From: Scatophagus argus
Taxonomy: Eukaryota; Chordata; Actinopteri; Scatophagidae
Assembly: GCF_020382885.2 (NCBI RefSeq)
Contig: NC_058512.1
Location: forward strand, 5,854,802-5,918,801
Length of the DNA stretch: 64,000 nucleotides
Direction: 5' to 3'
Shown: positions 1 through 64,000 of the stretch, one piece after another
Layout: each line of letters opens with the position of its first letter
How positions within the stretch are numbered: the stretch's first letter is position 1
The notes under the pieces: model-generated
What the model was told of the DNA's origin: nothing
What the model saw: only the letters and a program-made list of their open reading frames with translations
Databases searched by the model: none
Translations under genes and position numbers: made by a program

Positions 1-123
1 ACAGCCCGCAATTTGCTTGCTTTATCCCATTAAGTAATTATTGTGATGTTTGTCAAATTCTTAACCACAAATTAATGACACTGTGCATGTGTCCATTGTG
101 CATTTGTCAACTTCCCTGTGCAG

Positions 124-582
124 AATGAAGTTAAGCGCACTGCATTTACCAAGCCTCTTTATGCTGTAAGTTTTCTGTTTATTTTGCTAATTTATCTGTT
201 GACTTTCTATGTTGCGTTTGCTATATTCAAGCTTCTGTCTCGCTATGTTGTCTGCATCCATCTTTCATTTCATTTTTCTGTATGACTTTCACTCCTCCTA
301 AAATAATTCTGGTGTTGAACAATAAACTTTTTCATTTGGTTTTAACACTGTAACATAATGAAGTATTACCAAATGTTTAGATTTGTAAAAATATTACTAG
401 GATATCAATCCCTTTTGATTACAACTTATAACTTTTTTGTTTTGTTTTGTTTTTTTAACCTCCCACTGCAGACGTCTACTGAGGACGACACTTCTTACTC
501 TCCTGTCAGTGACAAGGAAAAGGAAGACAACCAAAATGGAACTTATATTGGTTTAACTCCTAAAGCTGACGCACAAGCTTGA
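124..582 (+). CDS. C-terminal end of an unidentified, probably membrane, protein (partial)
   Basis: Two exons read in one frame. Exon 124-165 encodes a 14-residue stretch ending FTKPLYA, and exon 472-582 encodes 36 residues ending in a TGA stop. Both are flanked by good splice sites (cag before 124, gtaag after 165, ctgcag before 472). The joined 50-residue tail is hydrophilic and acidic, with a serine/threonine-rich part and a YIGL tetrapeptide of the YxxL type. This would suit the cytoplasmic tail of a surface receptor or transporter. The rest of the gene lies left of the window. I do not recognise the family. Its place beside nup54 would be where scarb2 or art3 sits in mammals, but the tail matches neither that I can recall. 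Confidence 0.6.
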
Positions 583-2770
583 GGAGGGAGCCTTAGAAGG
601 GGGCATGTATATCGACAACCCTCAGAATTAAACATGGGGATTTGGGTTTTCAGGAGAGGGAAAAAAAATTGCTGCAGAAAATTGTCAGTATTGCCTTTGT
701 AATTTGAAATTGGGGGGGGGTGTAGAGGAGGGGAACATATTTTTAATCCTAAACATAATGTTCTGGATGTACTTAATTTTAAGTATAGAAAGCTACCTAA
801 AGTCCAGGTCGAGCACACTGTATTCGACATTGATTTGAAACCGCTGTGCATCAAGGGCTCCTTTTTTTTTTGTTGCTGAATCAGTTGCTGATCATCTAAA
901 CTCTAATGAACAGAGAGGAGATCGCACTTCCAAAACAAACAAGCCTTTAAACTTCAGGTGTGAGTTAAATTAGATTTCCAGTGTTGTGGCCTCACCTCAT
1001 TCTCTGTTTGCCTGGTTTAGATCGGGTTTTCAGATTTTAGCACTCGAGTGCTATCTAACAGGGCACAGGGAGTGATGGGACCGGGTCAATGAAGTCCACA
1101 AACTGTGAGTTTTGTTTTTTTTTTTTTAATATCATATATCACTCTCAGGGTGTCTTCTGCTCAAACAATATTAAGAAGCAGAAGAAGAGAGAAACAAAAC
1201 AGCAAACAATCTCTTTGTGGAGAAATTCATTATTTCTGTCATTTTCATTTCATCCTAAACTAAATGTTACAAAACATTTACACGGCCAATTATTATTTTC
1301 TGCTTGTGCACTGTAGTGTTATCACCTAAAAACATTCAGAGTATGGCATAGCTTTGTATATATACAGTGGAAGAAGTGTTGGGCTGCTTACATTCCTCAG
1401 TGTAAGATAGGAATGAATATCAGACAAAACGCTGTATATTTTGGATACTTTAATTTTTTTGTAAAATAAGAAGTCCTTCTGATTTTTTTTTTTGTAAATG
1501 TTAATGTAGAAATGTTTGAATGAAGAACATCTTAAACTAGAGCTTCACAAGTATCTTCTGGTGCCATAATGAGCGACACATTGATCAACCATCGAAATGA
1601 TTCGTACACTACTGAATTTAGGTCTTGTCTGTATTTTTGCCCTGTTTAAGTGTTTGTACTATCTAACATGGCCGTATGAAAAATCTAATTAATCTTGTTA
1701 TCATTTGAAAAGATGCTTTTTTGATGCTGTTGTTGAAGGCCTTAGCATTGTTGGTGCTGTGTATGACACCCAGCGAAACCTTTGTTCAGTGTTTGTGATT
1801 TTGATTTCGTGTCAGGCGTCAGCGATTGCAACTCGGACGTCATGAGGGTTTAATATGAAGAAACACTGCAGTTGTGCCGTTAAAAGAATCAGTGTTACTG
1901 AATTAATTTAGCCTTTCATAGTTTTCATATATTTAATGAAAAGAAAATATGTTGTACCAACAGAGCTACTCTATCTTTCAGATACCAAACAACTCACAAC
2001 TGACTTTTGTTTAAGTTTTGTTTTTTGTTTTCTTTTGGGTTTTTTTTTTTTTAATCAGCTGGCAGGGTCAAAGCGCACTTTGAAAACGCTCTGCTTGAGT
2101 GATGTATTGTTCAACAAGGCTACAGCTTTCTCGGTAAAGACTGGTGAAGATTTTAGAAGTCAGGTGCCATTTAGTGTAATACATCATTTCTACAGAATTA
2201 CTTCATATGAACTGTGAGGAACCCAGCTGCAATTACTGCAATTATTTTTAATTACCACACTTTAAGGGTTAATGAGTTGCTCCTTATCAGCTTGTCATTA
2301 CATGCACTCAAATAATCAACAATGACTATATCTGACAATAGTGGAGAAGCTCTAACATGTTTCATCTAGAGATTTTTGATTTTGTTATCTGTGATTGATG
2401 TGTACTGCGATTTAAATATGTACAATGAGAAGACTGAATCAAAATAGAAGAAATTTGTCGATAATCGTACGTAACTGTCACCATATATTCATCAGAGCGG
2501 GAATGAATGGTTTAGTCAATCTTTTCTTATGCAAAAAACACAGTATTACACAACATTAGTGTTGTGGTTATAGAGGCTAAATTGCTGAAATTGGTCAAAC
2601 CAAAACACAAAGAGCTTCTTATGAACTGTGAACTGAGCTGCAGATTATATTTACTGACATTGTTACAGCTATACCACGTATTCTTCTAATTGTCAGCTTG
2701 TTTTGAAATGTTGACTGTTAGGACTGTTTTTATTGTGTACACAAAAATAAAAGTAGTTTCAATAAGCACG
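583..2770 (+). other. Long 3'UTR of the left-edge gene
   Basis: About 2.2 kb without a convincing coding exon follows the stop at 580-582. It is A/T-rich with several T runs. A canonical AATAAA lies at 2746-2751, the most plausible end of the transcript. Short open frames inside it have no splice context or protein-like composition. The UTR length is inferred, since alternative upstream poly(A) sites cannot be excluded. Confidence 0.5.
2746..2751 (+). terminator. Polyadenylation signal AATAAA of the left-edge gene
   Basis: Canonical AATAAA, followed within about 25 bases by a T-rich stretch. It lies in the correct orientation after the 582 stop. Confidence 0.5.
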
Positions 2771-3087
2771 TCTCTTAAATGTTTCTTTTTTGGTGGTGCT
2801 GTTATTTTACAAAGGTTAAAGTTAGAAATGTACCGATGATATGATATAACATTTATAATTTATAGGATGCCAGAGAAGACTGAATCTGCACTGATCACTT
2901 AAGGAGAGACCTACATAGGCCTACAGCACCTCTCCATAGCATTCAGGTCCAAGCACTGGGTCTGTAAGGTTAGGTTCTGGTTCAGGATTAGACTCTTTGT
3001 CTTGGTTGAACAGTAAAGGAGGAATTCTGATAGCATTTGTGAGATGAGATAGATTCAAAGGATGGCGGAATACCATGAATAATAATT

Positions 3088-3130
3088 TGAATTTCCCTCG
3101 GGATCAATAAAGTATCTATCTATTTATCTG
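3088..3130 (+). repeat. Teleost LINE-like 3' tail fragment
   Basis: The motif CCCTCGGGATCAATAAAG followed by a TATC-type short tandem repeat (tatctatctattta) is a recurrent tail of fish non-LTR retrotransposon copies as I recall them. Only the tail is recognisable, so the copy is strongly 5'-truncated. Family assignment is from memory. Confidence 0.5.
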
Positions 3131-3534
3131 TTATTACTATTTACACGTTTTATCCTTTTTGTTTCAAACACCATAAATCTGTTCTCATTTTACAAATGTT
3201 TCCCCTATTTTTATTGTAAAATTAAATGTTTTCCATTTAATATTATTCACTGTTATTCTGTTTGCAATCAAAGTGATTCTTTTTACACTTTAGGATAAGA
3301 AAGTAAAACATATTGTGTGGAAAATTCTATAATGTTATCTAAGTTTACACCTAAAATGGTTAAACAGTATATTTTGTCGCTTTTTGAGATAAATTATTTG
3401 TCTCATGCTGCGTGAAAAACTCAAATAAAAGTTGCATGTGCAGGCTTCTTTCGTGAATAACGTGTTAAAATAATATGTTTCCACGTGACATTCACGTCAG
3501 TCCCTGCAGAGGTAGCTGGCCATCTCCGAGCCAC

Positions 3535-3549
3535 CCTCTAGGTGGCGCT
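3535..3549 (+). promoter_or_regulatory. CTCF-like motif in the nup54 promoter
   Basis: CCTCTAGGTGGCGCT agrees with the CTCF core (CCASYAGRKGGCRSY) at all but one position. It lies about 80 bases upstream of the nup54 start codon. This is motif inference only. Confidence 0.4.
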
Positions 3550-3626
3550 AATGCGCCTTCATGTTGTAAGGTAACCGTTTAGCTTAACCTCAAGGAGAAG
3601 AAGAACTGCATCTGATGACAGTCAAC

Positions 3627-6600
3627 ATGGCGTTCAGTTTTGGCGGCGCCACGAGTAGCACAGCGGCAAGTAAGGATATTTTAATTTTATTTTGGAGTAG
3701 CTTAAACATGTCACTTTAATTACACCAAAATAGCGCTATTTTGGTGTATATACCTAAGCAATAAATACAGATGTTTAGCCGGCAACGCACATCAATTAGG
3801 ATAGCAATTTACCGGCTAACGACAAACGTAACTGCTGTTTACAACTGATGCATCAAGCTAGCTGTTAAGCCAAATATGTTATAATTTTCGTTAATGTTCA
3901 GGTAGTTTTCAGTGGAACAGTGCTCGCGTGGTAGTTGACGTTTAATACCGTAACCACTGCATCTATCGTTAGCTGTTTTAGCTAATGAACATTCTCAGGT
4001 TTGTGCTCATCAATGTAAGCTAGCTAACGCTCCTTCTAGACATAAATGAGTTCAACTACAGCTTTTGAAATCCATTGTAGCTGTAACGCTACTGTAGAGA
4101 CATCCAACAGTCATTTTTTCTTGTGTAGACACGTCGGGGTTTTCATTCGGTTCGTTCGGTGCCAAAACCACAGCATCAACAGCATTCGGCTTTGGCTCCA
4201 CACCGACCACCACCACCACCGCCGCCGCATCCGGATTCGGCAGTAAGTCCAGTCCAGAGTGCTGGTCCTCACTCCATGGGACACATCTTCTCATTCAGGA
4301 CCCACAGTCGTGATAGCTGTGTTATCGGTTAGAGTTAGTGGGTGAGATACGCCAATGTATGTCACTGGTTAGCCCCGTGAGCAACACATTTTGGATTCAC
4401 ACGAGAAGTTTGTTTTGGCAAATGAACGTCCCCATCTCTGATAAAGAGCAGCTGCTTCCCCGAGCTTTTCTTTTTGAGAATGTCTGAGGATGTCTCCCAC
4501 AAAGTGGAAGAAAAACTTTCAAACCGTACTAGCATCTTGTCTAAGGCTTTTTTTGTGTATGCAAACTGAGTACATTCTGTTCAAGGCATGGATGAAAACA
4601 GAGGGAATTTGAGCCGCTCTTCTCTGACACTTGAATATATTCTTGGCTATAGTAGCTGTGAATCGGAAAGACAAGAAGAACCTCAGATATTTCTGTGTAA
4701 ACTGTATGAAGTGTTCTGTTTATTCGCAAAGATCATATAATCCATGTTGAATATTTGTAGGTGTCTTTGTTTTTGTTTGGGGATCTGATTGCAGGGCAGT
4801 AAAGCTGAGTGCCTGTGTCTGTCTACTTTGTCTTGGTAGCTCTCACAGCTCCTGGTTTTGGGGCAGCCACCACAACTGCTGCTGCACCAGCCACAGGATT
4901 TAGTTTTGGCTCCACCAACACTGGTAAGACACGCATGTTATATACAACACATGTAGCTATGTATAATTTTTTTTATTGCTGTCTGTGAAGGTACCTGAAG
5001 GATGTTTTTACAGTGATGAGCCCAAACTAGGCCTGGCCTTTTTGTCGTTTAACTCCTCCGTGTCATTCTCTCTTTCTCGCTGCCTGCCTCTGCCGGCTTC
5101 AGGATTTGGGGGGCTGGGAGCTGGAAACACCATGGCTGGTGGGTTTAGTTTTGGGGGGTTTGGTTTAAATGCCAACCCAGCAGCAGTCAGCTTTAATGTG
5201 GGGTGCTTTGGTACAGCAACCACCACTGGCACTGTTTTCAATTTTGGTAATAGCCTGGCTAGTACAGGTAGATGACCTCTGTGATTGATTAATCAGTACA
5301 TGTCTTTAAACACACATTTTCTTCCATCTTCACATGTATGTGGTGCAGTGACTTTTTTTCCCCCCATCTCACGTTATTTCGTCTCATAAAATGCCATTCA
5401 TTGTTGTTTCCATTTGCATGAGTGAATTATGCACTCATCTCATTTGATTGCTGTAGAAGCCCAGAACATTTTCACCTTGATTTTAAGACGGGAGAACAAT
5501 GCTACATGAAAATAATATTAAATTCTGCTTTTGTTGATCTTAATAGCCCAGTCATGATATTCCTCTTTTACTGTATGTCAAATAGCCAGTTTATTTTTTC
5601 TTTCCTCCATTTGTCTGTCTCAGCTCGTTTTTGTGTCACCCCCTTTTTCTCATTTGTCATGGCTTGCTTGTTTCCTCAGGCGCGTTTGGTGGCTTTGGGA
5701 CGACTACAACAACTGCCGCTGCGCCAGGGTCTACTTTTAGTTTTGCTGCTCCTACCAACACCACAGGTCAGTAGTATAGCTGAATTCAGGCTTAAAATTC
5801 TTTTTGTTGCCATATATGTTGATGTGCAGGGCATAAAATATGCATGCAAACAGCCTTTTTTTAATGAATATGTAAATACCATCACCATTCTGTGGTCGCC
5901 TTTGAGGCTCAATCCCTCAGTCTCGGGGTTTTATTGCGTGTTTAATTCTGATTGATAACGATTTTACAACGTTATAAAATTTGTTGTATTGAAACTGAAA
6001 ACTCGAGGTGAATCCTACAGGAAACCTGATCTAGATGAGGTGAGTGATTTGGTATCATGATGGTTTAGAGGAAAATTAAAAATGGTCAAATTTAAAAAAA
6101 TAAGTTAGTAAATAAATAATAAACATTTCAGTACTATGTATCAGATTTCTAAACCTTACTACTAAAACTGTGCCGTTGCATACTGATACTCATCTTTCAG
6201 TTGAAATGACAACATATAGCAGCCACAAGACGTCTCACTTGTTGTACACTGTACATAAGTCCTTCTCATCACTCCCGCTGTGATTCCTCTGCAAAGCTGG
6301 CCACGCATTTCCCGAACACTATAGACTTAACTGGCATTCAGTATTGTTATTGTAGTTGATATTTTCTCAATGTGTTTGCACATTCTTCTGTTTTAGGAAG
6401 CCTGTTTGGTAACATGCAGAACAAAGGGTTTGGGTTCTCCTCTGGACTTGGCACTGGTACCACAACTGGGACAACAGGATTTGGAACTGGATTAGGAGCG
6501 ACTGGCCTGGGTGGGTTTGGGGGCTTTAATATCCAGCCAACTCAGCCGCAGCAAGGTGAGAGGGCATATGTCCAAAGACCAGTGCTAGTGTCCCCTATGA

Positions 6601-9600
6601 ATATTAGAAAACTATGACCCAAACAGGGTGGCTACTGCTCAACCTTAAGGCAGTACGTCACTTGTCTCAAATTGATAAATTACTAATTTGGCCTGTTGTT
6701 TTTGGAGAATCAAATGAGCACACTTAACATAGTTGGGAAAACTTGAATCAGCTTGTCGTGGATGGTAATGTTAATAATGTATACGTGTATGTATTGAAGC
6801 AAAGTCAGCAGAATCAATGCAATGTATTTTCCAATTTGTTGGAAAGTTGGGCAAGTTGAGCAAAATTATAGTTTCTAAGTCACAACTCTGTCATTGGTGC
6901 TGTACACTTTTTGTCACAGCAGAGGGCGACAACGAGCAGAAAGGCAGATTTCAACTTTAATGCCATCACCAGTCCAACAATATGTAGCCGAAGCTGAAAC
7001 AAAAAAAAAGTGATTTGTGAAATTTATAAAATAATTGGCTCACTTCAATCAGTGGTTATCCCCCATGAACACAGGTGATAAAGATTTTTCAGAAAATCTA
7101 AAGTATAAGACAACCTGACCTTTTATTTTACCTCTGTTTCCCCCTAACAGGAGGTTTGTTTGCCCAGCAGGCCCAGCAACCAGGTCAGGCTCAGCCCACC
7201 CAGCTTTACCAGCAGGTCACTGCTCTGTCTGCGCCCACCTTGTTAGGAGATGAGCGTGACTCCATCCTCGCCAAATGGAACCAACTGCAGGCGTACTGGG
7301 GAACTGGAAAGGGCTTCTACAGCAACAACAACCCACCTGTTGAGTTTACACAGGAGAACCCATTCTGCAGGTTCAAGGTGACGCCTTTAGTAGAGTGGTT
7401 GGACATATTGTTAAGTTTAGTTTGAATATCTAACAGTTGTGCTTTGTTGTCTCTTAGGCGGTGGGCTATAGCTGCATCCCAGTGAGTAAGGATGAGGATG
7501 GGTTAGTTGTCTTGGTTCTCAATAAAAAGGAAGCTGATGTGCGAGCTCAGCAGCAGCAGCTGGTGGAGTCCCTCCACAAGGTCCTTGGAAACAACCAGAC
7601 ACTCACGGTCAATGTAGATGGTGTTAAAGCCCTGCCCAGCGACCAGTAAGCTTCTATAACTTGCCATACAGTAACACTGCTACACAGATGGTTTCCTAAT
7701 GGCTTTCAGAAGTGATTTTCTTCTGCTGGAGATTGAAACAGATAGTGGATAAATTCATCATAAACAAAAGTGAGCTCTTATTAATGTGTCGTCTGTCTTT
7801 CAGGACAGAGGTGATCGTTTATGTGGTGGAGCGTTCGCCTAATGGCACTTCCAAGCGTATCCCCTCCACCACACTCTTCAGTTATCTGGAGCAGGGCAAC
7901 ATCAAAGTCCAGCTCACACAGCTGGGAGTCGCCATGTCGGTCACACGCACAGAGCTTTCTCCAGCACAGCTCAAACAGCTGCTGCAAAATGCACCTGCAG
8001 GTACATGCCTGCATGCATGTGTGTTTCTGCCCTTGCACTGAATTCAACACATTGCTGATTTGTGGTTTTTATTTGTCCTGAATTGTACATGAGGATGATG
8101 TCTTTCCTCTCACTAGGCGTGGACCCCATCATTTGGGAGCAGGCTAAGGTGGACAACCCTGATCCAGAGAAGTAAGTTGATTGAGAGCATCTTTTCAGGA
8201 CTCTACATAAATGGTGGTATTCGAATAATGCAGGAACGCAACCCTTTATTTTCTCAACCTATTTAGAAGTATTAACACTTGAAGTTCAACAAAAGAATAA
8301 AGGTGGTCCTAATGGTTTCCTGACTGATGCCCATTATGTTTTTACTGGCTTTTTTTTTGTTTGTTTTTGACAAAACGTCATTAAAACAAGAGCTTGCTAT
8401 GGTAACGCATGTTATCGTTAAACTTTACAAATGTTTTTTGCCCAGATTAATCCCAGTGCCTATGGTGGGGTTTAAGGAGCTACTTTGCAGGCTACAGATC
8501 CAGGAGCAGATGACCAAACAGCACCAGACTAGAGTGGATGTAAGTCTGCTGCTGCTGGTTTTAGTTCTCCAAAATGTTCAAAATAGACTCTGGACATGGG
8601 CACAGAGCCTTCTGGTTATCAACAAAGTATTTCTGAAACAGCTTTTGGCTTTCAAGGACAGAGTACACAGATGTCCAGTTCATGTTTGCTGCCAACAGGC
8701 TGTTTACAGCTATAATTACTATTGTAAATACAGCTACAAGTAGCAATGTCAAAATCATTTGGTTTAAATACTTACTGTAAATTAGGCACAAGAGCTTTAT
8801 AGAAAAAAAAAATTAAAATGATTGGGAAAATGTTTGACATGTTTACTTACTTACTTACACACTCATACTGACTTGCAGATTATCTCCAATGACATCAGTG
8901 AACTGCAGAAGAACCAAGCAACCACAGTGGCCAAGATTGCCCAGTACAAGAGGAAGCTAATGGACCTCTCTCACAGAGTGCTGCAGGTAGCTGCCTCGCC
9001 TTTTTGACTGTGTTGAAGAAAAATCTGTTGTAGGTTTCTAGTTTGCCTTTTTGTGATGGATGCCATCTGTTTCAGTGAATGCCCTGGCACTGTCCTTTCC
9101 TGTTTTCTCAGCTCCAGTATTTCTCATCACATTTATCACTCCTCCACACCCGTTCCTATTTTCCTGGCAGGTGCTGATTAAACAGGAGATTCAGAGAAAA
9201 AGTGGTTATGCTATCCAAGTGGATGAGGAGCATCTCCGGGTGCAGCTGGACACCATTCAGTCTGAACTCAATGCCCCCACACAGTTCAAGGTAAGTGTGT
9301 CTTAACTGTAACACGTAGAGTTGCTTTTTCTGTTACTTTCTTTCATTGAACTTACTAGACTTGAAATGAGAGTGAAATGGATTCACTGTATGTTTGAAAC
9401 AGTGTGTTGCTATACACAAGAAGAAAACTGCGTTATAGTATTTGTGATATTTTAGTAATTTCACTAGTTTTTTGACTGTTACAGTTTCATGAATTTGAAA
9501 TCCTGTCTGGTAACTTTGCCGTCCTTATTAAATTAGAGGTGCCCTGTAGAGTTTTCAAAACAAAAGCAATGTTTACACCAAAATGCATTATGTGATTCCT

Positions 9601-10188
9601 TAACTGTCCTCTAACAAGCAAGCAGTCTTCCCTTTTCCCGTGTGTTGGTCAGAAACTTTAAGCTTCATTACAGTGTGATTGTATTTGTGAGTAAACAGTT
9701 GTGCCTTTTGCAGCTAAGAGATCAAACCGCTGCTTGAAATGATCTTTTACATTATTTGGGTTGTCTTCTCTTTCAGGGTCGGTTGAATGAATTGATGTCC
9801 CAAATCCGGATGCAAAATCACTTTGGAGCTGTGAGATCAGAAGAGCGCTACAGCGTTGATGCGGATCTTCTCAGAGAAATCAAACAAGTGAGGCAGCACA
9901 TTCTCACAATGCATCTCATTTTAACTTCTGTGCCTTGTAATTGTAGTTCCAGACCTCTGAATCCACAGTTGACATTCTGTAGACCATTACTTGCCTTTAA
10001 AAATATTTTTAGATTTTTGGCATGCACTGAAGCACTTCTTTCTTTTCTCTCACTTCCAGCACTTGAAACAGCAGCAGGAAGGTTTAAGTCATTTGATCAG
10101 CGTCATCAAGGATGACTTGGAAGACATCAAGCTCATAGAGCACGGGCTCAGTGACAGTGGACACATGAGAGGAGGCATCCTGAGCTGA
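3627..10188 (+). CDS. nup54: Nucleoporin Nup54 (15 coding exons)
   Basis: FG nucleoporin of the central-channel Nup62-Nup58-Nup54 complex, acting in nucleocytoplasmic transport. Coding exons: 3627-3669, 4129-4242, 4840-4923, 5103-5267, 5680-5766, 6397-6555, 7151-7377, 7458-7645, 7804-8000, 8117-8171, 8446-8539, 8879-8986, 9171-9290, 9777-9887, 10060-10188; 1881 nt, 626 aa. The start MAFSFGG matches the family. Residues 1-225 are Gly/Thr/Ala-rich with many FG and GFG repeats. The folded part begins near LSAPTLLGDERD and includes NPFCRFKAVGYSC, VVERSPNGTS and GVDPIIWEQAKVDNP. The C-terminal 180 residues are helical, coiled-coil-like (SELQKNQATTVAKIAQYKRK, HLKQQQEGLSHLIS). It is about 120 residues longer than human NUP54, as recalled, all in the FG region. 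Identification is secure. Confidence 0.97.
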
Positions 10189-10619
10189 GTCTGTCCTACC
10201 AAGACATAAATATGCTGTGAGTCAATGTCTGTCTGCTGAGAATTGGCACATTTGACACCCAGATGAGTTCAAACATCCTGTTTGTTATGGCATTGGATTA
10301 ATCTTCAAGCAGTCTCTCATCTTAAGGTTTGATAACAGAGGGGCATCTAAATTTAGAGCGTTTACTCTATCAACATTTTGGCAGGTCTATCAGGACTTTG
10401 CCTCTCTATCTGTACCACCAAAACAGTGACTCGTTAATCTGGTGCTTTCTGGACTGATAAAGACAGCTCAACATCATCTAATAATAGCTGGCTTCCCTTA
10501 TGGTAAATCAGATTATGGATAGGAGGCTACGAATTTGACTGGCATGTAAACAAGTCTTGGTGTTGTGCTTGAATACAATGTAAATACATCTTTGGTTTTT
10601 ATGTTTTAGTTACAATATT

Positions 10620-10625
10620 AATAAA
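10620..10625 (+). terminator. Polyadenylation signal AATAAA of nup54
   Basis: Canonical AATAAA about 430 bases after the nup54 stop; the intervening 3'UTR has no coding features. Confidence 0.7.
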
Positions 10626-10644
10626 TTTCATTTAAAGAGCAACT

Positions 10645-11113
10645 ACACCTGCATTATTTTCTTGGTTTTTCAAACATAAAGTCCCCCTCAGTTGTTAGCC
10701 TTCCTCGACCCACACAAAAGGTTGGCTCACAGTGTTAATAACAAGAGTGTTAGCTTGGAAGATGATTTTAGTATTAATGAACTGTGATTTCAGGGTTTGT
10801 CTTTTTCCAGTGAAATTACTATAGGTTAGTGAGTTAAGGATGGTTATGTGTAGCATCACCATCATAAAACTGCATCAGGTCATGTGGGAACAGGCGTCTC
10901 CAGAAGAGTTTGGGAAAACAGTATTTTGACACTAAAATGTGTATTGGGACCAGCATTTGATTGTTTGGATTTTAATACATAAGGAATCACTGGGAAGCTA
11001 CAGAATTACATAAAAACAAAAGATAATTTAACTGCCCTTTAAACTGAAAAGAGTTCTTCACAACATCCCTTTCCTTGCGTATACTGAAAAGGTTCTGTCT
11101 GAGCAGCACCACC

Positions 11114-11151
<38 letters not shown>

Positions 11152-12001
11152 GCTGTTTGTCACCTGAAGACGTTATAAACAGTTGTGGTGTTGTGAGTAC
11201 TGATGCAGGATGTGTCACGTGCCCCGTGTTTACCTTCAGGCAAGCCCTTTCCAACATCTCATCAAAGCAGGGCTTGAGTTGATAGGATTCATGTCCCGGA
11301 TTCACAACCCCACAAGGGTGAAAGACTGATTGGCAGATGAACTGATTAAGCAGCTGTCTAGGATTATAACCCCTTGTGTAACTGAGTCACCCATAACCCA
11401 AGGGTCTGAATTACTGTTTTTTCGAAGAAGTAAAACGGGAGCAGTGATTTAACGACCAACACGTATGCAGATAAAAAATTATGCGTGATTGTTGCACAAG
11501 CAAATACTTCACATAGACTACAAAATGAAAAATACCAAGAGTAATGAAGTAATAGCTCTATACTTGACAGCCTCAACACGTCTAATGTAATTAACTTTTC
11601 AAGTCTTTCTAAATTGACACCTCCAAATTTTTTCAGTGTCAGCTGGGTCTGAAGTTTTAAAATGTTGTCGAACGTTGTCGACGGTGCACTTGACATGAAA
11701 GGCAAAGGCAGCATCATGGGTTTGGTGTATTTTTTTATGCATAACTAAACAGGTTATCATTTAGCTTTATACAAATTATGAAAACACAACCTTTTAAATG
11801 AACTAAAATAAAAAAAAAGGTGGAAAAAAAATCTAAGAGGTAGAAAAGATCTAGTTTGTACATGGATAAACAATAATGCACTCAATCAACCCACACAGGT
11901 CAAATGGAGAAGATACTACTGAACATTTGAATTTCTGCAGATGTGCATCCAGATGAAAAAGTCTACGCAGCAGATACAGCTTCAGCTCTTGATTCAGGCT
12001 A
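10645..12001. other. Convergent region: nup54 end and probable ppef2 3'UTR
   Basis: No coding exon is supported. nup54 ends near 10.64 kb and the ppef2 stop is at 12002-12004 on the other strand, so this 1.35 kb holds the ppef2 3'UTR plus spacer. A TTTAAT at 10971-10976 (ATTAAA on the minus strand) could end ppef2. A GTCT tetranucleotide array lies at 11114-11149. Open frames at 11039-11305 and 11364-11717 look like chance. Confidence 0.4.
11114..11149. repeat. (GTCT)n microsatellite, about 9 units
   Basis: Perfect tandem GTCT units. The array probably lies in or beside the ppef2 3'UTR. Confidence 0.95.
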
Positions 12002-15000
12002 TCAGGTATGAGCAGAGAGGTCCACGAGCCGGAAAGCCTCCATGAATTCATTGATATCGATGCTGCCATCTTTGTTGAAGTCGATGCTCTGGGCCAGATC
12101 TGCGATGGCCTTGTCACTGATCTCCACCTTAAGATGAGAGCTGAGCAGCTTCCAGGTCTGACGAAACTCCTCGAAAGAGATCAAACCTAGAAGAAAATAC
12201 AGAGGAGGATGTAACTGTAGATGTAACTTAGATTCTCGCTTGAGTTCCAGAGACACTAAAGTAAATGTCAGGGGATCCCCAAACTCAGTATTATTCATTC
12301 TCTGGGGATAATGAATGCCTGTACAAAATTTCGTCGCAACCCTTGTTAATGTTGTTAAGATATTTTAGTCTGGATCAAAGCGCTGGTCTGAAAGATTGAC
12401 ATACAGAAAGCTACGCCACCAGCATGTCTAAAAAAGGAATAACAGACAGGGATCTAGTTATTTGGATGCAGGCTAAGCTGCTTACTGACCTGAATGATCT
12501 GCGTCTATGATTCGGAAGATGGTTTCCAGGTTGGAGTGGTTTTTGTACATAGTCTCCAGGATACTGTTATCTGAGATCTGCAATAGAAGAGACAAATTAA
12601 GATTTTGCAACCCCGTGTGTGCAGTTTAGGGAAACGTAAAAGCAAAGCACACACTGGCGCTAGTGCTTGACTGACCTCTAGTTTGGGTTCAGTGATGGAG
12701 AGCTCCCTTATCCACTGTTGGTAGTCCACCATGCCGCACTGGGTGTTGCTGACAAGCTGAGGGCGCAGCACCCTCCAGGGTAGACCCAATTTCAGAACAT
12801 TCTCTGTGGCACTGGCCCACTGGCTGAGAGAGATCATCCCTGAAACACAGACAGAAATATTTAAAGGAGATAATATTAATGAATTATGGTTTTGAAAGAT
12901 TATTTACGTACTGGAAGATGACGATCTCTGTGTTCTGTTGTGCGTTACTGAAGTCACTGCTGAGTGTTATTGAGGCTCAGTACCTGTGTTGTTAGGATCA
13001 AACTCCTGGAACGCATTCATGAGATCTGACTTATGTACAAACAGCTGTTCCCTCAGAGCTTGCAGAGCTGATCTCTCTGTCCACCCGATGCTGACAAAGA
13101 ATAGGTGAAAAGACATTTTTACTTATACTGTATTTATCCTGGTGTAAGTTATTTGGGATATGAATATTGTCGTTTTTGTTGTTGTTGTTTTTTGTCATCT
13201 TAAATTTTGCGCAGCCTCATATGTACCTTTGTCTCAGGGTGAACTCTCGGCATGTCCTGCTGGCCTGGTACTGAATGAAGTGCGGGACCAGGTTATGACC
13301 CATCCTTATGTAGGCTCCTCTGTTGCTGCCCACCTCGTAGTAGTTAGATGCTGAAAATATAGTCAGCACCTGGATGCAACAGAAGACAGAAAGTTTGCTG
13401 AGGCATGCTGAATGTGACCCATGCCCTGTAGTTGCCCTCACTGCGTTCCCACTAATCCCAGTCACCCGATACCCTCACCCTCTAGCACACATGTTCCCCA
13501 GTCCCTCACCCCCTCTTACACACCAAACAGCCACAACATTAAAACCACCTGCCCGTTGTTGTGTGGGTTCCCCCCAAGCCATCACTGTACCCAAGGCTGC
13601 TTTGACCCATCAGGGCTTAGCCACAGGCCCCACTGTGGGGGCCATGTGGTATTTGGCTAATGTCCTACTTCTCGTCTGTCTGACCACAGTGTGTTCCTAG
13701 GTACTGTTATGTATTGTTACGGATTGTGCACTTGTTTCCATCATCGGTACCCCACCTCACACTCTACCCCATGCATATCTTTGTGCTCACCATGCGGTTG
13801 TGACAGAACTCGTAGCCTTCCTGTTTGCACTCATGGGAGCGGATGAGGAGCTGGAGGTTGTGTCTTCCCAGCACTTCCTCAGTGATATCTGGCCCCCAGT
13901 AGCAGCCTCCACCTCGCACCTCGTTGGGGATGCAGCCATTTTGGGGCATTGGGTCGCTCCACAACACGTCCACTATCTGGGTGGGTGAATCATTTATATC
14001 AATCAAATATAACTGAATGTCTGTGCTGTTACGTAACTCCAAAAGAAAACAAAACATTAAAATATGTGTGTGATGCACATACTCAATGTTGAACATAACA
14101 ACCACTGAGACTGAATATCCTTTGTGACATTTACTTGCTTCCACTCCTGCTCGTCTTTCTCTGTTGTTTCTCCAGGCTCTGGGTCTGAGTCAGAGTCGGA
14201 CTTTGTCAACTCCACATAGGACTGGTCGAATCCAGCAAGCCTGCGCCTCCTTTTCAGCTCTTCCTCCACTGACCAGTTGAGCTGACTGCTCACAGACTGG
14301 TTGTGGAGCGAGCGGCGTGGGAGGTCATGCCTGTAAGCCGATGCTGAGCTCTTGTAAGTCAGAGACCACACTCGACGTCGGCCTTCAACTGGTTCACTGG
14401 TCTCTCCGATTCTGTTGTTCATTGTTTGAGTCTTGCTGCCATTGACTGCTTGATGCGTTAGCTTGGGAGGTCTGAGAGCTGACACATACTGCACATGTTC
14501 AAAAATGCACAGATTAAATGCACTTAATATCATCATCTCGATAGTATGTATGGTTTTGGTGCCTGTGAAATGCACCGAATACATTTGTTGTTGATGCTGA
14601 AGGCCTCTCTTACTTTGTGTCTGTCCACTCTGGCTATCATGTCAAGGTCTGTTGTGTCAGAGATCCCACCGTGCACAATCAGCACCTTGTGATCAATCAC
14701 TGTGGCCAGGGGCAGCCAGCTGAAAATCTTCTGGAGAAGCTTCAGGATCTTCTTGCCATGCACCTGCAGACCCATCCAAGCTTATGGTGACTTACATGTA
14801 GTTCAAATTATTAGGATGAACTCTTGTCATTTGTTTCAGTTAACGTGTGCCAACATCATAACCCCCGCTGTAGTAGTCAGACATTATGTATTTTGTATGT
14901 CCTGCTGGGAAGACAAGCTGTTTATTTATTTTTATTTTGAGGACTCAGGGAATGGCCACAATCATACACATGGTGTGAGTGGAAAAAGTTACAAACAGAA

Positions 15001-17823
15001 GTTTATTTTTACACATGCACGCTGAATGAAATATATTGTTCCCAGCTAAACCACTGAAGTTTGGCTAAGAGTAATGTAATATCAAGGATATAGACAAAAG
15101 ACCTACCCTATATTTTCCCAAGACTTCTTTGGTGAAACCATATCTGGAGAAAACACACAATGAATAAACCAGATTAGAATGCAGATAAGCTGTACATATA
15201 ACATAATCAGAACAACAATACGTCAGTATTTGGAAGGAAAGCAGTGCACAGCTGTTACCTCAGGTTAACAATGTGGTCCTCATGGTTCCCCCTGTTCAGA
15301 TGGACATCATTGGGATAGACCAGCAGGAATCCAAAGAGGATGAGAAGGATCTCTAAGGAGTTTTTACCACGATCCACAAAGTCTCCATTGAAGACATACG
15401 GTTTCTCAGGGGACGGCAAGCCATTCTGGACAGGATAAATTAAAAGTGTTAATCAAAATGAACATCCCTGTCTGACGGCATTATGATTTGCATGTCATGA
15501 ATACCTTATAAAATATCAACAGCAGATCTTCAAGGTGTCCATGTAAATCTCCTGTCAGGGAACAAATAATGCATTAATATTTATGTGATTGTGTGCCTTT
15601 CAAGGACAATGAAAATAGTTCAGGAGATCATTTAGTAGAACGTGTCCAGGGAAAGCCTGCTGTTGCATACCACATATGGTAATCTCCTTGGTATGGCATG
15701 CAGAGACTTGATTGATATTTGGAAGAATTCTTAGAAGTCTCCAAGTCTCTCCAAGAAGCTGAAGAACATATCGCGCGTGGAGCTGCTACTAGGAAAAACG
15801 TATGAATAAACTTGAAGACTGAAGAAAAATGAAGAAATTATGAAGAAAAACAGTAGCCACTGGATATTTGTGTCTACTTGTGTGTCATGAGTGCACTTTA
15901 TGCTCCTGTGTACCTACTTGTTTGTGCTTGAAGGCATCTACAAGCTTCGATACCCCACAGAAGGTCATGGGGAAGGTCAGATGGGGGCCGTTGTAGCTGT
16001 CGGGTACCTCAATACTCTTGTAGCAAAAATACCTCTCCCATTCTACATCGCGACAGATTTCGTTCTTGCGAAAGATGTGAGATATTAGGTTTCCTACATT
16101 AAAGACAGACAGAGAAATAAAGTGAGGTGGACTAGTGCCACATTGCATTTCCCAACAGAAAGTAAACCAGAGCTCGTTATCAGTGATCTAATGAAACCTA
16201 CATATCCATTAATTACACAGCATTCTTACTTTCACTGCTTGCTGGGGTAAAGTGGTCCATCAAGAAGCCAAAGAAATTGTAGAGCTGCCGGAAGAAAAAG
16301 AGAAATTGTAAATTAAGGTTAATTAATGAACAAGTCTAATAATCTACAGCTATGCTATTGGCTCTGTGATGCTGTATATCGGCACAGCAGCGCTTGAGTT
16401 AAGCATGATGATATTTTGGCCCACTTTTGACCCAAATATGGGTGATGCATAAAAGGTTATGAGCTCAGAGTTGTTACAGTTCATCTGCTGAGGACCATGA
16501 ATCTCTATATCATATTACATGGCAATCCAATTTTTGATTTTTTGATTTTATTGACATTTTTCAAAAAAATCCAAAAAGGTCAGGCTTATGGTGCCCTTAT
16601 AGGAACAGAGGATCACCAAAGTCAGTATCCTCTGGGGATCATGAATTTCTTTCTAAAAGATTAATTACAATACATCCAGTAGTTGAGATATAGGATGGGG
16701 CTGTTATTCACGGGGTTTGGGCTCGGCCCCTGATTTCCAGTGAAGGGAAATCATAATACTTCAGCATACCAAGACATTTTGGACAATGCTATGCTTCCAA
16801 CTTTGTGGTAACAGTTTGGGGAAGGCCCTTTTCTATTCCAACGTGACTGTAGCCCAGTGCACAAAGCAAAGCTCCATAAAGACGTGGTTGGAACCTTTGA
16901 GATGAACTGGAACGGAGATTGTGAGCCAGGCCTTTTCATCAAACATCAGTGCCTGACCTGACAAATGCTCTGGTGCATGATTGGACAAAAGTTCCCACAA
17001 AAAAAATTCAAAATTTTGTGGAAAGCCTTCCAACAAGAGTGGAAGCTGTATTAGCTGCAAAGCTGTCTATGTATATAGAATGCGATGTCATGAAAGTCCC
17101 TGTTGGTGTAATGGTCAGGTGGCCCAATCCTTTGTCTATATGGTGTATTTCGGTCTGAATTAAAGTGCTGGACTAACTGACAGGATGACATTATTATGGA
17201 GGAAAAACTAGTTGTGTCACTGTGGAAATGGCACACTTGAGATTGATGTTAATCTTGTGTAAACCTCCAAAAGTATGTGACCTCACCTTGATCTGGTCTT
17301 GCTCTCCTGCATATTCAATAGACTGGAAGATGTTCCATGTGCACCTTCGTCTCATTTCCAGCCGGGCAACATACTGACGGTACCAGCGCTGGATCAACAG
17401 AGCTGCTCTGATTGCTGAAAATTGGGAGCGAAAACAAAGTACGTGGTCATAATCATGTTCTCTACCACTGTCAACATACTTTTGACTATGTCAGATGTAG
17501 ATTCATGGACTTACCAGTGGCAGCTTTACAGAGTGCATAGAAATAGAGTGGAGATGGCAAAAGTTATCAAAATCTGCCAATTGAGACTTATTTGCTGTTA
17601 TGAACACAAGCTGAAAAGACGTAATGGAATAAAACATTCATTTACCTGGAACTGAGATGCTCACTAAGAATGACAAATCACAAAGACACTGAAGTTAAAT
17701 GAGTGCAATAAGAAAGAACATTTCTTTGAAAACTTGACTCTTCACTAGAATGATTCTGGTGAGGGGCACACCTTTGTCACATTTCCTTCGCTGTACTTCT
17801 GATTTTCCCATGCCGCATCCCAT
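12002..17823 (-). CDS. ppef2: Protein phosphatase with EF-hands 2 (17 coding exons)
   Basis: RdgC/PPEF-type Ser/Thr phosphatase, retina-enriched in vertebrates. Coding exons in transcript order: 17772-17823, 17646-17663, 17287-17414, 16230-16284, 15918-16093, 15671-15785, 15505-15551, 15259-15425, 15107-15143, 14614-14763, 14135-14488, 13791-13976, 13227-13369, 12984-13090, 12676-12839, 12490-12577, 12002-12186; 2172 nt, 723 aa. N-terminal MGC suggests myristoylation/palmitoylation. An IQ motif ([20 protein letters not shown]) covers residues 26-45. PPP metal-site motifs: GDLHGH (182-187), GDFVDRG (211-217), GNHE (243-246), [21 protein letters not shown] charged insert of about 120 residues (354-nt exon) splits the catalytic domain, as is typical. 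Three C-terminal EF-hand loops follow: [27 protein letters not shown]. Named ppef2 rather than ppef1 from synteny with nup54 and aff1. Confidence 0.95.
12270..12428. repeat. Dispersed teleost repeat, copy A (ppef2 intron)
   Basis: The stretch matches a very common teleost interspersed repeat from memory. Marks are 'ctggggataatgaat', 'ctgtacaaaatttc', 'agatattttagtctgga' and 'gccaccagcatg'. It shares these with copies at 16596-17210 and 47270-47395. I know no secure family name. Confidence 0.65.
13500..13690. repeat. Dispersed repeat fragment with 'cagccacaacattaaaacca' core (ppef2 intron)
   Basis: The core is a frequent signature of an interspersed fish repeat (reverse: GGTTTTAATGTTGTGGCTG). 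The following GC-rich stretch (CCCATCAGGGCTTAGCC...) fits the same element. It lies between coding exons 13227-13369 and 13791-13976. Family not named. Confidence 0.55.
16596..17210. repeat. Dispersed teleost repeat, copy B, split by a Tc1 element
   Basis: The left part (16596-16692: 'ctggggatcatgaat', 'acatccagtagttgagata') and right part (17146-17210: 'tttcggtctgaattaaagtgctgga') are contiguous in copy A. They are separated here by a transposon fragment, so this is one older repeat interrupted by a later insertion. It lies in the ppef2 intron between 16284 and 17287. Confidence 0.6.
16693..17147 (+). mobile_element. Decayed Tc1/mariner element, 3' half
   Basis: Reading plus, the sequence matches the C-terminal half of a Tc1-like DDE transposase gene: 'ttccagtgaagggaaatc', 'cttccaactttgtgg', 'cagtttggggaaggcc', 'gatgaactggaacg', 'gtggaaagccttcc'. 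It ends in a Tc1-type terminal repeat (TGTAATGGTCAGGTGGCCCA to TATATGGTGTA). The left terminal repeat and the first part of the gene are missing, and the frame has in-frame stops, so it is an inactive DNA-transposon relic. The right end abuts TA, the expected target dinucleotide. Confidence 0.8.
17646..17663 (-). other. ppef2: 18-nt micro-exon of ppef2
   Basis: Between the first coding exon (17772-17823) and the IQ-motif exon (17287-17414), an 18-nt exon with an AG before it and GTAAAT after it supplies residues VSISVP. Skipping it would also keep the reading frame. It is inferred from splice signals, phase and the need for a linker before the IQ motif. Confidence 0.6.
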
Positions 17824-18196
17824 GGCCTTTTGCTGCTTTCACTGTCAAAGACAAAAATACTTTCATGTGAGAATGTGAGTTATCTGACCTTGAACTTGTG
17901 TTTGCAACCTTTGAATAATAACATAATAGTTTAACAAATTTTTAGATTATTCAATTTTACTACACATTTCTATATTAGAAAAATTATTGACATTTTTTGG
18001 TCACAAACATAACATCAAAAGATTTGAACAATTTAGAGGAATAATTTGGCTTACTTATAATTACTAGATGTTTTGCGAAAATGTGGATAAAATAAGCATT
18101 TGAGTAGTTCATTTCATGTCTAAAGGGTCTACTGAAAGTAAATTTGAAAATATTGTACAACAGAAAACCGCCAGATTTGTCCAAAGCAAACCTTAC

Positions 18197-18260
18197 CTGA
18201 CCACGTTACCTTTCTTTCATTACCTCCTCTCACTTCTTCTTCACCTTTAAAGAAACACGG
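18197..18260 (-). other. ppef2: Probable 5'UTR exon of ppef2
   Basis: A strong minus-strand donor (TCAG then GTAAGG) sits at 18195-18197, and an acceptor lies just upstream of the ATG exon (TTTGACAG, then 27 bases to the ATG). This implies at least one non-coding first exon beginning beyond 18197. Its outer limit is unknown; 18260 is a guess. Confidence 0.4.
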
Positions 18261-18515
18261 TCATTCATTTTCTCTACAAGCCAGCCAGCCACCCTGTTAC
18301 AGCTTGGAAAAATAAAGCAGAAATGCGTCATGCCTTATACTTTTCCATTTCCCAGACACAGTTCCAAGCAGTTGTAATGTTGTAATCAGATGTCCCCTCT
18401 CTGCAGCTACTCACCCCCATCCATCACAAACACACACTGGCTAAACGCTTGTGAATAGCTGAGCCTAGTGTGGTGGACAGGTCTTGTGATCACTTTAACA
18501 AAACAAGATATAAGT

Positions 18516-18527
18516 GGATTAGGATTA
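18516..18527 (+). promoter_or_regulatory. Tandem CRX/OTX-type motifs upstream of ppef2
   Basis: GGATTAGGATTA is two head-to-tail copies of GGATTA (TAATCC on the other strand), the core bound by OTX/CRX homeoproteins in photoreceptors. It lies about 320 bases upstream of the inferred ppef2 5'UTR exon. Fits a retina-expressed gene but is motif-level inference. Confidence 0.35.
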
Positions 18528-19561
18528 AACCTTACTACGACTGACATCTACGCTGAATAAACGGATGACGGCTCTGATAAAGGGCAACAACCTCTTTTGA
18601 AATGAGGTTTATGTTGGCCTCAGCTCAGGACGCGTCATCGTTACAGCACAGCTATGAACGTCAGTATTATCTCCATGAGCAGTTAATTGTCATCTGGCAT
18701 GTCTGAATCTCAAAACAATTCATCAATTCAGCCTACTTTGTGACATTTCATCAAAAACTAAACATTACAAGCTTCACAAAGGTCATTGCAGGACTGTTGC
18801 ATCGTAGTTCATAGTCACAGGAGGTGTTCTGTCTATCTGAGGTTATCATATTTAAGTCTTGTAATGTTTCCCAAGGGCGAATTTCTGCAAATGTAGCTTC
18901 TTCATCTTGCTACATTAAATCTTGCCACATTTTTAAAAAGTCTAAATTTTCGTTAAACAGCGATGAAAGGTAAATGTCTTTGAAAGGAAAAAAAAAACAT
19001 CTGTAAAGCTGACCTTGTCTTTTGTGTGTTGAAATAAATTTCAAGAATGTCCTCTGTGTTGTCTGGTTGTGGAACATCTGCATCTTTCATCCTTCACAGT
19101 CTTTCATCTGTGCATAAAGGCTCTTTGTGATCCCAGCCAGCACCAGCTGCTGGTGGTGTGACTCCCAGCAGTAAGTCTGATACTCAAGGACTCCATTCAG
19201 TCCTGTTTTTTGTGTGTATTTATAAGGCTTACAGTATTATTTATATTTGTTAGTGTCAGTAGATCCAGTGAAAATACTAATACTACCTCTCATAGTACTT
19301 TATGACTTCCTTATTTTGTCCATGGAATTCAGTCTAGAGTACATTTTTATATTATTTTTACAATAATGGGAAGTTTTGTGACATCCTGTTGTTTGCCTCT
19401 GCTTGTGTATGTTGCCCCTCCAGCTGCTGACAAATGCTGTTGCCCTGATGGTCTTGTGGTTCTACATACATTCCTCGTAGCCGTAAGAGTACCTGTTCAA
19501 ATCTGCTCTGTACCAAAGTGTGTCTATCTACTCTTGTGGTTAAATGGTTGATATGCCATAA

Positions 19562-19740
19562 CTAAAGGTGGTGTGGTGGTTAGCACTGTTGCTTCACAGC
19601 AAGCGGGTTCTGGGTTCAAGTCTGAGGTCTGGGCACTTCTTTGTGGAGTCTCCCTGTGCCTGTGGGGGTTTTCTATTGATAATCCAGCTTCCTCCTGCTG
19701 TCCAAAAAATACGGTTACTGCATATACATAGGCCACATTG
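19562..19740 (+). repeat. tRNA-like headed dispersed repeat
   Basis: 'ggtggtgtggtggttagcac' followed by 'gggttctgggttcaagtc' resembles polymerase III A and B boxes. 'tttgtggagtctccctgtgc' and 'cttcctcctgctgtcc' match the rest of a repeat common in fish genomes. It is diverged, and its class is not certain. Confidence 0.6.
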
Positions 19741-20884
19741 GGGGTAGACTCCCTCATTTGAGGTTTTATATTTATATTTATTATATTATATTAATGGTTC
19801 AGTTTTGTTTGCTGGTTGTTTGCTACAGTCACATACTCCACTGACTGGCGCACAAATCAAACACACCCTTTGTTTCAAGGCAGGCTATTTAAACTGATGC
19901 CCTGCCTGCTGTAGCTATGCTGTACAGGTGCAGTGCCCAGTGCTGGGCCCATCTGCTCCCAGTGTTGTATCAGTTTATAACAAGAATTCCTGTGACACTG
20001 TTGATCTATTATAGTTTGATATCCAGTGCAGCAGATAAAGTGTGTATTTTGGGCTATGTGGGAAAGCTCCTGATGCAGTCTCGCTGGCACATAAATCAGT
20101 GCTGCCAACCTTACTTGCTGTGGGCCTTCACATATTAACATCACCTGCACTACTCATTGTTGTTTTGAGTTAGATTTCTTCCCTCCTCATTCTATCGTTA
20201 AATGACAACTGCCTTTCATGTTAGGCCAATAAATGGGAGCTGAAATAGAAACTGATAACCGCTCGTGCAGAAGTGAATAGGCTGCATGGGTTTTGCAGCT
20301 TTGTGGTTGATTATTGAAATCATCTAAAAAGAGGCACTCAGTGTTTCCTTTCCATGCTTGTCTGGTTTTGTTAATGAAAAGTAAAAATCTCTCCAGCTAT
20401 TGTTTCACATGCTTTTGTGACTTCTCTGCACTGCCCGCTCTGAATGAGAGGATTAAAACCCCTTAAAAGTCAGTTGGTTTTAAAACCAATATCAGCCAGA
20501 ATCTAGCAAGAGAAAAATCAACAAGAAAATGCATGCTGTGCTACACATGTATCACAGTAAAATATCAGCTGCAACAGTAGCTATATGTATGTAAATTAAT
20601 ATTAATTTTCTTATGTGGCACTATCTCACTATATGTGTGTATACCCCTTAGATTGTGTGTTAAAAAATAAATAAAATCCACTTTTCAAGGTGCAGTGCTG
20701 CACACAAGTCTTTGATGAGAATATTTAGCTTTGTGTAAACATCATAAAGCTCCAGTGATGAGCTGGAACAAGCTAATAGAGAATAAGAAGTGTCCATGTT
20801 AAAGGTAGTCTAGTCAATCTAATAAGGTGTTCTACTTTTAAGATGCTTACAAGCGAAAATTGTGTGATTTATAAGATGGAGGGA

Positions 20885-20940
20885 CTTTTTTATTGGATGT
20901 CACTACATTGTACACGTGTACCTAATAAAGTGTATGTATG
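20885..20940 (+). repeat. Dispersed repeat tail ('gtgtacctaataaagtg')
   Basis: 'tgtacacgtgtacctaataaagtgtatg' is a commonly seen end of a teleost interspersed element. Only the end is recognised. Family not named. Confidence 0.45.
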
Positions 20941-21216
20941 TATTGTGAAATTAGATGATTTTAACAATGTTTAAGCAGCATAAAGAGGTGCAAACATGTG
21001 CTTCCTCACACTGTTTTTACCTCATGTGAACTGCAAGCACATTATTTCACATGTAAATCTCACATATATAAAATGTGAACTTCAGACATTTCCTAAATAT
21101 TAAGTCACGCACATGAGGTTATTACACGTGAATATTTCTGTTTGTCTTCGATCTTTCGGTCTCTCCTTCTTTCTCTGCTGGATTGTCCGCCTTGTGTTCG
21201 TTCACAGGGATGAGAC

Positions 21217-21268
21217 AACAATGTTAAGTATCTCAAGGCCAAGCAGGGGTACAGAACGGAAGATAAAA
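21217..21268 (+). promoter_or_regulatory. gsdf promoter motif cluster (SOX/DMRT-like, NR5A/SF-1-like, TATA-like)
   Basis: Within 52 bases lie AACAATG (21217-21223, a SOX consensus; its reverse context ACATTGTTG also resembles the DMRT core), TCAAGGCCA (21233-21241, an exact YCAAGGYCR SF-1/NR5A site) and GATAAAA (21262-21268, TATA-like). The last is about 170 bases before the gsdf ATG. SF-1 and Dmrt1 have been reported to control gsdf in fish, so the arrangement is plausible. Binding itself is not shown. Confidence 0.4.
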
Positions 21269-21438
21269 ACTCAGGTTCCCAGGCCCTGACAAACAATAAT
21301 TATTTAGCACAGCATCACCGTCTGGTCGTTCCTATCTCCTCGTCCAACCAGACGCACAGAACCAACCACTGCCTTCGTCTGCCACAAATCTGCCTCAAAA
21401 GCAGTTTATCTATAGACTGAGCGTCGAGCTTGTGCACC

Positions 21439-23455
21439 ATGTCCTTTACGTTCGTTGTCTCGACTATGCTTCTGGGCTCTTCAGTAGTGATTGCGTTTGT
21501 TTTGCAGCCACCCAAGGAAGACTCTGCAGCCGTTGCAAACTCTCCTTTTTCCAGTGACAGGTCAGTATCAAACTCCATTGCTGTTTGTGCTTAGAATATG
21601 TTTCGCTTTTGCCAGTGGTGATATTTGTTTGTATGCTAGTAACATTTAAATCCATTTACCTCAACCTACACATGTTGATGCATGTGTAGGTTGACTGAGG
21701 ATCGGTTTGACCATCTGGGTTTTCTAAGAATGTTGTACAGAGATGAAACACGTTCTTGGAATGTTTCGGCCATTGAATCAGTAACTTTGCCAAAGTTGAT
21801 ACAGTGAGAGCATTACATTTAACAACCACATCTGGCATTTATTTAAGCACAGTAGCTATTAATAATGCGCTTTACTTTACTAGTCTTGACTGGAGTGTTA
21901 AAACAGTAATTAATTTGATTGAAATGCCCAGAATTACTTCAGTTTCTGCGTGTCTCTGTTCATTCATTTTAAACGTTATGCACTATTTAATTGACTTGCT
22001 ATGCGATGTTCAGGTGCCAGGGTGAGTCATTGCAGTCCATCAGGAAAGGTCTCCTCCGCTCTCTCAACTTGCAGATTGAGCCACAGCTGCCAGCTGGTGT
22101 GCTGGATGGCATCAGAGAGCAATGGAGGAGCACCTTCAGCAACATTGCTCACAGAGCCAACGATGCTGTAGGTAAATGGACCCCAACGTTCACAGAAATA
22201 ACTGTAGAGCCCACACTTTTCTAACCTGAGCCTACCACTTAGTTGCTTAATCAAAGTCCAGCTAAAAGTCTAACTCACTTTCCTTTTCACTGTGTCCTTC
22301 CAGCTCCAGCGGTCTCTGGCTACTCCCTGTCACCTGATGGTGGGAACAGCACAGGTCTGAAGTGTTGCTCCATTGCCTCGGAGATCTTCATGACAGGTAT
22401 GCATCAAGTTGTGCGTGTGTTCGTGCATGCTGACATGTACTTATGAAGAACAATGGTACAAGTGTAAAATGCACTGTTATGTTTGACAGATCTGGGATGG
22501 AACAGTTGGATCATTCATCCTACCAGCCTTACCATCGTTCAGTGTGCACTCTGCAACCCTGAAGTGAAGACACTGCAGTGTTCATCACCCCAGACAAATG
22601 ACCAGGATGCCGACTCAAAGGTATATCTCTCTATGATGTGTAAATATTAAAATAAGTGTCTACAAACCCCATTTACCTTATACTGTACTGAGTTACATTT
22701 CTGTTTGACATTCACATACATTTATAGTTCTGAGGTGTGCACTTAAAGTATTCATTGTATGCATTAGTGGAGATAAAAGTACTATATTTCCCTCTGAATT
22801 GTCTTAATCTATATACTTAGCTACTTTCCAGCACAGCCTTTGAGCTTCAGTGTCTGCAGTCAGCTCTTAGTTTACTTTGGTGTGTTCTGGAGATGAAACA
22901 GCTGTCAACACAGAAGCATGTTTTCTCCCTCTGCCAGCATAAATGAACTGTACCATCACAGGCTTAGACTCCCTCAAAAGTTGGTGAGCCAGAAATTATA
23001 TGTATTATAGAAAAGGAAGATGGTACACCTGTGGCAGAATGAGTGCACATGACATGAAATTATGCATTGTGGATACAGAGGATCATTTTGCTCATATTAT
23101 CAACTTTACTAAATTTATTTGAGGTAAATTTCGTTTGTATTCTCCTTTTACTCTAATAGTTTATGCACACCTTTAATTGAAAAATTCCAGACAATTACTT
23201 TTTCAATCTTTATCTACAGTAGTATAGCCAATACAGCATGCAAGAAACTGCAGTATGAATGTGTACAGTAGAACTGTGACTCCTCTTTTCTTTGTCCTTT
23301 TCCATGTCCAGGTGCCATGTTGTCAGCCCACCTCCCAGGTGATGGTGCCTGTCGTCTACGTGGATGAATTCAGCACCGTCGTCATCTCCTCCGTGCAGAT
23401 GACCAACAGCTGCGGCTGTGGACGTGACAACATCCAGCAGCCCGGCGGAGAGTAA
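21439..23455 (+). CDS. gsdf: Gonadal soma-derived factor (5 exons)
   Basis: Secreted TGF-beta superfamily ligand of fish Sertoli and granulosa cells, linked to male differentiation in several species. Exons: 21439-21560, 22014-22171, 22304-22396, 22490-22620, 23312-23455; 648 nt, 215 aa. The N-terminus (MSFTFVVSTMLLGSSVVIAF) is a signal peptide. A short helical pro-region follows (CQGESLQSIRKGLLRSLNL). The cysteine-knot part shows KCCSIASE, DLGWNSWIIHP, a short QCALC in place of the usual CxGxC, VPCCQP, and CGC near the C-terminus. No RXXR furin site is visible. The length, the five-exon layout and the nup54/ppef2/aff1 neighbourhood all fit gsdf. Confidence 0.93.
22735..22800. repeat. Short 'AGTAAAAGTAC' repeat fragment in gsdf intron 4
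   Basis: 'gtggagataaaagtactatatttccctctgaa' resembles part of the interspersed repeat seen more fully at 26598-27295. Short and diverged. Confidence 0.4.
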
Positions 23456-23955
23456 ACTTTGATTTATGTGTATGTGACACCTGTGAGTCTCCTGGCACCC
23501 ACACAGAAACATAAAATACGCTTTATACAGGCCTGTTGTCTCTCACGAGCATTCATGCTGATAATGTTAACTACTTTTCTTTAGTTTTAGGTGTTTTCTT
23601 ATATCCTAACAGTGTGTATTCAACACTTAGCTTGGGAAACAACATAAAGTCTCTCTAAGAACTCAGCTCTGCATTCCTGTTTCTCTATTTGAACCAGAAA
23701 GAATGATGCAAGTGCCAGCACAGGTGTGTTGAGCCGACCAAACATAAAACAATTTCTGTTTTAGTGATAAACTGGATGAGATGATTGAGCTCAGACACGC
23801 CTTTACTGATCTCAAATTACAACTGACATTTATGAGCCTTTGTTTTTTATTCACAGTTGCCAACATTTAATATTTCTCTCTGGCCAAGATCTGGAAAGAG
23901 CTGGATGTGAAGTGCAGCTGACCCTGTCATGATATAAGCTGCTACTTTATCTTTA

Positions 23956-23961
23956 AATAAA
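23956..23961 (+). terminator. Polyadenylation signal AATAAA of gsdf
   Basis: First canonical AATAAA after the gsdf stop (about 500 bases). A second AATAAA at 25037-25042 could serve a longer transcript. Confidence 0.5.
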
Positions 23962-23984
23962 TCTCAGTACTGACTAGAGAAGTG

Positions 23985-25478
23985 CTATTTAAAGCTGCTA
24001 ACTGTTACTGAGTGTTCCCTCCAAAAATGTGAGACTGTTCAGAGCCAACTCCTCTCACAGGCCAGTTGTCTCGTCTCTGATTTGTGAAACATGATAATCT
24101 CCTCTTATGAGCAAGAAGATGGCAAACTGAGGCCACTGTGGCTTGCCATTTTGAGGGTTAAACATTTCCTTTTGCACGGGGAGAGTTAAAGGAGAAGATT
24201 TTATCCACCAGCTAAATTCCCTGTTTCCCTTGGGTATGAACAACATCTGTGTTCCACCACCGCCCATTGGCCAAGCTCCATTTTCATGTTTCAACTGGTG
24301 AAAAAGATAAAGAGGACAAGAGGACAATGCAGCCCTGAACTGCACCCTCAGAAATGTAACTTTAAAAATAGACATTTAAAGATGTGCTTTGCCACACCAA
24401 ACAAAAAAAGGAAAAGAAAAGAAAAGAAAAAAATCTGAAAAGATGAGATTCTGTTCTTTGCCTTTTTTTTTCCTTAAGAAAACATAAAATTCATTGTGCT
24501 TTCTCTTTGTAATATCATAGTGCCTTATTGTGATGCAGATAAAATATAATCCAAATTAAACAGTGTCAAAATTGTGATGTAAAACAAGAAATTGTCAATT
24601 GACAGTTTCATTTTCATACCTACAGCTGCATGCAAATATTCAGACTTTGATTTTTAGAGCATTCAGGTGTGTGTTGCATTACTTTCTTTCTATTATGTCT
24701 GAACCCAAAATATTTTGTTAGATTAATTATTTAATGTGAGCTTTTATATACACTTTAGCAGCAGAGTTCTTGTTGTTTTCGCTCACTGACATTTTCTCAT
24801 GATTTTTGTTTTATTCGTTTAACATGTATGTGTTTGTTTTTTTGCTACATGTTCCCACTCACTTCACAACATTACCTCATTAGTTACTTTTTCAAGTATT
24901 TTTCACAAGTTTCCCAACTACCACTTACCTGAGTGACACATCACCTCAATGTGTAGATCAAGTGTAGAGGGTTTCATTGTGCTTGTGACCCTGACACGAA
25001 ATCACGGTTTACTGATTTCTTTCTCACAATTATTTGAATAAAGATGATTTGAATCAACATTTTTTGCCTTCTCTCATTTTTCCTGGCAAGAATAATTATG
25101 GAATAAAGTTGATATGATTCTTGTAAAAAGTCTTATTTTATTCCAGCCATCCCTTTCGGGATCTCACGCCTGTCAGACAGTTATGTGTTAAGACTAGAGG
25201 AAAGAAAACAGCATGGAAAGAAATTTTGGCACTGTACTCCGGAAGACCAGGCACTGGTGAGGAGGAGAGCAACACGTTGCGCACTTTTCAGAAGTCTTCC
25301 ACGTTTTCAGTTGCTCTGCATGCACACTCAGGGCTTTTTTTTTCTGGCTGCAGTGGGATCTTAATTTATGATTCTGAAGTTGTGCAAGCAAGATATTGAT
25401 CCTGGGCTACAGTAAAACAGCAATTCTACAAGAGGACAGCGAGATCTGAGCCTAAAGCTCAACACAGCTATCAGTTTT
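23985..25478. other. Intergenic DNA between gsdf and the secreted-protein gene
   Basis: A/T-rich. It holds a poly-purine AAAAGAAAAG stretch near 24410-24430 and AATAAA motifs at 25037 and about 25104. No coding exon is seen. The right end presumably holds the promoter and 5'UTR of the gene at 25503. Confidence 0.4.
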
Positions 25479-25502
25479 ATGCTTCTGTTATACAGGACCA
25501 CA

Positions 25503-26578
25503 ATGCCAAGGTATTTCACCGTGGTGGTGGTGTCTTTTGGCATACTGCCGCCCCTTCTGCTGGCTGCAGGAGCATTTGAGTGCTCAGAGAAGGAAGCATT
25601 GCTGAAACAGATCCCGAACACAGTGACACAAATAACAGACTGTGTGATTGAGTGCACTGGGATGACGTACATCAAAAAACTGCAACTTCAGGACAACCGT
25701 AATATAAGACTGCAAGATTCCACGGAAGGTAAGCTGTAAAATCACGCATCCTAAGCAGGGTGTGTTTATATCATCCACAGTAATCAGGCTACAAGATGCA
25801 CAATTTGCATTTGCATTTGTTTAAATATTTATCTTGAATTTCCATTCAGTATCATCCACAGTAGTAGTCATTATTCTTGCACGCATTAATTACCTTACAT
25901 CTGCAGTACCTGCACTGCAAATCACCTTACATTTGCATGATCCAATTAGCACATACTGTATTTTAATAGCACTTTGTTGGCAGCATTTTAAGAGCTCTTT
26001 GTTGTAGTTTAGGTGGTTACATTATCACTTTACTGCTGTGTTTTTATTGTTATTAATGTGTGTCTTAATATTTTGTGTGTGATGTTTAAGGTACTGCATG
26101 CCTAAATTTCCCTCAGGATATCTCTAAAATAACACCTGACTGCAACTGACATGTTGCACATAAATCGATCTGATTTGCACAGGCCTTCATAAAACACTTT
26201 GTCTTCCTAGGAGACCTTGGGGAATATTGCTGGCCTATGGAGCTCAAGTGCACCATTGGAGAGAGCTTTCAGCATGCATACGTGGTGATTCCTGTGGATA
26301 TATCTGCAGCTGGACATGAGATGCTGGAGGTCAAATCCACAGGCCCCACTGCCACCACACTGCAGGCACATAACAGTCCCACCACAGTCGCTGACAGCTG
26401 TGGGCTCCGTTACGACGTCACACAGCACATCAGCACAGAGAATGCAGGGACGTCTTTCTGTGTACAAGTCGTCGCCCGGGAAGATGTCCTGGGGGACAAA
26501 ATCCTTAAATGTCCCCCCTTTCTGGTCACCTTCTGGGAGAGAAATCGAAATCAGTCCAACCAACAAGGCGGTGGATAA
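25503..26578 (+). CDS. Small secreted eight-cysteine protein, unrecognised (2 exons)
   Basis: Exon 1 25503-25728 and exon 2 26211-26578, joined by a phase-1 intron with GTAAGC donor and CTTCCTAG acceptor; 594 nt, 197 aa. I start at the second in-frame ATG (25503) because MPRYFTVVVVSFGILPP then a Leu/Ala run reads directly as a signal peptide; an ATG at 25479 would add 8 residues. The mature part has eight cysteines: FECS, DCVIEC, YCW, KCTIG, DSCG, FCVQV, KCPP. It has one N-glycosylation sequon (NQS) near the C-terminus, no transmembrane segment, and a basic/polar end. The second exon looks beta-rich. I recognise no family. Codon-level continuity and both splice sites support a real gene in tandem with gsdf. 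Secreted cytokine-, inhibitor- or carrier-like are open guesses. Confidence 0.7.
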
Positions 26579-26597
26579 AATCTCAGTGATGGAATGA

Positions 26598-27295
26598 GTC
26601 GTCAGATCTTTTACTTAAGTAAAAGTACTAATACTACACTGTAAAAATACTCTGTCGCAAGTAATAGTTCTGCATTGAAAATAATACTTTAGGAAGAGTA
26701 AGTATGTATAATCAGGAAAATGGATCTATAGTAAAAATACTCAATGCAAAAAAATGCCCCATGTGACTGTTATATATGACATTAGATTATTACCCATGCA
26801 GTACAATCCTTTTATTTACTTTTGTGGCTGACTGAGCTGGAGTTAATGTTTAGCTGTTTTGTATGGCACTGCAACTGATGATTATTTTCATTATGGATTA
26901 ATCTGCTGAATATTTCTACATTAATTGATCGTTTGGACTGTAAAACTGAAATGCTTTCACGCTCATTTTGTCCAAACCACAGTCCAAATCCTCCAAACTC
27001 TACAGATGATTCAAAGGGAAAGCAGCAAAATTCTCACATTTCAGAAGATGGAGCCATGAAATGTTGATGAAATTACTTACTTACTTCAGCTCTATGTGTA
27101 TGCACTGTTGGATAGTTTAATCTATGAAAATACATTATATTGTATAAGCTCTTCATGTGTTTTTGTATGCAAACATTTGTAAAGTAACCAGTAAACATTC
27201 AGATAAATGTAGTGGAGTGCAGTGTAGAAGTATAAAGTAGCAAAAATGGAAATGCTCAAATAAAGTATAACACTTAGTATTTAGTTACATTCCAT
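26598..27295. repeat. Composite of two dispersed teleost repeats, one nested in the other
   Basis: The outer element ('taaaagtactaatactacac', 'aaaatactcaatgca', then 'gtggagtgcagtgtagaagtataaagtagc' and 'tagttacattccatctgc') matches a common AAGTACT-rich fish repeat. Its middle, about 26870-27070, is replaced by a second common repeat ('gattattttcattatggatt', 'ttttgtccaaaccacagtcc', 'ctcacatttcagaagatgg'). It begins right after the stop of the secreted-protein gene, so its transcript may end in it. Confidence 0.65.
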
Positions 27296-30150
27296 CTGCT
27301 CAATCAATAAGGATCACTGATGAATCACAAAACTGACTTGTAGTGAGGTTGATTTTACAAGCTTAAAACCTCACCTGAATGTGTAAGTCTTGTCTGTATT
27401 ATAACCATAATACATGAAATAACATAACAATAACCACAGGCTTACACATCTTGTTTTTGCATATCATTTCTGTTCCAGATTTTCTTTTTTAGTTTCTTCT
27501 GTGTGACAGATCACAGTTGACAAACACACACACATTTAAGTACATTTGTGCACATTTAGGCCACAGATTTCATTGCCAAACTAAATGCTTTAGTGGAGTC
27601 TCTGCACTCATTATGCAAATTTCCACTCATTAACTACTTACAGTATATTCTGAGCATTAATTTCTCATTAGATGATTTTCTGTTTTCCAAGGATATTTTA
27701 GAAGAATAAATGATAATCTGCCTTGAGGCTTACTTAATGAGACTTTGCACGTTTAGTTTCATTGTTTTAGTTGTGAAGGTATTGGATGGCATTTAAGCAC
27801 AGAAACAGATCACTTCACATGCATGAATCCAGCTTTGTCAAGCAGTGAGAGAACCAGAAAATTAGCTTCATCAGAGCTCTGCTGGATCTATTCAGAGGCA
27901 ACCAGTGATGGAAAAGTTCTCAGTTAAATAAAGAATGTAAATATGAGATGTTAATGGTCGTAAGTGTTTATGGCAACATTAAATCATTTTATTTTCCTTT
28001 ACTGTCACGTGTTTGACTGTCAAGAAACATTAAAAATATTATTGTTTCCATATGTAGAACTTGTAAACAAGAACCCGATTCATATCACGGTTAACTGCAA
28101 AACAGAATGAGCATACACTTAAAGTATACTGGACTAATTGTGCTGGGATTTTGGAGATACTCTATATTTGGAATACTACCTCTATATGTGCTGCTCTGGT
28201 CAGAATGTGCATGTTTTTAATATTTGCCAAAAAATTATTTCACCTCCCCTTTGTGACTATGGCTTGTTCTGTTCTGTTCTGTTATACTCACAAGAAGCAA
28301 TATAGTGTCACCTGGTGGTTATAATTTAAACCTAGAGAAATTTAAGACCGGTCCTTTGTACCATCCAGCCTCTGGATGGCACACTTGTTCCAGGAGCAGT
28401 TTTATGTTTGCTTATTGAAATTCCTCACTCTGGAGGAAAATGCTGAAACATCTATGACAAAGATGTTTGTGTTTTTTCAATACCTGAGACGCTTTACACA
28501 ACCAAAACCCTTGAAAAATGTCAAGAGTCATTGACAAACCAGTTCCTTAAACATGCTAAATTCAAACCCCAGATGGAATTTTACAGTACATTGATACAAC
28601 TTAAATACAGTGTGTTCAATACAACCTAACCAATACAGTTTGAATTTACTTTCGGAAATTATTTTAACCATATTGACGTAAGTCCACAGGCTTAAAGTTT
28701 GCTGGTCCATTCAGCTGCACTTAGCTTACACTTAAGTCTAAATGAAGGAGCATGATGTTAGTGTGCTCTGCTGGCAGACGGCCAGTAGCGGCATAACATA
28801 ACCACCCAGGGTGAGTGTCCAGTAACAGAGCTTTCTGCACAGCCTGTGCTTAGGCCTGCATTGAATTGCACATGTGCTGCTGTCCATGTCCAGCAGCAAC
28901 ACCCAAACAATGCTTAAAAACATTAAAAAAAGGTCATCAGCTGCATGTGTTGGGCCACTAGGATGCACTTTGTGGTGCATTTAGCCTTTTCTGGCATGCA
29001 TGGCAGTGCACACAATTTTCTCCGTTTTAAGGGCACCCTTTAGCGAACTGCATCACATTTTCTACCAGGCCACTTCATTGTGCTGTCTTGTGCACTGGGC
29101 CACTAAAGAGAACTGTTTATAATGTTTTATATACATTTATATTCATGCATAGGCTGCCCTTTATAAGCATGTTCATCCTGCAAGTCTTATACAATTCAGT
29201 TCAGTTCAGTTTATTTATATAGCACAAAATCACATCAAAGTTGTCTCATGACACTGTCCAATTAGAGAAGGGCTTGGACCAAACTCTTACATTTAGTTTA
29301 CAGTGCGGATTATTGAAATGTGCTAAATGATTTCATTTGATTTGTGCTGCAGGCTAAGCTCTGAAACCTGCAGGAGACAGCAGATCCACTGCCAGTTTTT
29401 CGTCAGCCATAAAATGTCTGCACAAACAATTTACAAACAGTTACATAAAAAATAACAAGGTAAACTGGCTTTCAAAATAAAAATGTCTGTCAGGTGTCAG
29501 AGACAACTGGGGGTAAAAAATGTAAAGTGTAGTAATTCTGTCAAAACAAGCAACCAATTTAATTGCTTTGTAATGAACTAAAAGACCCAATTCTCAGTTT
29601 TAATTATATTGCCTTTGCAGTTTTTTCAATATGCTTGCTGATGGTCCCCCCTGTGATTTTGGTCGGAAGTCTGTTTTTTGCAATAGTCACATCAAATTAA
29701 CATGATTTCTAAACATGCATTAGCTTTAAAATCAAACGACTAAACTTTTAACTCCTAACAAAACTGCCGTAAAAGCCTTAACACCAATGACTGTACCATG
29801 TCCGTAACGCAGGGGTAATAGTGTAAAGTTTGAGCAAACAGTGGTGATGAATCAAAAACAGTAAATAATGCCAATCTCATCGGACACATTAGTTGTATTT
29901 TACTTTGTTGTACTTTATATTTACATTAACAACAGTAATACAGCTGCTTTGGAGGTGTTTTCCGACAAGCTTGCTCTGCACTGAGTGTATAAAACTGATC
30001 TTGGTCCCCGGATGGCTGAATAGAGTAGAACAATCCAGTAGGCAGAGTGGACAACCCAAACACGGACGGTTAGCAGACAACTATCAAACAACGGCGGCCT
30101 GACAGCCATTTAAATTGACAGATTATCTTCACCGGTAAACAATGTGACCA
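27296..30150. other. Intergenic DNA before aff1
   Basis: No supported coding exon. It includes a repeat at 29195-29300 and A/T-rich DNA. Near 30.1-30.2 kb composition becomes richer in CpG and GC around the aff1 first exon. Open frames at 28738-28980 and 29889-30102 appear to be chance. Confidence 0.4.
29195..29300 (+). repeat. Dispersed 'TTCAGTTTATTTATATAGC' repeat
   Basis: 'cagttcagtttatttatata' followed by 'gcacaaaatcacatcaaagt' and 'gtctcatgacactgtccaa' is a very common fish interspersed repeat. The copy is partial. Confidence 0.6.
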
Positions 30151-30224
30151 AGTGAGAAGGACGCCGTGCTGAGGACTGTCAGAAACACATGACAACCAAC
30201 TTTGGTTGTTCTGAGAGGCGCACC

Positions 30225-33200
30225 ATGGCATCTCAGCCGAGGTAGGCAGCCACAGCCGCAGCTAGCAGCTAGCCGCTGAGCACTAGCCTCGCAGCCTGAC
30301 TGAATGTTAATTAGCTAGATATGGTTAGCCGTGTCACTAGTAGCGCGCTTGACACGTCTTTTAAGTACAGTCTTAGTTCGAAACTGTGTGAAAGTATCAG
30401 AAGGAAGGTGGTGCGGGTTTGGTAATGTTTTTGTAATTAATGTAAAAGTGACATTCAGGTTATTTAGCTTGATAAGCACTTCTAGGAAGAGGTGGAATCA
30501 GCTGGAAAGAACAGGCTGATGTGATTTGTGCCAGTTGGTCAGAGGGAGCTGTTATGTTTATATCAGCTATTTTGCTTAAGTTACAGTTTACATGTTTAGT
30601 TTTAAAGCCTATTTAAGTGAATTTCTGTTTAACCTCGTCCGTCGTGTTTGACTAACTTGGATTTTGGATAACAAGTTGGATACATGCAGTTCATGTATGT
30701 ATAACTGCGGAACTCATAAAACGGTTTGGACTCCGCAGTGTCGATATCAATATAATTGTATTGTCAAAAATCAAGAGACAACCATATTCAACCACTCAGT
30801 AACATCAACATACATTTTTGGACTATATAGACTATATATACTATATATAATAATAATGATCTTAAGAGATAAATAAAATCATGTGATGTCAGTGACATCT
30901 TTCTGTCTAAAACATTTTTCGAATTAAACGCATCATTGTGATCAACATCAGTCTTATTATATGGTGGGGTTTCTTCAGCAGCTGACATAGGATAGACGTA
31001 ATCTACTGGTTATCTATTGCAAATTCATTAAAACATGGGGAAAATGTTTAAAATGAAGTAGAATGAAGCTTTGTGTTGGTGTAACGTTTGGTTGCTCATG
31101 CAGTGCTGTCATATTCTGGTAAGAGCAAAGTGTAAAAGAGGTTGCTTTTCTTTTACTGTGTAGTCTCTTCTTGTAAACCACTATTTGATCAAATAATTTT
31201 TCTGAAAGTCAAACAGCCATAGGGAAAGTGGGTACCGACAGTGTGTTTTGAAATATCCCATCAGCGTTGGGAAGAACAGCATCCAAAGTGTTTGACGATA
31301 GCACTGAACGGCTTTTGAAATATCTCTTCCAGATTCCATGCTGAAACAAAAACCTCTGATCATTGCATTGACATTTCATGCATTTCTAAATTGAAAGCAC
31401 TTTGTCGACAACAGAAAAACATCACTCATTCACTCTCTCCCAAAATGCCTTGTCAATGAGGAGACGGTGAGCCAGAAACCCTGCAATGCTGAGCAGTGTA
31501 GGAAGAATCTCTTTAACACTGTGTTGTCTTGTGTTTAGACAGTCCTTACAAGTTCTTGGTTTCTTGAGGTCCTTTTGGCTGTCATAATTGATGTACTCTG
31601 GTGTTTTAAAAGTTGCAAATAGAATTTGGTCTGAACTCAAGGAGCATATATTTTGAGTATAGATGAAGACCCTGAAACAAAGGTAACTTAAGTAATTTGG
31701 AAACCAAGGGGTGCATAGCTACTTTGGCAAAAAAGAGAGAAAAATGTTTTTGTCCATTGCATATTTGGTAATAGATATAACTAACTCTCTTAAATGATTA
31801 AAGGTTGACTCAGTATTACTATTAATTCACTGTGTGTGCTTGTGCTGTATCATTATCATCATGCGCAAAATGTATGTTTCATGTTTGTTTTGGAGGACTA
31901 GTGTGGACATTTAATCCAGGCACAGCATGTTGTTTTAGCCCCGGGTATTACTGGTGCAGGGCCTGTGGCTGGGCAGCACCAGTCTCTCTGCTAAATTAAT
32001 GAGTAAGTGCTCATCTGTTTAGTTTAGTCCCAAATCCACTTGTTGCCATGGAACCACCCCTTTGGGGTTGCAGAGGATGATCAACACTGTATTTTGGGAA
32101 GAAAATAACAAAACTTCAGAATTTGCTAAAGTTATCAGGACACTTGCCACAGGGTCTGCTGTTGTTTCATAATGTATGATTATGATTTATGATAGCAAAG
32201 TAGCTCTTTCTACCATTGGCTTTATATCAGAAGGACTAGTTATCATAATCATCCATTTGATATCTGCGTGGGCTGCACACCATCTTTAGGGACTAGAGAG
32301 AACAGATGTGAGTGTGGTTGGTGAATCCTCATGACATCTGTTAGTCTAATTACACTTGTCTGTAAATGTGATGGGCAGTGTCTTCTCCCATTAGACACTG
32401 TTGCTCTGGCCCCAGGGCAGACAGGTCTCTGGTAAGGTGCCATAAATTTGGAATTACATTTTATTAAGATAAATTTTCTGGTGTCTTTATTCAAAACGTA
32501 TTTTAATCATTAGGGTCAGACAAATTTATTTATTTTTTGTGTGGTAGTATTTAAAATCATATGAAAAAAAATACAAAACACATGTAAAGAACAGGCTGCA
32601 TTGCAATATCGTTTAGTCAGTAAAGGAGCATGTCATCAGTCTTTATTTAGTTGTGGGATTGAGGTTTATTATTTAAGTCAGCTACTGTCCATAAAGTTAT
32701 AATTAAATGATGTACTTGTAAATTTAATTTTGATTTTAAGATCTGTGTTTCTTGTGTAATCTTTTACAGTGCATACAATGAAGAAAGGAACCTTCTTCGC
32801 CTCCGAGCATGGGAACAGAGGAACCAAGAAACAAGTCAAGCCAAAGAACTCCACTCTGAGAATGTGCCTCTCTTTGGAGAACCGTACAAGGTAAAGACTC
32901 ACATAACGATTAGATACTTTAATGATGACACTTGTCATTTTGTTAGGCTCTTGATTCTGAGAGCTTTGGTCCATTTGCATGTAAACCACAGTGAAAACTC
33001 TTAACAGAACCTTTATTGTTGTTGTTATGGCTAAAAGGATGCTATTTTTGGACATTTTTAAAAAGGTGGACAGCTTGTCTGAGGAATTTTAACAAAGAGT
33101 TGTTCATATTTAAACTGAAAGAAAAAAGAGGACAGGATGAAAGAGTAGGATGTCAACCATCAATATTTATATACATTACATATTTTTTGCAAAAAACAAA

Positions 33201-36200
33201 TTATAAAATTATCTTGCAAAGAAATTGTTAGTTTATTTCAAATCCTGCATCTTTTAGGAGACTATTAGCTGTAAATAAAATAGAATATTTTTTATTCGGA
33301 GGACATGCAGAAAGCCTTGAGCAGTATCTGCACTATTCCTCTGAGCTTGCAAATGGCACCAACAGCCTTCATACAGTTAATAAGACAGGGCAGGCTGCAT
33401 GTAGGCTGAGAGGCAAGAAAGGTCAGTGACTCTGACTGCTGCTCGTAAAAGCCCTGTTACTGTAAGTGCAATTGCTGAGTGCATGATAATAATTGATTGC
33501 GACTCGGATGAGAGTATTAACTTTTTTATAAAGTCCTCACTCTTCTCATCCTAATTTTGGTATCAGGAAAGTCAGATGATACAGAGAGATTTTAGTGAAT
33601 AACTGTATATGTTGGCAGGACAAACAAAAGGATTCAGGAAATTCAGACAGTTCAGTGTAATTGTGTTTATAAAATTATTCATCCTCTGTTAACATTACTG
33701 AGTGTTTATTCTTCTTTGTAGACAAACAAAGGGGATGAGCTTTCCAATCGAATCCAGAGGATGCTGGGCAAATATGAAGATGTGAATAATCCTCATCCCC
33801 TTACCATGGAGCCTTTACTCATTCCCACCTTCTCACAGTCAGATCAGGGTCAGCCAAACACAGACAACCCAGCCAAACCTCCATTCCATAACCAGGTCCA
33901 GTGCGTGTCCACCCAAAGTGAGAAAGCCCCCTCGAGTAGTGGTTACTCCTCTCAGCCCACGAGGACCTCCACAGCCTCTTCTTCTCTTAACCATCACGGG
34001 CAGTCATCCACTTTCTCAAATGCGCCTTTGAACCACAGTCAGCCCAGCCACTCAGCACATCAACAAAAGAAGAGTGACGCCCACTCAGATCTCAGGGAGC
34101 GAATCAGTCTTTTTCAGGAAATGTGTTCTCAGTCTCCTGATGCTAAGCCGCTACCCTTCTTACGTTCAGGTGACCAAGATAACATTGACACGGACACTAA
34201 GGACGCCTTTGATAGACGTAAGCACCAGGGGACCACAGACCACCCATCTGAGTGTGCCAATACCCTGGATGTTTCCACATTTAACCTAAAGCAGTCCCCG
34301 AAAGATGCATCTCTGCTTCAAGCCAACAAGGGTAACGCACTACCCTCCCAGACCTTCCCTTCACTCCTGTCTAAGCAGCCCAGTGTAGTCATGACCCAGA
34401 AGCCAACAGCGTATGTGCGTCCCATGGATGGTCAGGACCAGGTGGTCAGCGAGTCACCTGAGTTAAAGCCTTCACCAGAGCCATATGTGCCTCTACCAGA
34501 GTTGATCAGCAAATCTGACCTAGGCAAAACGAAGATTCTGCCTCAGTTTTTGGAAGTGAGTATATTGTGTGCAATCGCATAACCGTAATGTGATATCATG
34601 TTATTTAAAACGTGTTACGACTGGTTAGCTTAGCACAAAGAACATAACTAGAAGGAAACAAATGAGATATAGCAAGTTAAGATAGCTGGCTGCTAGCCGT
34701 AGCTTAACATTCAGATTGGTATTGATCTTCTCAGACTCTTAGTAAGTAAACTAATACGTATTTCCCAAAATGTCAAACCATCCCTTTTATAGTAATAGTA
34801 GAAGGAACTGAAATCCGATACCATTTCCAGGCCAGCAGTGGCCTATGATGTTAAAGCCACAGTGGTCATGAGCTTGTTGGAGGTGGCGTTTCTTAAAGGC
34901 TACTCTGACAGAAATCCTAAACAAACAATTTTACATAGACTACTATGCCTAGATTGTTCCTTTTCAAGAGCTCAAGTTTCGATTATGTGGTCTGCATCAG
35001 GATTTGATGGACAGCTTTCACACCAGACCAAAGGAACTGCACTAACTAGGTAAACACAGCAGTAGCACCAGTACACTGCTACATATAATGGTAGGTCCTT
35101 ATGGACAGGATGGTGTATATACTTTAGCATAATAGTATATGATTTATTCCAGCTTTTTTGAAAATTATAAACCTTTTCCATAACATGGATATTGTAGCGT
35201 ATCACACATGATTGTCTTGCGACATACCATTAAATCTCTCGTTTGGTACTTCCAGGCCTTGTGGGAGATCTGATTGAAGCCCCACTTCTTATTTCTCAGC
35301 ACTGTTTTTTGGGCTGTAGCATGGGCTAAGAGGATTGTTTGTCAGCTGGTCTCAGGATGTTCTCAATAGTTTTAATTTACTTGCTTGACTGTAGGATTTA
35401 AGGTAGGTCTTGCTTTGTTTTGGAGAATTTGGCTGAACTCCAGTTCAACTCTATTCTTCTGTTCTTTGTCACACATAACACACATAAAACCCTTGCACCT
35501 GCAGTATACCACACCTCCCCCTTACCCTCCTGCAGCAGTGCTGAATGTGCTGCTGTTCTCACTGCTGTGACTTGTCCATTGCAGGATAGCTTTACAGTTA
35601 CTCATACCCATATTCTTCCAAGCCTCCCCTCCTAAGTTAACTTACACGTGCAAAAAGACATATGTAAGACATGTACATACAACCAGTCAACAAAACATAA
35701 TGGAAAACACACAGTTTCAGAAGATGGTCGTTTTGTAGTTCATGGAATTGTTGTGGTGTGCTGTGCTCTACTCAGTATCTGCAGTGTGTTTTCTGTTGAT
35801 ATAAGACTGCTTGCCAGCACGCAGTGAGGCTGACTTTGAGCATGTGTTGTCATGTCTTATTCAGGTGCATAGTACAGTGTATGTGGCAAGCAGCCTGTCG
35901 TTTGTATTCGTGTGTGTTTTAGTGTGTGTCTGTGTGTGCTTGTGTGTGTGTGACCTCAGCTGCCTCTGATAACTTCACCCCTGGGCTCAGCAGAACAATA
36001 AATGAGCTTTGTCACCAACTTACATAACTGCTCTGGGGGCCCATTGACTCTGACATTATCTCAAACACTGTCCATTCAGAAGGAAAAGCTGAAAGAGTCC
36101 TGAAAACAAACTGAAATGCAGCCTGTTGACTCATTCACTCACTTACACACACACACACACACACACAGTATTTATCTGATTTTTGAGGTTAGCTGATATT

Positions 36201-39200
36201 TGTACCTGACACAGGGTATTGCGTCACTCATCTAGTGATTGACGTTGTAGTGGTGATTTAGAAAACGACTGTACTGTACTGTACTGAAGTTATGTTTTCA
36301 GTCTGGTTTCTTCAGTTAACAGCAGGATTACAGAAAAATGAATTGCTCGATTTTCATGAAACTTTGTGGAAAAGTATGGCATGGTTTGGTGTGAAAGCAA
36401 AAATGTCCAGTGTGTGTGTCAGTTGTTATGCTGTTGCCTTTGGCCGTATGAACTGCATTCATTGTACATGTGTGAACCCGTATTCTGAATGCATGTATTT
36501 GACAACCTTTTATCCGGTTTAACGTTGGTCAAGCCATCACAGAAATGGCCAACTAATGATCTGTTGATCTTGGCAAATAATGACTCTATAGCTAAAAATG
36601 TTTTAATCAAAAATTTAATCATTACCTTCAAATTGCATTGTGCATTTCATGAATCGTGGCTGCCCAAATATCCACAGTCATTTAGCTTTTTCTCATGAAT
36701 TGTTTACTATTTTGACCTGAGTTTCCCACACCACATTACAGTGAAATCTTTGGCCACGATTCTGTCTCCAAGCTACGATTAGCCAGTTGATTGTCTTTCA
36801 TTTTTGTGTTAACAATGTATTTCCATCTCAAAAAAGAAAAAGCTATCCTGCACCTCCCTTCTCTTCCTGAGTAATGACGGCTATCTGCATTGGCAAGTCT
36901 CTGCTGCTCTCTGCTGGACAACAATGGAATGAAACTGTCAGAAACATTAGCCTCCAGACAAACCATTCAATATTTAGTCTTTATTATAATTATAATTTTC
37001 ACTGTCTTTTTGGACCCTCCTTATTATTCCTCTCCTTTCTGCAGACGAAGACAAATGAAGCTCAGTGTGTCGAGGACATACTAAGGGTAAGTCCAGAGGT
37101 TTAAATCTTTGTTCTTAGCTGGCATGGGCTTATTTACGTCTTACATTTGCATTCAAAACATCTAAACCCCTTGTTTAAACAGATATACATCATTATTGGT
37201 ACACACACATATAGCCCACCCAAATAGTGAGAATTTATGTGAACTTTGTCAACTTGAGGGTGCTGTGATTATAGGCTCCTTTTTTTCGCCCTCCACAGGA
37301 AATGACCCGCTTATTGCCCCCCCTTCTGACAGCTTTACACACACCTAGCACAGGTGAACCCTCCAAGTCCCCATTCCCTGCAAAGGTAAGCGCTTAAAGG
37401 TTGAGAATTACTGAAATCTATCATGATTTTGTGCTCACTGGTGCTGCCTTGTGTCTGTAGGAGGAGGGTCTTGGTTGCAGTAATCCTGCATCCTCTCTTG
37501 CATTACATTTCATATGAAGCCCACAGTAAGATAGAACAAACTCCCAATAAGGATGAACCCTTTCCATCCTCCCATCTTTCAGCTTATCTTTACTGACCCC
37601 TTGACCCTTGTTTGAAAAATATACTTTTGAACACCAGATTTTTTTTTTTGCACATAAGATATTTCATAGTGTAAGATTACCAGATTACTTACAGATTAAT
37701 TTAATGAGGACCCTAAGGTTCAGAAGAGATATATTTTTGATTTTTTTTTTTCCCATCATGAATTTTTGTGTCTGACCACACGGTGATGACTTCATTACTG
37801 CTGAAGCTCTACGATGAGCACCAGCAGTCTAAATTATCAGTTCAATGTGAATGTAGATGGCATTATTCAAATCTAAATCAAACAAATATTTGACCCAGAT
37901 TAAAGCTTTCTGGTTTTCACTGTCTTCACAGGAAGCAGACCGTGTCCCTTCATGTCCAGGACAAAGTGAGTAACAAAGGAATGAAGCACACAATGAACAT
38001 GTAATAAAGAATAGCGAGTTAGAAGTGATGTGACCGGATCACCACAGGGTGAGAGTGTTTCTGTGTCTGATGTTGGCAGCAGGCACACTGATGGCAGGGG
38101 CAGTCGGCTCAGGACAGGAAGGCGAGCCTGATCGATTGGAGTCGATTAGGCTGGAGTTTGTTGATTGCAGATTGATGTGACCACAAAATACCAGAGGCGA
38201 GAAATAACCCTACAGATTCATCTCAAATTGACCTCCAAGAGAGAAAGAGGCAGTCATGTAGTAGAGAGAAGACATCACTCACCTTTACTGATGTAAAAGT
38301 GACCTTCACTTTTATTGATGTAAAATACTACACACAGATGTGTATTACTCTCTTTCACTTCCAGTCACTTTGGTTTTTGTGTTTCACTAATATTCATCCA
38401 TCAGTTGCTACCCCAAATAAATAATTTGACTAGAAAAATAGAAACTCTTCTGTAGTGCAGTCCAGTACAAAAACACCAGTTTGTTAATTTATTGGCCATC
38501 ATAAGTTGTTCCTCAGTATGAGACAGACTTCAGAAGCCAGTTGTTCAGTGAGTCTGATGTTAAACTTTCATTCTTAACCAAATTCATTTCATATGAAGTA
38601 AAACTGTCTTTCTGAGCAGTTATTATCTTATCAGTATTTATATGGTATGTTCTGTGGCTGCACTGGCTATTATATACATGACAAAAAGTAGTGTGTGTCC
38701 ATGTGTTCTTACACTGAGCAAGAAGAGCAGTTTTTGTGCAAAGGTGTGGAAGTTGGGAAATGCTAACAAAATATTTTAGGAACAGGTTTACTGTGTCACT
38801 GTATGGTTGCAAAACACTGCAAACCCACTGAACTGTGGACATGAAGGACCAGTCTGATCTTCTTGACCCGAATGATGTGGATGTCTTTATCAATTCAGGA
38901 CTTAACTAACTTAACTAACTGCAGCAACTGTTAACTAACAACAGTTGTGTAATCTTTGCTTGCACATCTGCACTTTTTTCCTTTTTTATTCATTAGATTT
39001 TATTTTGCAATAGATTGTTAATATTAAATGTTGGTAAAGTATTTGCTTGTATAATGTTGAGTATATCATGAAGTAAACAACCATTGGGATGTCTTATTTT
39101 ACAAGTTTGATCTTTCTAGTTTATAATCTGTGAATCTGTATAAGCTCAGCTGTAGTACACGGCCCAAATCATTACCATGAGAATTTTGTAAAATGATGTG

Positions 39201-42200
39201 TGCTTGATGTTGTTTGATTTGTTGGACCGGTGTTTGTTTTATCTGTCGATTCTTCCCAGAAAACCGTGACTCATCTCCTGCAGGTCCACCGCAGCATGTC
39301 CAGCAGAGCTCCTCAGAGTAAGTGACTTTTCTTAACTTAACTGCAACCAACTTAGGACAGTCATTGATTTCATTCAGTTTAATCTTAAACAGACAAATTA
39401 GCTTCATCTGAATGGAGCAGACTGTTGTTCAGAATCAGCTGGTTTCCATTTTTTGCTGTAAATTTACGCTGGACATCAGTTCACATCAGAGAAGCATTTT
39501 ACAAACTTTACGATCAGAAGACATCGCAGATAAAGTATATTATTACAAATATTTATTACATTAATATGTAACATATACACATATTACAGCTGTGGTTAAC
39601 TTTTTGTTCATCATCAGCTGACCTGGAGATTATTTTCTTGATCCTCAGAAAATAGTTTAAAAAAAGCATTACAATTAATAAATTGCAAGTCCAAAAACTG
39701 TAATTGAAAAATGTCTCCCATTGCTTTCTTCCTCACTCATAATGTTTGCCAAGCACACTGTTTACTAGCACAGCCTGGGCAAGTGGGCCGCAGTGTTGGT
39801 TATTTAATTCTAACTGTGATGATAGCACTGTGTCATACCACTGTGGTGTTTTGTGTGTGTGTGCTGTAGTTCGTTTGAAGCAGCACATTCCAGAGGGGTG
39901 GAGTCCTCCAGCTCCAGCGACTCAGAGAGTAGCTCGAGATCGGAGTCGGACAGTGAAAGCACCACAGAGGAGCCACCTCAACGCTCAGTGAGCATCTCAG
40001 TGAAAACAGAGGTAATTTGCTGCTTGTTTGTGTCTATTGAATGAACATGCATTTTTTTTTTTTTTTTCTTTTGGGTGGTGGTGGTGGGGAGGGGTTATCA
40101 GTTTTTACAATACTGATGTATGTGTCTTTTCATAGCCTGAAGCTCCTTCAGTGACCCATGTTGATTGGCAGTTGGGGAACTGGATCAGGTCCAGCCAGCA
40201 GAACTCCAGCACTGAAAGTCAAACCAGTAGACATGCCTCTGAGAGCCCCGCCCTCAAACAGCCGCCGCCCACTCAGAGCTCCAAGCTCTCCAGTGTAGAA
40301 GTGGTTGACCCCACCAGGGAGTGTAAACCTGAGCTTTCTTCCCACCAGAAAGAGTTCACTGATGGCCTTGGAAAGCCCCAGCAGTACAACAAAAGCCCTC
40401 AGGACAGCTTTAACCAGCTAAGTAGCAAAAAATCCCCCTCTGCTGATTTGAGCAGCTGTAGCAGGAACCTTGCATGCACCACGTATTCCTCAAAACCAGC
40501 AAAGACAGGCTGCACTGAAGCAGCCCTCGGCGTGAAGTGTGAGGAGGTTGTAGCCACGCGAGACAAAGACCCGTGTTTCACAGATAGGCCCAAGGTAAAG
40601 ACGAAATCAGGACACAGCAAGAAAAGCAAAGACAGCAGTGAAGCTAAAAAAGACAGTAAGAGGACTTCTAAACGCACGTCACTTGACAAGCGGAAGACGG
40701 GATCAGAGCCTGAAGCCGCGTCGGTCAGGTACGGTCATTGTCCATCATGTGGTGTGCAGTATCCCAACCCCTGCTCCTGCTCCGCCCAAAGTCCTGCTCG
40801 GCCTGACCAGCTGTCTCCTACACCACTCAGAATCAGTGGTAGCAAACCAAAGTCTGAGACCGTCTGCCAGAAGGGCACAACGATTCCTCACAAAACAACC
40901 CACAAGCACCTGCAGAAAACTGGGCATGCAGCCAAGAGTTCCCGACACCCCCACAGGCCTCCGAGATCTCTGGTGGTGAAGATAGATCTAAGTTTGCTCT
41001 CAAAAGTCCCCCAGACCTCCAGCAACCAACAAGACATACCCAGTGATGCAAAGAGATCAGCGCTGGTCATAGGGCCAGCTGGAGGAGGCAGCGATGCTTC
41101 TACCGTACTGAAACTTCCTAAAAACAGCAAAAAGAGTATACCTCAAAATGTGAGCAATATGAAGGGAAATTCCAGTCAGCATACGTGTACATAATGAAAG
41201 TCCTTTTTTACTTTAATGTGTGATTTGCTGTCTTCTAGGTTGAGGTAGATAAAGCTATTCCCAGGAAGAAACCGAGGCTGGAAAACAAGAATACCTCAAC
41301 AAGTCATACTTCTGTTAAACTGGAGTAGGTTCCCTGTACTTGTTTTAGCAGAGATAACATTTCCTAAATGAAAGATTCTTTTCTTTGTGGGTGTGTCTTT
41401 GGTTCGACCACACAAGCTCTTTCATCTTTCAACTGACAGAAATTCCAGCAACTCGGCGGAGGACCTGGGCCGAAAGAAGGCCAAGAAAAATCCCGTTCCT
41501 GTGCAGCAGCCTCTGGCGCCCAAAGACAACGCTAAAGACTCAAAGTTACACAAACACAGTTCTGTGGAGACCCCGGAGACCAGTAAGGAGGCTGGAAAAA
41601 GCAAAGACTCCCACAGGCACAAGAGGAGTAGAGGGAAACACACGGAGAAGCCACACTTTGTAAAGGTGACTGTCAGGACTTAACCACCCACCACACAGTT
41701 TTAGTGATTGTTGACTTATTAGTTCATTTTTAATGAATGTGGAAACCATTCGTATATTAACCAAATGTCTGCCCTGCAATCCTAGAAGCCCCCAAAGAGT
41801 AGCATTGCTGTCCCACCATCTTCACAGCCCACCAGGGGGGCACTGACCAACAGGCCTTTGCTCATATTTGAGGACAGGTAAAAATCCTTTCTGCTGAGCT
41901 ATTAAGCTGTTCTGTAATACACTGTTGTGTTTGTTTTGTTTCCTAAAAGTCAGTCTGTGATTGGCTGGATTTCTCCCCACAATGCAATAATTCCAAAATG
42001 GTTGTTTTGGGAAAAGAAAAGAGCGGAGACAGTTTAGCTGCGAACCAAAACCTCTAAAGTTTGATGCCTTTTGTGTAATGGAAAACTCGCAGATCCTTCT
42101 GCTATAACTCTTAGTAATTAAGGAGGTTTCAGACGTGAAACATGTTGTTGCTAGTCCTAATAAAGCCTCTTTCACCTGTAGGCAGTATCCAGTGAAGCAC

Positions 42201-44106
42201 TACATAAAGGAGGCCAAAAAACTGAAGCACAAAGCAGATGCAGAGGCAAGTTTCAGTTCTGCTTTTTTTTGGTTTACTAAGATGACTGCAGTCTGCTCAG
42301 CACTACAAGGAAACTCTAACCAAGCTGTATTTGTTTTTGCTCTCTCTCACTCTCTGCAGTCAGATAAGCTCAGTAAAGCTTTCAACTACCTGGATGCAGC
42401 CATGTACTTTGTTGAAAGTGGCATTGCCATGGAAAAAGATCCACAGATTTCAATGTCTTCCTACACTATGTTTGCAGAGACCGTGGAACTACTCAAGTAG
42501 GAACCCACTTTCATCATGGATTAGTCGTACTAGTAGTAGCTGTTTTGTAATTATTATTTTGCATGTTTGCAAAACCACACCAGTGTTTTCTTCACCCTGT
42601 CGAGGTCACAGATATTGACATGCTTTTCTATACACAAGGTTTTTTTTTTTGATACATGCATTAGTTTTACAGCTGCATTCTCCACTCTCCCAGGTTTGTA
42701 CTGAAACTTAAAAACTCAGTGGATCCATCTGCTCCACCATCAGAAAAGGACTTTCTAGCTTTATGGTAAGATGTAGATGATACTTAATGTGCTGCTTTGT
42801 TTTAATCTTGCCATCACCTGTACTTTGGTTCTTGGCACCACTAAATCTTCATTTGTTGTTATTCGTTTATGTCAGAGAGCTGTTGATTTAACTTGCAGTT
42901 ATATATGCTGTATAAATGTCAATTATAAAGTTAATATATTGGAAACAATTTACAGTTTAGTAACATTTAATTGTGTCTTGTAGTCTGAAGTGCCAGTCTC
43001 TCCTGCATATGGCTATGTTTCGCCACAAACACAAAACGGCCCTCAAGTATTCAAAGACCCTCACTGATCACTTCAATGTAAGTATTAATGTATTTAAACA
43101 AATGTAATTAAGCAGTTATACTGGGGTAGAAAACCAGCAGGAGATGCATAAACTATATGAAGATATCTTGTTTTGCTAATTAACTTTTGATCTCTTTCAG
43201 AACTCTGCTCAGAAAACACACGATCCTTCTGTCTTAACATCAAAGTAAGTCCTCTAGTGTATTTGTTACATTCACTTGTTGAACACAACAAGCTGTCAAA
43301 GGCTTAGCGCATAAAAATCCTTCTCTACATCATCTCTCCTTTAGGGTCTCAGACACCCCGTCCCCCAGGCCCAGCATGCCATCTCCAGCCAGCACAGGTC
43401 CTGGTTCCAACCACAGTGGCAGCGGACCGACTGTGGACACTGTCGGCAGCACCGTGGGAGTTCCACAGGCCATTGAACGAGTGGCATTCACCTATATCAA
43501 CATCACTACGTTATTCCTGAGCGCTCACGACATGTGGGAACAGGCGGAGGAGCTGGCACACAAAGGCAGTGGTAAGAATGGATGGAACAGGTTCAGCGTT
43601 TCCAAACTTAAACGCTTTTACTGATGCATTAACTGCTGCTTCGTCAAAAGGATAATATAGAGAGCACAAATTACGAAATTTATAGTAATACTATGAATAA
43701 TGAAGTAAATAAAATTCAACAACATTTAACAATTATGACAAATCCCATTAGTTAAATGTGCCTTTAAGAACTTTTGTCTCCCCCTTCTGCCAATGAGAGT
43801 AATTACACAAACACTGTCAATGTGCTTATGGTGCCAAGGGCTCCATCATACTCCTGTTGCTACCCCTTCGCAGTCACCCTCCAAGGTGCATTTAAATTCA
43901 AGCCAGAAATTCATTGCTTTAAAAGCCCAATCCAGGCAAGTGTTTCTTTTGAGATGTTTTTAACATTCCTGTACGTTTCAGGTGTACTGACAGAGCTGGA
44001 CACACTTATGGGCCCACTTAGCCTGACGTCGAGTATGAGCTCTGTGGTCCGGTACACGAGACAGGGTGTCCACTGGCTGAGACTGGACAGCCAAAAGGTA
44101 AAGTGA
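30225..44106 (+). CDS. aff1: AF4/FMR2 family member 1 (19 coding exons)
   Basis: Nuclear scaffold of the super elongation complex that brings P-TEFb and ELL factors to RNA polymerase II. Exons: 30225-30241, 32770-32890, 33722-34555, 37045-37086, 37299-37385, 37932-37965, 39260-39317, 39870-40011, 40136-41149, 41239-41324, 41440-41665, 41786-41877, 42182-42245, 42360-42496, 42694-42765, 42984-43077, 43201-43244, 43345-43571, 43982-44106; 3516 nt, 1171 aa (human 1210 as recalled). The N-terminal domain has [15 protein letters not shown] and [33 protein letters not shown] near residue 270 and [14 protein letters not shown] are AFF1-like. Ser/Asp-rich transactivation region 398-445, then WQLGNWI. 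The C-terminal homology domain (about 919-1171) has [18 protein letters not shown] and [11 protein letters not shown] last donor-like GTAAAG before the stop leaves an alternative end possible. Confidence 0.95.
34622..34795. repeat. Dispersed repeat fragment in aff1 intron ('gttagcttagcac...')
   Basis: 'gttagcttagcacaaagaac' and later 'cgtatttcccaaaatgtcaa' match the two ends of a common teleost repeat. The middle appears deleted. Confidence 0.55.
36145..36168. repeat. (AC)n microsatellite in aff1 intron
   Basis: Uninterrupted AC units, flanked by ordinary intron sequence. Confidence 0.95.
42246..42359 (+). other. aff1: GC-AG intron of aff1
   Basis: The exon ends GCAGAG and the intron starts GCAAGT, the usual context of a GC-type donor. 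The acceptor is CTCTGCAG at 42352-42359. The reading frame across it (HKADAE then [11 protein letters not shown]) matches the AFF family, and no GT donor nearby keeps the frame. Confidence 0.75.
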
Positions 44107-46380
44107 CCAACAAGCTGCTCCTGCTGCCGGATGCCTGTAGACCCGTCGAGCTGCCTCTCACTCCTGAACTTGGACCAGTCGTCTTTTTCCCGGCTTCATA
44201 TGGACTTTAACTCATCTCATGAAAAAGGTAGACACAGATTTCATCTCATGTGTGTCCACAAGGATACCACACTGACGATGGTTTTTCTCTCCTGTCCACA
44301 TTGGTGTCTCTTTTTCTTCTCTGGCACTTTCATAAATTTTGGTTACTGTTGTAATTCACATGTTTCATGTTGTTGTGCCTGCTTTGTACCTTCCTGTTTT
44401 GCAGTTATCTGATGTCTTAGAATCATTTGCAAATCAGGGCTTTATTCAGGAGTGACCTTGAACTAAATTTCAAATATGCCAACAGTATCATTTGGTGGCT
44501 CTTTGATTTTACGCAGCCTTATCACCTGGTTGTGGTACAAGTACAGACTCAGATCTTATTTATTCTAACTTTTGTTATCAATGTTGATATCATGAGCGGT
44601 AAAACGGCTGTTAAATTGAAGGCACTTAAATATTGTCCAAAAGTATTATGTTTGACCTCTTTGCGAGAGAATTTTTTTGCAAATTGATTTTATTTCATTT
44701 CTCTTAAGAAGAGGTTGAGTTTCCCCGTTTCAGTCTGAACTACTGGTTTGGATTCAGGGATTTTGTGTAATTTAAATTCTCCACTGAGGTTTCTCCTGCC
44801 AATCAGGTGGGATCACCAAGAAGAATTCAGGTGTGCATGTCACAGAGGGATGGACAGGGTCTAAATTAAACTACGTAGGAGGCAAAGGTGGAATGTGGGG
44901 AAACTGTATAGGTGCATCAAGTCAGCATTCAGTTTATTCATTTTAGTTGATCCCTTATTGGCTTCTCTATTGTAAGGTGCAGTCTTTGATTACTGAAGAC
45001 ATCGTCGTGTCAGGTGTAACTGTTTGAACTTCTCAGTTCTTAACTGCCGGCTTCTGTAAGACATTAGTTTGCAACTCTTGTCCGAATCGGAGTGACTGAT
45101 GATTGTCATGTGGTTTTGTTGTGATCGTTGCAGCTCAGGGTTGTGGCAGAAGAGATGTGGCTGTGCTCTTTTTGTTTTTTGTTGTTTCGCTGGCCGCTGA
45201 TGACAAGCAGTGACTAGTTTCAAAGCAGACTGGATTTTATTCTTTTCACCCTGTTAAACAAAAATTGCACTTGTGCGTCCTTCTCATGTCAAAGTGAACA
45301 TCTTACTTAAAGAGGTTTATCGACTTGACTACTTGCAAGAACAAAAAAAAGGAGAACTAAAGTAAAGTGGTGGATGTAGGGGTTCTACAGGCTGTTAGTT
45401 TGAGTTACTTTTTATGTACAGTGGATCTACCACAGTCTTTCTGCAGATATGAAACTACAGTAGTGTTCCCTTTATTTGTTTTTGCACCGGTAAGCTACTT
45501 TCCTGTGTTTCTCACGCTTCAGTTGAGTAGGAAATGTTGAGCTGGAAAATGTTCACTAGATCTGTGGGAGTAGAATAAATGGCCAAACTAAAGGTAACTA
45601 AATAATGCACTTTTTTGAGCATTTGTAGTTAATTTCAGCGTGTTAGACCATGGTTCCCGAAGCCGGCAGGACTGTGCCAGACTTTACTCTTGTTTATTGT
45701 AACTTTGATTAAACCTAAGCAATGAAGAATGAGTTTTGTTGGCTCTAATAATTTTTTCAGTGAGGTGTTAAAATCACAGCTTCTTATTGATTCAAAAGGG
45801 GACACAAAAATAATCAGTATGAAAACAGTGATGTGGAAAAAGAAACATTGCTTTAGATTAGTGCATTTAAAAATAAAAGTACCATTGGGTTTTGAAATGT
45901 TTCGCTTGTAAGTTTGGTCGGTGTTTATGTGCACGTTAAAAGGGCTAAACGAGGATCACAAAGTGTTCCTAACTTTATTTTGTCACATAAATGATATTTT
46001 TTTAAGTAAGGAGCCGATGACATCAGTGCCATGACATTTGGGATTATTTTTTACATAGTTTCTTACCACGAATGTCTGCACTGCACGCAAGCTCATTTTG
46101 GCATTCGAAATTTGGAAATTGTTCAACTTCAATTTTTCATTCAATTTTTGTTTTTTGGTGTTGTGGTGTCTTGTCATTTCCAACCTGTGGCTTTTTTTTT
46201 TCCATCATCCTTGACTGTTGGTGCTTCATCTATGAATTTCTCTGCAGCAAGTTTACATTTAATGTCCAAATAGTTATTTACTGGAAAACTTTTGAAGGAT
46301 GCTTTTTTTTTTCCTTTCGTGGAATTATGTAAAGAATTTGTGTTGCAGTGTACAGAGATGAATAAACGAGATGAAAATGA
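44107..46380 (+). other. aff1: aff1 3'UTR
   Basis: About 2.27 kb of non-coding, T-rich sequence ending after AATAAA at 46361-46366. No repeats are recognised and no coding exon is supported. Confidence 0.6.
46361..46366 (+). terminator. Polyadenylation signal AATAAA of aff1
   Basis: Canonical signal, followed by a G/T-rich stretch (gagcttgttgttgtttag) as expected of a downstream element. Confidence 0.65.
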
Positions 46381-46563
46381 GCTTGTTGTTGTTTAGTCTC
46401 TCAAAGACAACAATCACACAGTTTGATGTTTGGTGGTAAATTTTAGTAAATAACACATGAACAACATTCATCAATTAGTCTGTCACTGATTGCTGTAAAC
46501 ATTACAAAATAACTGCTGCACTTCAGACATGCAAGTGCAACACAAAGAGATGGGGTTTCATCT

Positions 46564-46569
46564 TTTAAT
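46564..46569 (-). terminator. Candidate polyadenylation signal ATTAAA of the lectin receptor gene
   Basis: TTTAAT on the plus strand is ATTAAA on the minus strand, about 150 bases after the receptor stop codon at 46719-46721. No AATAAA is closer. Tentative. Confidence 0.35.
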
Positions 46570-46718
46570 ACTTGTTATTTCTATTAGTGTATTACAATAT
46601 TTACAATAGAGTTAAATCTTCTACTCTGAAGACGACAATATTACTGATTTGTTTTTTTTGTTTTGTTTTTTTTAAAAAGTATCAAAGTTGATGTACTGTA
46701 CAAAACTTGAATGAGTAT

Positions 46719-49700
46719 TTATGTGTCTGATTCTCCTATGAAGTTGGGGTTGGTGAAAGCAGGCTGCAACAGAAGAATGACACCACTTAGTATTTACACT
46801 CCCATAAAAACCTTCACCATGTGTTCATAACAGGCTCATCAATAACTTACCACATCAACGCGACTGGTTGTTCTTGTTGGCAGGCTCAAGCTGCTCATTT
46901 TATACCCCCGGACCCTGAAGATGTAGTACAGCAGTCCAACGATCAGGACGAAGATCACTAAGGCCGCAATGACAGCGCCAGCTACCAACCCACCATTCCC
47001 TCCTACAAACAGATACACAAGCACAGATGTGTCAGTGTTGCTGTTGAACATATTTTTGATATGAACTGATGATATACAGGTATGCCTGTTTCTCTAAAGC
47101 TACCCTATATTAAAACATGTCACAGGTTGCACATGTACATTTGTTTGACATACGCTGGAAAAGAAAAGTAGAAACTAAAAAAGTCGTAATATAAAGTTAA
47201 CGGGATTCTGGTAAATAGATAAAACTGACTTTACGGTTGGTGCTTGGACTTAATTGCTAATTATCAGTAAACTATGGGAATGTCATCAGTTTCGCAGGTA
47301 TTTAATCATCACCAAAGTCAATGGGATTCATCTTCACGAATGTCTGAACAAAATTCCATGGCAATACACTGACCGACATGGACCCTGCAAGGCGCATTCA
47401 GCCAAGCTATGTAGTTCCTCAGTCCCGGATGTAATGCTCAAACTTTAAATAATGTACAATATGTGTCACTCTGTCACACTTACCACTGACATTTGGACCA
47501 TCAGTGGGTGAATCAGTGGGAAAAACTGGATTACCACCATCATCTGTTGTATGGTCTGAGAGAGATTCACACATACAATCTGTTAATCTGCTGCTGAAGA
47601 TCAAAATGAAAAAAATGGCAGAAATATCAAAAATCCTTACACTGGCGATGGCGGCATGCGAAGCCTCTCTTCTGCAGGCAGTCGTTGTCGTTCCAGCGTC
47701 CGTCGTGGTACATCTCGACGCAGTTCTCTTCAGCCACGTCCCCGGGATGGAAGGCTGCATTGGGTTCTCCTTGAGCCCAATTGAGAAAGCCCACAGAGGT
47801 TTTATCTGTCCAGGCCCAGCCAACTAAAAAATGAAATATACAAGGATCCAGCATCAAACAGAAGGAAGATTTATATATCCATCTATTTAATGTTTCGGAT
47901 CAAACAGATCTGTGAATAAACATTGGTATCATTTCTACAGTCCATTTCCACACTCACAGTTGTTGTCCCTGGTGAGGCCGATCCAGATGTTGTGATTTTT
48001 GGTGTAGTTCATGCTCCTGATGAACTCCACCTCCGCTCGGCTGTGGAGGGACACCAGATCTGCTTTGATCGACTGGCAGTAGTGACGGGAGTCGGGCCAG
48101 GAGAAACCTTGCTGACCGTTGTACACGTAGTAACAGTGGCGGCCGTAGGGTTCCCAGAACGGCAGACACTTCCCATCACCGGGGGCAGGAGTCGGTGGTG
48201 GTTTCTCTGTGAGTTACATAATCAACAACACCTGAAGTTTAAGACAAGATTAAATTTTTTTGTGTGTGTAACATAATGCCTCATCACATAATTCTGAATT
48301 CAGATCAGTTTTAGCCATTGTTACCTACCTGAGGAGATCTTGCAGATGTAGGGTTTGGCCAGGTCACACCTGGTGTCGTTCCAGGTCCCGTGGAACATTG
48401 GTGAACCGTGCATACTCACGCAGCCCTCATCTTTGATATTGCTGGGCTCTCCCGGTCCCCACTGAGTAAAGAAGACGGGCCATCCGTCTGTCCACATGTA
48501 GGAGCCGTCCTCCTACGTTACAAGAAAACATCAGCTTGGGTTCAACTGGTTAAAGGGTATATAAAGTAGTTAAAATAGCTCAGACCTCAGTCAGCTATAC
48601 TATTAGAATCATACTTAGACATTGATGAATCAGTTTCAATCTAATAATACATGGCTCCTGTGACTGATGTATTATATCTAATAATACATCAGTCACAGGA
48701 GCCATTTTTATTGCATAACGAGTACATTTTGTTGACAGCACCTTGCGTCTGAGTCCAATCCAGGCGTCAAATTTGCCGTGCAGGACCACTCCAGCGATGA
48801 AGGCCTGGTCGTAGCTCATGTCGATGCTGGCCAGGTTGCCGCCCTGCTGCAGGCAGGCCGTCTGAGCTGCGTCCCAGGTCGCCGGCTCCTCCACCAGCTT
48901 GTAGCAGTTCAGGTACCAGGAGATGTAGCCATCTGGGCAGGGGCTCTGGGTTGGTTGTGGAGGATCGATGCTGCTTGCTGATGTGGAAGCAGAAAATGTT
49001 GTTTTAAGTGAGGCCTGAACAACGATTTAGGTGCTTTGTTTGAAACGTTTCTGTTTATAAAATTCATGTTATTTGAACAGAAAGAGTAAAGTGAGTTTTT
49101 ACTGACATTTCTTCCTGTAGCACACGAAGCTGTGTTCCTTATGACAGGCGTCATCGTTCCATTTGCCGCTCACCAGGTGGTGGTGAGCGATCGCGACACA
49201 GTGTTCCTGATGAGAACGACAAGACACCTTAAAGCAATTGAACTATAAATGCTTCTCAAGCACAGTGTCCAGGTTTCGGTGCTGCCTGCTTAGCTCCAAT
49301 TATCTATAACTCTGTAGTGTGCTCCTCACCACTCCTCCTGCATTGTTGGGCTCCTTGTTGTTCCAGTTGGTGTACAGCACGGGGCTGACCCCATCACTCC
49401 AACCGTACTGATTCTCCACCAAGAGATCCGACAGACCTATCCACGTGGGGAGCTCCATGTCCCGCAGGTAGCTAGACACAAAGTCTGGAAGAGACGAGAC
49501 GAGAGAGAACAAAATAGAGACAGATATCTCACTGACCCAGAGACACTGACCTCTTACTCACAGATTCAGCTCACCGTTCTCATACTGGTTATCAATAACA
49601 GCCAGCTCTCCTCCTTGGTCTTTGCACCAACTCCGAGCGTAAGACCAGTTGGCTTTGATGTCGTTTTTCTTCCCTTTGAACATGAAGCACTTATCCTTGA

Positions 49701-52700
49701 AACGCAGCCAACCTGGAGGGAAGGAAAGTAAACAGGTTATAGTCTGTAACTCTCAGCTCTTCCTAAAAACCGGTCATAAATGTACAGCTTGATTTCTAAA
49801 CAACGCTGAGCAGTTTTCTCAAGTTTTCTTAGCACACACAACTCAAACTGTGGTTTTATACACATTTGGTGATCTAATGAGCAATTCCAGCAGCAGGATA
49901 GTGTGTATGGGACTGACTCAAAGTCCTGGATGTCTTCATCCTAATGAAGGAACAGTCAGCATAACGTTTGAGAGCAAGTCTGTGTGCACAGTTTTGGTCT
50001 TTTCATGGTATTTGTTCACAATAATGAAATGACATATATGGCCAGACCTTTTGTCTAAAATATGTTAAAATCATGAATATGACTTGCATGTTTTAATAAA
50101 TAAAGAACATAAAACTGAAGATGTTTTATGTTCATGTTTAAAAAGTTTGTTACCTGCAGGGCAGTATCCCTCCCAGGGCTGTGTGGGTGGAGGAGGGGTG
50201 TGGACATCTCCGGGTAACTTCTTACAGACGTAACCTGCTCCAGCCCAGCCACAGTTGGCATCGTTCCATACACCTCAACAAGCCAGTTCATTGTGAGTAT
50301 CACCACCATGGAGTCAGTTCAGTTAATACAAACAGATCTGAATGGCCTTAATTGTCATACGAATGGAATTCCAATACCTTGATGTCTGTTCATCTGAACG
50401 CACTGTTCCTCCCCGTTGGCATTGTTGGGTTCACCTGTAGCCCAGTGAGTGTAGGCCACAGGTGAGTTGTCCACCCACCTGTGCAGGTGAAACAGAGATA
50501 CCTTCGTATTGACCTTTTGAGTGCGTATCATAAAGACAAAATCCTCTCATATCAAATCCAGAAGCGCCTTATTTAAACAAAGTTCCTATAGCTTTGAATC
50601 ACAAAATGACTCCATGCTCCACTACATTCACTGTGAGTGCTGTCATAATGTCCTAGAATTTGTTGCACTATTCACTGTATGTTGATCAGCTCCAGTGTTT
50701 GTCTCAAACAGGATCTGTTTGTTAGTTTGCTGCTCAGATTAAGGGGAACACACGTCAAATTAGAAAAAACAATACTATAGAAATAAGGTGACATCTAACT
50801 TTGGGGCCAATTCACCTTAACTCCAATGACTTGGAAATATACGTACTTGTATTGCTCATTTGCAATGCCAAACACCCTCATTCCAATCCAAGCTGCGGCG
50901 ACCTGGCCTGTCCCCACCTGGCAGAGGAGGACAACACAACAACATATTTCACTGTGACACATCACAACATATTCTACTTTAAAAAGGTGAAGAAAACAAG
51001 GGGACATACCATGCTGTTAACGTACGCCTGTTCGTTTTTGCTGAGGATGGAGACGAGCCTGGCTTTCTCGTGGTAGCAGCGCATCATGGCCGTGTGGAAG
51101 TCCACGATGTCGGTGTCGTTGTAGTAGTAGCAGATGTCGTTGTTCTTCCTCCAGCCAGGGTTGGTACCGCACTCTGGAGCTGAGGGGTTGAGACAGGAGA
51201 AAAGAACCGTGGAGATGCTTTGACTGTCTCATCACACAGTGATTCCAGGTAGGATGATTTGCAAGAAGCCATAGCATCTGTTAACTTTGCAAATGAATAT
51301 GTGAGGATGTCTAATTTACTCTACAGGTAGCAGTAAATTTAGATTCATCTTACTTACGAATCATTGTCATTTTTTACATTTGTAAAATAGGAAGCATTGC
51401 ATTGTGCGATTGTTACCGTAAAGTAGTATATATATGCTATGGATTTTGTGTATAAATTTGACATCACTCAACATATATTGACACTCACAGGTGTAACAGT
51501 AGTGGGGAAATGGGGAGAATTTAAACATATTTGTCCATATGCTTCAATCCTATTTCAATCTAGAGAACTTTGAACTTTTTTTTTTATTCAATAATGTTCA
51601 TCTCAAGTAAGAAAAATCTTACTTGAAGGTAAGAACTCCATCATTTCAGTAGGAAATTCTACCTTTTCCACCTCTGCTTAGTTACTTTTTTTTAACTTTA
51701 TTTTACTTTATTCCATATTTATTTCATACAATATTTACTGTACAGACCTGGCAGACCCACTGAAATCAAATATGTTTTTCAAAAGAAAATAATGCCAAAC
51801 ATGCTGTATCAAAATTCAAGTTTCAGACTTTTCAGCAGAAACCTCTGCTACCTCACCATTAAAATAACATGGAAAATTCCTCTGGCAAAACAGAAACATG
51901 ACTTGTTCACACAGGTAGCACAGGTGCATTGTGGGTACCTGGGGCAGGAGATGGGGGCTCAGGGGGCAGGATAGGGTCCTTTCCTTTAGAAATCATGCAT
52001 ATCCAGTCCTGGTGAGCATCACAGTTGAGATCGTTCCACCAGGAGTGGGTCCCGTTGGCGCCGCTCACCATCTCTACACACTCCTCGCGGCCCTCGTGGT
52101 TGTTGGGCTCCCCCTTACCCCAGTTGGTGTGGGAGAGAGGTGTGCCATCGCTCCATGAATAACCTATGCAATGGGCATAATGAGATAATGAAAATAAACA
52201 GAGGTTTTCTTTACTTGCATCCCAAGTAGCTACCACCAGAGTCCACGCTTTGAAGCACACATTCTACTCACCTCCTTCTGTAGGGTTGTGCTTGAGGCCG
52301 ATCCACTTGCTGCTGCCTTTGCTGTACAGAGACAAGAACTCCTCCTCCTCCTGATTGTGGATGCTGACCAGGTTAGCTCCTCTGCCGACACAGTCCTCAT
52401 ATGCTCTTTCCCAGCTCTTCTTCTGGGACCAGTCCACATTATGGAAGAGCTGCAATGATTGAACCCACAAATCAGCACTGGAAAATCAAGGACTGACCCA
52501 ACGGCCCTTACAGAGAGTTTAATTCAACGCCTTATATACCTTGTAACAGTTTCTGAAGTGAGGCAGAGCTGTCCAGCCCTCTGCACAGCCCTGTGAAGGA
52601 GGAGGAGTCGGGGGTTTGGTGGGTGGGGTGATGTCAGGCCTGGATTTCTCACAGAAGAAGTTATATTTCTCTGAGCACTGTTTGTCATCCCAGAAACCGC

Positions 52701-55700
52701 CAATCTGACCCGCCGTCATCGCCACACAAGTGCCATCCCCGCTATCTAGAGACAAAAACAACATTGGTGTTTCCCGTGTGTTTCCCGTAATATCCCATCC
52801 AGCTGATACTCGGGTTAACACAAAGTCTGTACCTGGCTGGTCTTTATCCCAGTGAGTGAAGGTGAGAGGTGAGCCGTTGTCCCAGATGTAGTCCACCCCT
52901 CCGCCTGCCTCTCCTCGAGCACGCAGGCCAATCCACCAAAAACCAGTCTTCCCCGACAGCTCAACGGTAAAATGTGACTGCTCATAACTGCAGGGAAACA
53001 AAGATGGACAAGAGAATCAAAAACTCTAGCCGAGCAGACTGTTGCATCTGAACAATCAGGGTCCAGAATCTGCCGTGCAAAGGTTTCTTTACTTTTGTAT
53101 TACTCACATGTCTCCAATGTGCACCAAGAAGCTGTCCTGCTCCTTACAGAATTCCTTAGCTTCCGACCAGCTCCTGGCGGTCTCCTCCATCCAGTAGCAG
53201 GAGTAGCCGTATGCATCCCAGCCCTGAAACCCACATACACAGACAGGTGAGGCTAAGGCAGCGATTATATCGGTGGTACACAACATGCAATGTAGGCGTC
53301 ATGACTAAAGCACAAAATGAAACAATGGTTAGAGTTTGTCCTACCTGAGGGCATCCGTACACAGTGGGTTTCACAGAAGGCACTGGGTAATGTGCTTTGG
53401 GCATTTTGCATATGTACGTGTTGAGTTCTGTACAGGACACGTCGTTCCATCGGCCAGTCTGGAGAAGAGATGACAACACAAAAATGACCACAAGTCATAA
53501 AAAAGCAAGAAAAGGATGCACATTGGTTGATTTTTGCCTCCGCCTCTATAGTACAAAATGTATTTTAATGGTGTGTAAGACAGTTTTTCCATCCATCTCA
53601 CCTGGTGTAACATCGCAACACAGTCTTCACTGAACCCTTCGTGGTTGTTAGGTTCCCCTGGAGCCCAGTAAGTGAAGGTCACAATGTGTTCATCAGACCA
53701 GGTGAACATACCAGGCACAAACAGGTCATTCAGACCAGTCCATACATCCCTGGTGGCTGTAAAGGACAACAAAAAAACATATTCATCATGAATTCTTTCA
53801 GTTTTCAGTTACAACATTAAACCACCTTCCACATCCCTTTTTTCAACATCCATACCCATGTACAGGTAGCTTTCGATCCAGCTCTGCTCTGTCATCGAGA
53901 GGATGGAAACAAGTTCTGCATTTAGATTCCTGCAGGTGTTTTGGGCATCACGCCATGTCTTTTTGTCTCCAAATGGTTTGTAGCAGAAGTCTCCAAACTC
54001 ATACCAGTCAAGTCCCGGACACCTCAGCTCTGCGGGAGACAGGATCATGAATGAAAAATACACTTGCACCAGGACAAAAGCAAAGGTATCCTACGCAGAG
54101 GAAAGAGGATCATTTAAGGGGTTATAAATGCATCTCAACTCACCCCCATCTGCAAAAGTGTAAGACACAGGATAGCTTCCATCATATCTGTAGAAAAATA
54201 GGTTTGATGTTGAATTAGCCTTCTGGGACTGTTGTGCCATGCAAAGAAAAATTATTTAGTCTAAAACATCTAAAACGGGGCTACTTACTGTCGTGAGGTG
54301 ATGCCATTCCTGGTGGAGCCGGCATAGAAGTCCTGTCCTTCGGCTTTCAACAAAGTACATTCTCCTCCGATTTCAGTCAGTACCACTCCAGCATGGATAG
54401 CTGCAGCACAGATGTTTGAGTCCTGTTAGAGGAGGCAGAGCAGAGATATTACTTATATATAAAAAAAATCTTTCCTTCAACACTGTACAGAATTTGTGAT
54501 ACAGACAAGACAACACATTCACGCACCCCGCGGTATTCCGTGGTGCCGTACACTATGTAATCTTCCTTGGCACAGCCTGCTGGACAATGGACACTGAAAG
54601 ACAATAGCATTATTACTGTACAGAAACAGAATACAATGGTACATCCAAAATGTGGTGCGAGTGTGTGAAAACATTTCAGTTTACACTCACGTCATTTTAT
54701 CACTGCCAAAGTTGAGGCCAGGCTTAGTGGCGCACGCGATTGCATCTGTCAAACAACATTTTGTTGTTATTCACCATCATTTGTGAAAGGGTGAAGGTCA
54801 AGGTAGAATTTGGGGAAATTGGAAGTAGATCTGTAACACTGGTAAACAGGTTGTCTCACAGTCTGGTGTGCATCCTAAGATGTCGAAACGAAGGCCCGCC
54901 TGACCGTTGAACTCGACTGGGATGATGCGCACATACTGAGTCGTCACAGGTGTACCCAGAAGCTGAGTATCTGGAGTGTTTCTGTCTGTTGAGCCTGGAA
55001 AAAACTAGAAATCGAGGAAATCCCCAATGACAATCTGTTCTTCATCTTCACAGTTTGTTTCTGAACCAGGAAGGACTTTGGCAGGTGTTTGTCTCTGTTT
55101 ACTCACCTGTCCATCAGAAGTGTAGTCAGTAAAGGTTACTCCATCCATACTGTGCTGGATCTTGACTTTGGTGAGCCAGTTGTCATTTTGAGGACAACCC
55201 TGGATTACTATTCCTGTTACTTTTCTGATCTGGCCCAGGTCCACCTGGATCCAGTTTGAGGTTGCTGGAGAAGGGGACATTGGATATTGTGACATTAATG
55301 TGAGGATACGAATTCACCTTTAACAACAGATTAACATACTGTTTTGACTGCCCTGGTTGGTACGTACGGCTTCCCGAAGGCATCCAGCAGGAATCTCCAT
55401 TCAAACGGGCTTTGTCGGGTGTGAAGAGGCCAGTGGAGGAGTAAGCGGAGAGCTGGGTGTCTGTGATGTTCCCGTCCTCGACACCCAGGCCGTGCAGACA
55501 CACTGTGAGACGCCAAACCACAAAACAAAAAGCCTTCAGCTGTGACCGCACCAATTCAGAGCTTTTCCATGATACTCCAAGAGAAAGGGAGAATGGTAAG
55601 GGTGCAATAAAATGTACCAAAGAACAAGAGAAAGAGCCCACCTTTTTGTTCACAACTGTAGACAATCTCGAGATATTTGGAAACAGTGGGACAGGGGTCT

Positions 55701-58700
55701 TCCTCCATATGGGCGTATAAAAAGCAGAAGGGGCGGTTGTCACATTTCTTTCTGTAGAAAGGAAGGACACCTTCCACTGTGCAGCTCCCTACAGAACAGA
55801 GATTATCTTTTGGTTAACCACAGATCAATATTTAATTATTAACTTGAAAAATCCTGAAATATAATTTCACATGAAGATCATGAGGAAGAAACATTTTAAT
55901 TCCCAAATGTGGGCAAAAACCGCAATTTCTCCGTCTTAATCATCACCTCCTCCTGATCCATCCAGGTGGGGACAGATGTCATCACTCTTTCGTCCGTAGA
56001 AAGCTGACTGGATGTTAATTACACTTTCCTCTGGGCAGTGAAGGACAGAAGAGGAGTCCTGGCACACCAGTGCTGTCATGAAACCTGCAGCAGGAAAGGT
56101 TTGCAAATCAAATATTTACGTGACAAGTCAATCGTCGTGCCCAGTCAGTTGTAGATGTACAGTATAGCTACAGTGCTGATATAACCGATCATAAGTCACT
56201 ATGCAGGAAGCCATGTCAAGTAGTGAGGTATTGTTACCGTCATGAGGCGGAGGAGGCTCGGGTGTTTTTCCTGAAAGAGGAAACATTAGCACAGTGTTAC
56301 CATCATGTATAAACACTCCAAGTATTGTCTTGTGTTTGCAAATGTAAACTACAACAATTAAAGCAACAAATCTCACCTCTTCGCTTGCAGATGTATCCTC
56401 TTTTGTGCTCACACTTGTCGTCGTTCCAGTAGCCATTGTTAATATATATAGACAGGCAGTCTTCACCGTCGTAGTTGTCTGGGTTGCCTGTGAGGAGAGA
56501 TGAGGCTGACTTCTATTGTCTCTATACAACAATACTCGTATGTTTTGTTTCTGAATCATTCTCACAGAATTCATGCCAAATATATTTGGCTTTAAACTAA
56601 CCTGTGTACCAGCGGATGTATCTGAAAGGAGAACCATCTGTCCACTCCCAGCCGCCTTCAGTGATGGAGTCATGGCCGCCCATCCAGAGAGAGATCCCTG
56701 TCGGACTCTGATGGATTATACCTGTGAGCAAACAATAAAGTACACAACTTTTTTAGAGGTAGTAATAAACCAAAGCAGACAGCATGTGGGAGCAAACACA
56801 CAAATGAGAGACTCCATCTTAATCTTAACCTTAGAGTAACTTAGTCTCAGAGTGTCACCTGTACATCACTGCAGCAAAGAGTTAAGATGCTACAGTCAAC
56901 CACAAAACGAAAAGTATTTAAAGTTTATTAAATATGATGATCCTTATTAATATTAACAGGTTTATTGCTGTTTAAACAAGAACATATTAAATATTGCACT
57001 GATTTATGACAAATTATCAGGGACACACCTTGTATGAAGGCCTGTTCAAAGGGTTCGGTGATGCTGACGAGGTCTCCCCCCTGGTTAACACAGTCAGCTC
57101 GAGCCTCCGCCCACGTCCTCATCGACAGGTAGTTAAACAGGTAGCAGTAGTCGTTGAAAGGGTCAGGCGTCCAAGAGCCACATTTCTCGTTCCATCCTGC
57201 AACAAACACGACCCAAAGCAGTTCATGTACGAAGAAACACACACACGCACGTGTTATCAGATCATGCTTGAAGCGTGATGATCAAGTTAACCTGGTCCAG
57301 ATGTTGGAGGCTGGGGAGGAGGTCCTTGTCCCTTGGCTGTGGAAAGACAAGACAAAAAATAATTACAAAATACAGTATGAATACAACATGAAAATACAAA
57401 CAAAAAGAAAATGCATCAAACCTTTTTTGCATATAAAGTCCCTTGTGGAGGTGCATAAATCATCATTGAATTTCCCAGGGTCATGGTGGTCGGGGCCTCT
57501 GAGGTGCACACAGTCCTCGTTGTCCTGCCAGTTGTCTGGCTGGTTGAGCCCCCATGGGAGGAAGTCCTGAGATCCAAAAACAAAAACAACCCAGACTGAA
57601 ATGTTTGCTTCCAGCTGAGCAGCTTCACAGTCAAACTGCAGCACTTCCACATGATGAAACACTGAGGGAAGAACAAGATCTCCCCAAGAATCCCATGAAT
57701 GGCCATTTTACAGTCCTTTGCATCGCACAGTATGTTCATAGCTTTATCACTTACTGCAGGAGTTCCATCAGTGTAAACGAACTGGTTTTCAACGCCGATA
57801 TCATTCAGTCCCAGCCAGGCTGAAATCGGCATGTGACCTGCAGATAAAAGACAACAACAAATTTAAATTTCAAGCAATATATTTACAATAGCAACATTAA
57901 TATAATTTTGTGAATTTTTTCATGGTAAGTGAATGAGCTAAAGCTGTTCACCCATGATGAAACTCAGTTCTTCCTGTGAGTGTACGCTGGCCAGGTGAGC
58001 CTGCGCTTTGTTACAATGAGCCTCAGCGTCGTGCCAGTTCTTCATCTCCTCAGTCTCAAACTGATAGCAGAAGTCTCCATAAAGCAAATATCCAGCATCA
58101 CAGTGGGAATCTGAAGCAAAGCAATGACACAGTTAGGACACAGCTATTAATAAAAGCTAGCGGGTATGTGAAGACGGACCACCAAGTCTGACTGACCAGG
58201 AGCTGAAGTTGGCTTGGGGCTCTGTCCACCTGTCATCTCACAGATGTAACCCAGGTTCTTGAAGCAGTTCGTGGTCTCCCATTTGCCGTCATAATTTCCT
58301 GGAAGAGAGCAAAAACTCAGCTGATGTTGGTTTTGGAATGCCAGCCTCAACTGAAAAGTGTGGCTGTCATTTTAGAGCGGAGATTGTACCTGTGAAGATT
58401 TGTCCACAGTCCCACAAGTCTGCAGTGTTTATGGGCCAACCAGGACCATAGTTGGAAAATCCAATCTCGGTTTTATCCACCCATTTGAACTCCCCGTCTT
58501 TATCCCTATCTGGTCGCCAAAAAATGACGTGTATTTTCACAAATCACTTTTATTGTAGAGACAATTATGTCATTGTGTCACAGCGATAGTCAAAGTGTAT
58601 ACTTCGCAGAGTACCTGATAAACCAATCCAGATGTCAGGAATGCCCACTTGGTGAAAGTTGGGAAGGTTCGCATTTATGAAGTACTGTTCTTCCTGACTG

Positions 58701-61700
58701 AACAGAACAGACAGACGGGATAAGATTTCTACTGTCCTCACAAACACTGTGTAATTCTGTGTAATTATTCAGCAAAATCACCTGATTGTGTGGAATTGAA
58801 CAAAGACGCTTTCGCTACTTGTGAAATTCAGCTTTTCATTTGGGAGACTTGTGTGCTATTTCTTTTTCCAGAACTGCAGCCATTTTGTTCTTACCTGTTT
58901 ATAATCAGCAGGTGGGCCCCCATATCGGAGCACTTGGTGAGAGCCTCATGCCAAGTGGTCAGGAGATCGATATTACTGACCAACCAGTAACAACTGCCAT
59001 TGAAGCTCATCCAGCCAGGAGAGCAGATGGCTGGAGGTGAGCGTTGGAGAAGAGATTGAAATAGAAGGAAAAACGTAAAGAATCTCAACAACAAGTTTCT
59101 ACTTTTATGATGAAAATAAAGATGTCACGATCGGGACAAGACATGTCATGTTTGTGTATTTCAAAAATCAGTCCAGCTTACTGTTCAGAGGTCGTTTACA
59201 CATGTAAGGACGCTCATATCTGCACACATGGGTTTTCCACTTCCCAAATTCATTTGTTTCATCTTTGATTAATGCAGCACATGAGCCAGCCTGTGCATCA
59301 CTGTTGGAATAAATATGTTAATCATTAATTACACAGATAAATAATTCAGCTTAAATGGCAGGTACACAATATGATATCTTACACTGTAGGTTCATTGGCA
59401 GCCCAGTTTGTGTAGTTCACATTGAGAGCATCAGACCAGGTAAACTGACTGTTTCCTGCTTCGACTTCACATGAGATCTTGTTGCATTTCTACAAGAACA
59501 AACTCATCTTCACATTGATGTACAAAGTATTCATATCTATTTTTAAAAAACCAAGTGAGCTTCTTAATGCCCCACAATGTTCCTCTCACCAGTGTGGAAA
59601 GCCCAATCCAGATGTCCAAATGTGAGGAGTCCAGTGTTGATATGATATACTGCTCTTCTGCTGCTGCAGTGATGGACACCAAATCTCCTCCATCCTGCAC
59701 ACAGTCATGTCTGGCCTCCGACCAACTCTTCCTGGTCTCTGCCTTCAGCTTGTAGCAGTTGGAGCCGTGCTGCCTCCAGCCGTTAGCTAAGTCACACGTC
59801 GGGCCAGGATTCGCTGAACAGCAGAAAAGAAAATAATGCCTGTTAGTGGATCTGAGGAAGAGGTTCTTAACACATGGCTGTTTGAAAAACAACCAATTTG
59901 TCTATTGATTTGTTTGAAGGTGACCAAACATGATGGCAACCATGTGAACTTTGACTGGTCTCACTCATGTCGTCACTCGTTTTTATGACTCGATATAAAG
60001 ATAACACAGAAACTGAGATGAAATTTTGGGAAAGATTGAAGCTGCTGAGTTTCTGACCACAGTATGTGAACTACAAGTGAAATGGGAAATGAGAAATATG
60101 CTGTTGCAAGGTTGTCAGACTGCGGAGACAGTGGTCACTTTTAAATGAATGATGTTTAAATATCTCCGCTGTCGTCACATTTTGCACTGTATGGTGTGGT
60201 GGACCATCCAGTATCTCATCTGAGCAAATTGTTGTTGGTATCAGGTCAAATGTCCTTAAAAAAACAACTATAAGTACTTTTTTGACTTAAGAGAAATTGA
60301 TGGTGCATAAATGAAAACCAGTTTTATTCTGCTTAGAGTTAAATGCAACCTTTGTCATCTGACTAAGCTGCACTACGGAAGCCTGAGAGGTATGTGCAAA
60401 AAACACAAAAACCAAAAAAACCCAAAACCATTCTGCTGATCCATTTTCTTTTTTTTTTTTTTTTAGTTTGCCAGGATATTTTTTACATTTGTGAAAGATT
60501 TTGCCATTGGCATTTTTTGTCAGGATCAATCCTGGCACGTTGAGTGAAAGAGGTCAAAATGGACACCAGTTAGTCAACTTACAGTTGATGTGCTTGCAGA
60601 TATATTTCCTCTCAACATTGCAGTTCTCATCATTCCAATGTCCAAAGTCACTTCCTACCACCTGACCACAGTCCTCCCCAGGCTCATCACCCCAGTTATC
60701 AGGCTGGCCTGGCATCCAGTATCTGCAACAAAACAGATTATTTTGTATAAGCTCCAGTAAAAACACTTTACACACCCTGGAGTGTGCAGTTAAACTTTTC
60801 AGCATATACAACTTTGATGACTTTTTCCTGATACTCAAGTAATAACAACACTACATACGATAAGTATTCTATAAAAGGACTCCCATCAGTCCACTCCCAG
60901 ACTCCTTCTGAGACTTGGTCATTCAGGCCGATCCAGTAGATATCTGTGCTGATTTGTGTTCTCACCCACAACTTGGAGAAAAAGACATAAGAGTTAAATG
61001 AGCCCAGCGTGTGAAATGATAAACAAGCTTTCATCATATCCGACTCCTGGAGGCGGGTGCATGTCGTCTCACCCTCTCGTAAAGGTCCTGAATGCTCATC
61101 AGGTTGCTGTTCTGCTTCAAACAAAATGCGTTAGCCTCCATCCAGGACTTTTTATCAGTTGAAAAGAAGTAACATCTACCCTCATTCTCCCTCCAGCCTT
61201 GCTGACACTGGCTGTGAGCTGACAACACAACAATACAACAGACCGTCAGTGTGCATGAATTTGATCAAACTGTGACACACACAAGAGCAGAGGAAATACA
61301 CCAAAAATACTACCCGCCTCTCAGGCAGGCTGGCTGTCACACTATTTATCCCTCAAAATGTAACTTTCTTTTCGCTTGCCCTCCTCCACAATCTGAATAT
61401 GAAGGGTGTCAGTGATGGAAGTACTCAAATCATTTTGGTTGTCTCGTGTGAGTAAGGCAGAAAGGTACACAATGAGGTAGTGTTTTTAAGTTTTCTTCAT
61501 GTTACGTTAAATTAGGTTGACTGGCCTCCTTCCTCGCTCCCTGACTTTCTCTTAGATGTTTTACAGACAAAAATCATCAAAAGTCAACTTTCCATATAAA
61601 AGTTATAAATGGCCATTTTTCTACACTGAGTAAAAACTACTAGTTTTTATTACTGTTACTCAAATAAGCTTAGAAGATATTTACTATTGGAGTACTTTCA

Positions 61701-62579
61701 CAGTATGGTCTTAGTACTTAAGGTTCTGGATCAACTTCTGTCTGGTAATCACAGTTTTGGCTTTAGGGATTGTTTTTAAATACTGATATGGAAAATCAAT
61801 GTAGCATCACACAGGCCGCAAAACACGACGTAACAACATTTTCCTGTTGGGAAAAACAGGAGAACAAAAGTGCTGATGACTTTTCAGGGTTGATGTGGAC
61901 CTTCACAAAATGGTGAATCATTTGAATGCTTATCAATCATAAAAGTCCCATGACAGTCGACTCTGAGCACCTCATTCAAATCAATGTTTGACTTTAACAA
62001 CGTTTACAGACAATACAGAATCACATGTTTTTCACACATCTGTAATGGGTTTTACCTAAAACAGCACGCTACAACAACCTGTGAGGCCCCCGAATCAAAA
62101 ACTAAACCATTAGCCACTGATAACAAATATTTCAGAATACAAAATACACTTAAATCCTCTGTTAGTTAGAATTTACTAATAAAACATAAACCATCATTAA
62201 GTCTCTTGTGAGTTTTTATTTCTTCTGAGAGACTCTTAACATAAAAAGCAAAAAAAGAAAAACAAATAAAAACAGTAAAGCTTCTTCTGCAACATCCATG
62301 AGTTTAAATACTTCTCAGATTACTACAGAATAACATTAATAATATGATTTCCACTGTTGGAATTGAATAACATGAATCTGTTTTCTACCATCGTTTTATT
62401 ACTTTTATACCAGAACACCTCATACATTTCAACATTAAGACAGGGTCAGTTGCCATAATAATTCACTTCAAAATTCAAAACGGTTAACTACGAAACATTA
62501 GACCAAAAAGTGACTTACCGCAAGCAAGAAGAGCAGCAAAGCTCAGCAGCTGCAGAAGCTTTCTTTGTCTTCTGTCCAT
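46719..62579 (-). CDS. Giant 12-CTLD receptor with SUEL, F5/8C and LCCL domains (50 exons)
   Basis: Fifty exons join in frame (6537 nt, 2178 aa), from ATG at 62577-62579 to TAA at 46719-46721. A signal peptide ([13 protein letters not shown]) is followed by CTLD1-5 (about residues 21-727), SUEL lectin (739-833), F5/8 type C (834-979), LCCL (980-1079), CTLD6-12 (1080-2088), a stalk, one transmembrane helix (about 2119-2143) and a 35-residue tail with FTNPNF. Exon low ends in transcript order include 62519, 61073, 60859, 60583, 59590, 59383, 59182, 58895, 58615, 58390, 58197, 57952, 57755, 57422, 57292, 57029, 56602, 56377, 56238, 55947, 55642. Sugar-site motifs: QPD in CTLD1, 4 and 7; EPN plus WND in CTLD6, 8, 9, 10 and 12; EPS in 11; NPD in 5; CTLD2 and 3 look degenerate. 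It resembles mannose-receptor relatives but lacks ricin and FnII domains. Likely a cell-surface endocytic or pathogen-binding lectin. Confidence 0.92.
47270..47395. repeat. Dispersed teleost repeat, copy C (receptor intron)
   Basis: 'gggaatgtcatcagtttcgc', 'aatcatcaccaaagtcaatg', 'gaatgtctgaacaaaattcc' match the same family as copies A and B in ppef2. It lies between exons 46851-47002 and 47484-47555. Confidence 0.55.
48651..48705. repeat. Perfect 25-bp inverted repeat with 5-bp loop
   Basis: Left arm 48651-48675 (ATGGCTCCTGTGACTGATGT...) is the exact reverse complement of right arm 48681-48705, with loop ATCTA. It sits in the 229-bp intron between receptor exons 48329-48512 and 48742-48977. 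A TAATAATAC stretch at 48642-48650 recurs at 48679-48687. Confidence 0.95.
54144..54745 (-). other. LCCL domain within the receptor
   Basis: Exons 54691-54745, 54527-54593, 54289-54422 and 54144-54187. They spell [37 protein letters not shown] and [19 protein letters not shown], a textbook LCCL fold (Limulus factor C, cochlin, Lgl1) with conserved cysteines and the AAIHAGV motif. Confidence 0.92.
54860..55502 (-). other. F5/8 type C (discoidin) domain within the receptor
   Basis: Exons 55368-55502, 55107-55264 and 54860-55004. Features: [20 protein letters not shown] at the start, then [35 protein letters not shown], and the usual end [20 protein letters not shown] with ILGC. The opening and closing cysteines that normally pair are both present. 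I placed the last acceptor at 55005-55006 because the nearer AG does not keep the frame. Confidence 0.9.
55642..56084 (-). other. SUEL/rhamnose-binding lectin domain within the receptor
   Basis: Exons 55947-56084 and 55642-55788 encode about 95 residues with the hallmarks of galactose/rhamnose-binding (SUEL) lectins: [13 protein letters not shown] (YGR motif), [14 protein letters not shown], and [18 protein letters not shown] (DPC motif). The domain is entered and left by phase-1 introns. In fish such domains usually occur in secreted egg or skin lectins. Here it lies inside a membrane receptor. Confidence 0.88.
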
Positions 62580-62662
62580 GTTTATTTTTCTATGTTCACC
62601 AGTTAAAGTGTGTTTCTACACATCCTACTATCTTTGTTTTTCTCCAGCCCCCCTGAACCTGG

Positions 62663-62704
<42 letters not shown>

Positions 62705-64000
62705 TGTGCTCTAACTCCAAGCTACCAGACCTCTGAGCATCTTCTCTGTGATTCACGTCTTTTCAGCATCCCTCCAGGGTTCAAAGACTGAAAGCAGTAA
62801 AACACAGATGACAAACACTTGACCTCCACACTTATTTTCTACATTACAACCTGCAATAGTTTGCTGCAGGATGAGCATATTTTGATTTCTCAATCTTCAT
62901 GTTAGGGATAAAACATTATCATTTTTAAAGTGTGTAAGCAGAATACAACATTTGCATGTTTTCTAAGGACAAAAAGCATTTTGCAGTGCTTGTATTTAAA
63001 CAGAATTTTTCAACAATTTACTTCTCGAGTACTTTGAGTGTACTCATGGATGAATGCGTCTGTTAAATAAAACCTACTTTACTATTCAGAAGATTAGAAG
63101 ACACATTTCATTGAATGCAATGTCTCCTTACTATTTCATATTCTGAAGCAAGTAATAACCGCTAAAAATGGTATAAATTGTGTGTGTGAGTGTGTGTGTG
63201 TTTTACCAGTGTGTGGTACAGGCCCCTGGAGCTCATAGCACACAGGACATAATGATGATATAAACACACACGGGAGGTCACACAAACTCAGAGTATATCA
63301 GTTTGTAAACAGGACATCTGGGGACCTTTAATATCCTTAAATGACAGTGATGGTAGGAACACACACATCACATTTGACACAGCAAAACCACAAAGTCCAG
63401 AAGACGGTTTATAGCATCCACATGTCAAGTGTCAATAAACTGCCAAATATCTGCCTCAAACTGTTACTTTTTAACTTGGTTTAATGGGATGTTACAAAAC
63501 AATACACACAAAAAATTGACATCAAATTCTCATTTGTGCAGATTGCTCAGCAGGAAGACAACTTAGTAAAGTGCCCTTACCATAAACTTGAGCTCGGATG
63601 TTTTTTAGGGCCAGTCCCAAAAGTAAGGCAAAGAATTATAGAAGAAAAGAGAAATCCCACCGGTGAACTTTACATATATAACTTTATTGTACCAAGTTAT
63701 ACCAACGTCATGTCAATAAAAAGCAAAAGATGGAAGCAGTCAAGAGGAGGAAGAACACAAAGTACAGTAAAGTTTACAAAAGACTCGTTTGCTAACAAAG
63801 TTGGCAACAATATTGATAATATATTGCTGATAATATGCACTAGAATGAATATCGGCAGGACACGAACTGTAATAATATGTGTATTTCTAGCATAAACTGT
63901 ATATAGTATTTCCATTTTAAACTCAGCCTATTCTGAAAAACAAAACTGTTATTACATTTTTCTTAGGGCAGAAACAGGCATGAGTGTTAAATAAACATCT
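62580..64000. other. Upstream region of the lectin receptor gene
   Basis: No supported coding exon. It holds a GT microsatellite at 62667-62702 and a shorter GT-rich run near 63181-63200. AATAAA motifs on the plus strand occur at about 63435, 63716 and 63987 without an associated coding region. An open frame at 63536-63895 has no splice context or recognisable domain. Confidence 0.4.
62667..62702. repeat. (GT)n microsatellite just upstream of the receptor start codon
   Basis: About 18 uninterrupted GT units, starting 88 bases upstream of the ATG, so in the 5'UTR or core promoter. Alternating purine-pyrimidine tracts can adopt Z-DNA. Confidence 0.95.

What the first reader, a model, noticed from the sequence alone, without database searches (positions are those of the whole stretch)
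46719..62579. A 2178-aa receptor with 12 C-type lectin domains plus SUEL, discoidin and LCCL modules
Fifty exons read in one frame from signal peptide to cytoplasmic tail, with a non-CTLD block (SUEL, F5/8C, LCCL) between CTLD5 and CTLD6. Known vertebrate mannose-receptor family members (MRC1, MRC2, PLA2R1, LY75) have ricin-type and FnII domains plus 8 or 10 CTLDs, and DCBLD proteins have CUB-LCCL-F5/8C. I know no described protein with this order. It puts three sugar- or lipid-binding folds on one receptor and may be a fish-specific endocytic or pathogen sensor.
Basis: partly seen in the sequence, partly recalled or inferred. Interest (0 to 1): 0.9.

Follow-up and report, generated by a model that had tools for sequence, protein, structure and literature searches.

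The report
Fish twelve-lectin-domain mosaic receptor gene
A single large gene, probably from a bony fish, encodes a membrane receptor with twelve sugar-binding-type domains split five and seven around three other binding modules; a 2004 study predicted nearly the same protein in pufferfish, but no work on what it does was found.

Summary
Pfam finds five C-type lectin domains (CTLDs), then SUEL (1.7e-15), F5/8C (1.2e-26) and LCCL (1.4e-21), then seven CTLDs.

The claim that this order is undescribed fails. Zelensky and Gready (2004, PMC514892) predicted pufferfish DEC205-FUSE: about 2000 residues, 5 CTLDs, FA58C and LCCL, then 7 CTLDs in assembly v.3, without cDNA support or a human orthologue. 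The word SUEL is not in its main text.

New here: a complete open model; SUEL; phase-1 introns bounding each inserted module; a C-terminal block closest to the mannose-receptor family (CTLD5, 6 and 10 best match family CTLD1, 2 and 6; other tested CTLDs are ambiguous); complete Ca2+/sugar-site residues in 7 of 12 CTLDs (QPD in 1 and 4; EPN in 6, 8, 9, 10, 12); an FxNPxF tail motif.

Most likely an endocytic glycan receptor. Function and expression are inferred, not shown.

The parts
46719..62579 (-). whole coding span, 50 exons, 2178 aa
62519..62579 (-). exon 1: start codon and signal peptide ([20 protein letters not shown])
   Evidence: A at -3, G at +4 of the start codon; signal peptide judged by eye
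60583..61218 (-). CTLD1 (exons 2-4); QPD, E-x-C, WND
59182..59813 (-). CTLD2 (exons 5-7); Ca2+/sugar site incomplete
58197..59030 (-). CTLD3 (exons 8-11); Ca2+/sugar site incomplete
57422..58110 (-). CTLD4 (exons 12-14); QPD, E-x-C, FND
57292..57336 (-). exon 15: proline-rich linker
56377..57196 (-). CTLD5 (exons 16-18); NPD, E-x-C, WND; best match to mannose-receptor family CTLD1
56238..56270 (-). exon 19: 11-aa proline-rich linker
55642..56084 (-). SUEL (rhamnose/galactose lectin) domain, exons 20-21; 8 Cys, YGR, DPC and KYL present; phase 1 at both ends
54860..55502 (-). F5/8C (discoidin) domain, exons 22-24; phase 1 at both ends; weak donor at 55368
54144..54745 (-). LCCL domain, exons 25-28; phase 1 at both ends
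53345..54029 (-). CTLD6 (exons 29-31); EPN, E-x-C, WND; best match to mannose-receptor family CTLD2
52540..53223 (-). CTLD7 (exons 32 to part of 34); QPD but no Glu and WDD
51939..52745 (-). CTLD8 (end of exon 34 to 36); EPN, E-x-C, WND
50154..51179 (-). CTLD9 (exons 37-40); EPN, E-x-C, WND
49107..49712 (-). CTLD10 (exons 41-43, starting at the end of exon 40); EPN, E-x-C, WND; best match to mannose-receptor family CTLD6
48329..48977 (-). CTLD11 (exons 44-45); EPS, E-x-C, WND
47641..48206 (-). CTLD12 (exons 46-47); EPN, E-x-C, WND
46851..47002 (-). exon 49: single transmembrane helix and start of the tail
   Evidence: 19-aa hydropathy maximum 3.1 at residue 2120
46719..46763 (-). exon 50: last 14 residues with FTNPNF (FxNPxF) and stop
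   Evidence: motif meaning

Best explanation
One intact teleost gene encodes a type I membrane receptor that is a mosaic derivative of the mannose-receptor family and is probably the orthologue of the predicted Fugu DEC205-FUSE gene. The family's ricin-FnII head is absent and extra CTLDs of uncertain origin stand in its place. A SUEL-F5/8C-LCCL cassette, in modules bounded by phase-1 introns, sits between the equivalents of family CTLD1 and CTLD2. Proposed mechanism: the long ectodomain binds glycans at several Ca2+ sites, galactose-type (QPD) in the N-terminal half (CTLD1, CTLD4), mannose-type (EPN) in the C-terminal half (CTLD6, 8, 9, 10, 12), and rhamnose/galactose at the Ca2+-independent SUEL domain; discoidin and LCCL add lipid or microbial-surface contacts; the FTNPNF tail engages PTB-type adaptors (Dab2, ARH) for clathrin uptake. 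Shown here: the gene model, domains, intron phases, motif residues and nearest families. Inferred: sugar specificity, adaptor binding, endocytosis, cell type and ligand.
For: Open 50-exon model. Domain hits. Mannose-receptor family chains lead the CTLD6-12 block search. CTLD5 best matches the first CTLD and CTLD6 the second in FcRY, PLA2R, LY75, MRC1 and MRC2 (the MRC1 and MRC2 chains are partial), and CTLD10 best matches the sixth in the three proteins whose chains hold it. For CTLD8 the only single-CTLD chains below 1e-22 are from MRC1 (7jub, 1egg). Complete Ca2+-site residues in 7 of 12 CTLDs (read by eye). SUEL has 8 Cys plus YGR, DPC and KYL (definition). FTNPNF fits FxNPxF, the adaptor-binding and internalisation motif of amnionless. 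Same layout as Fugu DEC205-FUSE, with a 114-bp LCCL-CTLD intron here against 135 bp there.
Against: No RNA, protein or binding data. The equivalence to the family is incomplete: CTLD12 matches family CTLD1/2, not CTLD8; within full-length chains CTLD8 and CTLD9 score highest against CTLD1, 2 or 8, not 4 and 5. Family chains rank first for all 8 single CTLDs searched, but those scores add up over many CTLDs; as single domains, CTLD1 scores higher against langerin (92 bits; best PLA2R domain shown 41.7) and CTLD4 against aggrecan (75 bits; best domain shown in the full-length family chains 52.4). Orthology to DEC205-FUSE was not tested by sequence. A six-residue tail motif can occur by chance. 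The donor at 55368 is weak.
Confidence: 0.6

Rival explanations
1. Two neighbouring genes run together by prediction: a five-CTLD protein and a separate seven-CTLD receptor, with the SUEL-F5/8C-LCCL block on one of them.
For: The name DEC205-FUSE ('looks like a DEC205 fused to another CTLD-containing gene') reflects that suspicion; the 2004 paper says GenScan often merges neighbouring genes and that EnsEMBL placed a 4-kb intron over this centre. No transcript evidence here.
Against: The joints are introns of 106, 153 and 114 bp with continuous phase 1 and no stop codon. The only 19-aa windows above hydropathy 1.2 are the transmembrane helix at 2110-2140 and a weak one (1.36) inside LCCL; the signal peptide itself peaks at only 1.18, as does a window at 1577, so an internal signal peptide is not excluded by this measure. 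A second species shows the same order.
Confidence: 0.1
2. The protein is a glycan-binding adhesion or matrix receptor rather than an uptake receptor; the tail motif is incidental.
For: LCCL modules are described as often found in extracellular proteins beside adhesion domains such as C-type lectin and discoidin domains (passages of PMC10892792), and a rhamnose-binding lectin of the SUEL type was purified from hemolymph as a soluble protein (PMC10817417, abstract).
Against: The closest relatives of the C-terminal block are uptake receptors (recalled for MRC1, MRC2 and LY75), and an FxNPxF motif lies in a short tail.
Confidence: 0.25
3. The gene is decaying, or the discoidin domain is usually mis-spliced, so the full product is seldom made.
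For: The donor at 55368 scores -1.6, while two higher-scoring nearby donors (55340, 55318) break the frame.
Against: No stop or frameshift in 2178 codons, all 49 introns GT-AG, coding-like composition.
Confidence: 0.05

Closest known systems
Fugu rubripes DEC205-FUSE (Zelensky and Gready 2004, PMC514892; abstract, Group VI section and passages read)
   Same: About 2000 aa; 5 N-terminal CTLDs; FA58C and LCCL in the middle; 7 C-terminal CTLDs in assembly v.3; short intron after LCCL
   Different: The word SUEL does not occur in the main text (figures not held); 10 C-terminal CTLDs in assembly v.2; sequence not compared; GenScan prediction only
Mannose receptor family (MRC1, MRC2, PLA2R1 and its bird relative FcRY, LY75)
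   Same: Tandem CTLDs, type I membrane protein with a short tail, nearest solved relatives of the C-terminal block, partly matching CTLD order
   Different: No ricin-type or FnII domain found; 12 CTLDs instead of 8 or 10; SUEL-F5/8C-LCCL cassette; 7 of 12 CTLDs with complete Ca2+-site residues; CTLD1 and CTLD4 not closest to this family as single domains
DCBLD1/2
   Same: LCCL and F5/8C side by side in a membrane protein
   Different: No CUB, F5/8C precedes LCCL, many CTLDs
Plasmodium LCCL proteins PfCCp1/2 (PMC10892792, passages read)
   Same: Discoidin, ricin-type lectin and LCCL modules combined
   Different: Parasite proteins without transmembrane domains; no CTLD or SUEL named for them in the passages; resemblance in modules only
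Manila clam RpMR proteins (PMC12321717, passages read)
   Same: 1-14 CTLDs per protein; FA58C among the domains found in the set
   Different: LCCL does not occur in that main text; genes were picked by CTLD content

Membership tests
DEC205-FUSE architecture | 5 N-terminal CTLDs, FA58C and LCCL in the middle, 7 C-terminal CTLDs (assembly v.3), about 2000 aa | tested here: met
DEC205-FUSE architecture | Short intron between LCCL and the next CTLD (135 bp in Fugu) | tested here: met
   114 bp
DEC205-FUSE architecture | Sequence orthology with the Fugu protein | not testable with these tools
   The session allows no supplement look-ups, so the paper's sequence file was not requested; no fish genome is searchable
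Mannose receptor family (group VI) | N-terminal ricin-type (cysteine-rich) domain | tested here: not met
   None in the 739-aa N-terminal part nor in 20 of 34 listed minus-strand ORFs of 25 aa or more between 61117 and 64000 (two irrelevant hits below cut-off); sequence beyond 64000 not seen
Mannose receptor family (group VI) | Fibronectin type II domain before the CTLDs | tested here: not met
   with the same limits
Mannose receptor family (group VI) | 8 or 10 CTLDs | tested here: not met
   12
Mannose receptor family (group VI) | C-terminal CTLD block (CTLD6-12) closest in sequence to the family | tested here: met
   Top hits FcRY, PLA2R and LY75; scores add up over many CTLDs
Mannose receptor family (group VI) | N-terminal CTLD1-4 closest in sequence to the family | tested here: inconclusive
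   Family chains rank first by summed score, but single domains of langerin (CTLD1) and aggrecan (CTLD4) score higher; CTLD2 and CTLD3 not searched singly
Mannose receptor family (group VI) | CTLD n+4 here equals family CTLD n | tested here: inconclusive
   Clear for CTLD5, 6 and 10; ambiguous for CTLD8 and 9; against for CTLD12; CTLD7 and 11 not searched singly; the long alignment uses this register
Mannose receptor family (group VI) | One transmembrane helix and a short tail | tested here: met
SUEL / rhamnose-binding lectin domain | 8 Cys with YGR, DPC and KYL motifs | tested here: met
   definition in PMC10817417
DCBLD family | CUB-LCCL-F5/8C order (recalled) | tested here: not met
   No CUB, and F5/8C precedes LCCL

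The most novel reading that the evidence does not exclude
A conserved fish receptor with two opposed C-type lectin batteries on one chain, galactose-type toward the membrane-distal end and mannose-type toward the membrane, hinged by a Ca2+-independent rhamnose/galactose lectin plus lipid- and microbe-binding modules, and internalised by an amnionless-type FxNPxF signal. It would be a single-molecule glycan decoder made from a mannose-receptor family gene by head replacement and exon shuffling, and lost in humans.
Probability: 0.3. Interest if true: 0.65.

Novelty: new member of a known kind. Interest (0 to 1): 0.42.

Why it matters
It gives a complete, open gene model for an architecture that was predicted in 2004 without transcript support and could have been an assembly or prediction artefact. 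It adds the SUEL domain, the intron-phase evidence for module insertion and a concrete, testable functional hypothesis. If right, fish carry an endocytic receptor with more intact Ca2+ sugar sites than any human mannose-receptor family member (the human counts are recalled).

Tried and rejected
Considered a frameshift in the F5/8C domain. The first splice pass skipped its middle exon because phases did not match. Listing candidate sites resolved it with the donor at 55368 and the acceptor at 55004.

Looked for missing N-terminal ricin or FnII exons in 20 of 34 listed ORFs upstream of CTLD1; only two irrelevant hits below cut-off.

Tested a strict one-to-one register with family CTLDs on eight of twelve CTLDs; only partly supported. 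The tree of the 12 CTLDs had mostly weak support and is not used. Pfam also listed poxvirus A33R, herpesvirus UL45, Xlink, a second F5/8C model and Rxt3 on parts of the chain; the viral, Xlink and Rxt3 matches have no stretch that passes on its own and are not used.

Structure prediction was not tried: its stated rule admits proteins that the DNA gives letter for letter, and this protein is spliced. Bacterial, viral and plasmid collections were not searched because they are not expected to hold fish genomes.

Ten paper searches were made; seven aimed at this protein, the others at motifs and module combinations. No functional study of it appeared in the listings, one of which was capped (10 of 38 papers shown). 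Listed but not opened, among others: PMC3269628, PMC3039611, PMC5712786, PMC12549020. Subscription journals are mostly outside that library.
Full report
WHAT IS THERE. The feature is a protein-coding gene on the minus strand. A splice-site dynamic programme, anchored on coding peptides picked by eye from the translations, gave 48 exons and 2048 aa, with some exons missed or misplaced. Listing candidate sites around the F5/8C exons showed a consistent path (donor 55368, acceptor 55264, donor 55107, acceptor 55004). Adding that exon, the first LCCL exon, the last CTLD9 exon and the transmembrane exon gave 49 exons and 2167 aa, after a first joining with two misplaced boundaries was mended. All 49 introns are GT-AG, from 82 to 1300 bp, median 114 bp. 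Third-position GC is 0.607 against 0.369 in introns; one frame staying open this long in intron-like sequence has a probability near 10^-65, an overstatement since sites were chosen to keep the frame open. The start codon has A at -3 and G at +4, and one strong transmembrane helix stands near the end. Two junctions are weak: the donor at 55368 (score -1.6) and the unscored CTLD9 acceptor at 50273.

DOMAINS. I gave the protein to Pfam in three pieces that together cover the chain. Pfam gives five Lectin_C stretches in the N-terminal 739 residues, then SUEL_Lectin (1.7e-15), F5_F8_type_C (1.2e-26) and LCCL (1.4e-21), then seven Lectin_C stretches. Solved relatives of the centre are neuropilins and coagulation factors V and VIII for F5/8C, an L-rhamnose-binding lectin for SUEL and cochlin for LCCL. 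The SUEL domain has eight cysteines and the YGR, DPC and KYL motifs (counted by eye) that PMC10817417 names as characteristic (passages read).

WHAT IT IS RELATED TO. For the CTLD6-12 block the best solved relatives are mannose-receptor family proteins: the yolk sac IgY receptor (FcRY; its identity as the bird PLA2R relative is recalled), PLA2R, LY75, then MRC1 and MRC2. I then searched eight of the twelve CTLDs one by one. CTLD5 best matches the first and CTLD6 the second CTLD of all five proteins, though the MRC1 and MRC2 chains are partial. CTLD10 best matches the sixth CTLD in the three proteins whose chains hold it. The rest do not settle the register: CTLD4 matches CTLD2 or CTLD1, CTLD1 matches CTLD1 or CTLD2, CTLD12 matches CTLD2 or CTLD1 and not CTLD8, and within the full-length chains CTLD8 and CTLD9 score best against CTLD1, 2 or 8 rather than 4 and 5. 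Family chains rank first in all eight searches, but those scores add up over many CTLDs. Taken as single domains, CTLD1 scores higher against langerin (92 bits; best PLA2R domain 41.7) and CTLD4 against aggrecan (75 bits; best FcRY domain 52.4), so the origin of the N-terminal CTLDs is open. In favour of the register, the only single-CTLD chains below 1e-22 for CTLD8 come from MRC1 (7jub, 1egg; recalled to be its CTLD4), and CTLD8 aligns without a gap to PLA2R CTLD4 over a longer segment after an early cysteine ([12 protein letters not shown] against FHSEKVLMKRTW), where domains 1-3 have gaps but domain 6 does not. The long alignment also runs in the register CTLD6 = family CTLD2. My reading is that CTLD5-12 derive from family CTLD1-8 and that the cassette was inserted after CTLD5. 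This is inference with partial support.

EXON SHUFFLING. SUEL (exons 20-21), F5/8C (22-24) and LCCL (25-28) each begin and end in phase 1, as do CTLD1, CTLD4 and CTLD5. Phase 1 is also the commonest phase in this gene (30 of 49 introns), so the signal is suggestive rather than unique. Symmetric phase 1-1 modules are what exon shuffling predicts (established knowledge). The introns at the two joints are 106 and 153 bp (CTLD5-linker-SUEL) and 114 bp (LCCL-CTLD6). They leave little room for the end of one gene and the start of another.

PRIOR ART. [quoted passage not shown]). The word SUEL does not occur in its main text; its figures were not available. The layout here equals the v.3 prediction in CTLD number and order. 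Orthology by sequence could not be tested. Seven paper searches aimed at the protein listed no functional study.

HOW IT MAY WORK. The residues that coordinate Ca2+ and sugar in C-type lectins (EPN or QPD, then E-x-C, then the ND of WND; recalled from the mannose-binding protein) are complete in 7 of 12 CTLDs: CTLD1 and CTLD4 with QPD, CTLD6, 8, 9, 10 and 12 with EPN (sequences, read by eye). CTLD5 has NPD and CTLD11 EPS with the other residues present; CTLD2, 3 and 7 are incomplete. PMC514892 links EPN with mannose and QPD with galactose specificity (passages). The N-terminal half would thus favour galactose-type and the C-terminal half mannose-type sugars. SUEL would add Ca2+-independent rhamnose/galactose binding. 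LCCL proteins are described as contacting bacterial wall components, in one case lipid A (passages of PMC10892792). The tail ends in FTNPNF followed by eight residues. FxNPxF is the adaptor-binding and internalisation motif of amnionless, conserved among the human and three fish sequences compared (passages of PMC8278012 and PMC8710305). An endocytic glycan receptor is therefore the best-supported function. None of this was tested experimentally.

SURROUNDINGS. Of ten ORFs from elsewhere in the window given to Pfam, five had a hit. At lower coordinates on the plus strand lies an AF4/FMR2-family gene (AF-4 1.3e-51; AFF4_CHD 3.5e-27), tail to tail with this one, and further away a Nup54-domain exon on the plus strand and a metallophosphatase-like exon on the minus strand (the latter just below Pfam's cut-off). 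That the source is a teleost is inferred from the compact gene and the match to Fugu; no call states it.

VERDICT. Real and correctly described, but a new member of a kind already predicted. Its interest lies in the confirmation, the SUEL domain, the intron phases and the testable functional model.

Noticed in passing
window 33722-42497, + strand: AF4/FMR2-family (AFF) gene exons, convergent with the receptor gene (Pfam AF-4, AF4_int, AFF4_CHD).
   Followed up: partly
window 9057-9302, + strand: Nup54-domain exon (Pfam 4.9e-09), with FG-rich ORFs at about 5-7.4 kb that fit the same gene by eye; the ORF at 7102-7422 gave no Pfam hit.
   Followed up: partly
window 13767-14189, - strand: Metallophosphatase-like exon (7.6e-4, just below Pfam's cut-off); nearby ORFs with EF-hand-like and IQ-like stretches by eye suggest a PPEF-type phosphatase (recalled name); two neighbouring ORFs tested gave no Pfam hit.
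   Followed up: partly
window about 48650-48705: An inverted repeat (TGGCTCCTGTGACTGATGTATTA and its reverse complement) in the intron between exons 44 and 45, perhaps a small mobile-element remnant (seen).
   Followed up: no
window about 62665-62705: Long (CA)n repeat about 90 bp upstream of the start codon.
   Followed up: no
PMC12321717 (Manila clam): A clam survey reports 'mannose receptor' proteins with 1-14 CTLDs and, within the set, an FA58C domain (passages); a possible parallel combination in molluscs.
   Followed up: no
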